From assembly GCF_030695125.1 (NCBI RefSeq), contig NZ_JAUYTP010000031.1:1-64000 (forward strand): 64,000 bases of DNA, read 5' to 3'. The notes beneath the pieces are model-generated. The model saw nothing but the letters and a program-made list of their open reading frames with translations, was not told the origin of the DNA and did not search any database. A program made the position numbers and the translations under genes. The DNA is from Allobosea sp. (GTDB taxonomy: Bacteria; Pseudomonadota; Alphaproteobacteria; Rhizobiales; Beijerinckiaceae). Positions 1-64,000 of the stretch are shown in pieces (within the stretch, counting starts at the first letter, position 1; each line of letters begins with the position of its first letter).

Positions 1-216
1 TTCGAGGGCGTCTCCGTCACCGGCATCCCCGTCCACACGCTGGTGCGCGGCCGCTTCGTCCAGCGCGACCGCCAGCTCGTGCCCGAGACGAGCGGCTGGG
101 GCCGGCAGGTCACCGCCATCCAGGCCATGCCGACACCCACCATCCGCAACGCCGACCAGACGCTGGCCGCCTGTTTGCAAGGGCCGGCCGGCAGCGCCAA
201 GGGAGCGGCATCGTGA
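1..216 (+). CDS. C-terminal end of a dihydroorotase/hydantoinase-family amidohydrolase (5' cut by window)
   Basis: Only the last 71 residues are present; frame 1 is open from the first base to the TGA at 214-216. The segment starting FEGVSVTGIPVHTLVRGRF matches the closing strand of cyclic amidohydrolases (allantoinase, dihydroorotase, hydantoinase), and lines up with the C-terminus of the complete paralogue at 5667-7022 (PFEGRETQGRAAMTFVRG). The metal-binding part lies outside the window, so substrate cannot be judged. The stop overlaps the GTG start of the following ABC ATPase by four bases (GTGA), so it belongs to the same operon. Seen: C-terminal motif and overlap; inferred: hydrolase function. 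Confidence 0.7.
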   Translation, partial: FEGVSVTGIPVHTLVRGRFVQRDRQLVPETSGWGRQVTAIQAMPTPTIRNADQTLAACLQGPAGSAKGAAS

Positions 217-1082
217 ACATGGGCATCACCGACATCCGGCCGGTCGAAACCGGGCCGGCCTCGACCTTCATCGAGTTCGAGCAAGCCTCGATCACCTATG
301 GCCGCGGGCCCAAGGCGATCCAGGCGCTTGCGCCGACCTCGCTGAAGATCGCCGAGGGGGAATTCGTTGCGTTGGTCGGCCCCTCGGGCTGCGGCAAGTC
401 GACGATCCTGAAGATGGTCGGCGAATTGCTGGCCCCCTCGACGGGCCACGTCTTCGTCTCCGGCCGCGAAATCGGCGCGACGCCGATCCGCATCGGCATG
501 GCCTACCAGAACCCGACACTGCTGCCCTGGCTCAACATCCGCGACAACGTCATGCTGCCGCTCAAGATCGTGCCGCCCTTCCGGCAGGGCTACCGGTCCA
601 AGCGCAAGACCGAGTACCGCGACCGGGTCGAGGCGCTGCTGGCGCAGGTCGGGCTGGGCGGCTTCGGCGACAAATATCCCTGGCAGCTCTCCGGCGGCAT
701 GATGCAGCGCGCCAATCTCTGCCGCGCCTTGATCCACGATCCCGACCTCCTGCTGCTGGACGAGCCCTTCGGCGCGCTCGACCAGTTCACCCGCGAGGAG
801 CTCTGGGCGATCATGCAGGACCTCTGGCTCTCCAAGAAGCTCACCGTGCTTTTGGTCACGCACGACCTCAAGGAGGCCGCCTATCTCGCCGACCGCATCT
901 GCGTGATGAGCGCGAGGCCCGGCCGCATCCTCGACGATTCACCTGTCGCGCTGGCGCGGCCACGCACCATCGACATGACCTTCGAACCGGATTTCGTGGC
1001 GCTGAACCAGCGCCTGCGGGCGATGATCGTCGGCGCGCGGGGCGGCACCGGCATCGTCAACCACGCGCCCGGCGCGGCGTGA
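213..1082 (+). CDS. ABC transporter ATP-binding protein, nitrate/sulfonate/taurine (SsuB/TauB) type
   Basis: 289-residue cytoplasmic ATPase that would energise import by the permease at 1279 and the binding protein at 2094. Walker A GPSGCGKST at residues 56-64, Q-loop MAYQNPTLLPW, signature LSGGMMQR and Walker B LLLLDEPFGALD followed by the switch histidine in LLVTHD are all present. The pattern is that of the SsuB/TauB/ThiZ group. The GTG start at 213 overlaps the previous stop; an ATG two codons later (219) is an alternative. A 196-bp gap with a palindromic repeat separates it from the permease. Substrate is not shown by the sequence; amidohydrolase neighbours suggest a heterocycle or cyclic amide. 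Confidence 0.9.
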   Translation: MNMGITDIRPVETGPASTFIEFEQASITYGRGPKAIQALAPTSLKIAEGEFVALVGPSGCGKSTILKMVGELLAPSTGHVFVSGREIGATPIRIGMAYQNPTLLPWLNIRDNVMLPLKIVPPFRQGYRSKRKTEYRDRVEALLAQVGLGGFGDKYPWQLSGGMMQRANLCRALIHDPDLLLLDEPFGALDQFTREELWAIMQDLWLSKKLTVLLVTHDLKEAAYLADRICVMSARPGRILDDSPVALARPRTIDMTFEPDFVALNQRLRAMIVGARGGTGIVNHAPGAA

Positions 1083-1117
1083 GGATCGTCCAGATGCAGC
1101 GCTCGTCACACCCTCCT

Positions 1118-1231
1118 CGTCATCCCGGACAAGCGGCGAAGCCGCGTCGATCCGGGATCCATTCCGGAGCCTTGCCGATTGAGGTTCAGGAATGGATCCC
1201 GGGTCTCGGCTTCGATCCGCCCAGGATGACG
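1118..1231. repeat. Long imperfect palindromic intergenic repeat
   Basis: Two arms of roughly 50 bases are inverted copies: the left arm begins CGTCATCCCGGACAAGCGGC and the right arm ends CCAGGATGACGG, with matching inner blocks GATCCGGGATCCATTCC and GGAATGGATCCCGGGTC. The pairing runs nearly the full length, so the transcript would fold into a long hairpin between the ATPase and permease genes of one operon. Elements starting GTCATCCCGG are, from memory, a common dispersed intergenic repeat in Hyphomicrobiales. No second copy was noticed in this window. Confidence 0.8.
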
Positions 1232-1278
1232 GCGCTTGGCAGATGCTTCGTTGGGATACGCATAAGGGGAAACCTCTG

Positions 1279-2061
1279 ATGGAACGTCTCGGCGAGATCA
1301 TCCGCGAGAAGGGCGCCTCGACGGCGCTCATCATCGGCGTCTTCCTGTTCTGGGAGCTGTTCTGCCTGATGGCGGGCATCTCCGACATCCTGCTGCCGCG
1401 CCCGACGCAGATCATCGCGGCGCTGATCCAGTACTGGCCGGCGATCTGGCCGCACACCTGGCAGACGCTCTACACCACGATCGTGGGCTTCAGCATCGGT
1501 GTCGTCATCGGCCTTTTGCTGGGCATCCTGATCGGCTCTTCCAAGCTCGCCTACGACACGGCCTACCCTCTGCTCGTCGGCTTCTCGTCGATCCCCAAGG
1601 TCGCGGTCGTGCCGATCTTCGTGCTCTGGTACGGCGCCGGCACGGTCCCGGCGATCCTGACCGCGATGATCATCTGCATCTTCCCGATCGTGGTGAACGT
1701 CGCGACCGGCATCGCCACCGTCGAGCCCGAGCTGGAAGACGTGATGAAGACGTTGAAGGCGTCGAAGACGGACATCCTCTGGAATGTCAGCCTGCCGCGC
1801 GCCATGCCGTATTTCTTCGCGGCGCTGAAGGTCGCGATCACGCTCGCCTTCGTCGGCTCGGTGGTGGCGGAGACGGTCGCCTCCAACCGCGGCATCGGCA
1901 ACATGATGATGATCGCCTCGTCGAGCTTCAACGTGCCGCTCGTCTTCGCCGGTCTGTTCGTCCTCGCGGGCCTGGGTGTCTCGCTCTACGTGCTGTTCTC
2001 GCTGATCGAACGGCGCGTCACCGGCTGGGCCCATCGCAAGACCGATCTCGCCTCCGCCTGA
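1279..2061 (+). CDS. ABC transporter permease, SsuC/TauC type
   Basis: 260-residue inner-membrane permease (binding-protein-dependent transport superfamily) with about six hydrophobic segments. The EAA-loop region ([23 protein letters not shown]) is where the ATPase docks. I chose ATG 1279, preceded by AAGGGG, rather than an upstream in-frame ATG at 1192, because that one lies inside the palindromic repeat and the added residues look non-coding. It partners with the ATPase at 213 and the binding protein at 2094. It ends 32 bases before the binding-protein gene. Confidence 0.9.
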
Positions 2062-2093
2062 CCTCCCCCACCCGCAGCCCGAAGGAGCCCGCC

Positions 2094-3137
2094 ATGCGTC
2101 GCCATTTCCTGAAAGCCACACTCGCCGCCGTGATGACCGCGAGCCTGGGCTTCGCCTTGCCCGCCCAGGCCCAGGCACCGACCAAGATCCGCTTCACGCT
2201 CGACTGGAAATACCAGGGCGTCCACTCCTGGTATTTCCATGCCAAGGAGAAGGGCTATTTCGCCGCCGAAGGGCTCGACGTCACGATCGACCAGGGCGAC
2301 GGCTCGGCTGCGACCGTGACCCGCATCATGGGCGGCGCCTATGACGCCGGCTTCGGCGACATGAACGCGATCATCCAGCAGTCCGTGAACAAGCCGGGTG
2401 AGCAGCCGGTGATGGTCTACATGATCTATAACAAGGCGCCCTTTGCGATCATTCACAAGGTCGATGGCCCGATCAAGACGCTGAAGGACCTCGAAGGCCG
2501 CAAGCTGACCTCGCCGGCGGGCTCGGCGACGCACCGGCTGTTCCCGATCTTCGCCAAGCTCAACGGCATCGACGCCAGCAAGGTCGAGGTCGTCAACATC
2601 ACGCCTTCCGTCCAGGAGATGATGATGGTGCAGGGCCAGGTCGATGGCGGCTTCGTCTTCACCGTGACCTCCTACATGAACCTGATCGGGATGAAGCAGA
2701 ACCCTGAGAAGGACTACAAATTCATCATGTATTCCGACCACGGCATCGAGTCCTACTCGAACGGCGTGATGGTCTCGCAGAAGCTGATCAAGGAGAACCC
2801 GAAGGCCGTCGCCGGCCTGGTCCGGGCCATCAACAAGGCGATGCTCGAACTCGCCGCCAACCCGGCCGAGGGCGGCAAGGTGATGAACCGCGTCGAGCCG
2901 ACGGTAAATGCCGAGATCGAGGCCCAGCGCATCGCCTTCACCTACAAGGCGCATATGCTGACACCCGAAACCGAAAAGCTCGGCGCCGGTGACGTCTCCG
3001 ATGCGCGGATGACCAAGGCGATCGCGCAGATCGGCGAGGCCTTCGAGCTCAAGAGCACGCCGAAGGTCGAGGACGTGTTCAACCGCTCCTTCCTGCCGCC
3101 GCTGGCCGAGCGCAAGATGCCCGCGCCCAAGAGCTGA
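2094..3137 (+). CDS. ABC transporter substrate-binding protein, NMT1/THI5-like
   Basis: 347-residue periplasmic binding protein with a classic signal peptide ([20 protein letters not shown], cleavage near AQA at about residue 27). The mature start [20 protein letters not shown] and the block [16 protein letters not shown] are the NMT1/THI5 signature also found in pyrimidine-precursor (ThiY) and sulfonate binders. GGCCCGAAGGAG-like bases just upstream supply a ribosome site. The family is known to bind small heterocycles, sulfonates or nitrate; with two or three amidohydrolases in the operon, a pyrimidine- or hydantoin-like ligand is an inference, not shown. Confidence 0.9.
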
Positions 3138-3232
3138 GCATCGCCGCCAAGCTCCCTTTGCGGAGCCTCGCCGGGCGCGCCACCGGGCGCCCGGCCCTTT
3201 CCCCGGCAGCATCGCGAACGGACGGGCCCGAC

Positions 3233-4225
3233 ATGATCGTGCTGAGCGAGGCCGACATCCGGGCCCTGATCCGCCCAACCGAGGCCGTGGCCCTGGCCGT
3301 GGAGGCCTTCAGGCTGACGGCCGCGGGCAGCGCTCTCGCCCTGCGCGGCGATCTGCGGGCCGAAGAGCCGCGTCGGGGCTGCCTGCTGCTGACCGGCAGC
3401 GCCGGGCCCGACAGCCTGTCGATCAAGAGCAATGTCCACGCCCAGCCCGAGACGCCCGATGCGCCACGCCGCTGGGCGAGCCTGCTCACCCTCTGGGACT
3501 GGCAGCGTGCAGAACCGCGCGCGCTGATCTCCGCCGGGCTGTTCAACGAGCACCGCACCGCGGCGGGCTTCGCCGCCGGCCTCGACCGGCTCGCCGCCCC
3601 CGACGCCACGACGGCCGCGATCTTCGGCGCCGGCCGCAGCGCTCCCCTCGCGGCGCTCTATCTCAAGATCGCGCGGCCCTCGCTGAAGCGCCTGTATCTG
3701 GTCGGTCGTTCGCCGCAGCGGCTGGCGGCCCTCGCAGCGAACCTGGCCGGCGAACCCGCTATGGCCGATGTCGAGCTGATCACCACCGCGACGCCGGCTG
3801 AAGCGGTCGCCGCAAGCGAGATCGTCGTCACCGTCACGACCTCCGAGGAACCCGTCTTCCCCGGCAAGGCCGCCCGACCGGGCGCCTGCATCGTGCTCGG
3901 CGGCGCCAACCGCCCGGGCGCGCGCGAGGCCGATGACGAGTTGATCCGGCGGGCCGACATCTATCTCGACGCCCGCGCGGACGCCTTCGCGAAGGCGGGC
4001 GATCTCGTCCAGTCAAAGGCCTCCGGCGCGCTCGACCCCGCCCGCATCCGCGCCGAGATCGGCGCGCTGCCGGGCGGCGCGCTGCCGTTCAGCCCCGGCG
4101 CCGACCTGACGGTCTTCAAGTCGATGGGCCTGCCGCTGCAGGACGTGCTGCTGGCGGAGGCCCTGGTGACGAAGGCGCTGGCCTGCGGCCTGGGCACGCC
4201 GGTCGACCTGCAGGGGGCGCCATGA
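3233..4225 (+). CDS. Ornithine cyclodeaminase / mu-crystallin family protein
   Basis: 330 residues if started at ATG 3233 (MIVLSEADIRALIRPTEAVA), the family's normal N-terminus; an upstream TTG at 3158 would add 25 unlikely residues. The Rossmann motif AAIFGAGRSAPLAALYL is a GxGxxxxxxxA NAD(P) site, and the segment ASEIVVTVTTSEEPVF is typical of the family. Members include ornithine cyclodeaminase, alanine and ketimine dehydrogenases, and NADPH-dependent imine reductases, so the exact reaction is open. Its ATG of the next gene overlaps its TGA (4222-4225), so translation is coupled to the amidohydrolase. Confidence 0.85.
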   Translation: MIVLSEADIRALIRPTEAVALAVEAFRLTAAGSALALRGDLRAEEPRRGCLLLTGSAGPDSLSIKSNVHAQPETPDAPRRWASLLTLWDWQRAEPRALISAGLFNEHRTAAGFAAGLDRLAAPDATTAAIFGAGRSAPLAALYLKIARPSLKRLYLVGRSPQRLAALAANLAGEPAMADVELITTATPAEAVAASEIVVTVTTSEEPVFPGKAARPGACIVLGGANRPGAREADDELIRRADIYLDARADAFAKAGDLVQSKASGALDPARIRAEIGALPGGALPFSPGADLTVFKSMGLPLQDVLLAEALVTKALACGLGTPVDLQGAP

Positions 4226-5670
4226 CCGAAGCGACGATCCTGATCCGCGGCGCGCGCATTCTGGCCGGCGCGCAGGCGGCGACGACGCCGATCGGCGACA
4301 TCCTGATCCGCGGCAACACCATCGTCGCGGTCGGCGAAGTGCCGCCGCAATCGCCGGGATCGATCGACCGCGAGATCGACGGGCGCGGCCTGCTCGCGGC
4401 GCCCGGCCTGATCAACGCGCATATGCATTCGCAGTCGTCGACGATGTCGGGCTTCGCCGACGGGCTGAGCCACCCGGCCTTCATGTGGCTGACGCAGGCC
4501 CATACCTCACGCCGCACGCCGCAGGAGATCCGGCTGGCGGTGCTGCTGTCGGCGGCACAGATGCTGACGACCGGCACGACCGCGCTGATCGACCATTTCC
4601 CCGGACAGCGCTTCAGCACCGCCGACATGGACGCCGTGCTCGCAGCCTGGGAGGAGACCGGCCTGCGCACGACGCTGGCCATGCGCTTCTTCGATGGGGT
4701 CTTTTCCGACATCATCCCCGCCGGCATCGAGGTGCCGGCCTCGGTCACGGCGCTGGTCAGCGGTTCCGGGCTGCTGGCGCCGCATCCGCTGGCCGAGCTG
4801 CGCGAGCAGATGCCTGACCTCATCACCCGCTGGCACGGCCGCTCGGGCCGCATCGGGCTCTGCCCCGCCCCCTCCAACCCGGACCGCTGCAGCGACGAGG
4901 CGCTGCTCTTCTGCGCCGAGCTGGCGCAGCGCCACGACCTGCCCATCCACACCCATCTGCTGGAGACGAAGGCCCAGGCGCGGATCGCGCGGGAGCGCTA
5001 TGGCGAGAGCACGGTGGCCCATCTCGAACGCCTCGGAATCCTCTCCGACCGCTGGTCCTGCGCCCATGCGATCTGGCTCGACGAGGCCGACATCGCCCTG
5101 ATGGCGCAGCGCCAGGCCATCGCCGTCCACAATCCCGAAAGCAATGCCCGCATCGGCACGGGGCGGATGCGGACGCCGGAGATGCTGGCGGCGGGCGTGC
5201 CGATCGCGCTGGGCACCGACGGCTCCGGCGCCAACGACAACCTCGTCATGCAGGAGGCGATGCGCGCCGCCGCGCTGCTGCACCGGTCCGACCTGCCCGA
5301 TCGGCGCCAATGGGTCAGCGCGCGCGATGCCTTGCGCATGGCGACGCTGGAGGGTGCTCGCGCGATCAGGCTGGCGGGGCAGCTGGGCGAGATCGCGCCG
5401 GGCCAGCTCGCCGACATCGTGCTCTACCGGCTCGACGCGCCCTGGTGGCGCCCGCTCAACGACGCCGCCTCGCAGCTCGTCTTCGCCGAGACCGGCGCCG
5501 CCGTGACGACTGCGATTGTCGATGGCCGCGTCGTGCTCGAGGATGGCAGGATCACGACCTTCGACGCCGAGGCCGCGCTCGCCGAGATCGAGGGCATGGA
5601 GGCAACCCTGCGCCTGCGCAACGCCGACCTGTTTGCCGCCGCCGATGCCATTGCGAGGGCCGTCCGATGA
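4222..5670 (+). CDS. Metal-dependent amidohydrolase, TRZ/ATZ (aminohydrolase) subfamily
   Basis: 482 residues. HxH metal motif in LINAHMHSQSS (His67, His69), second histidines in PIHTHLLETK (His243, His245), His282 in CAHAIWLDE and the catalytic aspartate in GTDGSGAND (Asp333) give the complete mononuclear deaminase/chlorohydrolase set. This subfamily deaminates guanine, cytosine, adenosine derivatives, or dechlorinates s-triazines; HTHLLET is typical of that group. Overlaps both neighbours by ATGA. In the operon it would act on the imported compound in the cytoplasm before or after the ring-opening hydrolase at 5667. Exact substrate cannot be read from sequence. Confidence 0.85.
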   Translation: MTEATILIRGARILAGAQAATTPIGDILIRGNTIVAVGEVPPQSPGSIDREIDGRGLLAAPGLINAHMHSQSSTMSGFADGLSHPAFMWLTQAHTSRRTPQEIRLAVLLSAAQMLTTGTTALIDHFPGQRFSTADMDAVLAAWEETGLRTTLAMRFFDGVFSDIIPAGIEVPASVTALVSGSGLLAPHPLAELREQMPDLITRWHGRSGRIGLCPAPSNPDRCSDEALLFCAELAQRHDLPIHTHLLETKAQARIARERYGESTVAHLERLGILSDRWSCAHAIWLDEADIALMAQRQAIAVHNPESNARIGTGRMRTPEMLAAGVPIALGTDGSGANDNLVMQEAMRAAALLHRSDLPDRRQWVSARDALRMATLEGARAIRLAGQLGEIAPGQLADIVLYRLDAPWWRPLNDAASQLVFAETGAAVTTAIVDGRVVLEDGRITTFDAEAALAEIEGMEATLRLRNADLFAAADAIARAVR

Positions 5671-7022
5671 GCACGATCGTCGATCTCGTCATCCGCGACG
5701 CGCTGCTTGTCACCCCCGACGCGAGCCGCCCCGGCGCGGTCGCGGTCGCGGGCGGCCGCATCGTCGCGATCGGTCGCAGCGAGGCGATGCCGGCTGCGCG
5801 GCGGGTCATCGACGCCGGCGGGCGGCCGCTCATCCCGGGCGCGCTCGATGTCCACACCCATGTCCGCGAGCCCGGCTTCTCGCACAAGGAGACCTGGGCG
5901 ACGGCCACCGCCGCGGCGGCGGTGGGCGGCGTCACCACGATCTTCGATATGCCCAATACCGACCCGCCGACGGCAAATGCCGCCGCGGTGCGGGAGAAGA
6001 TCGCCATCGCCGCCCCGCAGGCTCATGTCGATTTCGGCGTCTACGGCTATGTCGGCGAAACCAATCTCGCCGATCTGCAGTCGATGGCCGATGCCGGCGC
6101 CAGCGCCTTCAAGCTCTTCCTCGGCAGCGACAATCCGCTCGTCCCCTGCCCGAACGACGGCGCCGTGCTCGATGCGCTGGCGCTGATCCGGCAGACCGGC
6201 CTGCGCTGCACCGTCCATGCCGAGAACACGCCGATCCTGACCTGGCGCGGGGCGCAGATGAAGGCCGCCGGTCGCGACGACCTCGCCGCCCATCTCGCCC
6301 AGCATGCCGACATCGCCACCGTCGAGGCGGTGCAGCGGATCGCCTTGTTTGCGGAATGGACGGGCTGCAAGGTCCACATCGCCCATGAGAACTGCCGCCA
6401 CGCCTTGCCGGTGATCGCGGCGGCCAAGCGGCACGGCGTCGCCATCACCGCCGAGACCTGCCCGCACTATCTGTTGCTGAGCATGGACGACGCCGAGCGT
6501 GCCGGCGGCAACGCGCTGCGGGTCAAGCCGCCGGTGCGCGAAGCGGGCCATGCCGACGCGCTCTGGGCTGCCGTTCTCGACGGCACGATCGACATGATCT
6601 CGACCGACCATGCCCCGCATCCGGTTGAGGAAAAGCACCGCGCCTCGATCTGGGAGACCTCGCCGGGCTTCCCGGGCGTCGAGACCTCGATGCGCCTGAT
6701 GCTGACCGAGGTCGCCGCCGGGCGACTGACGCTGAAGCACTACGTCAAACTGGCCTGCGAGGCCCCGGCGCGCGCCTTCGGGCTCTGGCCGCGCAAGGGC
6801 GCCCTGCTGGTCGGCGCCGATGCCGATCTCGTCCTGCTCGATCTCGACCATCGCGCGCCGATCCGCGGCGCGACCTTCCAGTCCAAGGGCAAGGTCACGC
6901 CCTTCGAGGGGCGCGAAACCCAAGGCCGCGCCGCGATGACCTTTGTGCGCGGCACCTGCGTGGCGCAGGACGGGCAGGTCACCGCCCCTCCCGGCAGCGG
7001 CCAACATCTGCGGTTGCGCTGA
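5667..7022 (+). CDS. Dihydroorotase/allantoinase/hydantoinase-family cyclic amidohydrolase
   Basis: 451 residues from ATG 5667, which overlaps the previous TGA. DVHTHVREPGFSHKE (His63, His65), the carboxylated lysine in AFKLFLGS (Lys149), CTVHAEN (His184), VHIAH (His240) and STDHAPH (Asp314) form the binuclear metal site of ring-opening cyclic amidohydrolases. The DVHTHVREPG block is shared by allantoinase and type I dihydroorotase. No pyrimidine-biosynthesis genes sit nearby, so a catabolic role with the co-encoded transporter is more likely (inference). A second member of the same family ends at position 216, so the operon carries at least two paralogues. Confidence 0.85.
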   Translation: MSTIVDLVIRDALLVTPDASRPGAVAVAGGRIVAIGRSEAMPAARRVIDAGGRPLIPGALDVHTHVREPGFSHKETWATATAAAAVGGVTTIFDMPNTDPPTANAAAVREKIAIAAPQAHVDFGVYGYVGETNLADLQSMADAGASAFKLFLGSDNPLVPCPNDGAVLDALALIRQTGLRCTVHAENTPILTWRGAQMKAAGRDDLAAHLAQHADIATVEAVQRIALFAEWTGCKVHIAHENCRHALPVIAAAKRHGVAITAETCPHYLLLSMDDAERAGGNALRVKPPVREAGHADALWAAVLDGTIDMISTDHAPHPVEEKHRASIWETSPGFPGVETSMRLMLTEVAAGRLTLKHYVKLACEAPARAFGLWPRKGALLVGADADLVLLDLDHRAPIRGATFQSKGKVTPFEGRETQGRAAMTFVRGTCVAQDGQVTAPPGSGQHLRLR

Positions 7023-7124
7023 CGAGGACGGACCGCCGCCCCCTCACCGACATCATGGTCGAAGGGGCGCCCCTGCGAGAGGCTGGGAAAGAGGCCTGGT
7101 TCCCGCGACGCGGACAGAGGGCGT

Positions 7125-7991
7125 TCAGGCGAAGGCCTGTCGCGACACCTCGAAGAACGCCGCCACCGCCCCCCTCGGCCGCAGATCCGGGAGCGTGACG
7201 AGATACTCCCCCGCCGCCATCGCCGCCTCATCGACCGGCACGCCGCGCAGGCGCGGATCGCTGCCGCGCTCGCGGCTCAGCACGACCCCGAGGCCAAGGC
7301 CGGCAGCGACCGCCTCCTTGACCGCCTCTCGGCTGCCGAGCACCAGCGCCGGCGTGATTTCAACGCCGCGTGCGGCCATCCCGCGCTCGAAGAGGTGGCG
7401 CGTCATCGACCCCTCCTCCCTGAGAACGAAGCGCTCGCCGCCCAGTTCGGCCGGGTTCACGCTCGCGCTGTCCCACCAGCGATGGCCGGCCGGAACCAGG
7501 ATCTCGATGTGCTGGTCGACCAACTTTTCGCAGATGAAGCCATCTGCGGGAGCCGTCAGCGTCACGATCACGACATCGATGCGATGGTCGGAGAGCAGGC
7601 CCAGCAGGCGGCTGGAATTGTCGAAGCGGACGTCGAGGCGCAGGCCCGGATGAAGCGCTGAGAAGCGCTGCAGGATCGGCATCGCGATGAAGGGCGCACA
7701 GAGACCCAGCGCCAGATGGCCCGAGCGCAGCGCCCGTCCGCTCTCCATCCGCGCGCCGAGATCGTCGAGCGTCAGGATGGCCTCCCGGACCTTGGGCAGC
7801 AGGTCACGGCCGTCGCGGGTCAGTTCGACGCCGGTGCCGGTGCGCAGGAAGAGGCGTGCGCCAAACGCCTGCTCCAGCGCCTTCACATGCTGCGTGATGG
7901 CAGGCTGGCTGACGCCGAGCGCCTGGGCGGCGGCCGAGAAGCCGCCATGGGTGGCGATGGCGTGGAAGGCGCGGAGCTGGGCGAAATTCAC
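7125..7991 (-). CDS. LysR-family transcriptional regulator (next to phosphonate-type transporter)
   Basis: 288 residues. N-terminal winged helix-turn-helix (MNFAQLRAFHAIATHGGFSA, then AAAQALGVSQPAITQHVKAL) and a periplasmic-binding-protein-like effector domain from about residue 90. It is transcribed away from the 2-aminoethylphosphonate-type transporter starting at 8102, with a 110-bp shared intergenic region. LysR regulators usually control the divergent operon, so a phosphonate-responsive activator is a reasonable inference. The gene ends about 100 bases from the amidohydrolase stop at 7022 (convergent). Confidence 0.9.
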   Translation of the reverse strand: MNFAQLRAFHAIATHGGFSAAAQALGVSQPAITQHVKALEQAFGARLFLRTGTGVELTRDGRDLLPKVREAILTLDDLGARMESGRALRSGHLALGLCAPFIAMPILQRFSALHPGLRLDVRFDNSSRLLGLLSDHRIDVVIVTLTAPADGFICEKLVDQHIEILVPAGHRWWDSASVNPAELGGERFVLREEGSMTRHLFERGMAARGVEITPALVLGSREAVKEAVAAGLGLGVVLSRERGSDPRLRGVPVDEAAMAAGEYLVTLPDLRPRGAVAAFFEVSRQAFA

Positions 7992-8101
7992 GGCATGTCC
8001 TGTTTTTGAATAAGCCTGACTTCACATGACCGTCACAGACTTAAGCATAACTTATATGACCGTCGGCCCAAGCCGGCATCCGCATGCGTCTGGAGCACGT
8101 C
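7992..8101. promoter_or_regulatory. Divergent promoter region with repeated ATGACCGTC motif
   Basis: The spacer between the LysR gene and the transporter operon is the only AT-richer stretch here. It contains ATGACCGTC twice, at 8026-8034 and 8056-8064 (30 bp apart, about three helical turns), and the dyad-like run TTAAGCATAACTTAT at 8041-8055 between them. This arrangement fits LysR recognition and activation sites. Motifs are seen; assignment to the LysR protein is inference. Confidence 0.4.
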
Positions 8102-9060
8102 ATGGCCAATTCGACATCCGGTTTCATCGGTCTTGCCGCCGCCCTTGCGATGACGCTGTCAGGGAGCCTGGTCCAGGCGGCCGAAGTCGTCATCTACAAC
8201 GCCTCCGACAGCGTCAACTCCGCCCTCGTCGCGGCGTTCAAGGCCAAGCACCCGGGAATCGACGTCAAATTCGTGTCCGGCTCCACCGGGCCCATCACCG
8301 AGCGCGCCATCGCGGAGAAGGGCAATCCGCAGGCCGACGTCGTCTATCTCGTCAACAACGATGCACTGGAGCAGCTGAAACAGGCCGGCGTGTTCGAGCC
8401 CTATGCGCCCAAGGCCTCCAAAATCGCCGCCGATTTCCGCGAGCCCGACGGCTTCTACACCAAGCATTTCGCCACGACGATGTGCATGGTCGTCAACAAG
8501 GACCGGCTGGCGCAGAAGAAGCTGCCGATGCCCACCACCTGGGAAGACCTGATCAAACCGGTCTACGCCAAGGAGATCTCGCTGCCCTCGCCTTTGAAGT
8601 CCGGTACCGGCGGCGCCATCCTGACCACCTTCGTCGATGCCTTCGGCTGGCCCTTCGTCGAGAACCTCAACGAGAACGTCTATCAGTACGCCGATGGCGG
8701 CTCGGGCGGGGCGGAACTCGCCTCGGTCGGCGAGATCGCCATCGGCCTGTCCTTCGACACGACCTGCTACAAGCTCAAATCCGCCGGCCGGCCGGTCGAG
8801 ATCGTGTTCGGGCGCATCACGCCCAACATCACCGAGGGCGGCGGGCTCGTTGCGGGCGGACCGAACCCGAAGGAAGGCAAGATCTTCCTCGATTTCATGG
8901 CGAGCGACGACGCGGCCAAGGTGCTCGGCAAGGTCGTTGGTGCGACGGCGGTTCCCGGCCACGGCCTGGTCGATCTCAGCCAGATCACGCTCTGGAAAAT
9001 GCGCCGCCCCGTCGATGTGCCCGAGTTCCGCAAGGCCTTCGCCAGCCGGATCCTGAAGCA

Positions 9061-9064
<4 letters not shown>
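8102..9064 (+). CDS. Phosphonate (2-aminoethylphosphonate-type) ABC transporter substrate-binding protein
   Basis: 320 residues from ATG 8102, which has TGGAG six bases upstream; ATG 8084 is an in-frame alternative without a ribosome site. Signal peptide MANSTSGFIGLAAALAMTLS ends near QAAE. The mature part (VVIYNASDSVNSALVAAFK) is an extracellular solute-binding family 1 / iron(III)-type fold. The order binder, ATPase, fused permease, class III PLP enzyme matches clusters annotated as putative 2-aminoethylphosphonate transporters. The ligand is inferred from that context. Confidence 0.8.
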
Positions 9065-10196
<1,132 letters not shown>

Positions 10197-10200
<4 letters not shown>

Positions 10201-12338
10201 GGTCGCAGCCACTAACGCTGCCCGGCTTCGTCGTCACGATCATCGTGGCGGCGCTGCTCGGCATCTTCATCGCCTATCCGATCGGTTCCGTCCTAGTCGA
10301 GAGCCTCGTCGTCAGGGGGCCGATGCCGCTGCCGCGCCTCCAGGCGGTGACGACGGAGGCGCTGGCGCTGCTTCCCGAGGAGGAGCGCGAATCCTCGGTT
10401 CGCCGCTGGGTCGCCGCCGCGACCGAAAAGGAGCATGTCGAGGCCACGGCCGCCGCCTTCGCCCTCGTCGGCGAGCCCGTCGCCTGGGACCGGCAGGCGC
10501 CCTATTCGCAGCAGGCGCGCGACATGGAGGCGGTCCTGAAGGCCGTGGGCGGCGACACACGCGCGGCCGTCGCCGCAGCCTATCCGACGGCTCACATCAT
10601 GCTGCACAAGCGCATCGCGCTCGCCTTCAAGGTGCGCGACGCCATCGGCCCCGCCGGGTTCGACCGGCTGCGCAGCGGCAGCGAGAGCCGGATCGGCGTC
10701 GACCACTACCTGGCGGTGATGCAGGAGCGCTATCTGCGGCAGGCGGCGCTGAACAGCCTGATGCTGGCCAGCCTGACGGTGCTGGCGACCGTCTCGCTCG
10801 CGCTGATGCTGGCTTATGGCATTAATGCCGGCGCCATTCCCTGGCCGAACGCGACGCGCTCGCTCCTGCTGCTCCCGCTGGTCGCGCCGCCGGTCCTGGT
10901 CGCGACCGCGACGCTGATGCTGTTCGGCCGGCGCGGGCTCGTGACCTTCTCCCTGCTCGACCAGACGCTGGGCCTGATCGACGCGGACGAGACCAATCTC
11001 TACGGGTTCTTCGGAGTCGTGCTGGCGCAGAGCGTCTCGTGCCTGCCTGCGGCTCTGATCGTGTTCGACAATGTCCTGCGCAAGCCCAATGGCCGGCTCG
11101 ACGAGGCGGCCGCCAATCTCGGCGCGGGCCATCGCCGCATCTTCACGCAGGTGACGCTGCCTTTGGCCTGGCCGGCGATCAAGCGCGCCGCCGTTCTCGT
11201 CTTCATCCTGAGCCTGACCGATTTCGGCAATCCGGCCCTGCTCGGCGGCGACATGCCGGTGCTGGCCGGCGTGGTCTACGACCAGATCCTGGCCTATCGG
11301 AACACGCCTCTGGCGGCCGCGCTCTGCGTCTGGCTGCTGGTGCCGCCGCTCCTGCTCTATGCCGGGCTCGAATGGTTCGGCCGGCGCAAGAGCTACGCCG
11401 TGAGCGACGCCGGGGGCCGTTCCGAACTGGCGATGCCCGCCGCCTGGCGGTTGTCGCTGACGATCGCGGCCGGCGCCGTCGGTCTCTTGATCGCGACGAT
11501 CTATGTGACGATGGCGCTTGGCGCGGTCACCCGCATCTGGGGCGTCGACTGGCGCCTCACGCTCGGACATTTCTCGGGCGCGGGCGTCGATACCGGGCTG
11601 TCGGGCTCGGGCTATGGCAGTTCCGAGCGCGGGCTCGGGCTGGTCTGGGACAGTTTCAGGATTGCGGCGATGGCGGCGCCGCTCGGTGGGCTTCTCGGCA
11701 TCGTCATCGCCTATGTCGTCGAAAGGCTGCGCCCGCCCGGCCGCAGCGTGATCGCCAGCCTCGCTCTGATCCCGGCGATCCTGCCCGGCATCATCTTCGG
11801 CGTCGGCTACATCATCGCCTTCAACGCGCCGCTGGGCTTCAAGAGCCTGTCCCTGACCGGGACCTCGGCGATCCTCGTCATCAATGTGCTGTTCTCGAAC
11901 CTGTTCGTCGGCTTCCTGGCGGCGCGCGCGGCCCTGCAGCGGCTCGATCCCGCCGTCGACGAGGCGGCGGAAAGCCTCGGCGCGGGACTGGTCTCGCGCT
12001 TCTGGCGCGTCACCCTGCCGATGCTGCGGCCGGCGCTGCTGCTCGGCACGCTCTATGTCTTCATCGACGCGTTGACCACCTTCTCGTCGGTGATCTTCCT
12101 GATCTCGGGCCATCACAAGCTGGCCTCGGTGGCGATCTTCAACCACGCGGTCTCCGGCGATTTCGGGCAGGCCGGCGCCAAGAGCGTCGCGCTGCTGGCA
12201 CTCGCGCTCGCGGCCATGTCGCTGGTCTGGCTGATCGAGCGCCAGCCTGAGCGTCGCCGCGAGCGGGCGGCTTCGAAGCCTGCTGCCGTCGCGCCGGATG
12301 CGAGCTTGCGGCCGGCCATGGAAGGCCTGGCGCGATGA
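10197..12338 (+). CDS. Fused two-domain ABC permease with extended periplasmic insert (phosphonate-type)
   Basis: 713 residues, GTG start overlapping the ATPase stop. Two permease domains are joined head to tail, each with an EAA-type loop (LDEAAANLGAGHRRIFTQVT and VDEAAESLGAGLVSRFWRVT), so one chain forms the whole channel as in FbpB-like iron and 2-aminoethylphosphonate permeases. Between the first membrane helix (about residues 10-35) and the next (about 180-205) lies a soluble, charged segment of roughly 130 residues, longer than I expect for this family. The chain is therefore larger than the roughly 550-residue relatives. The gene's stop overlaps the next start (ATGA). Confidence 0.85.
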
Positions 12339-13660
12339 GCGGAGACCTCGTCGCGCGCGATGCCGCTGCCTTCTTCCATCAGGATGGCTCCAGCCCCTGC
12401 GTCTCCGCCCTGCACGGAGTCGATGGCGTCTGGCTGGAGGACGAAGATGGTCGCCGGCTGCTCGACCTGCACGGCAACACCGCCCATCATATCGGCCATG
12501 CGCACCCCGAACTGATCGCCGCGCTCAAGGACCAGCTCGACACGCTGCCGTTCTCGCCCCGGCGCTTCACCAACGAGCCGGCGGTGGCGCTGGCGGAGAC
12601 ACTCCTGTCGAAATGGCCGGGGCCGCCGGCCCGCGCCCTGTTCGCCACGGGCGGCTCGGATGCGATCGAGATCGCCCTCAAGCTCGCCCGCGTCGCAACC
12701 GGCAAGCACGAGACGATCTCGATCGAGGGCTCCTATCACGGGCATGGCTTTGGCGCCTTTGGCCTGTCGCGCGCCGCGCCGGACGCGAGGCTGGGCCCGT
12801 TCCTGCCTGGACGGCACCATGTCACGCCCTACTGGCATCAAGATGACGGCGCCCTGCGGATGGTCGCGGATGTCCGGCGGGCCCTGGAGGCGTCCTCCCG
12901 GATCGGTGCGCTGATCGCCGAGCCGATCCGCTCGAACTGCCATGTGCCGCCGCCCTGGCTCTGGCCCCAGATCCGGCAGCTTTGCGACGCCCATGGCGTC
13001 CTGCTGATCTTCGACGAAATCCCGTCGGGCCTCGGCAAGACCGGCCGCTTCTTCGCCTTCGAGCATGTCGGCGCGACGCCCGACGCCGTCGTGCTCGGCA
13101 AGGCGCTCGGCGGCGGCATCCTGCCGATCGCAGCGGTGATCGCCGATGCGCGCCTCAACCTGGCGCCCGAGCTTTCGCTCGGCCACTACACCCATGAGAA
13201 GAACCCGATGACGACGCGGGCGGCGCTGACCACGATCGAAATCATCGAGCGGGACGGACTAATCGCACGCGCTGCAGGGCTGGAACGCGAGCTTCATTCG
13301 CGCGTGGCTGTGATGCGCAAGGACAATCCCCTCGTCGATCACATCCGCGGCAAGGGCCTGCTGCTCGCCATCGGTCTCGATCCCGAGCGCGTGAACGCGG
13401 CCCGCCTGCCGATTGCCACCGTCGTCCACCTTCTGCGCGAGCACGGGCTGTCAGCGACGGCCAAGGATCCATCGAGCTTTGGATTCTCGCCGCCGTTGAC
13501 CATCACGGACGCTGAACTCGATTGGGCTCTCGACCGCCTTCAGGAGGCGATGATGGCCGCTTCCGAGCTCACAGCCCCGGGGAGTGCAGCGATACAAAAT
13601 GGTTCACGCCAGCGCCTGAACCTGGATCTCGACGAGGATGTCATCGGCGGCCAGGCGTGA
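12335..13660 (+). CDS. Class III aminotransferase-fold PLP enzyme, PbfA-like ((R)-1-hydroxy-2-aminoethylphosphonate ammonia-lyase candidate)
   Basis: 441 residues. PLP motif LLIFDEIPSGLGKTGRFFAFEH, then the Schiff-base lysine in VVLGKALGGG. The N-terminal pattern FFHQDGSSPCVSALHGVDG, LDLHGNTAHHIGHAHP, LPFSPRRFTNEPA and ATGGSDAIEIALKLAR resembles PbfA, which eliminates ammonia from (R)-1-hydroxy-2-aminoethylphosphonate to give phosphonoacetaldehyde. Genuine aminotransferase activity cannot be excluded. It is the last gene of the phosphonate-type transporter operon (ATGA overlap). No phnW, phnX, phnY or phnA is present in the window. The last 19 codons overlap the oppositely oriented RidA-family gene. 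Confidence 0.7.
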   Translation: MSGDLVARDAAAFFHQDGSSPCVSALHGVDGVWLEDEDGRRLLDLHGNTAHHIGHAHPELIAALKDQLDTLPFSPRRFTNEPAVALAETLLSKWPGPPARALFATGGSDAIEIALKLARVATGKHETISIEGSYHGHGFGAFGLSRAAPDARLGPFLPGRHHVTPYWHQDDGALRMVADVRRALEASSRIGALIAEPIRSNCHVPPPWLWPQIRQLCDAHGVLLIFDEIPSGLGKTGRFFAFEHVGATPDAVVLGKALGGGILPIAAVIADARLNLAPELSLGHYTHEKNPMTTRAALTTIEIIERDGLIARAAGLERELHSRVAVMRKDNPLVDHIRGKGLLLAIGLDPERVNAARLPIATVVHLLREHGLSATAKDPSSFGFSPPLTITDAELDWALDRLQEAMMAASELTAPGSAAIQNGSRQRLNLDLDEDVIGGQA

Positions 13661-13948
13661 CTCGACGGTCGCGCGGGCCGGCGGCTGCGTCCGGTCCACC
13701 CAGGCTTCCCAGGCTGCGTTCATCTCGGCGAAGGTCGAAATGTCCTTGAGCCAGATATTGGCGACGACGATGCGGGTCTTGTCGGTTCCGGCGAGCGCCA
13801 GATAGCCGTCGATCTGCGCGAGGATGTCCGCCGTCTGCTCCTTGACCCCGCCGCTGCGGTCCTTGGCGGTCAGGCCCGAGAGAAAGGCGAAGCCGTTGGC
13901 GACGAGGACCTTGCTCAGCCGTCCGGTGATTTCATGGCGCGTGATCAT
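13604..13948 (-). CDS. RidA family (Rid/YjgF) protein
   Basis: 114 residues, the normal family length, from ATG 13948 with GGAGACCCCC upstream; longer in-frame starts give a non-family N-terminus. LSKVLVANGFAFLSGLTAKD and the closing AADDILVEIQVQALA, plus the arginine in PPARATVESRL, are typical. RidA proteins hydrolyse reactive enamine/imine products of PLP or flavin enzymes. It follows the GMC oxidoreductase by 85 bases on the same strand and is probably its operon partner, so it may clear imines made by the flavin amine oxidase at 20004. It is tail-to-tail with the PbfA-like gene with a 57-bp coding overlap. Confidence 0.85.
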   Translation of the reverse strand: MITRHEITGRLSKVLVANGFAFLSGLTAKDRSGGVKEQTADILAQIDGYLALAGTDKTRIVVANIWLKDISTFAEMNAAWEAWVDRTQPPARATVESRLAADDILVEIQVQALA

Positions 13949-14033
13949 GGGGGTCTCCTCGGGGAAAAGCGGGGGGTGGCGAAGGTCCGGCGCCTGTGTC
14001 CGCGATCCGGGCGCCGATGGCAATGCGCAGCCG

Positions 14034-15644
14034 TCAGCGAGCGAGCATGAGGTCGGCCGCACGTTCGCCCACCATCATCGCGGGCGCATTGGTGTTGCCT
14101 GATGGAATCGTGGGGAAGATCGAGGCGTCGGCGACGCGCAGGCTTTCAAGTCCGTGGACCCGCAATTGCGGATCGACCACGGAGTCGGCGGGGTCGGGCC
14201 CCATGCGGCAGGTGCCGCAGGGGTGAAAGACCGAATAGGCCTGCTGGCGGATCGACTGGAGCAGCGCCGCATCGTCGGCGCAGTGCGGGCCGGGCTTGAT
14301 CTCGCTCTCGATCAGGGCGGCGAAGGTCGGCGTCGCTGCGAGCCGGCGCAGGAAGCGGGCCCCGGCGAGGATGTCGACGACGTCGCGCGGGTCGGACAGA
14401 TAGTTCGGCGCGATCTCGGGCGCGACGCGCGGGTCGGCGGAGCGGATCGCGACATGGCCGCGGCTGTGGGGCCGGCAGGGGGAGACGCTGGTGCTGAAGC
14501 CGGGAAAGGGATCGGGCTTCATCAGCGCCCGCACGCCGGGCAGCGCCCGCTCATAGCTCAGCGGCGAGAAATAGAGCTGCATGTCGGGCCGGTCGAGATC
14601 TGGCCGCGTTTTCAGATAGCCGCCGCCCTGGTTGACACTGAGCGAGAGCGGACCACGCCGGTGCAGGAGATAGGTCAGCGCCATGCCGATGCGGCCGGGC
14701 CAGGACAGGAGGTCCTCGTTCAGGCTCGGGCGCTGCGACCGGTAGACATGGTCGTAGCAGAGATGGTCCTGCAGATTCCGGCCGACCGCCGGAAGCGCCT
14801 GCACGGTCGCGATGCCGTGCCGGGCGAGCGCGTCCGGCGCGCCGATGCCCGAGAGTTGCAGCAGTTGGGGTGAGTTGATCGCGCCGGCGGCGACGACGAT
14901 CTCGCCTTTGGCGCGGTAGCTCACGCGCTGCGCGCCTCGCCACCCTTCGACCCCCACGGCGCGCGTCCCCTCGAACAGGATGCGCGAGACGAGGATGCCG
15001 GTTTCGACCTTGACGCGTCCGCTCCGGCGGGCCGGGTGCAGATAGGCGCGGGCCGCGGATTCGCGCAGGCCGCCGCGTGTGGTGATCTGGTAGACGCCGG
15101 CGCCCTCGCAGGTCTCGCCGTTCAGATCCGGATTGAAGGGCAGTCCGGCTTCCTGGGCCGCCTGGACGAACAGCGGCGTCAGGGGATGCACGGCTTTCGA
15201 GATGTCTTCCACATGCAGCGGGCCGCCGGCGCCATGCCAGGCCGAGGCGCCAAGCGCGTGGTCCTCCATGCGCCGGTAGGTGGCGAGCACGTCGCGCCAG
15301 CCCCAGCCGGGATTGCCCATGCGCGCCCAACCGTCGAAATCCTCGGCCTGGCCGCGCATGTAGACCATGGCGTTGATGGCGCTCGACCCTCCGACGACCT
15401 TGCCGCGCGGCTGGTAGATTTCCCGCTCGGCGAGACCGGGCTGGCGTTCCGTCCGGTACATCCAGTTGAGGCGCGGGTGGTAGAAGGTCTTGCCGTAGCC
15501 GATCGGCAGATGCAGCCACGGGTTCAGGTCGCGCGGGCCGGCTTCCAGCACGAGGATGCGGTCGCGCCCGGACAGAGCCAGACGCCCGGCCAGCGCACAA
15601 CCGGCCGAACCGGCGCCGATGACGATGACGTCCCACTCCTCCAA
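14034..15644 (-). CDS. GMC-family FAD oxidoreductase (choline dehydrogenase-like)
   Basis: 536 residues. FAD-binding VIVIGAGSAGCALAGRLA, GMC signature 1 (GKVVGGSSAINAMVYMRG), signature 2 (GAINSPQLLQLSGIG) and the active-site histidine region VFHPCGTCRMG are complete. The family oxidises alcohols such as choline, glucose or polyethylene glycol. I chose TTG 15644 because GGGAGGGAG lies six bases upstream; a GTG at 15710 would place the start inside the operator copy at 15695-15746. The operon also includes the RidA gene. The operator links it to the MocR regulon. Confidence 0.85.
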   Translation of the reverse strand: MEEWDVIVIGAGSAGCALAGRLALSGRDRILVLEAGPRDLNPWLHLPIGYGKTFYHPRLNWMYRTERQPGLAEREIYQPRGKVVGGSSAINAMVYMRGQAEDFDGWARMGNPGWGWRDVLATYRRMEDHALGASAWHGAGGPLHVEDISKAVHPLTPLFVQAAQEAGLPFNPDLNGETCEGAGVYQITTRGGLRESAARAYLHPARRSGRVKVETGILVSRILFEGTRAVGVEGWRGAQRVSYRAKGEIVVAAGAINSPQLLQLSGIGAPDALARHGIATVQALPAVGRNLQDHLCYDHVYRSQRPSLNEDLLSWPGRIGMALTYLLHRRGPLSLSVNQGGGYLKTRPDLDRPDMQLYFSPLSYERALPGVRALMKPDPFPGFSTSVSPCRPHSRGHVAIRSADPRVAPEIAPNYLSDPRDVVDILAGARFLRRLAATPTFAALIESEIKPGPHCADDAALLQSIRQQAYSVFHPCGTCRMGPDPADSVVDPQLRVHGLESLRVADASIFPTIPSGNTNAPAMMVGERAADLMLAR

Positions 15645-15694
15645 GGCGAACTCCCTGCCGGCTTCGATCGTTTGCGGCGTACAGGCTGTAGGGT

Positions 15695-15746
15695 GAATTG
15701 GGCTCGTCACGAAGGGCCGTTCTGTTCGGCTCGCCAGTCCAATTCC
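15695..15746 (-). promoter_or_regulatory. Composite operator, copy 1 (upstream of GMC gene)
   Basis: Read on the minus strand: ATTGGACT, 11 bases, CAGAACGGCCCTT, then a spacer and AGCCCAATTC. The ATTGGACT-to-CAGAA spacing (19 bases start to start) is identical to copy 2 at 17265-17314. Only the spacer before the inverted half-site is one base longer. It ends 51 bp upstream of the GMC start. This is the most diverged of the three copies. Binding by the adjacent MocR regulator is inferred. Confidence 0.65.
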
Positions 15747-15754
15747 GTCGTGGT

Positions 15755-17239
15755 TCAGCGCGCCGCGAGATCGCCGATCGCCTGTCGCAGGCCTATCACA
15801 CCGGCCAAGATCTGCGCGGGCGTGAAGCCGCTGAAGCCGAGGACGAGACCGTCGCGCGCGACCGGCTCCAGGCCGAAGCGGCTGATCGGCGCGACCGTGA
15901 TGCCTCGTTCCGCGGCGGCTCGTGTCAGCGCGATGGCGTCGAGCCCCTCGCGCAGATACGCGATGGTGTGCATGCCGGTATGGGTCGGAACGACGTCGAG
16001 ATCTCCGGCCAGATGGGTCGCTGCCGCCTCCAGCAGGGCCTGATGCCGCTCCTGGTAAAGCTTGCGCATGCGCCGGACATGGGTGGCGAAATGGCCCTCG
16101 ACGATGAAGTCGGCGACGATGCCCTGCAGCGCGGTCGGCACGCCCGGCGAGTAAGCGTCGAGGCAGATGCCGATCTGCCCGGCGAGTTGCGGCGGCGCGA
16201 CCAGGAAGCCCAGGCGCAGCGACGGAAACAGCGTCTTCGAGAAGGTGCCGACATAGATCACCCGACCGGTCAGGTCGATGCTGGTCAGCGTCGCCATCGG
16301 CGCGCCCTGAAAGCAGAATTCGCCGTCCCAATCGTCCTCGATGATCCAGGCCGCGCTCGCCTGGGCCGCTTCGAGCAAAGCGAGGCGACGCTCGAGGCTC
16401 ATCTTGGCGCCGAGCGGCTGCTGATGGGCCGGCGTGACGAAGGCGAGCTTGAAGTCCGGCGCGCGGCGCAGCCCTTCCTCGACGACGAGCCCGGACTCGT
16501 CGACCGGCACCGGCACGATGTCGGCCCCCGACAGGATCAGGCTGTTGCGGGCGCCGATCGCGCCGGGATTCTCGAACCAGACCTTGTCGCCCGGGTTGAT
16601 CAGGGTCGCCGCGAGGAGCTGGAAGGCCTGCTGGGCGCCTGCGACGATGAAGATCTGCTGCCATTCGCAGGCGATGCCCCGGTTGAGGCGCAGATGGGCT
16701 GCGATCGCCTGCCGCAGCACCGCCTCGCCATGGGGGTCGGGATAGCCCAGCACCTGCTGGCGCGCCCTGCGCCAGTGCCGGCCTGACAGCTTGGCCCATT
16801 GCGCCATCGGGAAGGCATCGAAGGCGGGCATCGCTGTGGTGAAGGCGCGCGGCTGGTGCGGCAGGCGCGCGCCGAACAGCTTCGAGGCGGAGTCCATCGC
16901 CTGAGCCAGCCGCAGCTTCGCGGTCGGCACGGCCACCGCGGCGGCAGCCGGCGCCGGCCGCTCGCTCGCCAGCGCCTGGCTGACATAGGTGCCGGCGCCA
17001 ACGCGCGTCTCGACCAGCCCCTCGGCCGCGAGACGGTCGAAGCTCTCGACGATCGTGGTGCGGGCAACACCGAACTCCTGCGCCAGCGTGCGCGTCGCCG
17101 GCAGGCGCTCGCCGACCTTGAGCGCGCCGCTCAGGATCAGCTCGCGCAGGCCCACGCAGATCTGCACGCTCAGCCCGTGCGGCCCGTCGCGATCCAGCAC
17201 GATCGACTGCAGCAGGACGCCCTCCTCGCGCTTGACCAT
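15755..17239 (-). CDS. MocR/PdxR-type transcriptional regulator (GntR helix-turn-helix fused to aminotransferase domain)
   Basis: 494 residues. N-terminal GntR winged helix (LREL... GALKVGERLPATRTLAQEF, then GVARTTIVESFDRLAAEG) at about residues 25-90, then a linker and a fold-type I aminotransferase domain from about 120, with the PLP lysine in YVGTFSKTLFPSLRLGF. MocR proteins (GabR, PdxR, TauR) sense PLP or an amino compound bound through PLP, and bind repeated half-sites with an inverted third site. Start ATG 17239 has GAGGAGAC upstream. The composite operator at 17265-17314 sits just upstream, and copies occur at two other promoters, so it probably controls all three units and itself. Confidence 0.9.
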   Translation of the reverse strand: MVKREEGVLLQSIVLDRDGPHGLSVQICVGLRELILSGALKVGERLPATRTLAQEFGVARTTIVESFDRLAAEGLVETRVGAGTYVSQALASERPAPAAAAVAVPTAKLRLAQAMDSASKLFGARLPHQPRAFTTAMPAFDAFPMAQWAKLSGRHWRRARQQVLGYPDPHGEAVLRQAIAAHLRLNRGIACEWQQIFIVAGAQQAFQLLAATLINPGDKVWFENPGAIGARNSLILSGADIVPVPVDESGLVVEEGLRRAPDFKLAFVTPAHQQPLGAKMSLERRLALLEAAQASAAWIIEDDWDGEFCFQGAPMATLTSIDLTGRVIYVGTFSKTLFPSLRLGFLVAPPQLAGQIGICLDAYSPGVPTALQGIVADFIVEGHFATHVRRMRKLYQERHQALLEAAATHLAGDLDVVPTHTGMHTIAYLREGLDAIALTRAAAERGITVAPISRFGLEPVARDGLVLGFSGFTPAQILAGVIGLRQAIGDLAAR

Positions 17240-17264
17240 GACGTCTCCTCAGGGCGCGCCCTGA

Positions 17265-17314
17265 GGATTGGACTGCCGCTTTGATCAGAATGGACCTTGG
17301 GTTCAGACCAATTC
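17265..17314 (+). promoter_or_regulatory. Composite operator, copy 2 (MocR / dehydratase divergent region)
   Basis: Contains direct half-sites ATTGGACT (17267-17274) and AATGGACC (17289-17296), 22 bp apart, followed by an inverted half-site AGACCAAT (17305-17312). This two-direct-plus-one-inverted layout resembles GabR-type MocR operators. It lies 26 bp from the MocR start and 70 bp from the dehydratase start, so it can act on both promoters. Copies at 15695-15746 and 21310-21359 keep the same geometry. Confidence 0.75.
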
Positions 17315-17383
17315 AAGCCCCCTCTCCGAACATGCCGGAGGCCGCAATCGCGCGGCGTCGCGGCGTCAGCATTGGCAGTGGCT

Positions 17384-18490
17384 ATGAAGATCACGCGGCT
17401 CGAAAGCTTCACCACGGTGGATGTCGGCTTCGTCCGCGTGACCTGCGAGGATGGCAGCCAGGGATGGGGGCAGCTCTCCCCCTACAATGCCGACATCACC
17501 GCCACCGTCTTCCACCGCCAGGTCGCGCGCTGGGCGATCGGCGAGGATGCGCTCGCCATCGACGAACTCGTCGCCACCATCGGCGAGCGCGAACACAAGT
17601 TCCCAGGTTCCTATCTCTGCCGTGCCCTGACCGGGCTCGACACGGCCTTGTGGGACTGGCGCGGGCGCCGGGAGCGCAAAAGCGTCTGCGAACTGCTCGG
17701 CGGCACGCCGCGGCCCTTCCCGGTCTACGCCTCCAGCATGAAGCGCGGCGAGATCACGCCGGAGGCGGAGGCGCAGCGTCTCGCCCGTCTGCGCGACGCC
17801 CATGGCTTCCGCGCCTTCAAGTTCCGGGTCGGGCGCGAATGCGGCCGCGACCGGGACGAGTGGCCGGGCCGCACAGACGCCATTGTCCCGCAGGTGCGCG
17901 CGGCGCTGGGGGCGGATGCGACCCTGCTGGTCGATGCCAACAGCGGCTATTCGCCGGCCAGGGCGATTGCGGTCGGCCGCATGCTGCAGGACCATGGCGT
18001 CGTGCATTTCGAGGAGCCTTGCCCCTACTGGGAACATGCCTGGACGCGCGAGGTCCGCGAGGCGCTCGATCTCGACGTCACCGGGGGCGAGCAGGACTGC
18101 GACCTCGCGGTTTGGCGGGCGATGATCGAGGGCCGGGTCGTCGACGTGGTCCAGCCCGACATCTGCTATATCGGCGGTGTCGGGCGCATGCTGACCGTGG
18201 CGCGCTGGGCGGCGGAGGCCGGACTGCCGGTGACGCCGCATTCGGCCAACCAGTCGATGGTGACGGTCTTTACGCTTCATGTCATGGGTGCGCTCGCCAA
18301 TGCGGGGCCCTATGTCGAGTTCTCGATCGAGGGGCCCGACTATTATCCCTGGGAGCAGGGCCTGCTGCGAAACCCGCCCACGGCCAGGGACGGTATGGTC
18401 GCGATCCCCTCCGAGCCCGGCTGGGGCGTCGAGATCGAGCCCTCCTGGCTCGAGCGGGCCGACTACCAGGTGACCGAGGTCGCAACGTGA
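17384..18490 (+). CDS. Mandelate racemase/enolase-superfamily dehydratase or racemase
   Basis: 368 residues from ATG 17384 (MKITRLESFTTVDVGFVRV). Metal ligands Asp184 (LLVDANSG), Glu210 (HFEEP) and Glu236 (TGGEQ) are spaced exactly 26 residues apart as in mandelate racemase. The Asp259-His286 dyad (VQPDI, TPHSANQ) and Lys146 in AFKFRVG complete the mandelate racemase subgroup. This set abstracts a proton alpha to a carboxylate, giving acid-sugar dehydration or racemisation. The substrate therefore probably has a carboxylate. First gene of a three-gene unit (GTGA overlap with the aldehyde dehydrogenase). Substrate unknown. Confidence 0.85.
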   Translation: MKITRLESFTTVDVGFVRVTCEDGSQGWGQLSPYNADITATVFHRQVARWAIGEDALAIDELVATIGEREHKFPGSYLCRALTGLDTALWDWRGRRERKSVCELLGGTPRPFPVYASSMKRGEITPEAEAQRLARLRDAHGFRAFKFRVGRECGRDRDEWPGRTDAIVPQVRAALGADATLLVDANSGYSPARAIAVGRMLQDHGVVHFEEPCPYWEHAWTREVREALDLDVTGGEQDCDLAVWRAMIEGRVVDVVQPDICYIGGVGRMLTVARWAAEAGLPVTPHSANQSMVTVFTLHVMGALANAGPYVEFSIEGPDYYPWEQGLLRNPPTARDGMVAIPSEPGWGVEIEPSWLERADYQVTEVAT

Positions 18491-19980
18491 GCTTCGACCG
18501 GGCGGAACTGGTCGCGGAGGCGCGGCGGAGCGGCACGCTGGCGGGGCTGCCGTCCGAGCATTTCATCGACGGGCGCTTCGTGGCCTCGATCTCGGGCGCG
18601 AAGATGGAGAGCTTCGACCCCGGCCGCGGGGTGCCGTTTGCGACTTTCGCTGCCGGTTCTGCCGAGGATGTCGCGCGGGCGGTGGCGGCGGCGCGGGCAG
18701 CCTTGTCGGGGCCCTGGTCCCGCCTGACACCGGCGGCGCGGGGCGAGATCCTGATGCGGGCGAGCCATCTCCTGCGCGAGCGGGCCGCGCGCTTCGCCGT
18801 CGTCGAGATGCTCGATTCCGGCAAGCTGCTGGCCGAGTCCGAGGGCGATGTCGGAGGCGTCGTCCGCTGCCTCGCCTATTACGCTGGGGCCGCCGACAAG
18901 CTGCAGGGCGACAGCGTGCCGCTCGGGCCGGACTATCTCGGCGTGACGATCGAGGAGCCGGTCGGCGTCGTCGCGCAGATCGTGCCCTGGAACTATCCGC
19001 TCTCGACCGCGGCCCGCGGCATCGCGCCGGCGCTGGCCGCCGGCTGCACGCTCGTCGTCAAACCGGCCGAGCAGACGCCGTTCACCACGCTGATGCTGGC
19101 GGAGCTGCTGCACGAGGCGGGCCTGCCGAAGGGCGTTCTCAACGTCGTCGCCGGCACCGGCGCCGAGGCCGGCGCCGCGCTCGTCGCCCATTCCGGCATC
19201 GACCACATCACCTTCACCGGCTCGGTCGCGACCGGCCAGAGCGTCATGCGGGCGGCGGCCGAGCACGTCACGCGTTTGCAACTCGAACTCGGCGGCAAGT
19301 CACCGGTCGTGCTGATGGCCGATTGCGAGATCGAGGCGGCCGTCGAGGGCGTGATCGGCGCGATCTACGAGAATGCCGGCCAGATCTGCTCGGCCGGCTC
19401 CCGGCTGATCGTGGAGAAGCCGATCGCGCAGGAGGTGCTCGAGCGGCTCGTGGCGCGGGTCGAGGCCATGGCGCTCGGGCACGGCCTGAGCGAGGCGCAG
19501 ATCGGGCCGATCAACTCGCCTCAGCAGCTGGCGCGCATCGACGCCCATGTCGCGCGGGCGCGCGCCGCCGGCAACCGTATCCTGACCGGCGGCGGCATCG
19601 TTCCGGACGCCGAGTGCGGCGGGGGCTGGTTCTACCGGCCGACCATCATCCTCGCTGATGGCCTCGACGATCCGCTGGTCCAGGAGGAGATCTTCGGGCC
19701 GGTGCTGACCGTGCAGATCGTCCAGGGGCTCGACGAGGCGATCGCGGCCGCGAATGCGACGCCCTACGCCCTCGTCGCCGGCATCTATACGCGCGACCAC
19801 GGCTCAGCCTGGCGCTTCGCCCGGGCGGTCGATGCGGGCCAGGTCTACATCAACGAGTTCTTCGCCGGCGGCGTCGCCATGCCCTTCGGCGGCAACCGGA
19901 AATCCGGTTTCGGCCGGGCCAAGGGCATGGCGGGCTTGCGCAGCTACTGCAAGCTCAAGAGTGTGGTGGCGCGGCTCTGA
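18487..19980 (+). CDS. NAD(P)-dependent aldehyde dehydrogenase
   Basis: 497 residues from GTG 18487, overlapping the dehydratase stop. Catalytic asparagine in VPWNYPLSTAARG, glutamate in LQLELGGKSPV, cysteine in NAGQICSAGSR, and the cofactor motif FTGSVATGQSV are all present. The sequence belongs to the betaine/gamma-glutamyl-aminobutyraldehyde dehydrogenase-like class. It would oxidise an aldehyde made by the GMC alcohol oxidase or the flavin amine oxidase in the same regulon to the carboxylic acid. Confidence 0.9.
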   Translation: MSFDRAELVAEARRSGTLAGLPSEHFIDGRFVASISGAKMESFDPGRGVPFATFAAGSAEDVARAVAAARAALSGPWSRLTPAARGEILMRASHLLRERAARFAVVEMLDSGKLLAESEGDVGGVVRCLAYYAGAADKLQGDSVPLGPDYLGVTIEEPVGVVAQIVPWNYPLSTAARGIAPALAAGCTLVVKPAEQTPFTTLMLAELLHEAGLPKGVLNVVAGTGAEAGAALVAHSGIDHITFTGSVATGQSVMRAAAEHVTRLQLELGGKSPVVLMADCEIEAAVEGVIGAIYENAGQICSAGSRLIVEKPIAQEVLERLVARVEAMALGHGLSEAQIGPINSPQQLARIDAHVARARAAGNRILTGGGIVPDAECGGGWFYRPTIILADGLDDPLVQEEIFGPVLTVQIVQGLDEAIAAANATPYALVAGIYTRDHGSAWRFARAVDAGQVYINEFFAGGVAMPFGGNRKSGFGRAKGMAGLRSYCKLKSVVARL

Positions 19981-20003
19981 TGCGGCCGGGGAGAAACGAC
20001 CGT

Positions 20004-21302
20004 ATGTCGAGCGATCTGTTCAGCGCCGATTTCAAGGCGGCGCCCTATTGGTGGGATGGCGTGCCGCGCCCCGATTTGCCGGCCTCGGACCCGCCACAGC
20101 AGGTCGATGTCGTCATCGTCGGCTCGGGCTACACCGGTCTCCAGGCGGCGCTCCAGATCGCGCGCGGCGGCCGCAGCACGGTGGTGCTCGACGCGGAAGC
20201 CGCCGGCTTCGGCTGCAGCACGCGCAATGGCGGCCAGATATCGACCAGCATCAAGCCCGGCCTTGCGGAACTGACGCGCCGACACGGCGAGGCCAAGGCC
20301 GTCGCGATCCTGCAGGAGGGCCGGCGCTCGCTGACATGGCTCGGCGAATTCGTTCGCGACGAGGGCATCGACTGCGACTTCGGCGTGGTCGGGCGGTTTC
20401 ACGCCGCCCATTCGCCGGGGCAATACGAGGAACTGGCGCGTACCGTCGCGAACCAGCCGAAGGGTCTCGAGGTCGCCTGCCACATCGTGCCGCGGGCCGA
20501 GCAGCACAGCGAGATCGGCTCGGACCTGTATCATGGCGGCGCGATCTTCGCCGAGCACGCCTCGATCGACCCGGCGCGCTACCATCAGGGGCTGCTGGAG
20601 CGCGTCCTGGCCGCCGGGGCGCAGCTGGTGCCGTTCTGCCCGGCAACCGCCATTGCGCCCACGGGTCAGGGCTTTCGGGTCGAGACTCCGCGCGGGACCA
20701 TCGCCGCGCGCGACGTCGTCATCGCCACCAACGGCTATACCGGCCCGCTCACCGGCTGGATGCGCCGCCGCGTCATCCCGATCGGAAGCTATGTGATCGC
20801 GACCGAGGCGCTCGACCCGGCGCTCGTGGACAAGCTCATTCCCCGCAACCGCATCGTCAGCGATACCCGCAAGGTCGTCTATTACTACCGCGCCTCGCCG
20901 GACCGGCGCCGCATCCTGTTCGGCGGGCGTGTCTCGCTGAGCGAGACCGATCCGCGCCGCAGCGGGCCGAAACTCCATGCCGACCTCGCCGGGATCTTTC
21001 CCGAACTGGCGAAGACGCGCATCAGCCATTCCTGGTGCGGCTTCGTCGCCTACACCTTCGATGAGCTGGCGCATATCGGCCGCCATGACGGCATGCACTA
21101 CGCGATGGGCTATTGCGGCTCGGGCGTCGGCATGGCGAGCTATCTCGGCATGCGGCTGGGCCAGCAGGTGCTCGGCCTGGCGGAGGGCGCGACCGCCTTC
21201 GACGATCTGCCGTTCCAGACGCGGCCGTTCTACAGCGGCAACCCCTGGTTCCTGGCGCCATCCGTGCTGTTCTACCGCTGGCGCGACCGGCTGGCACGAT
21301 GA
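20004..21302 (+). CDS. FAD-dependent amine oxidoreductase (DAO/PuuB-like)
   Basis: 432 residues from ATG 20004, preceded by GGGGAGAAAC; an ATG at 19980 overlapping the previous stop is less likely. Dinucleotide motif VDVVIVGSGYTGLQAALQIA at residues 33-52, the GCSTRNGGQIS segment, and WCGFVAYTFDELAHIG near the C-terminus are characteristic of gamma-glutamylputrescine oxidase and related DAO-fold enzymes. They oxidise a C-N bond to an imine, which spontaneously or with RidA gives aldehyde and amine. The downstream aldehyde-processing and polyamine-type transport genes support an amine substrate. Confidence 0.85.
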   Translation: MSSDLFSADFKAAPYWWDGVPRPDLPASDPPQQVDVVIVGSGYTGLQAALQIARGGRSTVVLDAEAAGFGCSTRNGGQISTSIKPGLAELTRRHGEAKAVAILQEGRRSLTWLGEFVRDEGIDCDFGVVGRFHAAHSPGQYEELARTVANQPKGLEVACHIVPRAEQHSEIGSDLYHGGAIFAEHASIDPARYHQGLLERVLAAGAQLVPFCPATAIAPTGQGFRVETPRGTIAARDVVIATNGYTGPLTGWMRRRVIPIGSYVIATEALDPALVDKLIPRNRIVSDTRKVVYYYRASPDRRRILFGGRVSLSETDPRRSGPKLHADLAGIFPELAKTRISHSWCGFVAYTFDELAHIGRHDGMHYAMGYCGSGVGMASYLGMRLGQQVLGLAEGATAFDDLPFQTRPFYSGNPWFLAPSVLFYRWRDRLAR

Positions 21303-21309
21303 GCGAGCC

Positions 21310-21359
21310 GGATTGGCCTTCCCGAATTCTCAGAATGGACCTTATGGGCAGACCAATTC
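21310..21359 (+). promoter_or_regulatory. Composite operator, copy 3 (upstream of polyamine-type transporter)
   Basis: The core 21331-21359 matches copy 2 at 25 of 29 bases: CAGAATGGACCTT, five variable bases, CAGACCAATTC. A preceding ATTGGCCT at 21312 sits exactly 22 bp before AATGGACC, the same phase as copy 2. It lies just after the amine oxidase gene and 96 bp before the binding-protein start, implying a separate promoter for the transporter under the same regulator. Confidence 0.75.
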
Positions 21360-21454
21360 CAACAAACTCTCCAGCGTGACAGAGGTGGGACGGGGCGCCG
21401 CGGCGACCTTCCGACTGCCGATGCAACTGTGTCGTTCAGATCAGGAGACATGAC

Positions 21455-22507
21455 ATGCCCCAGCCGATCCTGCCGTCGCGATCGACCCTCGTCCTTCTCC
21501 TCAGCCTGGCCGGCGCGATGCCCGCCTTCGCCCAGGAGCTCACCGTCGTTTCCTTCGGCGGTTCCTACCAGGAGGCGCAGAGCAAGGCGCTGTTCGTCCC
21601 TGCCGCCAAGAAGCTCGGCATCAAGCTCAAGGAAGAGACCTATAGCGGCATCGCCGATCTGCGCCTCAAGGTGAAGGCCGGCGCCGTGACCTGGGACATC
21701 GTCGCCAGCGGCTCGGGCAGCGCGGCGCGCGCCGGCTCCGAGGGCATCCTCGAGAAACTGGACTACAAGATCATCGACACCTCGAACTTCATTCCCGGCA
21801 CGGCGCAGGAGCATTGCGTCGGCGGCGACGTGTTCTCGACGGTGCTGGCCTGGAACACCAAGACCTATGGCCAGAACGGGCCGCAGAGCTGGGCCGATTT
21901 CTGGGACGTGAAGAAGTTTCCCGGCAAGCGCTCCTACCGCAAGGGCGTCGCCGGTTCGCTCGAGCCGGCCCTGATGGCCGACGGCGTGCCGCCGGAGAAG
22001 GTCTACGAGGTGCTGTCGCAGCCCGGCGGCATCGACCGCGCGATCAAGAAGATCCGCGAGCTGAAGCCGCATGTCGCAGTGTGGTGGGCGTCCGGCGCCC
22101 AGCACGCCCAGCTCATGAAAGACGGCGAGGTCGACATGATCACCGGCTGGAACGGGCGTTTCGACGTCGCCGCCAAGGACGGGGCGAAAGTCGCCTACAC
22201 CTTCAACCAGGGCCTGCTCGACTATGACTGCTACGGCATCGCCAAGGGCGCGCCGAACAAGGATCTGGCGATGAAGTTCCTCGCCGAGATCAGCAAGCCG
22301 GAATACCAGGCCGAGTTCACCAAATACATCACCTACGGCCCGACCAACAAAAAGGCCTACGATCTCGGCCTGATCGAGGCGGCCTATGCCAAGACCCTGC
22401 CGTCCCATCCCGACAATGCCGCCAAGCAGCTGCCGATCGACCTCGCCTGGTACACGAAGTTCGAGGCGCAGGCTTCGGCCGCCTACCAGAACATGCTGAC
22501 CGAATGA
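21455..22507 (+). CDS. Spermidine/putrescine-type ABC transporter substrate-binding protein
   Basis: 350 residues with a signal peptide ending AQE (about residue 26) and AGGAGACATGAC as ribosome site. VVSFGGSYQEAQSKALFVPA and DLRLKVKAGAVTWDIV are typical of PotD-like family 1 binders annotated for polyamines or opine-like amines. Heads a four-gene transporter operon (binder, ATPase, two permeases) downstream of operator copy 3. Ligand unknown; an amine or amino alcohol fits the cluster. Confidence 0.85.
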   Translation: MPQPILPSRSTLVLLLSLAGAMPAFAQELTVVSFGGSYQEAQSKALFVPAAKKLGIKLKEETYSGIADLRLKVKAGAVTWDIVASGSGSAARAGSEGILEKLDYKIIDTSNFIPGTAQEHCVGGDVFSTVLAWNTKTYGQNGPQSWADFWDVKKFPGKRSYRKGVAGSLEPALMADGVPPEKVYEVLSQPGGIDRAIKKIRELKPHVAVWWASGAQHAQLMKDGEVDMITGWNGRFDVAAKDGAKVAYTFNQGLLDYDCYGIAKGAPNKDLAMKFLAEISKPEYQAEFTKYITYGPTNKKAYDLGLIEAAYAKTLPSHPDNAAKQLPIDLAWYTKFEAQASAAYQNMLTE

Positions 22508-23652
22508 GGCAGGCGGCCGATCACGGGAAGCCGATGGCGATGTCCGCCGCGGCTTCTCCCGCTCCCGCGATGGGCAATGCGCTGCCCATCGCCGTCCGGC
22601 GCCTGAGCAAGGCCTATGGCGCCGTGACCGTGCTCGACGAGGTCGATCTCGACGTCCGGCCCGGCGAGTTCCTGACCCTTTTGGGGCCGTCGGGTTCGGG
22701 CAAGACGACCCTGCTGATGGCGATCGCCGGCTTCCTGCGCCCCGACAAGGGCAGCATCCGCTTCGGCGAGCGCGAGGTCGTCCGGCTGGCGCCGCACAAG
22801 CGCGAGATCGGCATGGTCTTCCAGAACTATGCGCTGTTCCCGCATATGAGCGTGGCCCGCAATATCGGCTTCCCGCTGCGGCTGCGGCGTGTGCCAGCGG
22901 CCGAGATCGCCCGGCGCGTCGAGGCCGCGCTGGAGATGTTCCAGCTCGGCGGCTATGGCGAGCGCAGCGTCACCCAGCTTTCGGGCGGCCAGCGCCAGCG
23001 CGTCGCGCTGGCCCGCGCCATCGTCTTCGAGCCGCGCATCATCCTGATGGACGAGCCGCTGTCGGCGCTCGACAAGCAGTTGCGCGAGCGCATGCAGATC
23101 GAGCTGAGGCAGCTCCATGACCGGCTCGGCACCACCACCGTCTATGTCACGCATGACCAGCGCGAAGCGCTGACCATGTCGGACCGCATCGCCGTGCTCG
23201 ACCGCGGCAAGATCGCCCGGATCGATGCGCCGCGCGCCATTTACGACCACCCCGGAAGCCGCTTCGTGGCGGAGTTCATCGGCGAATCCTCGTTCCTCGA
23301 TGTCGATGTCGCGGACGGGATCTGCCGGGTGGCGGGCACCGTCATCCGGGCGCTGCAGGTTCCGGTGGCGCAGGGACGCTGTGTGATGCTGCTGCGCCCG
23401 GAGCGGCTGCGCATTCTGGACGGCAGCGAGAGCGAGGCGATGAACCGCTTCGAGGGGCATGTGCAGAGTGCGATCTATCAGGGCGACACGCTGCTCCTGC
23501 AGATCGTCCTGAACGATGGCAGCCCGGTGACCCTGCGCATGCCCACGCGCGGCGACGACGCGCCCCCGCCGGCCGGCGGCTCGCCCATCACGGTCGGCAT
23601 CGCGGTCGGCGACACGGTCCTGCTCACAGATGAAGCGAAGGCACAGGCGTGA
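22504..23652 (+). CDS. Polyamine-type ABC transporter ATP-binding protein (PotA-like)
   Basis: 382 residues, ATG overlapping the binding-protein stop. Walker A GPSGSGKTT, Q-loop VFQNYALFPHMSV, signature LSGGQRQR, Walker B ILMDEPLSALDKQLR, H-loop VTHDQREALTMSDR, then a C-terminal TOBE domain. The N-terminal 25 residues before AVRRLSKAYG are low-complexity, so a downstream ATG (22534 or 22540) could be the real start. Confidence 0.9.
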   Translation: MRQAADHGKPMAMSAAASPAPAMGNALPIAVRRLSKAYGAVTVLDEVDLDVRPGEFLTLLGPSGSGKTTLLMAIAGFLRPDKGSIRFGEREVVRLAPHKREIGMVFQNYALFPHMSVARNIGFPLRLRRVPAAEIARRVEAALEMFQLGGYGERSVTQLSGGQRQRVALARAIVFEPRIILMDEPLSALDKQLRERMQIELRQLHDRLGTTTVYVTHDQREALTMSDRIAVLDRGKIARIDAPRAIYDHPGSRFVAEFIGESSFLDVDVADGICRVAGTVIRALQVPVAQGRCVMLLRPERLRILDGSESEAMNRFEGHVQSAIYQGDTLLLQIVLNDGSPVTLRMPTRGDDAPPPAGGSPITVGIAVGDTVLLTDEAKAQA

Positions 23653-24563
23653 TGGCGCCCTCGCTCGACCTTGCCCGGGACGCGGGGGCCGACTTCCACG
23701 CCGCCGCGCTGCGCCGCGACCATTGGCGCGAAAGGCTGGGGCTGGCCGCGCTGGCGGCGCCGGCGCTGCTGCTCGTCGGCATCATGGTGCTGCTGCCGGT
23801 GGGCTGGCTGTTCTGGCTGTCCTTCCAGGACGATGCGGGCGCACTGAGCCTCGAGCACTACCGGCGCATGCTGGCCGAGCCCTCCTATGGCCGGACCTTC
23901 CGCACCACCTTCGAGATCAGCCTCGCGACCACCGTCATCTGCATCCTGCTCGGCTATCCGCTCGCCTATTTCCTGTCGCAGCTGCCGCGGCGTGCGGCCA
24001 ATCTCTGCATGATCGCGGTCCTGCTGCCGTTCTGGACGTCCCTGCTCGTGCGCACCTATGCCTGGCTGGTGCTGCTGCAGCGCAGAGGCCTGATCAACAC
24101 CTGGGGCATCGAGCTCGGCCTCTGGAATGAGCCGCTGCAGCTCGTCCACAATGTCGGCGGCACATTGGTCGGCATGGTGCACATCATGCTGCCCTTCCTC
24201 GTCCTGCCGCTCTACAGCACGATGCGGGCCATCGACCGCGACCTGCTGCGCGCCGCGTCCAGCCTCGGCTCGACGCCGGCCCACGGCTTCTGGAGCGTGT
24301 TCTTTCCGCTGTCGCTGCCGGGGCTCGCCGCCGGCTCGGCGCTCGTCTTCGTGCTGTCGCTGGGTTTCTACGTGACGCCGGCCATGCTCGGCGGCGGCAA
24401 GGTGACGATGGTCTCGAACCGCATCGCCAACGACATCGAGCTGTTCTTCAACTGGGGTGCGGCCAGCGCGCTCGGCGTCGTGCTGCTGGTGATCACACTC
24501 GTCGTCCTCATGCTGGCGGCGCGGCTCTCGCGCGGCGCCGGCCTGTTCGGCGGAGGGCATTGA
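23649..24563 (+). CDS. Polyamine-type ABC transporter permease (PotB-like)
   Basis: 304-residue inner-membrane permease with six hydrophobic segments. Loop RDLLRAASSLGSTPAHGFWS is the EAA motif. The N-terminal cytoplasmic tail of about 35 residues precedes the first helix (LGLAALAAPALLLVGIMVLL). GTG 23649 or the adjacent ATG 23652 may be used; both overlap or touch the ATPase stop. Works with the PotC-like partner that starts within three bases of its stop. Confidence 0.9.
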   Translation: MMAPSLDLARDAGADFHAAALRRDHWRERLGLAALAAPALLLVGIMVLLPVGWLFWLSFQDDAGALSLEHYRRMLAEPSYGRTFRTTFEISLATTVICILLGYPLAYFLSQLPRRAANLCMIAVLLPFWTSLLVRTYAWLVLLQRRGLINTWGIELGLWNEPLQLVHNVGGTLVGMVHIMLPFLVLPLYSTMRAIDRDLLRAASSLGSTPAHGFWSVFFPLSLPGLAAGSALVFVLSLGFYVTPAMLGGGKVTMVSNRIANDIELFFNWGAASALGVVLLVITLVVLMLAARLSRGAGLFGGGH

Positions 24564-24565
24564 GC

Positions 24566-25393
24566 ATGGGCTGGCTCGACCGTGCCGCCAGCGACACGCA
24601 GATCACGCATCGCTCGCGGCTCTGGCTCTACGCCGTCGGCGTTCTGGTCCTGGCGTTCCTCGCCCTGCCGACGCTGATCGTGATCCCGATGTCGTTCTCC
24701 CACTCGCAATATCTCGAGTTCCCGCCACGGCAATGGTCGCTGCGCTGGTACGAGGCCTATTTCTCCTCGGGAAGCTGGATGGCGGCGACCGCGACCTCGC
24801 TCAAGGCGGGAATCTGCACGGCCCTGCTGGCGACGCCGGTCGGCACGCTCGCCGCCTATGGCCTGCACGTCTCGCGGCTGCGTTTCGCCGGCGTCGCGAT
24901 CCTGGCGTTGCTGACGCCGACCATCGTCCCGGTGATCCTGGTCGGAATCGCGCTCTTCTACGCCTTCGTGCAGTTGAAGATGGTCAACTCCTTCCTCGGC
25001 ATCGTGCTGGCCCATACGATCCTGGCCGTGCCGATCGTGATGATGATCGTCGGATCGGCCTTGAAGAGCTTCGACCTCGACCAGGAGCGCGTCGCGCGCA
25101 GCCTCGGCGCGACGCGGACGCAGGCCTTCGTTCAGGTGACGATGCCGCAGATCCGCTTCGCCATCGTCACCTCGGCGCTGCTCTCCTTCCTGACCTCCTT
25201 CGACGAGGTGGTGGTCTCGCTGTTCGTCTCGGGCGGGGACAACTCGACGCTGACGCGCGCCATGTTCATGGCCCTTCGCGACCAGATCGACCCGACCATC
25301 GCGGCGATCTCGACGATCATGATCGTGATCACGTCGCTGCTGCTGGCGGCATCGCAGTGGCTGGGAAAGGGCGACGATCCCGCGCGGGGCTGA
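24566..25393 (+). CDS. Polyamine-type ABC transporter permease (PotC-like)
   Basis: 275 residues from ATG 24566, with GGAGGG eight bases upstream; a TTG at 24560 overlapping the previous stop is in frame but less likely. Six membrane helices, EAA-type loop DQERVARSLGATRTQAFVQV, and SFLTSFDEVVVSLF, a conserved PotC block. Last gene of the cluster; 273 bases without recognised features follow before tRNA-Asp. Confidence 0.9.
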   Translation: MGWLDRAASDTQITHRSRLWLYAVGVLVLAFLALPTLIVIPMSFSHSQYLEFPPRQWSLRWYEAYFSSGSWMAATATSLKAGICTALLATPVGTLAAYGLHVSRLRFAGVAILALLTPTIVPVILVGIALFYAFVQLKMVNSFLGIVLAHTILAVPIVMMIVGSALKSFDLDQERVARSLGATRTQAFVQVTMPQIRFAIVTSALLSFLTSFDEVVVSLFVSGGDNSTLTRAMFMALRDQIDPTIAAISTIMIVITSLLLAASQWLGKGDDPARG

Positions 25394-25666
25394 TGGGCGC
25401 AAGCTAGAGCGATCCCGAAGCGCCCCGCTCGAGGCTCGGCCCTGTCGCTTCGCGCGAAGGGACCGGGTGCTGTGCAGGCCATGGCGGTGCCTCGGACGGA
25501 TCGTGGCCGGCCGAGCCGATGACGGCGGTCAACCGGCGTGGCCGACAGGCCCGTTCCGCGCCCCAACGGGGTTCATGATTCCAGATTGACCGGCCAAGCA
25601 TTCCGGTCGGGCCGCGACAGCGGCGCTCGAACCCGGATCCAACACTGTGATTTCGCAGGGGAAAAA

Positions 25667-25743
25667 TGGCGCGGGCGACGGGGCTCGAACCCGCGACCTC
25701 CGGCGTGACAGGCCGGCACTCTAACCAACTGAGCTACGCCCGC
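25667..25743 (-). tRNA. tRNA-Asp (anticodon GTC)
   Basis: 77 bases including an encoded CCA. The 7-bp acceptor stem GCGGGCG/CGCCCGC, D-arm TAGCTCAGTTGGTTAGAG, anticodon arm with CCTGTCACG loop and T-arm GCGGGTTCGAGCCCCGT fold into a standard cloverleaf. Located 254 bp before tRNA-Val on the opposite strand. Confidence 0.95.
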
Positions 25744-25996
25744 GCAGGGCAGCCGAGGCGCGGTGGCCGTCAGCGAGGTGTGGATTATGGCGGCAGGCGG
25801 GAAGTGTCAAGCGCATGCCTCCGGCAAAATGACGATCTTGCGAATTGGCTGTGGGATCGGCCTGAGCGAGCACGATCGGAGAGGTCGGGAAAGTCGCCGA
25901 CAGGCTCGAAACCCGCCCCACCCGCTCCAGACCATGCGCTGCCGCAGCGACTCAGTGCTTGATGGCGGCGGCGCCAGGGCTTACATCGACGACGCC

Positions 25997-26072
25997 GGGC
26001 GGTTAGCTCAGCCGGTAGAGCATCTCGTTTACACCGAGAGGGTCACAGGTTCGAGCCCTGTACCGCCCACCA
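25997..26072 (+). tRNA. tRNA-Val (anticodon TAC), integration target of the island
   Basis: 76 bases with encoded CCA. Acceptor GGGCGGT/ACCGCCC, D-arm TAGCTCAGCCGGTAGAG, anticodon stem CTCG/CGAG around TTTACAC, T-arm ACAGG-TTCGAGC-CCTGT. The 3' half after the anticodon arm belongs to the island end, because the other junction at 38634-38682 has a different T-arm (GGCGG/CCGTC). The gene remains intact after integration. Confidence 0.95.
26024..26044 (+). repeat. Attachment site attL (21-bp core in tRNA-Val anticodon arm)
   Basis: The 21 bases beginning CTCGTTTACACCGAGAGGGT are exactly repeated at 38634-38654, 12.6 kb away. The integrase gene begins its 3' end 68 bases further on. Tyrosine integrases of this kind often cross over in the symmetrical anticodon stem-loop, which is what the core covers. 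Confidence 0.9.
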
Positions 26073-26111
26073 TATCTAATTCCATGCCGCATAATCGAAA
26101 TCTCCATTCTG

Positions 26112-27287
26112 CTAGATTTGACGGGCAGCGGATGTTCTTCCCGCGCCCATGATATGCCCACGATTGCGCGGTCCGAACGCAGCATTGAGACCATCGCGGC
26201 GACTGACATCGAGATGGCCGTAGACCCTGTCTGCAACCTTAGCTGACATGCCTGCGACCTTCGCCGCCGTATGCAGATCCATTCCTGATGTCAGCACCCA
26301 CGTCATGAACGAATGCCGCAGCACATGCGGCGTCACCCCTTCCAGTCCCGCAAGCTTGCAGGCGCGCGAGAATCCCTTCTTGACCGATGCGACAGGCTCA
26401 CCATGGAAAGTGATGACCCATCCGCTATTCGTCTTCGGCTGCCAGCGGCGCAGATGAGCTAGGAGCCGATCCGGCAGGCCGATTGGCGGTTGCCGTTTGT
26501 TTGTGACGGCCCTGCCCTCGGCTAAACGGAAATATGTGCCTTGCGAAAGGTCGATGTACGAACGATCTGCGCCAGCCGTGAAACTCGCCGAAAGGATCGC
26601 TGAAGATCGAGTGCCGCTGTAGAGGCCGATGAGGATGAACCGGCATAGATGGCGCAGCGGTCGCAGGATCTGATTTTTGGGACCGTGCTGTTTGTAGCGC
26701 CAGCATGTCCATAAGAGCCGAGCGGCCTCGGCTCGCGTCAAAAACCGCTGACGTGGCTGCGGCGCAGCCGGATATGTGATTGCTGGCGCGTAGGCGAGAA
26801 CGCCTTCCTTTACCGCGTGCGAGAGACAGGCGCGGAGGTGTTCCAGATCCCGGCGCACGCTCGATCGTTTTGGCCTTTTGGGCTTTCTTCCAGGCAGCGT
26901 ATCGGGGGCAATCTTGCCTTCAACCCGCAAATCTACATAGCGACGACACCAGTCCGCGTTGATTGCGTCGCAGCGCGCGCCTTTCGCGTGTTGCAACAGT
27001 AGCAGCGTCAACCCGGCAACCGTATCGCCGCGCGCGAGATCTTTGGCCCTCGTCTCAACATAGAGGTTGAGAACATCGGCGATCAGGATTTGAGAGGGAT
27101 CACTACGGCTGGCCTGCTTGAGGCGCGTCCGCGCGAGGTATTGCGCAAGCTCTCCTTCAGCCTGCTCACGCTCGCTTTCGCCGCAACCAGTGCTGTGTTC
27201 TCTCCCACGATCAAGGATGACCCACACGCCTTCCCTGCCCCACCGCTCCCGGAAATAGAGACGCGGTCCCTTTGCACGGCGCGGCAT
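26112..27287 (-). CDS. int: Tyrosine-type site-specific integrase of the island
   Basis: 391 residues. Catalytic set: arginine in LIGLYSGTRSSAI, HVLRHSF (H-x-x-R box), a later histidine-containing block and the tyrosine in RVYGHLDVS. The N-terminal arm SAM-like domain covers about residues 60-170. Its 3' end faces tRNA-Val, 40 bases beyond the tRNA end, the usual layout for a tRNA-targeting integrase. The first 205 bases of the gene are overlapped in another frame by the excisionase-like gene. Confidence 0.95.
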   Translation of the reverse strand: MPRRAKGPRLYFRERWGREGVWVILDRGREHSTGCGESEREQAEGELAQYLARTRLKQASRSDPSQILIADVLNLYVETRAKDLARGDTVAGLTLLLLQHAKGARCDAINADWCRRYVDLRVEGKIAPDTLPGRKPKRPKRSSVRRDLEHLRACLSHAVKEGVLAYAPAITYPAAPQPRQRFLTRAEAARLLWTCWRYKQHGPKNQILRPLRHLCRFILIGLYSGTRSSAILSASFTAGADRSYIDLSQGTYFRLAEGRAVTNKRQPPIGLPDRLLAHLRRWQPKTNSGWVITFHGEPVASVKKGFSRACKLAGLEGVTPHVLRHSFMTWVLTSGMDLHTAAKVAGMSAKVADRVYGHLDVSRRDGLNAAFGPRNRGHIMGAGRTSAARQI

Positions 27288-27478
27288 TTTTGAATCATCC
27301 CTTTCACGGCAGCGAGTGAGGTGTACTCACGCTTTCCAATCATCCAGGTATCGAGATGGCCCTTGTCACGTTCAGCACGCAAGGTGCGGACCGTCATTGT
27401 CCCATCTGGGAATGCTTTTGACGCCGCCACCTCTAAGGTGATCGGAGCGTCCGCATCAATGTCGACAGAGCCGAACAT
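27083..27478 (-). CDS. Excisionase-like small DNA-binding protein overlapping the integrase start
   Basis: 131 residues from ATG 27478. The core AFPDGTMTVRTLRAERDKGH, then DTWMIGKREYTSLAAVKGMI, is the pattern of the small winged-helix protein that precedes integrases in many Hyphomicrobiales islands (from memory), usually annotated excisionase. The last 68 codons share DNA with the integrase gene in a different frame; that tail ends PAVVIPLKS as in relatives I recall, so I treat the overlap as real. Likely role: directionality factor for excision. Confidence 0.65.
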   Translation of the reverse strand: MFGSVDIDADAPITLEVAASKAFPDGTMTVRTLRAERDKGHLDTWMIGKREYTSLAAVKGMIQKCRAVQRDRVSISGSGGAGKACGSSLIVGENTALVAAKASVSRLKESLRNTSRGRASSRPAVVIPLKS

Positions 27479-27509
27479 TCCGAGACTTACTTTTTGCGAG
27501 AGAGGACAA

Positions 27510-27549
27510 GCCCCGACCAATCGGAGAAGGAACTACAATTGGTCGGGGC
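27510..27549 (-). terminator. Perfect 12-bp inverted repeat between structural and integration modules
   Basis: GCCCCGACCAAT at 27510-27521 pairs perfectly with ATTGGTCGGGGC at 27538-27549 around a 16-base loop. It lies 70 bases past the stop of the DUF2190-like gene and upstream of the excisionase-like gene, both on the minus strand. It could end the structural operon transcript or serve as an operator; there is no long T-run. Confidence 0.5.
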
Positions 27550-27619
27550 AATCGACTGCGGGAGACCACCAACCCCACAGTCCCCGCGCCGCTCATGCAA
27601 ACGGCGCGGATTACTAAAA

Positions 27620-27949
27620 TCAGACAGGCAGGCCGAGCTTGACGTTGACCGTGCCCGATGGATTGGCGGCGACGGATACCGCTACGCCGAGCTTGGTGTT
27701 GCCGCTGGCGGTTTTCGTGACGAGCTTGTTCGTGCTGTCCCAATAAACGGCGTCACCGATGGCGATGGCGAGAGCCGAAACCTTGGGCAGCTTGAAAACG
27801 CCTTCCGTCACAAGATCCAGGTCGCTCCCGGATGCGGCTGTGCCGGCTGCAATGCCTAGGATCGAGCCGATGATTACGACATCGCCAGAGAGCACATTCG
27901 CGGGCGCCGGAAGGGTCAAATTCTTCCCCGCTTGGACATAGTTTTTCAT
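27620..27949 (-). CDS. DUF2190-like capsid-associated (decoration) protein
   Basis: 109 residues, glycine, alanine and valine rich. MKNYVQAGKNLTLPAPANVL, an internal GDAVYWDSTNKLVTKTASGN and TKLGVAVSVAANPSGTVNVK are characteristic of DUF2190 proteins encoded beside capsid genes and thought to be head decoration or stabilising proteins. Four bases downstream of the head-tail joining gene. Confidence 0.8.
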   Translation of the reverse strand: MKNYVQAGKNLTLPAPANVLSGDVVIIGSILGIAAGTAASGSDLDLVTEGVFKLPKVSALAIAIGDAVYWDSTNKLVTKTASGNTKLGVAVSVAANPSGTVNVKLGLPV

Positions 27950-27952
27950 GGC

Positions 27953-28162
27953 TTACAGCCCTTTCGAGGTTGAGAAACGGATGGTTGTCGGATGGGCGCC
28001 GGAAAGCCGCCGTTCGGCTTCCGCGATGGCGCGGGCCATTTCCGAGTCCGTGCCGTAGCGGATGCGTTCACCGTTTTGGTCCGTCACCTCCCGGACCCCG
28101 GAGAGGCGAGCGCGCAAGAGCTTGTCACGCCAGGTTGCAAGTTGATCGACGCTGACACCCAT
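27953..28162 (-). CDS. Phage head-tail joining protein, gpW-like
   Basis: 69 residues from ATG 28162. The pattern VDQLATWRDKLLRARLSGVR, then a GERIRYGTDSEMARAIAEAE segment, is that of small gpW-type head completion proteins (two helices with a beta hairpin). It starts 6 bases after the capsid stop. In lambda the homologous gene lies between terminase and portal; here it follows the capsid. Confidence 0.75.
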   Translation of the reverse strand: MGVSVDQLATWRDKLLRARLSGVREVTDQNGERIRYGTDSEMARAIAEAERRLSGAHPTTIRFSTSKGL

Positions 28163-28167
28163 GGGAA

Positions 28168-29952
28168 TCAGAGCCCCGGATTGCGGACAGCGCCGCGCCA
28201 ATCGACCGCGCCAGCCCCGAAATCGAGCACGACGCGATACTCTGTCGAGAGCACGTCCCAACCTTCCCGCGATGCCATCTGCGGGCCGGGCGCGGACGAC
28301 AGGTAGCTGTATTCGAGCACCGGAGCCGTGGCCGGATCAGCGAAGAGATACCAACTATCATCCGTGATACGCGGCTCGATCAACGGAATGAGTTTGCCTG
28401 CGAACGGATTCACGTCGCTCACTGTATTGGCCGTGATCTGTGCGACGATCTGCTCTGCAGCCGTTTCCAACTCGGGACCGACCAGAAGGTATTTCGGGAC
28501 GACCTGAATAACGGTTTTGCCGTCGAGCCCCTTCACGGTTCGCAGCGCCTTTCGAGCATCCGATAGCTCGATGAAGGTCAGTCCAGCGCCAGGAGACAGC
28601 AGGTTCCCATGATCGGCGTGGAAGAGCCGCTTGCTGTCTTCGCCCATCACGGGACCGGCGCCACTCGACTGCGAAAGGAGGCTCCAAAGAACCTCAGCTT
28701 CTGTTGCCGCTGCAGCCTGCCCTGCAACGCGCGCCCAGTCGCCGAAGGCGTTCAGATCGTCATTGATCAACGCCTTGCGCGTGATCGAGAACATGCCGGC
28801 ATAGGTGTCGAGCACGTACGACTCTGAGGTCTCAGAGCGTGAGACCGCTTTGATTTCGCCGGACTCCGTCACTTTCGACAGCGCAGAAAGCTCGCCAAGC
28901 TTCAGCGCTGTCCCTGCCCGGAAATCGGGTCGCGAGCCCTGCCTGCCGATCTGCTTCAGCGGCGACGCAGCAGCAGTGTAAGCCGCCATGAGCGTGCGAT
29001 TGCCGACACCCTGCAGCAACTGAGGGAAATCGCTGGTCGTATGAGCCGCGCGGAAAAGCGCATCAGGATTCATGCCGCGCGTCGAGATGCCCCGGACGTG
29101 AAGGCATTCGGTTGCCAGGTCGCGGAGACTAGCGCCGCTGAACTGCCTTCCAGCCTCACTGGGAGCCGTCCCGGTAAGCCGGGCGTCGAGAGCATCGCCC
29201 ATGGCGCGGATACGAGCTTCCGGCGCTTCCTGAACCACCGTCGCGCGGATCTGCCGCGTGCCAGCCGAACGCTGTACCATGGCCTCGCGAGCTGCGGTGC
29301 GCACCTCCTCAATCGTCGCGTTGCCCGAAATCTGGCCTTCGGCGAAGGATGGCGGCAAGTCGGCAAGTTCGCCGATCGAGCGAATACGCGCCTGATCCGC
29401 ATCGGGCATGATGGGCGTGCGATCGAGAATTTCGTTCTCATTATCCATGGGTAGTCCCCGAATTCTGGCGCCAGGATCGGCCCCGATAGGCACGACGGAC
29501 AGCTCGAAAATTGACCATCGGACGGCCGTGCGGATGCGCCCTCCGGTCTCAGGGGTTCTGGACTCGGCCCATTGGTGGACGCGAAAGCCGATCGACACGT
29601 CGCGAAGGAAGCCGTTGCGAATTCGATCAACGATGGGCGCAGCATCGTCAGACTGTGCCAGGCGCAACACGCCGATAAGCCTGCCGGCTTCAGATCTGAC
29701 CGATTGAATGATGCCGATGACGTTGCGCGCTGACGTGGCGTTGTGAGCGTCAAGAATCGGAGTCCCGATCAAACCGCGCATATCGAGGCCAGCAGGGTCC
29801 AGACGCTCGATATGATCGCGGCGCTGCACGTCTGCATAGGTCGTTAGCACCGCCTCGACGGTGAAATCGGACTCCGACCATGAGGCCGGCGCCACGTCGC
29901 CACCACGGCGATAGTGAAGCTGCAAATCGTCAGACCGGAAATGAACCGTCAT
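28168..29952 (-). CDS. Prohead protease / major capsid protein fusion
   Basis: 594 residues. N-terminal third is an HK97-type prohead protease: His70 in LDAHNATSARN and Ser120 in RDVSIGFRV, with ELSVVPIGADPGARI following. A charged linker (about 165-280) then leads to an HK97-fold major capsid domain, with ITRKALINDDLNAFG and the terminal EYRVVLDFGAGAVDWRG. Such fusions make protease and shell from one chain and would be cut during maturation. Start ATG overlaps the portal stop (ATGA). Confidence 0.9.
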   Translation of the reverse strand: MTVHFRSDDLQLHYRRGGDVAPASWSESDFTVEAVLTTYADVQRRDHIERLDPAGLDMRGLIGTPILDAHNATSARNVIGIIQSVRSEAGRLIGVLRLAQSDDAAPIVDRIRNGFLRDVSIGFRVHQWAESRTPETGGRIRTAVRWSIFELSVVPIGADPGARIRGLPMDNENEILDRTPIMPDADQARIRSIGELADLPPSFAEGQISGNATIEEVRTAAREAMVQRSAGTRQIRATVVQEAPEARIRAMGDALDARLTGTAPSEAGRQFSGASLRDLATECLHVRGISTRGMNPDALFRAAHTTSDFPQLLQGVGNRTLMAAYTAAASPLKQIGRQGSRPDFRAGTALKLGELSALSKVTESGEIKAVSRSETSESYVLDTYAGMFSITRKALINDDLNAFGDWARVAGQAAAATEAEVLWSLLSQSSGAGPVMGEDSKRLFHADHGNLLSPGAGLTFIELSDARKALRTVKGLDGKTVIQVVPKYLLVGPELETAAEQIVAQITANTVSDVNPFAGKLIPLIEPRITDDSWYLFADPATAPVLEYSYLSSAPGPQMASREGWDVLSTEYRVVLDFGAGAVDWRGAVRNPGL

Positions 29953-31325
29953 GAGGCTTCATCCTCTGTCGCCGGCTTGTCTTCCGTCTTGGCGGGCTGC
30001 GGAGCACCGAACGTCAGGCCAAGCGTGCTTTCCCGCTCGCGATCGGCGGCGATCTCCGAGTCCAGCTCATCGATATTCCAACCGCGTTCGGCCACCTTCT
30101 GGCGCCGGGATGCGAGGCCAGCAGTGATTTCGGCGATATCCGCCTCAACATCTTTCGCAGGATCGACCTGCAGAGGTTTCGGCGTGATCCAATCGCAGCG
30201 GCGGTCTGCGGTCTCGTCAACCGTTCCAGCCAACATCTCGCCAGTCAGAAAGCGGCGCCAGACAGGCGCCAGCAGTTGCGGCACAAGACAGTGATATTGG
30301 AACGCCTCGATCCGGCGCCGGAACGGCAGGAGGCCAGCCCGCAAGCTGGAATAATTGGCGCCGGTCAAATCCCCATCGACCATAAAGGCTGGAAGCCCCA
30401 TGCCGGCAGCAAGCGCACGGATTTGCGCCTTCAGGAGCGGAGCGACTGCCTGCGATTGCTGCGGGGAACTGAAGGTGACGGTCTTTCCACCGCCAACGCG
30501 AATGAGCGTGCCCGGCTCAAGCGACGGCTGAGCTTCACCCTTGAACGGATCTTCACCGCCGAAATCGTTTTGATCGGTAATGACGCCGCAGAACATCGCA
30601 GCGACGCTGGCGCCCATAAGGAGCGCATCCGTCAGCTTGTCGAGTTCGCCAGCGGACAAGATGATTGAGGCAGTCCAGGGCACGCCGCGCACCTGCCCCG
30701 GCATCAGCGGCCGGAAGATATGCAAGACATCATCGGCAGAGACGCGCACCGGGGGCGCCCAGGATGCAAAGGTGTCAGTCAGCCGTGAGGGAGATATCCA
30801 ATAGGCGACACGCTTGCCGGCAGCGTCGAACTCAACGCCCTGCACGATCTGAGCGCCGTTACCGAGTTCGCGCGTTACGGAGCGATCGACTTGCTCGACA
30901 TCGAGCACGCGGAGGGTGGAACCCGACTCATCGTATTGCAGCAGGACGAAGGACTCGCCGCGCACCACAACGTCTGTGACGATAAGCGCCTGCAGTCCGT
31001 AGAAATCAGTGCGCCCATCAGCGTCGGCGGCTTCCGACCATTCGTCGAAACGTTTGACCAGATCGGGATTTGCAGAAGACGGGCGAATTCCGCTCCCGAT
31101 CGCCTCTCCGACGATGTTGCCGACCGCATTCCCGATCAGAGGGTTATTCGCGACTAGATAGGCCGATCGGCTGGCGAGCGTCTGCCCTGCCCCGCCAATC
31201 TCGGAATTGACGCGCCCGAATGTGCCGGCGCCGAACATGCGCCTGCCCATGCTCGCGCCGTCGAAACGGCGAGTCTGGGAAGGCGCTATCCAACGGGCCA
31301 GGGTGCTGCGGGCGCGGTCGAGCAT
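29949..31325 (-). CDS. Phage portal protein, lambda gpB type
   Basis: 458 residues from ATG 31325, which shares a base with the preceding TAA (TAATG); ATG 31346 is an alternative. ARSTLARWIAPSQTRRFDGA, VGNIVGEAIGSGIRPSS and GESFVLLQYD match lambda-like portals. The portal forms the dodecameric DNA gateway of the capsid and docks the terminase. C-terminal part is acidic (KTEDKPATEDEAS). Confidence 0.9.
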   Translation of the reverse strand: MLDRARSTLARWIAPSQTRRFDGASMGRRMFGAGTFGRVNSEIGGAGQTLASRSAYLVANNPLIGNAVGNIVGEAIGSGIRPSSANPDLVKRFDEWSEAADADGRTDFYGLQALIVTDVVVRGESFVLLQYDESGSTLRVLDVEQVDRSVTRELGNGAQIVQGVEFDAAGKRVAYWISPSRLTDTFASWAPPVRVSADDVLHIFRPLMPGQVRGVPWTASIILSAGELDKLTDALLMGASVAAMFCGVITDQNDFGGEDPFKGEAQPSLEPGTLIRVGGGKTVTFSSPQQSQAVAPLLKAQIRALAAGMGLPAFMVDGDLTGANYSSLRAGLLPFRRRIEAFQYHCLVPQLLAPVWRRFLTGEMLAGTVDETADRRCDWITPKPLQVDPAKDVEADIAEITAGLASRRQKVAERGWNIDELDSEIAADRERESTLGLTFGAPQPAKTEDKPATEDEAS

Positions 31326-31813
31326 TATTCGCCACTCCGCGTGCAAGCCAAGAGTCCGCGAATCTCGCGAGCCGCTGGCGCCGTGAACCGGCCCATCTCG
31401 ACACTTGCGAGATATCCCGCAGCCGCAACCTCAACTCTTGCGTGCGTGTCTCGCTCCCAATCTGCGAAAATGCGAGGCGACAACTCCCCGTACTCACGCA
31501 CCAAAGCGACATGAAAACTGAAATCCTCCCCCGCCTCGACGCGCCTGATCGCTTCGTGAGAGTTTTTCTGAAGCCAGCGGGCATAAGCCTCGCAAAGCCA
31601 ACGATCGACCCCGCACTCATTTGCGAGATAGATCATGCGAAGGGCGCAAATCGAGGCCTCATCGTACAGGAAAACCCGACCTCGCTGATCGTCGTGTGGG
31701 AGATAAAAACGCACCGAGTAATTGCGGAGCGCCTTGTCGAGAGACGGTTGTTTCTCGTCAGGCAGGCCGTCTAACAGCGCGAACATCTTGGTGGCGTCAG
31801 AGAGTGAGAACAT
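31325..31813 (-). CDS. Unknown protein upstream of portal
   Basis: 162 residues from ATG 31813 with GGGAG seven bases upstream. No family recognised. Mostly helical and charged; a segment around residues 47-85 (RVFLYDEASICALRMIYLAN, then ECGVDRWL) is faintly reminiscent of MerR-type helix-turn-helix, which is only a suggestion. Translationally coupled to the portal gene. It occupies the site where lambda-like phages keep gpW, so it could be a packaging or regulatory protein of the island. Confidence 0.6.
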   Translation of the reverse strand: MFSLSDATKMFALLDGLPDEKQPSLDKALRNYSVRFYLPHDDQRGRVFLYDEASICALRMIYLANECGVDRWLCEAYARWLQKNSHEAIRRVEAGEDFSFHVALVREYGELSPRIFADWERDTHARVEVAAAGYLASVEMGRFTAPAAREIRGLLACTRSGE

Positions 31814-31978
31814 GAGTAACTCCCAGGGTTCGACTCCATATCTCAGATTTGAGTTGTGGAGTCCAGAGATATTTGCGATGATGATTGCGCCCATTGGTCG
31901 TGGGTATGTCTCCTTCCCGACAAGCAGCGGGGACAGGCGCAACTTACGCTTTGCCCCCGCTGCATCCGGAACCAACCG

Positions 31979-32209
31979 ATGTGCCGAAAGCCGATATATC
32001 TTTTAGCCGTTCACGCTGAGGCCGTGCTCATTCGGGCCGGACTCGATCAGTCAGCAGCTCGCGCGCATATCGAGGAGCTACCGCAACGCTTTGTGGGCCA
32101 CTGGTGGAGAGTTCGCCGGTCTGATCTGGCGAAAGCTATTCATAGCATTAGAAATCAACACAAAGTTGAAAATCCAACTTTTGGTGGATTAGATTGTGAT
32201 TTGCTATAA
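31979..32209 (+). CDS. Small unknown island protein
   Basis: 76 residues from ATG 31979. HAEAVLIRAGLDQSAARAHI and FVGHWWRVRRSDLAKAIHSI suggest a compact helical, basic, possibly DNA-binding protein. The frame is open further upstream but without a ribosome site. It is on the plus strand, opposite to the flanking packaging genes, and less GC-rich than they are. Function unknown. Confidence 0.45.
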   Translation: MCRKPIYLLAVHAEAVLIRAGLDQSAARAHIEELPQRFVGHWWRVRRSDLAKAIHSIRNQHKVENPTFGGLDCDLL

Positions 32210-32254
32210 TCAATACAGGACTTCATGATGCGATCACCCGAAAAGGAGAGCGTC

Positions 32255-32512
32255 ATGCAGTTAGTTATTCCTGATTTTCTTATTTCCGCCGATGCCTGGA
32301 ATGCAGGATTGACGGGTGATTGGGCTAAAGACAATGCGATCGGCCGCCAGCGTGCTGATGCCTTGCAAGCCAACATCCGAATGACCGGCAATTATCCCCT
32401 TCTCAGCCACGCCATTACCTTGCTACGAGAGCGGCCACGCGATGGAATTGAGATTGGTTTTTTGCAGCGGCTTAGTGAAATGATCGCACCTACCCATCTA
32501 ATCATAGGATAG
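32255..32512 (+). CDS. Small unknown island protein
   Basis: 85 residues from ATG 32255, with AAAAGGAGAG seven bases upstream, the strongest ribosome site in the island. MQLVIPDFLISADAWNAGLT, ending RLSEMIAPTHLIIG. No family recognised. It precedes the 71-residue gene by six bases, so the two are co-transcribed. Low-GC codon use suggests a different origin from the packaging genes. Confidence 0.6.
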   Translation: MQLVIPDFLISADAWNAGLTGDWAKDNAIGRQRADALQANIRMTGNYPLLSHAITLLRERPRDGIEIGFLQRLSEMIAPTHLIIG

Positions 32513-32518
32513 AATCAA

Positions 32519-32734
32519 ATGGGAATTGACCCCTTAGAGAAAGCCCGAATTAACGGACTATCAGCTGGCGTTAGGATAATTGATGACCTGGTCCACAATG
32601 GTGATTTGGACGAATGTATTAATCGTATCCGATTAGCCGCGACAAACGATTCAAAATTCAATTGGCACCTCATTGAGGCAATAGCTTCATTGGCCGCAAC
32701 AGGTTTTCAATCAGATCAAAAGCCTACCGATTGA
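32519..32734 (+). CDS. Small unknown island protein
   Basis: 71 residues. Acidic helical sequence (GVRIIDDLVHNGDLDECINR). AT-rich for the window. Ends 11 bases inside the convergent terminase large subunit gene. Together with the gene at 32255 it makes a small reverse-oriented cassette within the packaging module, the kind of place where phages and satellites carry accessory (moron) genes. Function unknown. Confidence 0.55.
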   Translation: MGIDPLEKARINGLSAGVRIIDDLVHNGDLDECINRIRLAATNDSKFNWHLIEAIASLAATGFQSDQKPTD

Positions 32735-34490
32735 GCCAGTTACTGCGGATCACGGCAGGTGTGGGGTTCAAAGCCTGCCCTGCCGATGCCACCTCTTCCG
32801 CCCGCCTGTCGAGATTGACGCTGATCAGGCCGCGCACGGCGATCGCATAGATTGTCGCGTCGAGACATTCCGCCCGCAGTCCGGGCTTCCGCTCCCATAG
32901 CCTTGTCGGCACGCCGCGCGTGTATCGGACGACCACGCGCTCCGATGCCACTTCCTCGAAATAGCGCGGCTCCAAATCCTGCGAAAACCGAATCCCCTGA
33001 CCCCGGCTTAGCTTAGCTATCAGGCGTGATTTCTCCCCATCCACGCCGACGATGAATAGACGGCTTCCCTTGGTCACGCTTGCCGCAATGGCAGGGCGAG
33101 TCCCGGAAACACCCTTGATGGCCACGATTTTGCGAGCAAAGCGCGGCTGACAGAACGAGATCACACGGTCCATGTGTTCGCCATCGCCCGCGTCCACTGC
33201 AGCCGCGTCAACCCGAAGCGTCCCGCCGTTGGGATGGGACCAGGTCGATCGCAGCAACTCGTCTAGCTCGGCCCATGTGGTGTCCTCTGCCGGGCTGCCC
33301 CAGATGACGGCATTGGCAAGAATGAAAAGCTGATCTCGGCCGTGACCGACAAAGACAATCTCGAGTCGATCGCGCTGCACGTCCACACCGCCCGTAACGA
33401 TTAGCGCGTCCGCAGGAATGGCATTCAAGCCGAACGGCTCCGCTCGCGCGGCAAGTTCGTTTTCATCAACCTCTTCGGCCGCCTCGCGCCAGCCTTCGGC
33501 CATCAGCGTGTTCGTCCAAGTCTGCAATTGATCGACGTTGCGCTTCGCAGACAGGAATTCGACGGCCACTTTCCCCCATGCCGCGTTCGCGAGATGCGAG
33601 ACCAGGACATTGCACCGAAAGCCCGCATGCCCCTTCACTTCAGGGCGGGTTGCGCGCCAGCGGCCTGCAGCGACCATTTCGGCCTTCTGCCTCTCTTCGA
33701 CAATGCAGCCGGCAGCCTCACAGACGAAATACGCGCGTTCTGGCTGGCCTTCCGGCCATTGAATATTTCGCCATAGGATCTGCTGGAAATGACCGCAGCT
33801 TGGGCAGCGCAGCTCGAAAATTCGCTGATCGGACTCCCGGTAGCCGCGAAGAACGTGACTCGTCTCCTCATAGATGGGTGTGCTGCCCATGATGATTTTG
33901 CGATTGCCGAAGGACAGTGTCCGCCGCTCAGCGAGCGTGATAGGTGAGCCCTCGGGGCCTGACTCCATAGCGTCCGCTTCATCAATCAGCAGAATGCGGA
34001 CGTTGTGACGGCGCAGATTGCGCGGCGATTTCGCCGCCACGATTTTCAGGCTACCGGCCGGGAAGCGACGGGAAAGGAGCGTTGAGCGGCCCGACTCGTC
34101 AGCCTCTGCAGAAAGCAGACCGCGCAATATCGGGCTGGCATCAAAAATCGGCTCGATATCGCTGACGACGAAATCACGCGCATCCGACTCCGTTGGCAGC
34201 AAGGCCAGGATGGGCGCCGGCTCGTTCGCCACATAGCTGGCGATTGTCGCCGTGATCAGCGTCGAAAGGCCAAGTCGTACCGGCTTCACGAGAGTCACGC
34301 GCTCGATCGCAGGATCTGAGATCGCGTCAGCAATTCCTCGTTGCACCGGAGTCAGTCGGATCGGCCCAGGGGATGCCGCGACTGACTCCGGTAGGCGGAT
34401 ATTTTCTTCGATCCATTCCGACAACCGCAATCGCGGCGGCGGAATGAGCGAGCGCAATGCGGCAGCGCGAGCCTTGAAAATCGCGCTCAT
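32724..34490 (-). CDS. Terminase large subunit, lambda gpA type
   Basis: 588 residues. Variant Walker A in VTLVKPVRLGLSTLI, Walker B RILLIDEADAME and motif III IIMGSTPIYEE form the packaging ATPase (about residues 50-260); a zinc-ribbon-like ELRCPSCGHFQQI with a second cysteine pair follows; the C-terminal nuclease starts near VTGGVDVQRDRLEIV with aspartates in RVDAAAVDAGDGEH. Lambda-type terminases cut at cos sites, so the island probably has its own cos site. Start overlaps the upstream stop (ATGA). Confidence 0.92.
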   Translation of the reverse strand: MSAIFKARAAALRSLIPPPRLRLSEWIEENIRLPESVAASPGPIRLTPVQRGIADAISDPAIERVTLVKPVRLGLSTLITATIASYVANEPAPILALLPTESDARDFVVSDIEPIFDASPILRGLLSAEADESGRSTLLSRRFPAGSLKIVAAKSPRNLRRHNVRILLIDEADAMESGPEGSPITLAERRTLSFGNRKIIMGSTPIYEETSHVLRGYRESDQRIFELRCPSCGHFQQILWRNIQWPEGQPERAYFVCEAAGCIVEERQKAEMVAAGRWRATRPEVKGHAGFRCNVLVSHLANAAWGKVAVEFLSAKRNVDQLQTWTNTLMAEGWREAAEEVDENELAARAEPFGLNAIPADALIVTGGVDVQRDRLEIVFVGHGRDQLFILANAVIWGSPAEDTTWAELDELLRSTWSHPNGGTLRVDAAAVDAGDGEHMDRVISFCQPRFARKIVAIKGVSGTRPAIAASVTKGSRLFIVGVDGEKSRLIAKLSRGQGIRFSQDLEPRYFEEVASERVVVRYTRGVPTRLWERKPGLRAECLDATIYAIAVRGLISVNLDRRAEEVASAGQALNPTPAVIRSNWLNR

Positions 34491-35527
34491 GGCTTTGGTG
34501 TATAACCCATCATCGACAGACGCTCACGACGAGGCCCCATTGCTCTGACAAGTTTACCCTTCGACAGGGTATACCACACGCCAGGAAGCACTAAGACATC
34601 ATTCACAATATCTCCGGTCTTAGCTGCAACAACATGCTCCAAAACTGGAACATCGTCGTCCCTAAGGCTCCATTCACTCAACATTAAACCGCCACCCAAA
34701 GCACATTGGGCCTTAGCATTGGGGCCTAAACCAACGGCAATACCAAATCTTCCAGCGCTCGCGTAGGCGTCTTCTTGCGGCATTTCGAGGCTGACGCTTC
34801 TACGGGCGATCGCATCGCCGCACAGTCCGCGAGCATCTGCCCATCCGCCGTTCGTTGTGACAGCGCAACCAAAATTCCCCCAAGCGTGTGCACCTCCCGC
34901 AAACGCAACGGCATTTCTATTGCTCCCGATTGTAAAGGCTTCACCGCCACTGCCGCGAGCCGCAACGTGTTTATCGTCCGAAATCACACTGCTTTGCGGA
35001 GCGCGGGTTGTGCACGTTTCATCGTTAGGCGTTGCATCATCACAAAGTATCTTCGCCAAGTCAGATAGTACCCCTTTGCGAGCCATCAGCGGGATCATGA
35101 ACATGACCGCGCCGACCGCATCACCCGAATAAACAACCCACCCACGGGGCGCGCGATGTGCGCCACCATTCGCAGATGGCATGCATTCGCTTTCCAGAAC
35201 TGCGATGATTTGCCAGGTCGCGTTTTTGTATCTCGCTAAACGAGTCCAGTCTCCAACCCCATTTAGGAACCCATGAATACCATAATATGCACCGCCAAAA
35301 TCAGCGACGACATAGCCGCTAGAGGGGTATAGAAATGAATCTAGATCCTCCACCATAAGACGTTCTTGAATGGCCTTTCCCGACGCCAAGCCATTTTCAC
35401 TGCTCGTGCGAAGCAAGTAACCAACTCCTTTGCCTGCCGGCTCGCTCAACCAAGGCTCTTTGTCAGCGAAATTCTTATGTTGAATCTTTCCACCTATCAG
35501 GGTGAAAAGATCAAATATCGAACTCAT
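34487..35527 (-). CDS. Unknown protein between the terminase genes, glycine/alanine repeat region
   Basis: 346 residues from ATG 35527, one base after the TerS stop. N-terminal half (MSSIFDLFTLIGGKIQHKNF) unrecognised. The middle (about residues 200-270) has a glycine/alanine periodicity of 7-9 residues, for example EAFTIGSNRNAVAFAGGAHA, then WGNFGCAVTTNGGWADARG, reminiscent of left-handed beta-roll folds such as YadA-type heads. GC content is lower than in TerL. Such a large gene is not normally found between TerS and TerL, so it may be cargo. It is coupled to both neighbours by overlaps. Confidence 0.65.
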   Translation of the reverse strand: MSSIFDLFTLIGGKIQHKNFADKEPWLSEPAGKGVGYLLRTSSENGLASGKAIQERLMVEDLDSFLYPSSGYVVADFGGAYYGIHGFLNGVGDWTRLARYKNATWQIIAVLESECMPSANGGAHRAPRGWVVYSGDAVGAVMFMIPLMARKGVLSDLAKILCDDATPNDETCTTRAPQSSVISDDKHVAARGSGGEAFTIGSNRNAVAFAGGAHAWGNFGCAVTTNGGWADARGLCGDAIARRSVSLEMPQEDAYASAGRFGIAVGLGPNAKAQCALGGGLMLSEWSLRDDDVPVLEHVVAAKTGDIVNDVLVLPGVWYTLSKGKLVRAMGPRRERLSMMGYTPKP

Positions 35528-35528
35528 G

Positions 35529-36044
35529 TTATTTCCGAGCGTCATTGCCAATCTCCGTAAGAGCATCGCGGATCTCGCGATCGATAATTTCCAAATCGTG
35601 GGCGGATAGATTCAACCGGGCGGAGACTCGCGAAGGGACGGCAAGCATTCCAGCCCGGACGGTTCGCAGAATTTCGGCCCATGAGTTTTGGACCGTCACA
35701 ACGGACACAAGCTCGCCGCGCTTTTCCTGATTTCGCAATTCGAGGTGATCGGCCTGCTCTTTTGCCAGGCGCAATTTCTCGGCTTTAAATTCAGGATCGG
35801 CGCCGCCGCGTATTTTCGCGGACGTTATAAGATATTGGATATAGCCGCGCGTGGCGTCCGTTGTGCTGTATCGGCCGCAAGCCGATTTGCGGATTACACT
35901 CTCGCTAAGCAGCCTTCGCACCTGCCGGGTGCTCACCCCCCAGAAGGTGGCAAGATCGCCCTCCCCGGCCAAATCTGGCCGATCAGCGTGGGGGCTGGCG
36001 TCCTTCGGCCCATCAGAGCCGAGCAAATCGTCAAAGTCGCTCAT
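35529..36044 (-). CDS. Terminase small subunit (Nu1-like)
   Basis: 171 residues. A helix-turn-helix LATFWGVSTRQVRRLLSESV at about residues 31-50, then a helical region EKLRLAKEQADHLELRNQEK and ENQ-like C-terminal helices match Nu1-type small subunits that recognise cos and recruit TerL. The N-terminus SDFDDLLG is repeated in the island PrimPol-helicase. Transcribed with the terminase large subunit. Confidence 0.85.
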   Translation of the reverse strand: MSDFDDLLGSDGPKDASPHADRPDLAGEGDLATFWGVSTRQVRRLLSESVIRKSACGRYSTTDATRGYIQYLITSAKIRGGADPEFKAEKLRLAKEQADHLELRNQEKRGELVSVVTVQNSWAEILRTVRAGMLAVPSRVSARLNLSAHDLEIIDREIRDALTEIGNDARK

Positions 36045-36402
36045 ATCGGAAACTCGAATCTGAAAATACTGCAGCGAGCGAAATGCTGCGGCTCTGTGGC
36101 CCCCCTATCGGCGTCGTCAGAGAGGGACCCATCAACACCCTGTTGACGTGATCGACTTGGAATTGCGTCCGTTGTGACGAGCACGATGCTGCGCCCATGC
36201 ACTGCCTCGCACTCGTCACTTACGAAGCAGTGGGGAATTGAGGGCCGGGACAATGGGACACCCCCTATAGGGGTGTGTCCCTGTCTGTCCCGCTGCCCGC
36301 CCTCAGTATTCCGGGGTACAGGGTAGGAGATGTCCCGGACATGTCCCGGATGTCCCGCCCATGAATCGGCCTTCAGAAAAAGGCGCGCTGCGAGATCGAG
36401 GC
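36045..36402. repeat. Non-coding island segment with TGTCCC/GGGACA repeats and a palindrome
   Basis: Between TerS and the PrimPol gene, 358 bases without a convincing gene. TGTCCC occurs at 36276, 36286, 36331, 36342 and 36351, with GGGACA at 36255. The near-perfect palindrome GGACACCCCC-TATA-GGGGTGTGTCC lies at 36256-36280. Four more copies (36608, 36629, 36635, 36645) fall inside the end of the PrimPol gene. This looks like an iteron-type origin or regulator-binding array, or a cos-like packaging site next to TerS. A 121-codon frame starting at ATG 36406 crosses the array and is probably not a gene. Confidence 0.6.
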
Positions 36403-38505
36403 TCATTGATCAGCCTCCAAGTCGTCAAAGTCGCCATCGGGAATTGCGTGTGGATCGTCGATAAAGACGGCCTCACCAACGCGATAAACAATGCCGCTAC
36501 GGAAAAGCCCTTCAAAGGCGCGCTGCACTGCCTTGCGGCATGTTTCGGGGTTTTCGCTGGCGCAGATTTTAGGTGACGAGCGACATGACGCCCGCCACTC
36601 GTCCAATGGGACACCTTGGGACTCGTCCGGGACATGTCCCGCTTTGTCCCGGAGGATTCTCAGGGCTTCGCGCTCACGCGGGTTCAGTTTGATCGGCTTC
36701 GGCGCGCTTCCGGCTTCCACCTCGTCACAACGCGCGATCGATATGGGATCACCATCATCATCCGTGCCCATGTCGACAGTGCCGATGCGGAACGCCAAAT
36801 CGAGATCGCAGGGGCCGTTCCGATTTTTCGTCAGCCTTCCGCGAATGATGCCGCTCTCGTCTCGCGCCTGAAGCTCAATCGCAAAATCGAGCGCACCGTT
36901 CAAAAGGGAGTGCCCGCGCGGCGTGCCGTTGGAGTCCTTCGTGCTGTGATGGATCAGAATGACAGCGGCGCCGTGCTTCGTCAGGGAACGCGCAACCGCT
37001 ACAACCCTGCCCATGCCCTCCGCTGCATTTTCCTCCAAGCCAGGAAATGCCATGGCCAGCGTGTCTATGATGATCAGCGCCGGCCTTCGTTCCGCAGCGG
37101 CCGTCCGCAACGCGGCAAGGTCTGGTGAGTCCTTGGCCAGGAGATTGGACACGCCCTCGACCAAGGTGAAGCCATCAGCGTGCCCATGAGTGAGGCGAAG
37201 TGCCGTGACGCGGCCTCGCATCCCATGGGGATCTTCAGCAGCGACATAGAAGACGCCTCCGGCTTTCGTCCGCATACCGAACGCCCGCTCGCCTTGTGCG
37301 ACCTTAAAGCTGAGATATGGGGCGATCAGGGATTTACCGGCGCCAGGCGCACCGAAGATGCACCCCACGTCGCGCGGCGCGATCAATCCCTTGACGATGT
37401 AACCCCGCGACGGCGCATCGCCGCATTGATCGGGCGTCAGAAAGGTCAGGCGGGATGGCTTTGGTGCCGATGCCGGATCTATGGCGTCGAGATTGTCGAA
37501 TTCGATCGGTTCCGGCGATGGCGCGCGCTTCCATGCGCGGTCTATGGCGCGTTGCCCCCTACCCTTTGCGACCTTCTCCTCTTTATCGACGTGCGATTGC
37601 GCTTTGGGATTGCCGGCGACGGATAGCTCGAAACCTGCCTTATCATCGCCGCCCGCTTTCAGCCGGCAGGCGAGACGATAGAGTTCTCCCGATGCGCTGG
37701 CATCGTCCGCATGCTCGGCTTCCTCGTCAGCCTTGCGCCGCTTTCCCTTCGGCAGCGCAGTCGCGTCGAGATCATCAGCGCGGTCGATATGGCGCCCATC
37801 AACCAGGCGCGTTTCGATCGGCGGTTGCCCTTCGACATTCCCACCATAGTAAGCTTGCGAGAGGGTGAAGCTGGCGCCGTCTAGCGCACCGTCGAATAGA
37901 CCGTTCAAGCGCATCATGAAGCGCTCGCGATGATCTGGCGCTTGCTCCTCTGCGAACGGAACGAAGAGGCGCCAGCGGGGCGCTTCGGGCCGGTGTGATG
38001 GCGTCGTGTAGATCAGCGCGGCAATGTTGGCAGCCTGCAGCCGCCCTTCCGCCTCCAATGGGCTGATTTCCCCGCCGTCATAATCAGCTTCGACGCCGCT
38101 GACTGCCTGCACATTTGCGTTGTTGCGGAGGCAATTCTTATCGGTGCGCTGATCACCGAAGCGAGCCAGCTTGAACCAAGGGAGTTCGGCCTTGGTGCGC
38201 CCGCTCTCAGAACCGACCACGCGCGCCAGGTCGCGTAGTGACAGACGATGATCTGCCTTGCGGGAGGCTGCCTGTGTGGGGAATCGCGTGACATGTATGG
38301 GTTTGTCGAGCGGCGAAGTCGGTCCCAGCAGATCATCAAAATCGCTTGGATCAATATTCCCGTAATGGTAACGATGGCGCTGCTCAATATCGCTATGCTG
38401 ATCGCTGCCGTGTCCCTTTGCAGAGGGCGCGGCAGTTTCGTTTGCGTGGTCGGGCGGCCAAGGCCGTCCGAAAAAAGAGGCCAGCAGTGAAGACGCTTGT
38501 TCCAT
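36403..38505 (-). CDS. PrimPol-helicase replication protein of the island
   Basis: 700 residues from ATG 38505 (15 more if started at 38550). N-terminal archaeo-eukaryotic primase-like domain: acidic motif GVEADYDGG near residue 140 and the YTTPSHRPEAPRWRLFVPFA block. C-terminal RepA/AAA_25 helicase domain: Walker A FGAPGAGKSL at about 385-392, Walker B ALIIIDTLAM and sensor-like VILIHHSTKDSNG. It would prime and unwind the excised island's DNA. SDFDDLLG at residues 54-61 copies the TerS N-terminus. The end of the gene contains GGGACA repeats continuing downstream. Confidence 0.85.
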   Translation of the reverse strand: MEQASSLLASFFGRPWPPDHANETAAPSAKGHGSDQHSDIEQRHRYHYGNIDPSDFDDLLGPTSPLDKPIHVTRFPTQAASRKADHRLSLRDLARVVGSESGRTKAELPWFKLARFGDQRTDKNCLRNNANVQAVSGVEADYDGGEISPLEAEGRLQAANIAALIYTTPSHRPEAPRWRLFVPFAEEQAPDHRERFMMRLNGLFDGALDGASFTLSQAYYGGNVEGQPPIETRLVDGRHIDRADDLDATALPKGKRRKADEEAEHADDASASGELYRLACRLKAGGDDKAGFELSVAGNPKAQSHVDKEEKVAKGRGQRAIDRAWKRAPSPEPIEFDNLDAIDPASAPKPSRLTFLTPDQCGDAPSRGYIVKGLIAPRDVGCIFGAPGAGKSLIAPYLSFKVAQGERAFGMRTKAGGVFYVAAEDPHGMRGRVTALRLTHGHADGFTLVEGVSNLLAKDSPDLAALRTAAAERRPALIIIDTLAMAFPGLEENAAEGMGRVVAVARSLTKHGAAVILIHHSTKDSNGTPRGHSLLNGALDFAIELQARDESGIIRGRLTKNRNGPCDLDLAFRIGTVDMGTDDDGDPISIARCDEVEAGSAPKPIKLNPREREALRILRDKAGHVPDESQGVPLDEWRASCRSSPKICASENPETCRKAVQRAFEGLFRSGIVYRVGEAVFIDDPHAIPDGDFDDLEADQ

Positions 38506-38633
38506 CAGCGGACCGCCTTCTGCTGAAGAACGCGCCCACGGTATGCCCAAGATTGACGCGAACCTTCACGGAACGTGCCGGGAACGATGGTGAGAGAGAG
38601 TCCCGATGAGATCGGGGTTAGCGAAGCCCTCGC

Positions 38634-38682
38634 CTCGTTTACACCGAGAGGGTCGGCGGTTCGAGCCCGTCACCGCCCACCA
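38634..38682 (+). repeat. Attachment site attR with tRNA-Val 3' fragment
   Basis: Begins with the same 21 bases as 26024-26044, then diverges (GGCGG instead of ACAGG), keeps TTCGAGCCC, diverges again (GTCA instead of TGTA), and ends CCGCCCACCA like a tRNA. The changed positions are on opposite sides of the T-stem, so the fragment is a self-consistent tRNA 3' half. It is probably the original host end displaced by the island. Confidence 0.85.
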
Positions 38683-38703
38683 TGTCCACCATTATCCTGG
38701 CGA

Positions 38704-40539
38704 TTACTGAGCCGCGATTTCCCGCGTCAGCGAAGCCGCGTGCTGGTCCAGCGTCTGTACGGCCGTGGCGACGCGACGGGAGGCCTCGTCGAGCGCCTGG
38801 ACCGAGCCGCGAGCGGCCGTCGTCTCCGACCTGACCCTGTCGAGCGCCGTGAGCATCGCCCGCGCCTCTTCGAACACCGTCTGCATGTGACGCCCGATAT
38901 CGGCCGACACGGCGACATCCTCGCGAAGCCTTTGCGCCAGTTCCCGTGCCGTCGCACCATCGGCGACGAGCCCTCCCGTCATGGCGGTGATCTGCGCGGC
39001 GACTTCGCCGGAGGCCACCTGGATCTTGCAGATCCGGTCCGCGATATCCTCTGTCGCCGTGGCCGTGCGTTCCGCCAGCGCCTTGACCTCGCCTGCGACG
39101 ACGGCAAAGCCGCGGCCAGCGGGGCCGGCGCGCGCCGCCTCGATCGTGGCGTTGAGCGCGAGCAGATTGACCTGCTCGGCAATGTCGCGAATGACGCCGA
39201 CGACATCGCCCACGCGCGTCGCCTCCGAGGCGAGGCGTCGGGTCTTGTCCTCGGCATCGCGTGAACGCCCGATGGTCGTCTCGGCATGCCGGCCGACCAG
39301 ATCGAGATGCGTCTCGACGGCGCCGACCGCGGCGCCGATCGCTTCACCGAGGGAGACGACCGCCTGCCCCGCCTCATCGAGCCGGGCGGCGTGGCTTTCG
39401 GCATCGCGCACCAGATCGCCACTCACGGACGACAGGGTCGCGACCTCGTCGACGGCGGCGCGGATCGCCCCCGAGGACGAGGCGACTTCGGCGCGCAGCC
39501 TGTAGAGATCCTGACCAAGCCCAGCGCTGAAGCTGTGCAGCCGGCTCGCCCGCACCAGGCGATCCTGCGCGTCCGCTTCGGCCTCCTGCTGGAGGGTCAG
39601 CGACTTCTGGCGTTCCCGCTTCAGGCTCAGCAGGGCCCTGGCGACGACGCCGAGCTCGTCGCGCCGCTCGACATGGGGAATGACGACGTGGCTGCGGTCG
39701 TCGGCGAGCTGCCGGATCGCGCCGCTGAGGTCCCGCAACGGCCGCACGACCCGCAATGCGACGAGAAAGAAGGCCAGGAGAAGCGCAACCGCAGCGGCGA
39801 TGCCCCACTGCGTCAACCGCCAGGCGATCTCGCGCGCCTCCTTCGTCGCAACTGCAAGAGGCTGCCTCAGCTCGATCAGACCGCGCACATCTCCCAGTTT
39901 CCAGGTGCGAACCGGAGAATCGGGATGGGCGTTATGACAGTCGACACAGCTCTGCGACATCCGATCGGCGACCGCGACACGCAGCACCGCCCCCGGGCCA
40001 CTGCCTTCGATCGCGCTGAAGGAGGTCGAGCTTCCCTGCGACACGGCCTGCCAGGCCCTGGACTGGAAATCGTCCAGCGGAGGCCGCGACTGGCGCTGCG
40101 GCCATGGATGCGGGCTGACGAGCGTGACTTCATCGCCCGATGCGGAGAGCCGGGCGGCGTAGTCGAGGACAAAGCTGGTGGGAACGGGAATGGCATGAAG
40201 CTGTTCGGCATAGTCAGCCGTGGCCGTCACCGCGCCTTTGCGCGGGAGGCGCGCCATCACCGCCTCCGAGTAGAAGGCACGGAGCTCGACCAGCCGCATC
40301 GCCGCAACGACGGCCCGTTCGCGCGACGCGCGGATTTCGATCGCGATAATCGAGCCAGGGAGATAGGCGGCCAGCGCCACCATCAACAGGATGATCGTCG
40401 CCACGCCCGGCAGGACGATCGACCACACGAGCGACCGCCGCGAGAGCAGCCCAGCCACCGTGCCACCCGCAGCGGCGCCCTCCTCCGATGCCTGATCAAG
40501 CATTCTTCGCCACACGCCATCCGATCCCGTCGGAAGCAT
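38704..40539 (-). CDS. Methyl-accepting chemotaxis-type receptor with c-type heme (DUF3365/Tll0287-like) sensor domain
   Basis: 611 residues. TM1 about 39-60, periplasmic sensor domain to about 242 with a single c-heme motif Cys198-x-x-Cys201-His202 ([15 protein letters not shown]), TM2 about 243-263, HAMP about 264-318, then a signalling domain with the hairpin region [23 protein letters not shown]3365 domains bind heme and are thought to sense redox or gas ligands. No che genes adjoin. ATG 40503 is an alternative start. Confidence 0.88.
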
Positions 40540-40571
40540 GCAGCACGCCCGGTTAACACATTACCATAGGA

Positions 40572-40597
40572 GAGGCCGCCGGTTGCCCGGCGGCCTC
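40572..40597 (-). terminator. Stem-loop terminator after lon
   Basis: GAGGCCGCCGG and CCGGCGGCCTC pair perfectly (11 bp) around a 4-base loop, 26 bases beyond the lon stop on the minus strand. The strong GC stem marks the end of the lon transcript before the receptor gene. Confidence 0.8.
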
Positions 40598-40622
40598 ATG
40601 GATCGATCGACAGAGCTTGAGA

Positions 40623-43049
<2,427 letters not shown>

Positions 43050-43189
43050 GACTATTCCTTTGTGGTTGCGCCCGACGTCACCCCGCGATGGGCGTAGGCG
43101 CCGAACGTAAACGTCCAAGGTGACCATTCACCCCGTCCGCCCCGCGCATCAGGCCCTCAATAGGCGCCCGACTCTCGCGAGTGAAGCTA

Positions 43190-43218
43190 AAGTGGAGACT
43201 TCCGCGACAGCTTTCAAG
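43190..43218 (-). promoter_or_regulatory. Sigma-32-like heat-shock promoter of lon
   Basis: On the minus strand CTTGAAA (43218-43212), 14 bases, then CTCCACTT (43197-43190), close to the heat-shock consensus CTTGAAA-N13/14-CCCCATNT. It lies 141 bp upstream of the lon start, inside the 420-bp gap 43050-43469 that otherwise holds only the clpX terminator. Matching lon regulation in other Proteobacteria makes it plausible. Confidence 0.5.
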
Positions 43219-43372
43219 CGATCTACGACGCGTTGACCCCAGAAGTTTGCACTGCGTCAATTCGAACCAGAGCAGACGGCTGCATGTCTTCGCGCCACCG
43301 CCCCACGCCTGGAGCGAAACGGCCCAAGCATCCGCCTGATCGTCGACAGCTGATCGACGCCCCGATACGCAA

Positions 43373-43396
43373 AACGCGCGCCATCTGGCGCGCGTT
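43373..43396 (-). terminator. Stem-loop terminator after clpX
   Basis: AACGCGCGCC and GGCGCGCGTT form a perfect 10-bp stem with a 4-base loop, about 75 bases after the clpX stop on the minus strand, followed by TTGCG. It separates clpX from lon. Confidence 0.75.
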
Positions 43397-43469
43397 CGAC
43401 GAAACCACATCTTGGATTGCGCTGCTGGAGCATCGCCGGGTCCTGCGGACTGCCGCCACGCGATCCCCG

Positions 43470-44738
43470 TCAGGCCGAGGCCGACTTCGCCTCTTCCTCA
43501 CGCTCCGAGTAGATGAACAGCGGCCGCGACTTGGATTCCACCGCCTCGGGCCCAATCACGACCTGCTCGACGCCCTCGAGGCCCGGCAGTTCGTACATGG
43601 TCTCGAGCAGGATGCTCTCCATGATCGACCGCAGCCCGCGGGCGCCGGTCTTGCGCTCGATCGCCTTGCGAGCGATCAGGCTCACCGCCTCGTCGGTGAA
43701 GGTCAGCTCGGTGTCCTCCATCTCGAACAGGCGCTGGTACTGCTTGACAAGCGCGTTCTTGGGCTCGGTCAGGATGGTCTTCAGCGCGGCCTCGTCGAGA
43801 TCCTCCAGCGTCGCCAGGACCGGTAGACGACCGACGAATTCCGGGATCAGGCCGAACTTCAGCAGATCCTCCGGCTCGACCTCGCGGAAGATCGCACCGG
43901 TGCGACGCTCGTCGGGTCCCTTCACCATCGCGCCGAAGCCGATCGAGGTGCCCTTGCCGCGTCCCGCGATGATCTTGTCGAGGCCGGCGAAGGCGCCGCC
44001 GCAGATAAAGAGGATGTTGGTGGTGTCGACCTGCAGGAATTCCTGCTGCGGATGCTTGCGCCCGCCCTGCGGCGGCACGGAGGCGACGGTGCCTTCCATG
44101 ATCTTGAGCAGCGCCTGCTGGACACCCTCGCCCGAGACGTCACGGGTTATCGAGGGATTGTCCGACTTGCGGCTGATCTTGTCGATCTCGTCGATGTAGA
44201 CGATGCCGCGCTGCGCCCGCTCGACATTGTAGTCGGAGGCCTGGAGCAGCTTGAGGATGATGTTCTCGACGTCTTCGCCGACATAGCCGGCCTCGGTCAG
44301 AGTCGTCGCATCGGCCATGGTGAACGGCACGTCGAGGATGCGCGCCAGCGTCTGCGCCAGCAGCGTCTTGCCCGAGCCGGTCGGCCCGATCAGCAGGATG
44401 TTGGACTTCGCGAGCTCGACGTCGTTGTGCTTGGTCGCGTGCGACAACCGCTTGTAGTGGTTGTGGACGGCGACCGAGAGCACCTTCTTGGCGTGCTCCT
44501 GGCCGATGACGTAATCGTCCAGAACCTTGCGGATCTCCTTGGGCGTGGGCACGCCGTCCTTCGACTTCACCAGCGCGGATTTCGATTCCTCGCGGATGAT
44601 GTCCATGCAGAGCTCGACGCATTCGTCGCAGATGAACACGGTTGGCCCCGCAATGAGCTTGCGAACCTCGTGCTGGCTCTTGCCGCAGAAGGAGCAGTAG
44701 AGCGTGCTCTTGGAATCGCCGCCGCTGACCTTACTCAT
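43470..44738 (-). CDS. clpX: ClpX, ATPase subunit of Clp protease
   Basis: 422 residues. N-terminal zinc-binding domain with Cys15, Cys18, Cys37 and Cys40 (LYCSFCGK ... [10 protein letters not shown]), Walker [14 protein letters not shown], Walker [12 protein letters not shown], pore loop region and sensor-2 [13 protein letters not shown]. Unfolds substrates and feeds them to ClpP (45024-45647). 285 bases separate it from clpP, containing the clpP terminator, so clpX has its own promoter. Confidence 0.98.
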
Positions 44739-44980
44739 CGTCCATCTCCATTCTCGGAGCCGGAGACCACATCAGCCTGGAGCGGATGCAACCGTCGTCT
44801 CTTCGTCATCATAGGCCTTCAGTTCACGAGCATCCGGTTAACGGCTCGTTCCGAAACGCCTGAAATCGCGGCCGATCCACAATCGGATCAGGCTGAAACA
44901 CCTGCGGGATCATCCCGCCTTCGTCCGATTCCCCATGCAAACATGGGGCCGGCCACCTTGCAATATGCGCGGTGACCGCC

Positions 44981-45007
44981 GGCGCGCCAACCCACAGGTG
45001 GCGCGCC
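44981..45007 (-). terminator. Stem-loop terminator after clpP
   Basis: GGCGCGCCA and TGGCGCGCC form a perfect 9-bp stem around 9 bases, 17 bases past the clpP stop. The end of the clpP message is the likely role. Confidence 0.75.
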
Positions 45008-45023
45008 CACTGGTCGCAGCCGA

Positions 45024-45647
45024 TCAGGCGGCCTCTTCCGGCCGCTTGTCGATGACCTTGTCGATCAGGCCGAAATCGCGCGCCGCCTCGGCCGTCATGA
45101 AGTTGTCGCGCTCGAGCGCGGCCTCGATCTCGGCATAGGAGCGGCCGGTGTGCTTGACGTAAATCTCGTTCAGGCGGCGCTTGAGGCTCTCGACCTCGCG
45201 GGCGTGAATGAGAATGTCGGTGACCTGGCCCTGGAAGCCGCCCGAGGGCTGATGGACCATGATGCGGGCGTTGGGCAGCGCAAAGCGCATATCCTTGGCG
45301 CCGGCGGTGAGCAGCAGCGAGCCCATCGACGCCGCCTGGCCGACGCACAGGGTCGTCACCGGGCAACGGATGAACTGCATCGTGTCATAGATCGACATGC
45401 CCGACGTCACCACGCCGCCCGGCGAGTTGATGTAGAAGGAGATTTCCTTCTTGGGGTTCTCGGCCTCGAGGAACAGGAGCTGGGCGACGATCAGCGACGC
45501 GGAATAGTCCTCGACCGGGCCGGTCAGGAAGATGATGCGCTCGCGCAGCAGACGCGAATAAATGTCGAAGGCGCGCTCGCCGCGGCTCGACTGCTCGACC
45601 ACCATCGGGACGAGATTGTTGTAGGTCTCGATCGGATCGCGCAGCAT
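45024..45647 (-). CDS. clpP: ClpP protease subunit
   Basis: 207 residues from ATG 45647, with AAGGATA upstream. Catalytic triad Ser107 (GQAASMGS), His132 (MVHQPSGG) and Asp181 (ERDNFMTA), each offset by ten from E. coli ClpP mature numbering. Short N-terminal extension ([20 protein letters not shown]) is normal. Works with ClpX next door; sits between tig and clpX as in most Proteobacteria. Confidence 0.98.
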
Positions 45648-45766
45648 GAATGTATCCTTGGATGGAAGAGGCCGGGGGGCGGAAGGCCGGAAACCGGCGG
45701 TCGGTCGAATCGCAGATGTCGTGTGAGGCATCCACATAAGCACGCCAAAGGCGGCTGAAAAGAGAA

Positions 45767-45795
45767 GCGCCGCCCGGCACGGGGCCGAGCGGCGC
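45767..45795 (-). terminator. Stem-loop terminator after tig
   Basis: GCGCCGC (45789-45795 on the minus strand) pairs with GCGGCGC (45767-45773) around an inner GC-rich segment, followed on the minus strand by TTCTCTTTTC. A typical intrinsic terminator for trigger factor transcripts, 29 bases past the stop. Confidence 0.75.
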
Positions 45796-45823
45796 AAATC
45801 TTACGATTAAGGTTTCCGTATCG

Positions 45824-47257
45824 TCAGACCGAAGCGTCCTCGCCTTCAGCCTTGTCGGCCTTCTTCGCCTTCTTGGCTGCGGCCTTCTTCGGCTTGGCAT
45901 CAGCGCCGCTCTCGGCATCCTCGTCGGCAAAGAGCGCTTCGCGCGAGACGCTCTGGTCCTCGACCTTCACCTGACCGAGCAGATGATCGACGACCTTCTC
46001 CTCGAAGATCGGGGCGCGGATCTCGGCGAGGGCCTGCGGGTTCTTGCGGTAGAACTCCCAGACCTGCTTCTCCTGGCCGGGGAACTGGCGGGCGCGCTCG
46101 ACCAGCGCCTGGGTGACCTCGTCATCCGAGATCTGCACCTTGGCCTGCTCGCCGATCTCAGCCAGCACGAGGCCGAGGCGCACGCGGCGCTCGGCGATCT
46201 TGCGGTAGTCCGCCTTGGCGGCGTCCTCGGTCGTGCCCTCGTCCTCGAAGGACTTCTTGGCGTCCTTCATATCCGCCTCGACCTGGCTCCAGACGCTGGC
46301 GAACTCCTGCTCGACCAGGGTCGGCGGCAGTTCGAAGGTGTACTTGCCGTCGAGCGCGTCGAGCAGGCTCTTCTTGAGCTTGCGGCGCGACTGCAGGCCG
46401 AAATCGCGGCCGATCTGCTCGCGGATCGCGGTCTTCAGCGCATCCAGCGACTCCATGCCGAAGGCCTTGGCGAGTTCGTCGTCGATCTTGACCGGCTCGG
46501 GAGCCTGAACCTCGGTGACCGTGACCTCGAACTCGGCCGGCTTACCGGCGAGCTGCTCGGCGGTGTAGTTCTCCGGGAAGGTGACCTTGACGGTGCGGGT
46601 TTCACCGGCCTTGGCACCCTCGAGCTGCTCCTCGAAGCCCGGAATGAACTGGCCGGCGCCGACGTCCAGCGCGATGCCCTCGCCCGTGCCGCCGTCGAAG
46701 GGCTTGCCCTCGAGCGTGCCGACGAAGGAGATCATCAGGCGGTCGCCCTTCTCGGCCTTGGCCTTCTCGCCCTTGTTGGAGAAGCTGCGGTTCGAGCCGG
46801 CCATCCGCTCCAGAGCGGCGTCGACATCGGCATCGGGAACCTCGGCGACCGGCTTGACCAGTGCGATGTCCGACAGGTCGACCAGCTCGATCTTGGGCAG
46901 GACCTCGAGCGCGACGGTGAAGGCGAGATCGCCCTTGGCCTCCATCGCGGCCTCGATCTCGTCCTTGTTCTCGGGGAACTTGATCTGCGGCTCGAAGGCG
47001 AGCTTCAGGCCGTTGTCGGCGACGATCTTCTGGTTGGCCTCGTTGACCGCGTTCTGCACGACATCGGCCATGACCGAGCGGCCATAGAGCCGGCGCAGAT
47101 GGCCGACCGGCACCTTGCCGGGGCGGAAGCCGTTGATCTTGGCCTTGCCCTGCAGACCCTGGAGGCCGTCATCGAGCCGCGTCTTGAGGTCGGCGGCGTT
47201 CAACACCACCTGAAATTCGCGCTTGAGGCCCTGCGAGAGGGTTTCGGTCACGTTCAT
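45824..47257 (-). CDS. tig: Trigger factor, ribosome-associated chaperone / prolyl isomerase
   Basis: 477 residues. Ribosome-binding domain at the N-terminus, with the signature GFRPGKVP; central FKBP-like peptidyl-prolyl isomerase domain (about 160-245, [20 protein letters not shown] and [16 protein letters not shown]); C-terminal helical chaperone arms; lysine/alanine-rich tail [20 protein letters not shown] typical of alphaproteobacterial homologues. First gene of the tig-clpP-clpX-lon block. Confidence 0.98.
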
Positions 47258-47399
47258 CGTTTTCGATCCGTCAACAGCTCGTTATTTCAATGTCCAAAGC
47301 GCGGCGTCGGGAGACCGCCGCCGCGCTCGCGAAAACCTATGCCCCGCCGCACACGACCTATGCATCAAAGCCGAGGGCCCGATGCGATCGCACGCTGAC

Positions 47400-47484
47400 T
47401 GGTGCGGGCGGAGGGACTCGAACCCCCACGACTTTCGCCGCTGGTACCTAAAACCAGTGCGTCTACCAGTTCCGCCACGCCCGC
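47400..47484 (-). tRNA. tRNA-Leu (anticodon TAG)
   Basis: 85 bases with encoded CCA. Acceptor GCGGGCG/CGCCCGC, anticodon stem CTGGT/ACCAG around TTTAGGT, and a long variable arm (GCGGCGAAAGTCGT) as expected for a class II leucine tRNA. 142 bases upstream of tig, same strand. Confidence 0.95.
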
Positions 47485-47671
47485 CGGCCCGATGGCGTTC
47501 GCACGCGCAAACACGCAGCGCGGCCATCATGGGGCGCCGGTGCTATACGCATTTCGGGCTGGCCATGCAGCAAAAAAATGACGGTTCTGCAAAAGACGCC
47601 GGGCGGCCGCTCACGGCATCGCGCAGGAGCGCCCTCTCGCCATCGGCCGCCGCGGCGATTATGCCGTCGTC

Positions 47672-49099
47672 ATGACCGAGCGATCCCGCCGCCCCGCCCT
47701 GTTGAGCCGCCGCGCCGCCCTGATGGGCCTGGGCGTCGCGGGCCTGCTTGTCCGCAGCGCCCCTGCCCTGGCTCAGACAGCCATGCCGGCCGCTCCGGCG
47801 GCCCAGGCCCGGACGCTCACCGCCGGCCCGGCCCGGGCTCGGCTGAGGCCGGCACCGGCCCTGGACACCGAGATCTGGGCCTTCGACGGCGCCACGCCCG
47901 GGCCCGCCCTGCGAATCAAGCTCGGCGAGACGCTGCGCCTGACCGTCACCAATAAAACGACCGCCCCGCTGAGCCTGCATTGGCACGGCCTGCGCGGCGA
48001 GGCCGCGATGGACGGGGTCGGCGGCTTCAGCCAGGCACCGATCGCGCCGGGCGCGAGCTTCGAATACCGGCTGACACCACCCGATTCCGGGACGATCCTG
48101 TACCGGCCGCTCGTCGTCGGCGCCGCCGCCGAGCCGGCGGCGCGCGGCTTGAGCGGGATGCTGATCGTCGAGGAGGCGGAGCCGCCGCCGGTCGATCTCG
48201 ACCTTCCGGTGCTGGTGACGGACTGGCTGCTCGGCGACGACAACGCGCTCCAGCCCTTTGCGCCGGCGAGCCCGGAGGGGGCCGCGGCCGGACGGCTGGG
48301 CAGCTGGGTCACGGTCAATGGCGGCTCGCCGCCGCAGCGCGTCGCGGTTTTGCCGGGCGCCCGCATTCGCCTGCGCCTTGCCAATGCCTGCAATGCCCGG
48401 ATCATGCGGCTGCGCTTCGACGGCATCAAAGCCGTGGTCATCGCGGTCGACGGGCAGCCGACCGAATCCTTCGAGCCGGTGCGCGCGCAGCTGCCTTTTG
48501 CGCCCGGCACGCGCTACGATCTGCTGATCGACATGCCCAGCGAAGCCGGCGCGACCGCGATCGTCACGGCGCTGGTCGGCTCCGGCGTGCCGCTGGTGCG
48601 GCTGGTCGCCGAAGGCGCTGCAAAACCGCCCTCGACCGCGCCGATGGCGCTCAAGTCCAACCCGTCCCTGCCGGCGGCCGTGCGCCTGCAGGATGCCCTG
48701 CGCCCGCAGATCGTGATCGAGGGCGGGGCCAGGGTCGCGCCCGACTTCAAGCTCGACCTGACGGGCATCGATCCTGCCCGGCCGTGGCGGATCAATGGCG
48801 GGATCGGCGACGGCGCCGGCAAGCCGCTGTTCAGCGTCAAGCGCGGCACGCCGATCGTGCTGGCCATCGACAACCGCACGGCGTTCTTCCAGCCGCTGCA
48901 TGTGCATGGCCATTGCTTCCGGCTGCTGCACCCGCTCGACGACGGCTGGGAGCCCTATTTCCTCGACACGGTGCAGATTCCCGACGGCAAGCGGCTGCAC
49001 ATCGCCTTCATCGCCGCCAATCCCGGCCGTTGGCTGATCTCGTCGACGGTGCTGGAGCGCTTCGACCGTGGCCTGTGGACCTGGTTCGAGGTGACGTGA
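47672..49099 (+). CDS. Multicopper-oxidase-fold protein lacking most copper ligands (SufI/FtsP-like possibility)
   Basis: 475 residues with a twin-arginine-type leader (LLSRRAALMGLGVAGLLVRS) so exported folded. Three cupredoxin domains are suggested by FDGATPGPALRIKLGETLRL, HWHG (103-106) and a C-terminal HVHGHCFRLL. The usual second motif YHSH is replaced by YRPL (144-147), the HPxHxH start is QPLHVH, and the final HCHxxxH block is replaced by GRWLISSTVLERFDRG. Thus the trinuclear and type 1 copper sites cannot both form. E. coli FtsP (SufI), a division protein, has also lost copper. Function here is unknown. Confidence 0.8.
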   Translation: MTERSRRPALLSRRAALMGLGVAGLLVRSAPALAQTAMPAAPAAQARTLTAGPARARLRPAPALDTEIWAFDGATPGPALRIKLGETLRLTVTNKTTAPLSLHWHGLRGEAAMDGVGGFSQAPIAPGASFEYRLTPPDSGTILYRPLVVGAAAEPAARGLSGMLIVEEAEPPPVDLDLPVLVTDWLLGDDNALQPFAPASPEGAAAGRLGSWVTVNGGSPPQRVAVLPGARIRLRLANACNARIMRLRFDGIKAVVIAVDGQPTESFEPVRAQLPFAPGTRYDLLIDMPSEAGATAIVTALVGSGVPLVRLVAEGAAKPPSTAPMALKSNPSLPAAVRLQDALRPQIVIEGGARVAPDFKLDLTGIDPARPWRINGGIGDGAGKPLFSVKRGTPIVLAIDNRTAFFQPLHVHGHCFRLLHPLDDGWEPYFLDTVQIPDGKRLHIAFIAANPGRWLISSTVLERFDRGLWTWFEVT

Positions 49100-49500
49100 G
49101 GCCGACGGTCACCCTGCGAAGCGCGATGCGGTGGCTGATGGCGGCGTTCTATCTCGCCGCCGGTCTGCTGCATCTGGCGAGGCCGGACTCGTTCCTGCCG
49201 ATCGTGCCGGGCTGGGTGCCGGCGCCGCGTGAGGTCATCCTGCTGACGGGCCTCGCCGAGATCGCCGGCGCGATCGGACTCCTCGTCCCGCGGCTGCGCC
49301 GGGCGGCGGGGATCGGGCTCGCGCTCTATGCGCTTTGCGTCTTCCCGGCCAACATCAAGCACGCCTTCCAAGGCGTTGCTCTCGAAGCGCTTCCCTCAAG
49401 CTGGTGGTATCACGGCCCGAGGCTGGCGCTGCAGCCCGTTCTGATCTGGTGGGCGCTCTATGCCGGTGGCGTCATCGACTGGCCGTGGCGGCGGCGATGA
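49096..49500 (+). CDS. DoxX-like small membrane protein
   Basis: 134 residues from GTG 49096, overlapping the preceding stop. Four hydrophobic helices (WLMAAFYLAAGLLHLARPDS, ILLTGLAEIAGAIGLLVP, GIGLALYALCVFPANIKHA, and LQPVLIWWALYAGG) give a DoxX/DoxD-type membrane protein. N-I-K-H-A-F in the third helix is common in the family. Co-transcribed with the copper-oxidase-fold gene; function unknown. Confidence 0.8.
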   Translation: MRPTVTLRSAMRWLMAAFYLAAGLLHLARPDSFLPIVPGWVPAPREVILLTGLAEIAGAIGLLVPRLRRAAGIGLALYALCVFPANIKHAFQGVALEALPSSWWYHGPRLALQPVLIWWALYAGGVIDWPWRRR

Positions 49501-49511
49501 GCGCCTGGGCG

Positions 49512-50039
49512 TCAGCCCAGCCCCAGCCGCGTCATCACATCGGACACGATCGCGTCCTTCGAGGATTCGACCGAGACCACGAGCGGGTTTTCGTCCGCGC
49601 CCGGCTCTTCCAGCGCGGCGAACTGGCTGTCGAGCAAGGCGGTGGGCATGAAATGGTGCTGGCGGGAGGCCATGCGCTCGCCGATCAATGCGCGTGAGCC
49701 CTTCAGATAGACCAGCGCGACATCCTGCCTATCGCCGACGATGACGAGCCGATAGGCGCGCTTCAGCGCCGAACAGGTGACGATGCCGTTGCGGCCGGTG
49801 CTGCGCAGATCGTCGATCCAGGCCGCGATGGCGGCGAGCCAGGGCTTGCGGTCCTCGTCGTTCAGCGGCGTGCCGCCGGCCATCTTGGCGACGTTTTCGG
49901 GCGGGTGGAACGAATCGGCGTCGCGGAAGGGCCAGCCGAGCTGGCCGGCGAGACGTTCGCCGAGCGAAGTCTTGCCCGAGCTGGCGACGCCCATGACGAC
50001 GATGACGGCCGGCTCCACGGCCGTGTTCGAGGCAACCAT
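49512..50039 (-). CDS. gntK: Gluconokinase
   Basis: 175 residues, typical length. P-loop VVMGVASSGKTSLG, substrate region RDADSFHPPENVAKMAGGTP, and LKRAYRLVIVGDR plus FMPTALLDSQFAALEEP are hallmark GntK motifs. Phosphorylates gluconate to 6-phosphogluconate using ATP. Encoded six bases after the 6-phosphogluconate dehydrogenase that uses its product, so the pair forms a gluconate shunt. Confidence 0.95.
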   Translation of the reverse strand: MVASNTAVEPAVIVVMGVASSGKTSLGERLAGQLGWPFRDADSFHPPENVAKMAGGTPLNDEDRKPWLAAIAAWIDDLRSTGRNGIVTCSALKRAYRLVIVGDRQDVALVYLKGSRALIGERMASRQHHFMPTALLDSQFAALEEPGADENPLVVSVESSKDAIVSDVMTRLGLG

Positions 50040-50045
50040 CCGGCG

Positions 50046-51032
50046 TCAGCCCTGCTTTTTGGGTTCGACATGGCCGCCGAAGCCGGCGCGCATCGCCGAG
50101 AGCACCTTCTCGCCGAAGGTGTGGTCGACGCGCGAGCGGAAGCGGGCAAACAGCGCCGAGGTCAGGACTTCGGCCGGGGTCGCGGTCTCGACGGCAGCGT
50201 CGACGGTCCAGCGGCCCTCGCCGGAATCGGAGACATTGCCGGAATAGGCGGAGAGATCCTCGTCGGCGGCCAGGGCCTCGGCGGTGAGATCCAGCAGCCA
50301 GGAGGTCACGACCGAGCCGCGACGCCAGACCTCGGCGATCTCGGCAGTGTCGAAGTCGAAGCCGTATTCGGGCGGCAGGCCCTCCTTGGCGGAGGCGTTG
50401 CGCAGCAGGTCGAAGCCTTCCGCGAAGGCCTGCATCATGCCGTACTCGATGCCGTTATGGACCATCTTGACGAAGTGGCCGGAGCCGACCGGGCCGCAAT
50501 GCAGATAGCCCTCCTCGCTGGTGGGGTTGCGCCCGTCGCGATGCTTGGTCGGCTCGATCTCGCCCTTGCCGGGCGCGAGCGTCGCGAAAATCGGCTCCAG
50601 CCGCTCGAACGCCGCCTTGTCGCCGCCGATCATCAGGCAGTAGCCGCGATCGAGGCCATGGACGCCGCCCGAGGTGCCGACATCCATGTAGTGCAGGCCC
50701 TTGGCCGCCAGCTCGCGCCCGCGGCGGACATCGTCCTTCCAGAAGGCGTTGCCGCCGTCGATCAGCGTGTCGCCCGGGGAGAGCAGGTCCGAAAGCTCGG
50801 TCAGCGTCGCCTCGGTGATCTTGCCCGCTGGCAGCATGACCCAGATCGCGCGCGGCGCGGCCATCTTGGCGACCATATCGGCGAGGTCGGATGCCAGCAC
50901 GGCGCCGTCGGCGGCGAGCGCTGCGCCGGGCTTGGGATCGCGGTCATAGACCACGCAATCATGACCGGCGCGCATCAACCGGCGCACGATGTTGCCACCC
51001 ATCCGGCCGAGGCCGATCACTCCAAGCTGCAT
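50046..51032 (-). CDS. gnd: 6-Phosphogluconate dehydrogenase, decarboxylating (short GndA/YqeC type)
   Basis: 328 residues from ATG 51032; the open frame extends 49 codons upstream without family similarity. Nucleotide motif [20 protein letters not shown], substrate motif [20 protein letters not shown] and catalytic region [20 protein letters not shown]. Short form (about 330 residues) rather than the classical 470. Converts 6-phosphogluconate to ribulose 5-phosphate and CO2. Operon partner gntK follows. Confidence 0.95.
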
Positions 51033-51079
51033 CGAGAGACCCTTTCGTCGCCGCCCTCGCGATGCGAGGCTACGGCCGT

Positions 51080-51988
51080 TCAGCGCGCTTCTCGCATCCC
51101 TGCTGCCTCCGCGACAAGCCAGTCCCGCAACAGCACGAAAGCCGGGCTCGGCGGTCGCTCCGCGGGAAACGTCAGCCAATAGCCGTTGCGGCTGCGAAAG
51201 CCGAGGCTGGCGGGGTTGACGAGCTGCCCGCTCGCCAGTTCGTCGCCGACCAGCGACCGGGGCACCAGGGCGAGCCCCTGTCCGGCGATCGCGGCCCGGA
51301 TGACCAGCGCGTAGAAGCCGAAGCGAATCACGCGCTGCGGCGCGAGGCCTGCGACGCCGTTGGCCTCGCCGAATTCGCTCCAGCGCAGCGGCGTCTGGAA
51401 ATGGTCGAGCACCGGGAAACGCGCCACATCGGCCGCGCCCGCGATGCCGCCGAACCGTGCGATCGCATCGGGCGCGCCGACCAGCGCGACGTCGCGCCCG
51501 AAGAGATAGTCGCAGACCTGGCCGGGCCAGTCGCCTTCGCCGAAGCGGAAGACGGCGTCGGGCGGCTCGCTGGTGTCCTGCGTGACGAAGGTGGTGAACT
51601 GGACGTCGATCTCGGGGTGGCGGTCGGAGAAGCCCGAGAAGCGCGGCACCAGCCAGCGATCACCGAGGATCGGCAGCACATGCAGCCTGACGCGGTGCTG
51701 CGCCGGGCGAAACGGCGCCAGCCCGGCGACGGCGGCGACCAGCCCGGCCAGGACAGCACGCGCCGGGGCGATGAAGGCGCGGCCGGCCTCGGTCGGCTCC
51801 AGCCCGCGACGGTTGCGCCGAAACAGGGGCATGCCGACGATCTGCTCCACGGCCTTGAGCTGCTTGCTGACCGCGCTCTGCGTCATGTTGAGTTCGAGTG
51901 CCGCGCCCGAGCAGGATGCGTGGCGCGCCACGGCCTCGACGACGCGCAGGCCGGTGGTCGATGGCAAAGGGTGCGAAAGCCCGGTCAT
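51080..51988 (-). CDS. LysR-family regulator, GcvA-like
   Basis: 302 residues from ATG 51988. Helix-turn-helix [20 protein letters not shown] and the GcvA-type continuation [20 protein letters not shown]. It diverges from the argH operon with a 137-bp intergenic region, so it probably regulates that operon (inference). The gene ends 47 bases from the gnd start on the same strand. Confidence 0.9.
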
Positions 51989-52125
51989 GCCCCACCCTAG
52001 AAGACTCGGCGGATCAGGCAAAGTGGTATTCCGAAATGGAATGATGGTGGGAAATCATCTCCTTTGCCGGCGTGACCGTCCTCGCCCTAGGCTGATGCGC
52101 AGAGACATCGTGCCGGAGTGGACCC

Positions 52126-53550
52126 GTGAACCAGCCCTTGCGCCTCTGGGGCGGCCGCTTTAGCGCCGAGCCCGATCCGTCGCTGACCCGGCTTTCGCGC
52201 TCGGAGCCGAGCTATTTCCGGCTCGCGCCCTATGACCTCGCCGGTTCGCGCGCCCATATCCGCGAGCTCGGCCGCGCCGGATTGCTCGACGATGCCGAGA
52301 TCGCGACGATCCTGAGCGCGATCGACGAGGTGGCGCAGCAGCATGCCGCCGGCTTGATCGAGCCCTGGCCGGAGGACGAGGACGTCCACACCTTCCTCGA
52401 GAGGGTGCTGACCCAGAAGCTCGGGCCGCTCGGTGGCAAGATCCGCGCCGGACGCTCGCGCAACGACCAGGCGGCGAACGATCTCAAGCTGTTCCTGCGC
52501 CACCGCGCCCGGACCCTGATGGCGGATCTGCTGGCGCTGCAGGATGCGCTCGTCGCGCAATCGCAGGCCCACAAGGCGACGCCCGTGCCCGGCGTCACCC
52601 ATCTCCAGGCGGCCCAGCCGATCACCTTCGGCCACCATCTCATGGCCCATGCCCAGGCATTCTCACGCGATGCCAGCCGGCTGATGGACTGGGACGCGCG
52701 CAACGCCGTCTCGCCCCTGGGCGCGGCGGCTCTGGCGGGCTCGGCGATCGCGCTCAATCCCGAGCTCTCGGCCGAGGAGCTCGGCTACGACGCCTCCTTC
52801 GAGAATTCGGTCGACGCGGTCGGTGCTCGCGACCATGTCGCCGAGTTCCTGTTCGTCGCGGCGATGCTGGCGGTCCATCTCTCGCGCCTGGCGGAGGAGG
52901 TCGTGATCTGGTGCACGCAGCCCTATCGCTGGATTTCGCTGCATGACTCCTTCGCGACCGGCTCCTCGATCATGCCGCAGAAGAAGAACCCCGACATCGC
53001 CGAGCTGACGCGCGGCCGCTCGGCCCGGCTGATCGGCGGCGTCACAACGATGCTGGCGGCGCTGAAAAGCCTGCCCTTGTCCTACAACCGCGACCTCGCC
53101 GAGGATAAGCGCGCGGCCTTCGAGGCCGTCGACGGGCTGGCTCTGGTGCTGCCGGCGATGGCCGGCATGATGGCGACGATGACCGTCAACACCGAAACGA
53201 TGCGGAAGGCCGCCTCGCAGGGCTTCACGCTCGCGACCGAGGTCGCCGATTTCCTGGCGCGCAAGGGCGTGCCCTTCAGCACGGCACATGACATCACCGG
53301 CGCGCTGGTCCGGCTCTGCGAAGAGCGCGACTGCGAACTCCACGAGATCGACGATGCCGCTTTGGCAGCTATCGATCCGCGCCTGACGCCCGATATCCGA
53401 GAGCATCTCACCCTGGAGGCCGCGCTCGAGGCGCGCATGGCCAAGGGTGGCACGTCGCCTGCACGGGTGGCCGAGCAGATCGAGCGGCTGTCGCGCGATC
53501 TGGCCCGGCAGCGCGCCTGGGCGCAGGACTATCGGGGACCGACGCCATGA
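52126..53550 (+). CDS. argH: Argininosuccinate lyase family enzyme
   Basis: 474 residues from GTG 52126. MNQPLRLWGGRFSAEPDPSL is the classic ArgH N-terminus; IRAGRSRNDQAANDLKLFLR and the signature loop ATGSSIMPQKKNPD are intact. The fold removes arginine from argininosuccinate to give fumarate. Here the gene heads an amino-acid ABC transporter operon behind a LysR regulator rather than with argG, so a catabolic role on an imported substituted amino acid is possible. ATGA overlap with the permease. Confidence 0.88.
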   Translation: MNQPLRLWGGRFSAEPDPSLTRLSRSEPSYFRLAPYDLAGSRAHIRELGRAGLLDDAEIATILSAIDEVAQQHAAGLIEPWPEDEDVHTFLERVLTQKLGPLGGKIRAGRSRNDQAANDLKLFLRHRARTLMADLLALQDALVAQSQAHKATPVPGVTHLQAAQPITFGHHLMAHAQAFSRDASRLMDWDARNAVSPLGAAALAGSAIALNPELSAEELGYDASFENSVDAVGARDHVAEFLFVAAMLAVHLSRLAEEVVIWCTQPYRWISLHDSFATGSSIMPQKKNPDIAELTRGRSARLIGGVTTMLAALKSLPLSYNRDLAEDKRAAFEAVDGLALVLPAMAGMMATMTVNTETMRKAASQGFTLATEVADFLARKGVPFSTAHDITGALVRLCEERDCELHEIDDAALAAIDPRLTPDIREHLTLEAALEARMAKGGTSPARVAEQIERLSRDLARQRAWAQDYRGPTP

Positions 53551-54416
53551 CGCAGCCCGCGCGGCAGGCTCCGGCCTTCGACCCCGCCATCCTGAACCTT
53601 CCCCGCGTCGGGCGCCTGCATCTCGGGCGCTGGCTGTCGGCTGCGCTCGTGCTGCTGGCGCTGGCGCTGGTGATCAAGGCTTTTGCCGAGGGCGACATCG
53701 CCTGGAAGGTCGTCGGCCAGTTCTTCACCGCACCCGCGATCCTCGGCGGGCTCGTCAACACCGTCATCATGACGATCTGCGCCATGGCGCTCGGCATCAC
53801 GCTCGGTGTCGTCTTCGCGATCATGGCGATGTCGCCCAATGGCGTGATGCGCGGCTGCGCCGCCTTCTACATCTGGTTCTTCCGCGGCACGCCGCTGATC
53901 CTGCAATTGCTGATCTGGTTCAATCTCGCGCTGGTGTTTCCGACCATCGGTATCCCCGGCCTGTTCTCGGCCCGGACCATCGACGTGATCGGGCCGTTCA
54001 TGGCGACGCTTTTGGGTCTCGGCATCAACCAGGGCGCCTATACGGCCGAAGTCGTGCGCTCGGGCATCCTCTCGGTCGATCATGGCCAGACCGAAGCCGC
54101 CAAGACGATCGGCATGACCCGGCTGACGACGTTGCGCCGCATCGTGCTGCCGCAGGCGATGCGGGTCATCATCCCGCCCGTCGGAAACGAGGTCGTCAGC
54201 ATGGTCAAGCTGACCTCGATCGCCAGCGTGATCCAGTTCTCCGAGATCCTGCGCAACGCCCAGACGATCTACTACGCCAATGCCCGCGTCATCGAATTGC
54301 TGATCGTGGCCGCAGGCTGGTATCTGATCGTGGTGTCGATCCTGTCGCTGGGCCAGATCGCGCTCGAACGGCATTTCGCCAAGGGGCGCGCCGGCGCGGG
54401 AGGGCGACATGGCTGA
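53547..54416 (+). CDS. Polar amino acid ABC transporter permease
   Basis: 289 residues of the HisM/GlnP family. [40 protein letters not shown], and [20 protein letters not shown] (EAA loop) are present. A 30-40-residue cytoplasmic N-terminal tail precedes the first helix. Works with the ATPase at 54409 (8-bp overlap) and the binding protein at 55223. Confidence 0.92.
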
Positions 54417-55185
54417 GACCACGATCCCGATGGTGAAGGCCCTGTCGGTCACCAAGCGCTTCGGCACCCTGGCGGCGCTCGACGACGTCTCGCTCGACAT
54501 CGCCCAGGGCGAGGTCGTCTGCATCGTCGGCCCGTCCGGGTCGGGCAAATCAACGCTCCTGCGCTGCATCAACCAGCTGGAGCGCATCGATTCCGGCGCG
54601 ATCTGGGTCGATGGCGACCTCGCCGGCTTCCGGCAGGATGGCAGCCGGCTGGTCGAGCTGACCGACCGCGACATCGCCCGGCAGAGGCTGGCGAGCGGCA
54701 TGGTCTTCCAGCGCTTCAACCTGTTTGCCCATATGACGGCGCTGCAGAACATCGTCGAGGGGCCGGTGACGGTCCTGAAGCGCCCCAGGCGTGACGCGAT
54801 CGCCGAAGCCGAGGCGCTGCTTTCCCGTGTCGGCCTGGCCGAGAAGCGCGACGCCTACCCGTCCGAACTCTCCGGCGGCCAGCAGCAGCGCGTCGCCATT
54901 GCCCGCGCGCTGGCGATGCAGCCGCGCCTGATGCTGTTCGACGAGCCGACCTCGGCACTCGATCCCGAACTCGTCGGCGAGGTGCTCGCCGTGATGCGCG
55001 ACCTCGCCCGGAGCGGCATGACCATGATCGTGGTGACGCATGAGCTCGGCTTCGCCCGCGAGGTCGCCAGCCGCGTCGTCTTCATGGATCAGGGCCGGCT
55101 CGTCGAGCAGGGGCCGCCGGCCCAGGTGCTCGGTGCGCCGCAACAGCAACGCACCCGCGACTTCATCGCCGCCGTCCTGAGCTGA
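54409..55185 (+). CDS. Polar amino acid ABC transporter ATP-binding protein (GlnQ/HisP-like)
   Basis: 258 residues. Walker [20 protein letters not shown]-loop [17 protein letters not shown], signature LSGGQQQR, Walker [18 protein letters not shown] and H-loop [20 protein letters not shown] are the GlnQ-type sequences. Cytoplasmic ATPase of the amino-acid importer. Confidence 0.95.
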
Positions 55186-55222
55186 CCCACCCCTTTTCGA
55201 GCCGCCGCCAGAGGAGTTTCCC

Positions 55223-56062
55223 ATGTCCCAGATGACCCGCAGCCTGATCGCCGCGCTTGCCTTCGTCCTGCCTGCCGCCGTGTCGGCCCAGGAACTTCCC
55301 GCCCGCATCAAGACCGCCGGCAAGATCATGGTCGCGACGCAGCCGAACTACCCGCCGATCACCTTCAAGGATCCGGCGACCAACACGCTGACCGGGCTCG
55401 ATATCGAGCTCGGCTTGGCGATCGGCGCCGAACTCGGCGTCAAGATCGAATGGCAGGAAACCGCCTTCGCGCAGATGCTGCCCTCGCTGCAGACGGGCCG
55501 CGTCGACATGGTCATGGCCGGCATGTCGGACAATCCGGCGCGGCGCGAGACCGTCGATTTCGTCGACTATTTCTCGTCGGGCGCGCAGTTCTACACGATC
55601 ACGGCGCTGGCCGCCGGCGGCATCAAGACCACCGACGACCTCTGCGGCAAGAGCGTGGGCGCCAGCCGGTCCACCACCTGGCCGGCCGAGATGGAGAAGT
55701 GGAGCCAGGCCAACTGCGTCGCCAAGGGCAAGCCGCCGATGACCGTCGTCGGCACCGAAGGCTCGGTCGACGCCCGCACGCAGCTCAAGACGCAGCGGCT
55801 GCAGGCGGCCGTCCAGGGCAGCGAGACGATGCCCTATTTCCTCAAGCTCGAGCCCAACACCTATGTGCCGCTGGGCACGCCCTTCACCGATGTCCGCGCC
55901 GGCATCCCCTTCGCCAAGACGGCCGAGGGCAACCAGCTGCGCGACGCGGTCAAGGGCGCGCTCGACCGGCTCAAGGCCAAGGGCGCCTATGACGCGATCT
56001 TCGTGAAGTACGGCCTGCAGACCAGCGCCCTGCCGAAGATCACGGTCAACGAAGGCAAGTGA
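55223..56062 (+). CDS. Amino acid ABC transporter substrate-binding protein (family 3)
   Basis: 279 residues, signal peptide ending AQE (about residue 24), AGAGGAGTTT ribosome site. LPARIKTAGKIMVATQPNYP and DPATNTLTGLDIELGLAIGA are family 3 solute-binder blocks. Single domain duplicated fold as in HisJ/GlnH. Ligand not deducible; a modified arginine or aspartate-linked amino acid would suit the adjacent lyase (inference). A strong terminator follows. Confidence 0.92.
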   Translation: MSQMTRSLIAALAFVLPAAVSAQELPARIKTAGKIMVATQPNYPPITFKDPATNTLTGLDIELGLAIGAELGVKIEWQETAFAQMLPSLQTGRVDMVMAGMSDNPARRETVDFVDYFSSGAQFYTITALAAGGIKTTDDLCGKSVGASRSTTWPAEMEKWSQANCVAKGKPPMTVVGTEGSVDARTQLKTQRLQAAVQGSETMPYFLKLEPNTYVPLGTPFTDVRAGIPFAKTAEGNQLRDAVKGALDRLKAKGAYDAIFVKYGLQTSALPKITVNEGK

Positions 56063-56067
56063 GGACT

Positions 56068-56111
56068 GACACCCTGCCCCGTCGCGCGAAGGCGCGCCGG
56101 GGCAGGGTGTC
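56068..56111. terminator. Bidirectional stem-loop terminator
   Basis: GACACCCTGCCCCG (56068-56081) and CGGGGCAGGGTGTC (56098-56111) form a perfect 14-bp stem around 16 bases. It lies five bases after the binding-protein stop and covers the stop of the convergent gene at 56110, so it can end both transcripts. Confidence 0.85.
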
Positions 56112-56412
56112 AGGGGAACATCAGGGCGAGCGGTTCGATCGACCAGAGCGGCTGGACGCGCAGCAGGCGCGTCCGGGTCGTGTCCGTGAGGACGCCCTCG
56201 CCGCGCCAGCGCTCGATCAGACCGGCGGCCGCGGCCGCGCGTTGCAGCCCGATCGCGACGATGTCGCGCCCGGCCTCTCCCGGGCCTCCGGCTTCGGTTC
56301 CGACGAAGCTGAGCCTGGCCTGTCCCGAGAGGGCGAGCGCCCCGACCCGCTCCAGCAGGGCGGCGCGCCCGGGCGCTGCGGCCTCGAACTCGATGAGGAG
56401 GACGACCTCCAT
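56110..56412 (-). CDS. Unknown 100-residue protein in the acdS operon
   Basis: 100 residues starting MEVVLLIEFEAAAPGRAALL; the pattern suggests a small alpha/beta (ferredoxin-like) domain. It starts five bases after acdS stops, so it is translated from the same message. No recognised family. Its stop lies inside the terminator stem. Confidence 0.7.
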   Translation of the reverse strand: MEVVLLIEFEAAAPGRAALLERVGALALSGQARLSFVGTEAGGPGEAGRDIVAIGLQRAAAAAGLIERWRGEGVLTDTTRTRLLRVQPLWSIEPLALMFP

Positions 56413-56417
56413 CGCCG

Positions 56418-57428
56418 TCAGCCGTTACGGAAGGTGTAGCTGTAGCCGTTGATTGCAGGCACGCCGCCGAGATGGGCGTAGAGCACCTTCGATCCGGCCG
56501 GGAAGAAGCCCTTCTTCACGAGGTCGATCATGCCCTGCATCGATTTCCCCTCATAGACGGGGTCGGTCATCATGCCCTCGAGCCGGGCGGAGAGGCGGAT
56601 CGCTTCGATGGTCTCCTGCGAGGGGACGCCGTAGACCGGGTAGGCGTAGTCCTCGTTCAGGACGATGTCGTCTGCGACGATGTCCTTGCCGCCGATCAGG
56701 GCCGAGGTCTTCTGCGCGATGTCGAGCACCTGCGCCCTGGTCTGGGCCGGGGTGAAGGAGGCGTCGATGCCGATGACGTTGCGCTGGCGGCCATCCTTCG
56801 CGAAACCGACGACCATGCCGGCATGGGTCGAGCCCGTCACGGTGCAGACAACGATGTAGTCGAACCGGAGGCCGAGCTGCGCCTCCTGCGCCCTCACCTC
56901 CTCGGCGAAGCCGACATAGCCGAGGCCGCCGAACTTGTGGACGGAGGCACCGGCGGGGATCGGATAGGGCATGCCGCCCTTGGCCTTCACATCGGCCAGC
57001 GCATTCTCCCAGCTCTGGCGGATGCCGATGTCGAAGCCCTCGTCGACGAGCTGGACGTCGGCGCCCATCACCCGCGACATCAGGATGTTGCCGACGCGGT
57101 CGTAGACGGCATCCTCATGGGGAACCCAGCTTTCCTGTACGAGACGGCACTTCATGCCGATCTTGGCGGCGGTCGCGGCGACCATGCGGGTGTGGTTCGA
57201 CTGGACGCCGCCGATCGAGACCAGCGTGTCGGCGCCGGACGCGATCGCATCCGGCACGATGTATTCGAGCTTGCGCAGCTTGTTGCCGCCGAAGGCGAGA
57301 CCGGAATTGCAGTCCTCGCGCTTGGCGAAGAGCTCGACCTCGCCGCCGAGATGGGCAGACAAACGCGGCAGCGGCTCGATCGGCGTCGGGCCGAAGGTCA
57401 GCGGGTAACGCTCGAATTTCGACAGCAT
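56418..57428 (-). CDS. acdS: 1-Aminocyclopropane-1-carboxylate (ACC) deaminase
   Basis: 336 residues, normal length. PLP lysine in [11 protein letters not shown] (Lys50, equivalent to Lys51 in Pseudomonas), GGVQSNHTR phosphate region, and the [11 protein letters not shown] block with the tyrosine-glutamate pair that distinguishes ACC deaminases from D-cysteine desulfhydrases. Converts ACC, the plant ethylene precursor, to 2-oxobutyrate and ammonia. The divergent AcdR regulator reinforces the call. Implies association with plants or soil. Confidence 0.95.
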
Positions 57429-57586
57429 GATTCTTGCCTGCTCCAGATTGAACTCCGGAAAAACTAGCGAAAATCGCCTGAAAGGTGCTTCCGAAGTTGG
57501 GGCCTGGAATGGCGCCTTGACGCCGCGTTTGATCCCATTGTCTGTTATAGCTCTCTGACTGATCCCCTTTTTCGGAAGATCCTTTC

Positions 57587-58051
57587 ATGGAGCCCAAACT
57601 CGACCGGACCGACCTCAAGATTCTGCGGCTGCTGCAGAGCGATGGCCGGATGGGCAATGCCGAGATCGCCAAGCGCGTGAACACCAGCGCTGCCACCTGC
57701 CACAGGCGCATCCAGCGCCTGTTCGCGGAGGGTTACGTCACGGGTGTGCGGGCGCAGGTCTCGCCGCAAAAGGTCGAGATGGGCACGCTCGCCTTCGTCG
57801 GCGTGGTGCTGGACCGCTCGACGCCGGAGAGCTTCGGGGATTTCGAGGCGGCGATCCGCGCGATGCCGGTCGTGCTCGACTGCCACATCGTCGCGGGTGA
57901 TTTCGACTACATCCTGAAGATCCGCGTGCGCGACATGGCGGATTTCAACAAGCTCCACGGGGACAAGCTGATCGCGCTGCCCGGCGTGCGCCAGACGCGG
58001 ACCTTCTTTGTGATGAAGGAGGTCGTCGACAACGCGCCGCTGGCGTTCTGA
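57587..58051 (+). CDS. acdR: Lrp/AsnC-family regulator AcdR
   Basis: 154 residues. Lrp helix-turn-helix (LDRTDLKILRLLQSDGRMGN, then AEIAKRVNTSAATCHRRIQRL) and C-terminal RAM effector domain ending FVMKEVVDNAPLAF. Transcribed away from acdS across a 158-bp shared promoter region, the arrangement known in other Proteobacteria, where AcdR activates acdS when ACC is present. Confidence 0.92.
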   Translation: MEPKLDRTDLKILRLLQSDGRMGNAEIAKRVNTSAATCHRRIQRLFAEGYVTGVRAQVSPQKVEMGTLAFVGVVLDRSTPESFGDFEAAIRAMPVVLDCHIVAGDFDYILKIRVRDMADFNKLHGDKLIALPGVRQTRTFFVMKEVVDNAPLAF

Positions 58052-58119
58052 ATTATAAATCTTATAATCCGACCATCACCCAATTGACGATTTCACCAAA
58101 AAATATATAAAATCGAACT

Positions 58120-58998
58120 TTAATTCGTCACACCCTCAACATCCAAAACATAATCGGCCTTATCTTCATCAATCCAACTTATAGACAATTTAAGAACTGA
58201 AGATTTATTCTTATTTTTTGGAAGCAAACAAACTCCAATACTACCGCCATCCGGGATCGCGAATTTACCTCGGATCGCAACTATGCGTCTAGCATTCTCA
58301 AGAGAATCACGCCTTCTGGAATTCTCTATATACTTCTCCAACTTGAAAAAACAATTCTCCCACTCTTTTATTAGGTTAAGCAGTGGAATTGTCTTTTTAT
58401 TCCCAATATAACCTGAAAGCTTCCTTCTGATAAAATCATCTTCAAACAAATTCTCTAATTTGAATATTATACTTAATATCAAACCTTCTTTTGACTTAGA
58501 TTGAGATATATTTATTGAAATTGGAGGCATATCATAATGCTGAATGTAATTTCTCATATAATACATCAATTTATAGCTTAAATTTTTATCATACTCATCC
58601 TTTAATATAATCTTCCATGCCTCAAATTCAATTGATTCCCTTCCAAATCGGTACAACATGTATCTATCGGAATGGTCTATAAACGATCTAAACATGCTGC
58701 ACATATTCGAGAACTGCCTCGATATCTCAAAATGCGCATCGCTAAGTATTTCTTTTTGATCGCGTCCGCCATCAAAATATCTACTTGCTATATCGACAAC
58801 TGACTTTAGCAATTCGTTCCGGTTTGCAATAACGGAACGCGAGACAGCCATTGAGGCAAAAGCTCTATGAACCGATTGAGAATCTTCAATTATCTGCTGC
58901 GAATCCTCAGCGCCAAGCACGCATATAAAATTAATAGACAGAGAAGATTTTTTGGATGCAACATGCACCAAATGCCAGTCCCCACGCCGACGCTTCAT
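58120..58998 (-). CDS. AT-rich unknown protein with HEPN-like Rx4-6H motif
   Basis: 292 residues, rich in Ile, Lys, Asn and Ser and far lower in GC than everything around it. A helical region contains YKLMYYMRNYIQHYDMPPI, with Arg149-Asn-x3-His154 fitting the R-x4-6-H signature of HEPN nucleases. The rest is unrecognised. Codon and base use unlike its neighbours indicate recent transfer. HEPN proteins are often toxins or defence effectors, but this is motif-level evidence only. Confidence 0.7.
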   Translation of the reverse strand: MKRRRGDWHLVHVASKKSSLSINFICVLGAEDSQQIIEDSQSVHRAFASMAVSRSVIANRNELLKSVVDIASRYFDGGRDQKEILSDAHFEISRQFSNMCSMFRSFIDHSDRYMLYRFGRESIEFEAWKIILKDEYDKNLSYKLMYYMRNYIQHYDMPPISINISQSKSKEGLILSIIFKLENLFEDDFIRRKLSGYIGNKKTIPLLNLIKEWENCFFKLEKYIENSRRRDSLENARRIVAIRGKFAIPDGGSIGVCLLPKNKNKSSVLKLSISWIDEDKADYVLDVEGVTN

Positions 58999-59069
58999 TC
59001 AACACATATCCTTTTAGAAATACTACAAGGATAAAAAACCACAATTAAAAATCATATTCTTATGTTACA

Positions 59070-59324
59070 CTACTGCTTGGCAACGAACCTGCCCTTTAGG
59101 GCCTCCGCTTCCAACAACGCATTTGCAAGTAGCCCCTCTGCAGCCTCAAGGACATGATCGCTGATGCCGTCGGGAGCAACACGTTTAAGCATATTTCTTA
59201 GAGAAACCTCGCCATTCGGATGTGTTCCAGAAAGCGTGAAAACCTGCATTGCAAGCGCTGCTACTGAGGTTGCTAAGGCCACAGCCGACACCGCTCTCAC
59301 TTCGCTTTCCCAATCTACCTGCAT
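59070..59324 (-). CDS. Small unknown protein
   Basis: 84 residues from ATG 59324, with TGGAGGGCG seven bases upstream. A hydrophobic stretch AVSAVALATSVAALAMQVFT near residues 12-31 may be a membrane segment or helix; the rest (ISDHVLEAAEGLLANALLEA) is amphipathic. No family recognised. The frame is open upstream to 59504 but without a comparable ribosome site. It lies 71 bases from the AT-rich gene and may be its partner. The 180 bases between it and the urtE remnant hold no clear gene. Confidence 0.5.
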   Translation of the reverse strand: MQVDWESEVRAVSAVALATSVAALAMQVFTLSGTHPNGEVSLRNMLKRVAPDGISDHVLEAAEGLLANALLEAEALKGRFVAKQ

Positions 59325-59504
59325 CGAATCGCCCTCCACGAAGTGAGACTGAGCACGGAAGGATGTTGGATCAACCCATGTAGTGGTCAACGCTACCCAG
59401 TGCCACCTTTGGAGCAGACAGTCATCCAGCAGTACCCTACGGCCCCGACATAAGCTTTCGGCAAATGTGGCGGTCGATTCTGACGGAACTACCTCAGGCA
59501 CCAC

Positions 59505-59631
59505 CTACGCCCGGATCAGCCGCTGAACCTGATGGGCACCGCGCTCCTTCAGCGGCCCCGACAGTACGACCTCGGCGCGGTCCTTCACCAACATCGAGTC
59601 GGCGAGGTGGCGGCGGGGCCGACGGACGAGC
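59505..59631 (-). pseudogene. Remnant of the 3' end of a urtE-like ABC ATPase gene
   Basis: The last 40 or so codons, with HLADSMLVKDRAEVVLSGPL and HQVQRLIRA, match the end of UrtE at 60852 (DLADTMFVMDRGEVVLSGAM, NQVQRLIQV). The homology stops upstream at about 59630, right where the ppk2 gene ends, so only a tail survives with no Walker motifs. It indicates a duplication or recombination scar around ppk2. Confidence 0.75.
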
Positions 59632-59637
59632 GTGACC

Positions 59638-60750
59638 TCAGCCTGGCTGGCCCGGCACCTGCTCGTCGCGCTCGTAGACGAAATTGGCGCGGCCGACGAG
59701 CAGCGTATCGACGGCGCCGATGCGGTCGACGTCCTTGCCGGCATAGGGCAGCGAGCGCAGCACATAGCGGAACGCATTGAGGCGCGCCCGCTTCTTGTCG
59801 TCGGACTTCACCACCGTCCAGGGCGAATCCGCCGTGTCGGTGGCGAAGAACATCGCCTCCTTGGCCGCCGTGTAGTCGTCCCATTTGTCGAGGCTGGCGA
59901 GATCGACGGGCGAGAGCTTCCACTGCTTCAGCGGATGGGCCTCGCGCTCCTTGAAGCGCCGATGCTGCTCGTCGCGGCTGACCGAGAACCAGAACTTGAT
60001 CAGATGGATGCCGCTGCGCACCAGGTTTCGCTCGAACTCCGGCGCCTGGCGCAGGAACTCGCGGTATTCGGTGTCGGAGCAGAAGCCCATGACGCGCTCG
60101 ACGCCGGCCCGGTTGTACCAGCTGCGGTCGAACAGGACGATCTCGCCGGTCGTCGGCAGATGCTGGACATAGCGCTGGAAGTACCACTGGCCGCGCTCGA
60201 CCTCGCTGGGCTTCTCCAGCGCCACCACCCGGGCGCCACGCGGGTTCAGATGCTCCATGAAGCGCTTGATGGCGCCGCCCTTGCCGGCCGCATCGCGGCC
60301 CTCGAACAGGATGACGACGCGCTGGCGCGACTCCTTCACCCAGGTCTGAAGCTTGAGCAGTTCGGACTGCAGCCTGAACTTGTCGCGCTCATAGTCCTTG
60401 CGCAGCATCTTGTAGCGATAGGGATAGGCGCCCTGGCGCCAGTCGCCCGACAATTCGTCGCTGGTCTCGCGCGTCTTCCCCGGCGCCTTCGGCAGGCCGA
60501 GCGCGCTGCGCATTCGGCGCGCGTCGTCGGGAGCGGCGCCCGCGAGGATGGCATCGATTCCCTCTGCCGCATCGGCCTCGCCGGACACCGAGGCGATGGC
60601 GGCGATCTGCGCTTCCTGGACCGCTTCCGTCCGTTCCGCGGCCAGCCCGGCCTCGATGCCGTCGGCGGTCATGGCGGGCTCGACGGATTTCGGCGCTGGG
60701 CGGGGCTGCCGACGCGCGGCACCGGCTGAGGGCTGTCGACGGGTCGCCAC
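59638..60750 (-). CDS. ppk2: Polyphosphate kinase 2 family protein
   Basis: 370 residues from GTG 60750, with GGGAG seven bases upstream; ATG 60768 is an alternative. P-loop VVILFEGRDAAGKGGAIKRF, lid and Walker B FDRSWYNRAGVERVMGFC, plus YRYKMLRKDYERDKFRLQSE and LPYAGKDVDRIGAVDTLLVG are PPK2 class hallmarks. Transfers phosphate between polyphosphate and nucleoside diphosphates. An alanine-rich disordered N-terminal extension of about 80 residues precedes the core. It sits between urtE and a urtE remnant. Confidence 0.93.
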   Translation of the reverse strand: MATRRQPSAGAARRQPRPAPKSVEPAMTADGIEAGLAAERTEAVQEAQIAAIASVSGEADAAEGIDAILAGAAPDDARRMRSALGLPKAPGKTRETSDELSGDWRQGAYPYRYKMLRKDYERDKFRLQSELLKLQTWVKESRQRVVILFEGRDAAGKGGAIKRFMEHLNPRGARVVALEKPSEVERGQWYFQRYVQHLPTTGEIVLFDRSWYNRAGVERVMGFCSDTEYREFLRQAPEFERNLVRSGIHLIKFWFSVSRDEQHRRFKEREAHPLKQWKLSPVDLASLDKWDDYTAAKEAMFFATDTADSPWTVVKSDDKKRARLNAFRYVLRSLPYAGKDVDRIGAVDTLLVGRANFVYERDEQVPGQPG

Positions 60751-60851
60751 GATCAATCTCCCTCGCATGGGCCGCCGGCCCGCTTTCGAGGAGTGTCCCT
60801 GTAATTGACGCAGCGTCGCCATGATCTGGATCAATCCGCCGCGGGCGACGC

Positions 60852-61553
60852 TCAGACCTGGATCAGGCGCTGGACCTGATTGGCGTCGAGGTCCTTCATC
60901 GCGCCCGAGAGCACGACCTCGCCGCGGTCCATCACGAACATCGTGTCGGCGAGGTCGCGGGCGAAGTCGAAATACTGCTCGACCAGCACGATCGCCATGT
61001 CGCCCCTGGAGCGCAGATAGTCGATCGCGCGGCCGATATCCTTGATGATCGAGGGCTGGATGCCCTCGGTCGGCTCGTCCAGCACCAGCAGTTTGGGTCG
61101 GGTCACCAGCGCCCGCGCGATGGCGAGTTGCTGCTGCTGGCCTCCCGAGAGGTCTCCGCCGCGTCGGCCCAGCATGGATTTGAGCACGGGGAACAGGTCG
61201 AAGAGTTCGTCGGGGACATAGCGCTCCCGCCGCGGCAGCGGCGCGAAGCCCGTCTCGAGGTTTTCCTTGACGCTGAGCAGCGGAAAGACCTCGCGGCCCT
61301 GCGGCACGAAGCCGATGCCGGCCCGCGCCCGGTCCTCGGTGCGCAATGTCGAGATGTCCTCGCCGCCGAAGGAGATCTTGCCCGCGCTGATCGCCTGCTG
61401 CCCGACGATGGCGCGCATCAGCGTGGTCTTGCCGACGCCGTTGCGGCCCATCACGCAGGTGACCTTGCCGGCTTGCGCGGTGATCGAGACACGTCGCAGC
61501 GCCTGGGCGGCGCCGTAATGCAGGTCGATGGCGTCGACGGTCAGCATGCTCAT
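60852..61553 (-). CDS. urtE: Urea ABC transporter ATP-binding protein UrtE
   Basis: 233 residues, LivF-like. Walker A MGRNGVGKTTLMRAIVG, signature LSGGQQQQLAIARAL, Walker B LLVLDEPTEGIQPSIIKDI and the C-terminal QRLIQV. The IQPSIIKDI text is specific to UrtE. Second ATPase of the urea importer; start overlaps urtD stop (ATGA). A 101-base gap precedes ppk2. Confidence 0.95.
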   Translation of the reverse strand: MSMLTVDAIDLHYGAAQALRRVSITAQAGKVTCVMGRNGVGKTTLMRAIVGQQAISAGKISFGGEDISTLRTEDRARAGIGFVPQGREVFPLLSVKENLETGFAPLPRRERYVPDELFDLFPVLKSMLGRRGGDLSGGQQQQLAIARALVTRPKLLVLDEPTEGIQPSIIKDIGRAIDYLRSRGDMAIVLVEQYFDFARDLADTMFVMDRGEVVLSGAMKDLDANQVQRLIQV

Positions 61554-62314
61554 CGCCCCAGATAGACTTCGACGACGCGCTCATTGGCGCTGACCTGGTC
61601 GAGCGGCCCCTCGGCCAGGACCGAGCCCTCGTGCAGCACCGTTACCTTCACGCCGAGTTCGCGGATGAAGCCCATGTCATGCTCGACGACGATGACCGAA
61701 TGGTCCCTGGCGATCTCCTTGAGGAGCACGGCGGTCTCGGCGGTCTCGCCGTCGGTCATGCCGGCGGCGGGCTCGTCCACGAGCAGGAGCTTGGGGTCCT
61801 GCGCCAGCAGCATGCCGATCTCGAGCCACTGCTTCTGGCCGTGCGAGAGCGAGCCGGCGAGCCGCTCGCGCGCATCGCCCAGCTTGATGATGCCGAGGAT
61901 GTCGTCGATGCGCTTCTGCTGCGCGGCCGCCGTCTTCCAGAACAGGGTCCGCGCCACCGTGCGTTGCGCCTTCAGCGCCAGAAGGATGTTGTCCTCGATC
62001 GTGTGGAAGTCGAAGACCGTGGGCTTCTGGAACTTGCGGCCGATGCCGAGATTGGCGATCGCCGCCTCGTCCAGCCGCGTCAGGTCGATCGACCCGCCGA
62101 ACATCACCGTGCCGACATCGGGCTTGGTCTTGCCGGTGATGATGTCCATCATCGTCGTCTTGCCGGCGCCGTTGGGACCGATGATGGCGCGCATCTCGCC
62201 GGGCTCGATCGTCAGCGAGAGGCCGCGGATCGCCTTGAAGCCGTCGAAGGAGACGCTGACGCCGTCGAGATAGAGCAGTGACGATGTAAGCTGGCCGGGG
62301 GTGGGAGCGTTCAT
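61550..62314 (-). CDS. urtD: Urea ABC transporter ATP-binding protein UrtD
   Basis: 254 residues from ATG 62314. Walker A GPNGAGKTTMMDIITGKTKP, signature LSHGQKQWLEIGMLL, Walker B LLLVDEPAAGMTDGETAET and VVVEHDMGFIREL. LSHGQKQWLEIGM is the UrtD variant signature. Five bases after urtC. Confidence 0.95.
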   Translation of the reverse strand: MNAPTPGQLTSSLLYLDGVSVSFDGFKAIRGLSLTIEPGEMRAIIGPNGAGKTTMMDIITGKTKPDVGTVMFGGSIDLTRLDEAAIANLGIGRKFQKPTVFDFHTIEDNILLALKAQRTVARTLFWKTAAAQQKRIDDILGIIKLGDARERLAGSLSHGQKQWLEIGMLLAQDPKLLLVDEPAAGMTDGETAETAVLLKEIARDHSVIVVEHDMGFIRELGVKVTVLHEGSVLAEGPLDQVSANERVVEVYLGR

Positions 62315-62319
62315 GTGCG

Positions 62320-63459
62320 TCACTCCGCCGGGGCCGGTTCGGGCGTCTTCGCGGGAGCAGGCCTGCGCCGCTTCTCCCACCAGTCCTGCGCCGTGCCGAG
62401 GATGCCCTTGGGCATGAAGATGGTGACGAAGACGAAGAGCGCGCCGAGCGCAAACAGCCAGTAGGGCGCCATGAAGCCCGAGGTGAAGATCGTCTTGGCG
62501 TAGTTGACGACGACGCCGCCGAGCGCCGCGCCCACCAGCGTGCCGCGCCCGCCGACTGCGACCCAGATCACGGTCTCGATCGAGTTGGCGGGGGCGAACT
62601 CGCTGGGGTTGATGATGCCGACCTGAGGCACGTAGAGCGCGCCCGCGACACCCGCCATGCAGGCCGAGACGGTGAAGACGAAGAGCTTGAAGCGGTCGAC
62701 CCGGTAGCCGAGGAAGCGCGTGCGCGACTCCGCGTCGCGGATCGCGATGACGACCTTGCCGAGCTTCGAGACGACGATGCCGCGCGCGATCAGGAAGCCC
62801 GCGATCAGCATGACGCAGGTCATGGAAAACAGAGCCGCACGAGTCGCTTGCGCCTGGACGTTGAAACCAAGGATGTCCTTGAAATCGGTCAGGCCGTTGT
62901 TGCCGCCGAAGCCCATGTCGTTGCGGAAAAAGGCGAGCAGCAGGGCGTAGGTCAGCGCCTGGGTGATGATCGAGAGATAGACGCCGGTGACGCGCGAGCG
63001 GAAGGCAAACCAGCCGAAGACGAAGGCGAGCAGCCCCGGCGCGAGCAGCACCATCAGCATCGCGAAGGGGAAGGAGTCGAAGCCGTACCAGTACCAGGGC
63101 AGCTCCTTCCAGTTCAGGAAGACCATGAAGTCCGGCAGGATCGGGTTGCCATAGGTGCCCCGCGAGCCGATCTGGCGCATCAGGTACATGCCCATCGCGT
63201 AGCCGCCGAGCGCGAAGAAGGCGCCATGGCCCAGCGAGAGGATGCCGCAATAGCCCCAGACGAGGTCGAGCGAGATCGCCAGCAGCGCGTAGCAGAGATA
63301 TTTGCCCCAGAGCGACATGGTCGATGTCGGGACATGGAAGGGCGAGCCGGCCGGCACAAGCAGGTTCAAAGCCGGGATCAGGATGGCGAGGCCGGCGATG
63401 AGGGCGAGGAAGACCGCGCCGCGCCGGTCCATGTCCTGCAGGAGGAAGCGCGCGATCAT
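62320..63459 (-). CDS. urtC: Urea ABC transporter permease UrtC
   Basis: 379 residues, LivM-like permease with about ten hydrophobic segments, FALGGYAMGMYLMRQIGSRG and DLVWGYCGILSLGHGAFFAL. The soluble loop near GTYGNPILPDFMVFLNWKEL is a UrtC feature. Start ATG overlaps the urtB stop (ATGA). Confidence 0.95.
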   Translation of the reverse strand: MIARFLLQDMDRRGAVFLALIAGLAILIPALNLLVPAGSPFHVPTSTMSLWGKYLCYALLAISLDLVWGYCGILSLGHGAFFALGGYAMGMYLMRQIGSRGTYGNPILPDFMVFLNWKELPWYWYGFDSFPFAMLMVLLAPGLLAFVFGWFAFRSRVTGVYLSIITQALTYALLLAFFRNDMGFGGNNGLTDFKDILGFNVQAQATRAALFSMTCVMLIAGFLIARGIVVSKLGKVVIAIRDAESRTRFLGYRVDRFKLFVFTVSACMAGVAGALYVPQVGIINPSEFAPANSIETVIWVAVGGRGTLVGAALGGVVVNYAKTIFTSGFMAPYWLFALGALFVFVTIFMPKGILGTAQDWWEKRRRPAPAKTPEPAPAE

Positions 63460-64000
63460 GCTTCCACCGCCCGGCCCTTGAGCGCGAACAGGCCGCGCGG
63501 GCGCTTCTGGATGAAGAGGATGATGAAGACGAGCAGCGCGATCTTGCCGAGCACCGCCCCCGCATAGGGCTCGAGCAGCTTGTTGGCGACGCCCAGCGTC
63601 ATCGCGGCGACCAGCGTGCCCCAGAGATTGCCGACCCCGCCGAAGACCACGACCATGAATGAGTCGATGATGTAGCTCTGGCCGAGATTGGGGCTGACAT
63701 TGTCGATCTGCGAGAGCGCGACGCCCGCCAGCCCCGCCACGCCGGAGCCAAGCCCGAAGGTGAGCGCGTCGACGCGGCCGGTGCGGATGCCCATGGCCGA
63801 GGCCATGCGCCGGTTCTGGGTGACGGCGCGCATCTGCAGGCCGATCGGCGTCAGCTTCAGGATCGCCAGCAGGGCGGCAAAAACCAGCCCGGCGAAGACG
63901 ATGATCCAGAGCCGGTTCCAGGTGATCGCCATCTCGCCGATCTCGAAGGCGCCCGACATGAAGGCGGGCGCGCCGACCTCGCGGTTGGTGGGTCCGAAGG
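63456..64000 (-). CDS. urtB: Urea ABC transporter permease UrtB (5' part beyond window)
   Basis: The visible 180 residues begin FGPTNREVGAPAFMSGAFEI, the UrtB text just before the conserved membrane core, and continue with GGVGNLWGTLVAAMTLGVAN. The start lies beyond position 64000. LivH-like permease; pairs with UrtC. The urtA binding protein would be expected further upstream. Confidence 0.92.
   Translation of the reverse strand, partial: FGPTNREVGAPAFMSGAFEIGEMAITWNRLWIIVFAGLVFAALLAILKLTPIGLQMRAVTQNRRMASAMGIRTGRVDALTFGLGSGVAGLAGVALSQIDNVSPNLGQSYIIDSFMVVVFGGVGNLWGTLVAAMTLGVANKLLEPYAGAVLGKIALLVFIILFIQKRPRGLFALKGRAVEA

Follow-up and report, generated by a model that had tools for sequence, protein, structure and literature searches.

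A putative capsid-forming phage-satellite-like island at a tRNA-Val gene of Allobosea sp. and its tailless relatives in alphaproteobacteria

Background

What kind of mobile element brings its own genes for integration, replication, DNA packaging and head formation, and no recognised gene for a tail? The question is raised by an island at a tRNA-Val gene in a stretch of 64,000 nucleotides from an Allobosea sp. genome (NZ_JAUYTP010000031.1; henceforth the window). An earlier note, made from the sequence of the window, had read the island as a capsid-forming satellite and had offered a deleted prophage as the alternative. Examination of its proteins, insertion site and relatives supports the first of these readings through a recurring gene set, empty sites, open packaging genes and purifying selection. 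We consider it likely that the island is a capsid-forming phage-satellite-like element that uses the tails of a helper.

A bounded island with head and packaging genes

The island sits at tRNA-Val as a bounded insertion; its integrase, replication, terminase and head genes are open, and no tail gene was recognised in it (Table 1). The enclosing repeats anticipated in the earlier note are a pair of 53-nucleotide att copies, 87% identical and 12,610 bp apart, inside which the GC content is 0.591, the 5-kb flanks standing at 0.671 and 0.662. Family matches were recovered for the integrase, cement (DUF2190), gpW-like protein, protease-capsid fusion, portal, TerL and TerS, all as previously proposed, and for a RepA-type helicase-primase. 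The last had been called a PrimPol-helicase; the helicase domain is borne out by the match to 1g8y, the primase part having only weaker PHROG matches in its N-terminal region. All frames with family matches are open and have no internal stops, in keeping with the claim that the genes are intact.

Table 1. Features of the island, in window coordinates.
Feature	Position	Strand	Evidence or remark
Left att copy	26024..26076	+	Overlaps 3' part of tRNA-Val (25997-26072)
Tyrosine integrase, 391 aa	26112..27287	-	PF00589 E 9.8e-9; phrog_1 E 4.5e-32
Excisionase-like small ORF (weak), overlapping int	27083..27472	-	DUF1580 weak, below cut-off
Capsid cement/decoration protein (DUF2190)	27620..27949	-	PF09956 E 1.8e-29
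gpW-like head-tail joining protein	27953..28162	-	phrog_2545 E 5.9e-12; NF047331 55.8 bits (cut-off 33)
Prohead protease/major capsid fusion, 594 aa	28168..29952	-	phrog_4523 E 1.2e-154; NF045541 634.7 bits (cut-off 525)
Portal, lambda family	29949..31325	-	PF05136 E 1.8e-76
Regulator of the ORF216 family, MerR/CvkR-like, immediately upstream of portal	31325..31813	-	Alignment of 33; predicted structure
SM1, small opposite-strand gene, 94 aa	32228..32512	+	29% to slot gene of L081, E 5e-4
SM2, small opposite-strand gene, 71 aa	32519..32734	+	49%/48% to slot genes of L154/L158, E 7e-20/6e-16
Terminase large subunit, GpA type, 588 aa	32724..34490	-	PF05876 E 9.8e-81; PF20454 E 4.8e-71
Accessory gene (352-aa orphan), flanked by terS and terL	34487..35545	-	Weak PHROG matches
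Terminase small subunit	35529..36044	-	phrog_57 E 1.3e-23
Iteron gap, non-coding, between primase and terS	36045..36402	-	GGGACA/TGTCCC iterons
RepA-type helicase, primase-like N-terminal part	36403..38505	-	PF13481 (AAA_25) E 9.9e-33; phrog_906 polymerase/primase E 1.7e-37; PDB 1g8y E 7e-8
Second att copy	38634..38686	+	Repeat search

As the earlier note had it, tail and lysis genes are missing: profile searches with Pfam, PHROG and NCBIfam recognised no tail gene among the island proteins, and the search for lysis genes gave nothing credible, only two weak holin PHROG matches (E 0.013 and 0.03), both on the cement protein, which matches head decoration at E 8e-32. The head genes run in the order portal-capsid-gpW-cement, with gpW after the capsid. 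No second head-tail connector was recognised in the island, leaving the gpW-like protein as the single one found, and Pfam and PHROG searches recovered no HNH family among its proteins. Scans for promoters (3 observed, 3.9 in shuffles) and terminators (10 and 11.3) showed no excess in the island.

Of the 16 GGGACA/TGTCCC sites in the island, 7 fall within the 358-bp gap between the primase and terS; the top 7-mer of the gap, CGGGACA, occurs five times, a count reached in none of 200 base shuffles. Over-repeated 7-mers were likewise found in 29 of 45 such gaps, this island included, and no iterons were found in that of the nearest relative, L081. On these repeats the gap is a candidate origin, and perhaps cos too.

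The earlier note had passed over the excisionase-like ORF, the regulator, the two opposite-strand genes and the 352-aa orphan. The first of these shares 53% identity with an ORF of 123 aa from the same-genus element L049 and had no NCBIfam match. The predicted structure of the regulator (pLDDT 91) finds CvkR (7xn2) as its top Foldseek match (prob 1.00, E 1.3e-3). SM1 and SM2 resemble genes of the slot after terL, where some relatives carry restriction-modification genes. The orphan was found in its own genome alone, 1 of 150 related genomes, with no phage match at E 1e-3 and none in viral contigs; elsewhere, the traces recovered were a partial match of 27% in L095 and a label in L166.

A widespread family of the same make-up

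The island belongs to a widespread family of elements of about 12 kb with the same make-up, and the compact, tailless order recurs in many genera of alphaproteobacteria. Genes of relatives were called with a simple gene caller and labelled by BLAST comparison with the proteins of the island, of RcKemmy and of prophages, the tail references being genes of tail regions that were not each identified singly. In a scan of genome contigs, 80 loci with a related capsid were recovered, 77 of which have gpW within two genes after the capsid and one of which has a tail-labelled gene; at least 9 kb of sequence lies 3' of the capsid in 51 of them and less than 3 kb in 28, so that tails may exist at those 28 loci. 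The compact gene set that the earlier note proposed to look for is thus present in related genomes, and in 21 of the 80 loci it lies between tRNA-linked repeats. These att-bounded relatives measure 10,404-13,234 bp, with a median of 12,155 bp (L110, with a capsid and no recognised portal or terminase, was left out of this statistic), and include copies in named strains such as Ancylobacter defluvii (L081) and Sinorhizobium psoraleae (L083). L081 has a TerL 81% identical to that of the island, and the two capsids pair with 100% SH-aLRT.

TerL was rejected as a clean marker: the viral contig L336, which has tail-labelled genes, and L323 and L325, which show a tailed-phage gene order, carry TerL proteins 57-61% identical. 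Some relatives weigh against the tailless reading: with the same head order as the island, L044-L046 and L350 encode a tape measure and L231 one minor-tail-like gene (44%), and in L357 the stretch after cement received no assignment. In L094 (Bosea sp. 117) TerL, portal and capsid are each split over two frames, and from these frames the element looks decayed.

Two of 159 viral contigs, both of them from metagenomes, can be closed into tailless circles through a terminal repeat of 127 nt: L210 (11,371 bp), which has an integrase and in which the search for an att gave neither a tRNA nor a T-arm copy, and L333 (9,739 bp), which has no recognised integrase. Tail labels occur in 8 of the 159; a ninth, L189, proved to be merely an AAA-ATPase. 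The 7.3-kb contig L043 has a permuted-looking order and is not claimed as a circle because terminal overlap is absent.

Is the tail borrowed, reduced or lost?

An element of this kind might instead be self-sufficient, with tailless heads, or a very reduced tail that escapes detection, delivering DNA without a helper. The genes of no assigned function (the orphan, SM1 and SM2), the circular L333 without recognised integrase and the single tail genes of some relatives would fit such an element. Against it, the gpW-like protein is a joining protein and therefore implies a tail partner, and there is no credible lysis gene. The non-core genes of the 21 att-bounded relatives encode at most 445 aa, bar two of about 700 aa, and two of their members match primase PHROGs; no tail or lysis family appears among the 25 of 59 PHROGs listed for them, 79 of the 109 non-core genes having been scanned. 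We regard a self-sufficient element as very unlikely.

Sporadic deletion, by which an ordinary prophage was stripped of its tail and lysis genes, draws on the distant relationship of the head genes to tailed-phage counterparts, among them those of RcKemmy (capsid 35-37%). It is contradicted by the recurrence of one tailless order in many genera at a narrow size between tRNA repeats, and in particular because 77 of the 80 relatives have gpW just after the capsid and one a tail-labelled gene. In the capsid tree, the two main groups (49 and 51 rows) contain no tailed-phage row, where rows were labelled by source, every scan hit being "compact" (including L038, with one weak tail match at E 2.7e-4), rather than gene by gene, and L094, L106 and L144 were omitted for their split capsid frames; the grouping of 29 sampled rows was not rejected (p-AU 0.514). 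Among close relatives purifying selection acts on the core genes, dN/dS being 0.05-0.35 in 24 gene comparisons from four close pairs, and the search for inactivating mutations in the island's packaging genes found open frames. Finally, the four same-genus genomes read at the tRNA-Val site show it empty and none holds a full prophage there. The deleted prophage of the earlier note is thus contradicted by the empty sites together with the recurring tailless order, and has very little probability left.

Gene transfer agents, which occur in alphaproteobacteria and by definition lack their own integrase or att, would likewise keep head genes under purifying selection, but a domesticated, host-owned head system of this kind is scarcely credible for an island that brings an integrase, att repeats, both terminase subunits and replication genes of its own, that four same-genus genomes lack at this site, and that has relatives occurring as metagenome circles.

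A proposed life cycle and its implications

An element that encodes its own copying, packing and head genes with no recognised tail, and that has many alphaproteobacterial relatives, probably spreads by borrowed tails. In the cycle that we envisage, a helper phage or stress would switch the satellite on, possibly via the MerR-like regulator, and the integrase with the excisionase would release it as a circle. The helicase-primase would then copy it from the iteron gap, and small heads of its own making would be filled by its TerS and TerL. Tails would come from a tailed phage infecting or residing in the same cell and would be joined to these heads by the gpW-like protein; the lysis genes of that phage would also free the particles. 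Elsewhere in the genome that carries the island, contigs C45 and C64 have phage regions that do include tail genes, and these are candidate sources of the tails.

Going further, we entertain with less than even confidence a satellite-virus lineage spanning the alphaproteobacteria, which might have arisen from an RcKemmy-like head independently of the described capsid-forming phage-inducible chromosomal islands (cf-PICIs). Its gpW would have shifted behind the capsid, a fast-diverging CvkR-like MerR regulator would sense the helper, element-specific iterons would drive replication and restriction-modification genes would travel as cargo; same-genus side branches carry a tape measure, as if setting the length of the stolen tail.

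In the literature searched we found no description of a comparable satellite in alphaproteobacteria. The evidence points to a widespread tail-stealing lineage there, whose members may pass as prophage remnants. Sized, bounded copies in named strains open helper dependence, sensing by the regulator and defence cargo to direct testing.

Comparison with known systems

The 10.7-kb Rhodovastum plasmid RHOAph is, like the island, small and carries a protease-capsid fusion gene; it differs in its ParA and toxin-antitoxin genes, and its incomplete gene table annotates no terminase or portal. Rhodobacter phage RcKemmy and its relatives share the protease-capsid fusion, portal, cement and gpW-like genes but are full tailed phages, with a complete tail and lysis set of which none is recognised in the island, and in RcKemmy gpW precedes the portal whereas here it follows the capsid. 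The Streptomyces phage satellites MulchRoom and MiniFlayer likewise have their own packaging and capsid genes; as described in the source cited, they differ in lacking recognisable primases, in their direct terminal repeats and in the phylum of their hosts (PMC10690885).

The closest likeness proposed in the earlier note was to cf-PICIs, which are induced by a helper phage, take its tails, and are listed as encoding their own capsid, protease, portal, TerS, TerL, HNH endonuclease and head-tail connectors (PMC10690885). The island resembles them, as far as this component list goes, in being integrated, in encoding both terminase subunits, the portal, capsid, protease and a connector itself, and in showing no recognised tail genes. 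The proposed match stands for the capsid, protease, portal and both terminase subunits and fails for the HNH endonuclease of the cf-PICI packaging module, which the island lacks; among the 79 non-core genes scanned in relatives, two HNH PHROGs each have a single member. Of the head-tail connectors in that list, one gpW-like protein was recognised here. The GpA-type TerL, capsid-fused protease and MerR/CvkR-like regulator of the island may set it further apart. Even without the HNH gene listed for cf-PICIs in this account, the island would, by analogy, work like one.

Insertion at tRNA-Val

The island is bracketed by two 53-nt repeats spaced 12,610 bp apart, the left of which overlaps the tRNA-Val gene, and its GC content of 0.591 is below the values for the adjoining 5 kb on its two sides (0.671 and 0.662). 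Its minus-strand genes run in the order helicase-primase, terS, a 352-aa orphan, terL, regulator, portal, protease-capsid fusion, gpW-like joining protein, cement protein, excisionase-like ORF and integrase, and two small genes, SM1 and SM2, lie between terL and the regulator on the opposite strand. Family profile searches with the island proteins yielded no matches to tail, baseplate or tape-measure families at E 0.1, and the lysis-type signal was limited to weak matches of the cement protein to holin PHROGs (E 0.013 and 0.03). Within a second low-GC stretch of the window (0.48-0.50), the interval from 58.1 to 59.6 kb has a single short called gene.

Four same-genus genomes (G009, G031, G065 and G038) inform on the state of the site. 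By this comparison the island is an insertion, because the genes flanking it (tRNA-Asp, tRNA-Val and a chemotaxis gene) adjoin in all four, and the window flanks, when joined computationally, align to each site in one piece across the junction (75-79% identity). The shared gene order breaks further left, where the left-flank transporter gene maps to a different place in G009. The earlier note had weighed a deleted prophage against a satellite; these four genomes show an empty site and not a full prophage, which favors the satellite as far as they go.

Coordinates of features in the window and in related elements
Sequence	Feature	Coordinates	Strand	Support
Window	left repeat	26024-26076		53 nt
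Window	right repeat	38634-38686		53 nt
Window	regulator (ORF216 family)	31325-31813	-	
Window	SM1	32228-32512	+	
Window	SM2	32519-32734	+	
Window	second low-GC stretch	57001-60000		
L044	tape-measure protein	12522-14396		PHROG E 1e-50 to 1e-69 (L044, L046, L054)
L046	tape-measure protein	13182-15098		as L044
L054	tape-measure protein	15492-17402		as L044
L327	element adjoining tailed phage	478-18255		

A family of related elements

By its gene content the island is a member of a family of similar elements. A capsid match was recovered in 26 of 150 related genomes, several of these being tailed prophages, and (at E <= 1e-20) in 28 of 387 sampled genomes of Alphaproteobacteria, with gpW, by our reading, immediately after the capsid in 10 of the 28, the island's own genome counted. 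Scanning genome contigs with seven compact capsids as queries gave at least 381 encoding stretches, the best 80 of which were taken; going by their names all are from Alphaproteobacteria, from Ancylobacter through to Rhodobacterales, Acetobacteraceae and Sphingomonadales. The Ancylobacter relative matches the island at 70% (capsid), 81% (TerL) and 79% (portal). The most frequent order in relatives is primase, terS, terL, variable slot, regulator, portal, capsid, gpW, cement, small gene and integrase. Among the best 80 loci, gpW lies at most two genes after the capsid in 77, and a tail-labelled gene occurs in one, L110 (at least 9 kb is readable beyond the capsid in 51 and less than 3 kb in 28). 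In the tailed relatives examined gpW precedes the portal or is unrecognised, and the tail genes follow cement.

Tail-linked genes occur in some relatives. Among elements that share the head order of the island, a tape-measure gene or one resembling it is present in L044-L046 and L350, and a minor-tail-like gene (44%, E 4e-56) in L231, a viral contig. L044, L046 and L054 are same-genus elements with head genes and an integrase, in which no tube, sheath or baseplate was recognised; tape-measure matches are weaker in L049 and L050. Eight of 159 viral contigs have a tail-labelled gene, and two of these (L229 and L235) resemble full tailed phages. L049, L050, L054, L110 and L047 are tRNA-linked or compact, with a protease-capsid fusion and no portal or terminase recognised nearby; these are possible capsid-swapping satellites. 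Small plasmids too can encode a prohead protease or a protease-capsid fusion, as seen in L037 (the Rhodovastum plasmid RHOAph) and in a 7.8 kb plasmid of Synechococcus elongatus.

Of 90 loci, 28 have exact tRNA-linked repeats of at least 16 nt that are separated by more than 3 kb. The compact gene set that the earlier note proposed to seek in related genomes between tRNA-Val repeats was recovered between tRNA-linked repeats at 21 of the best 80 scan loci; these 21 of the 28 represent ten kinds of tRNA and, with L110 excluded from the size statistic, have a spacing of 10,404-13,234 bp (median 12,155). Of six other repeat-bounded loci, five measure 10.6-11.8 kb and L046 16.7 kb. This narrow range would fit a limit imposed by a small head. 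In a 23.7 kb contig (L311) a second primase gene follows one element's integrase, perhaps reflecting tandem satellites.

Origin, circular forms and maintenance

The compact-labelled rows of a 123-row capsid tree form two supported groups (49 and 51) with no tailed rows within. L049, L050 and L054 cluster with the tailed phages L059 and L072, and head-carrying islands therefore arose more than once. L038 (one weak tail match) lies beside L235, which is tailed; L227 could not be placed. Constraining 29 main rows to one group in a 51-row test was not rejected (p-AU 0.514), a result that does not itself prove one origin. Among the matches listed from 50,697 phage records, the best reach about 35-37% for the capsid and 34% for TerL.

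Two of the 159 viral contigs (80 + 79; only those available over their full length entered the terminal-repeat test) have an exact 127-nt terminal repeat, a length that presumably reflects an assembler k-mer closing a circle. L210 (11,371 bp unique) codes for integrase, terS, terL, portal, capsid and cement, and L333 (9,739 bp) for primase, terS, terL, portal, capsid and gpW, with no integrase recognised. The internal position of the L210 integrase would be as in an excised form; a search of L210 for tRNA or T-arm sequence found none.

Across 24 gene comparisons in four close pairs of relatives dN/dS is 0.05-0.35, which argues that the elements are not fossils; between the island and L081 (Ancylobacter defluvii, its nearest relative) it is 0.09-0.33 for six genes, with synonymous changes close to saturation. 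One member, L094, looks decayed, its frames for terL, portal and capsid each being split.

Slot, regulation and replication

Of 150 genes in the slot after terL, 93 are of at least 100 aa; among the 84 of these 93 that were scanned, N6_Mtase occurs in 9, and EcoRII, BsuBI/PstI, MmeI and type III restriction domains are present. In L036 (Paracoccus), an element whose end adjoins an rRNA operon, an HNH endonuclease and a cytosine methyltransferase are encoded in the slot. Together with L115-L158, whose capsids are similar, L036 forms a subfamily in which restriction-modification genes separate terL from portal; several of the other elements stop at contig ends. The window slot contains SM1 and SM2 only, each with a relative among the opposite-strand small genes found in 33 of the 56 loci having slot genes. 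The ORF216 family, encoded before the portal, is very diverse (33 of 42 candidates aligned), and two of the 33 match MerR_1. The structure model of the window member (pLDDT 91) has the MerR-type regulator CvkR as its top PDB match (7xn2; probability 1.00, E 1.3e-3), no match reaching E 1e-3. From this regulator and the opposite-strand small genes we infer that a divergent switch would govern the head operon.

The non-coding gap preceding terS measures 117-536 bp in 45 relatives. Judged against 200 simple base shuffles (p <= 0.05), an over-repeated 7-mer occurs in 29 of 45 gaps, those of the window and of 44 relatives, and is absent from that of L081; its sequence varies between elements, several near-identical relatives having one motif in common. 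The 358 bp gap of the window holds 7 of the 16 GGGACA sites of the island, and we read it as a candidate iteron origin that may also contain cos, because it abuts terS.

Candidate helpers and comparison with known satellites

Three phage regions occur in the island's own genome: 1) one on C45 that includes a tape-measure gene; 2) a partial tailed phage on C64 resembling RcKemmy, a Rhodobacter tailed phage with related head genes; 3) one on C1. On the metagenome contig L327 a rearranged tailless element of the island's family adjoins a tailed phage, two tail genes of which share 89% and 92% identity with their counterparts in the C64 prophage; as a helper link this pairing is suggestive only, and the contig may be a mis-join.

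Judging by titles and abstract openings, none of the papers listed for satellites of Rhodobacterales, Alphaproteobacteria, Paracoccus or Rhizobium describes such elements, and a word search of a Paracoccus virome paper (PMC6536676) did not find "satellite". Capsid-forming phage-inducible chromosomal islands (cf-PICIs) are described as taking tails from a helper and as having genes of their own for an HNH endonuclease, both terminase subunits (TerS and TerL), connectors and the head proteins capsid, protease and portal (PMC10690885). Each of these genes was recognised in the island except the HNH endonuclease and a second connector; for this reason we say, from its genes alone, that it works like a cf-PICI without being filed as one.
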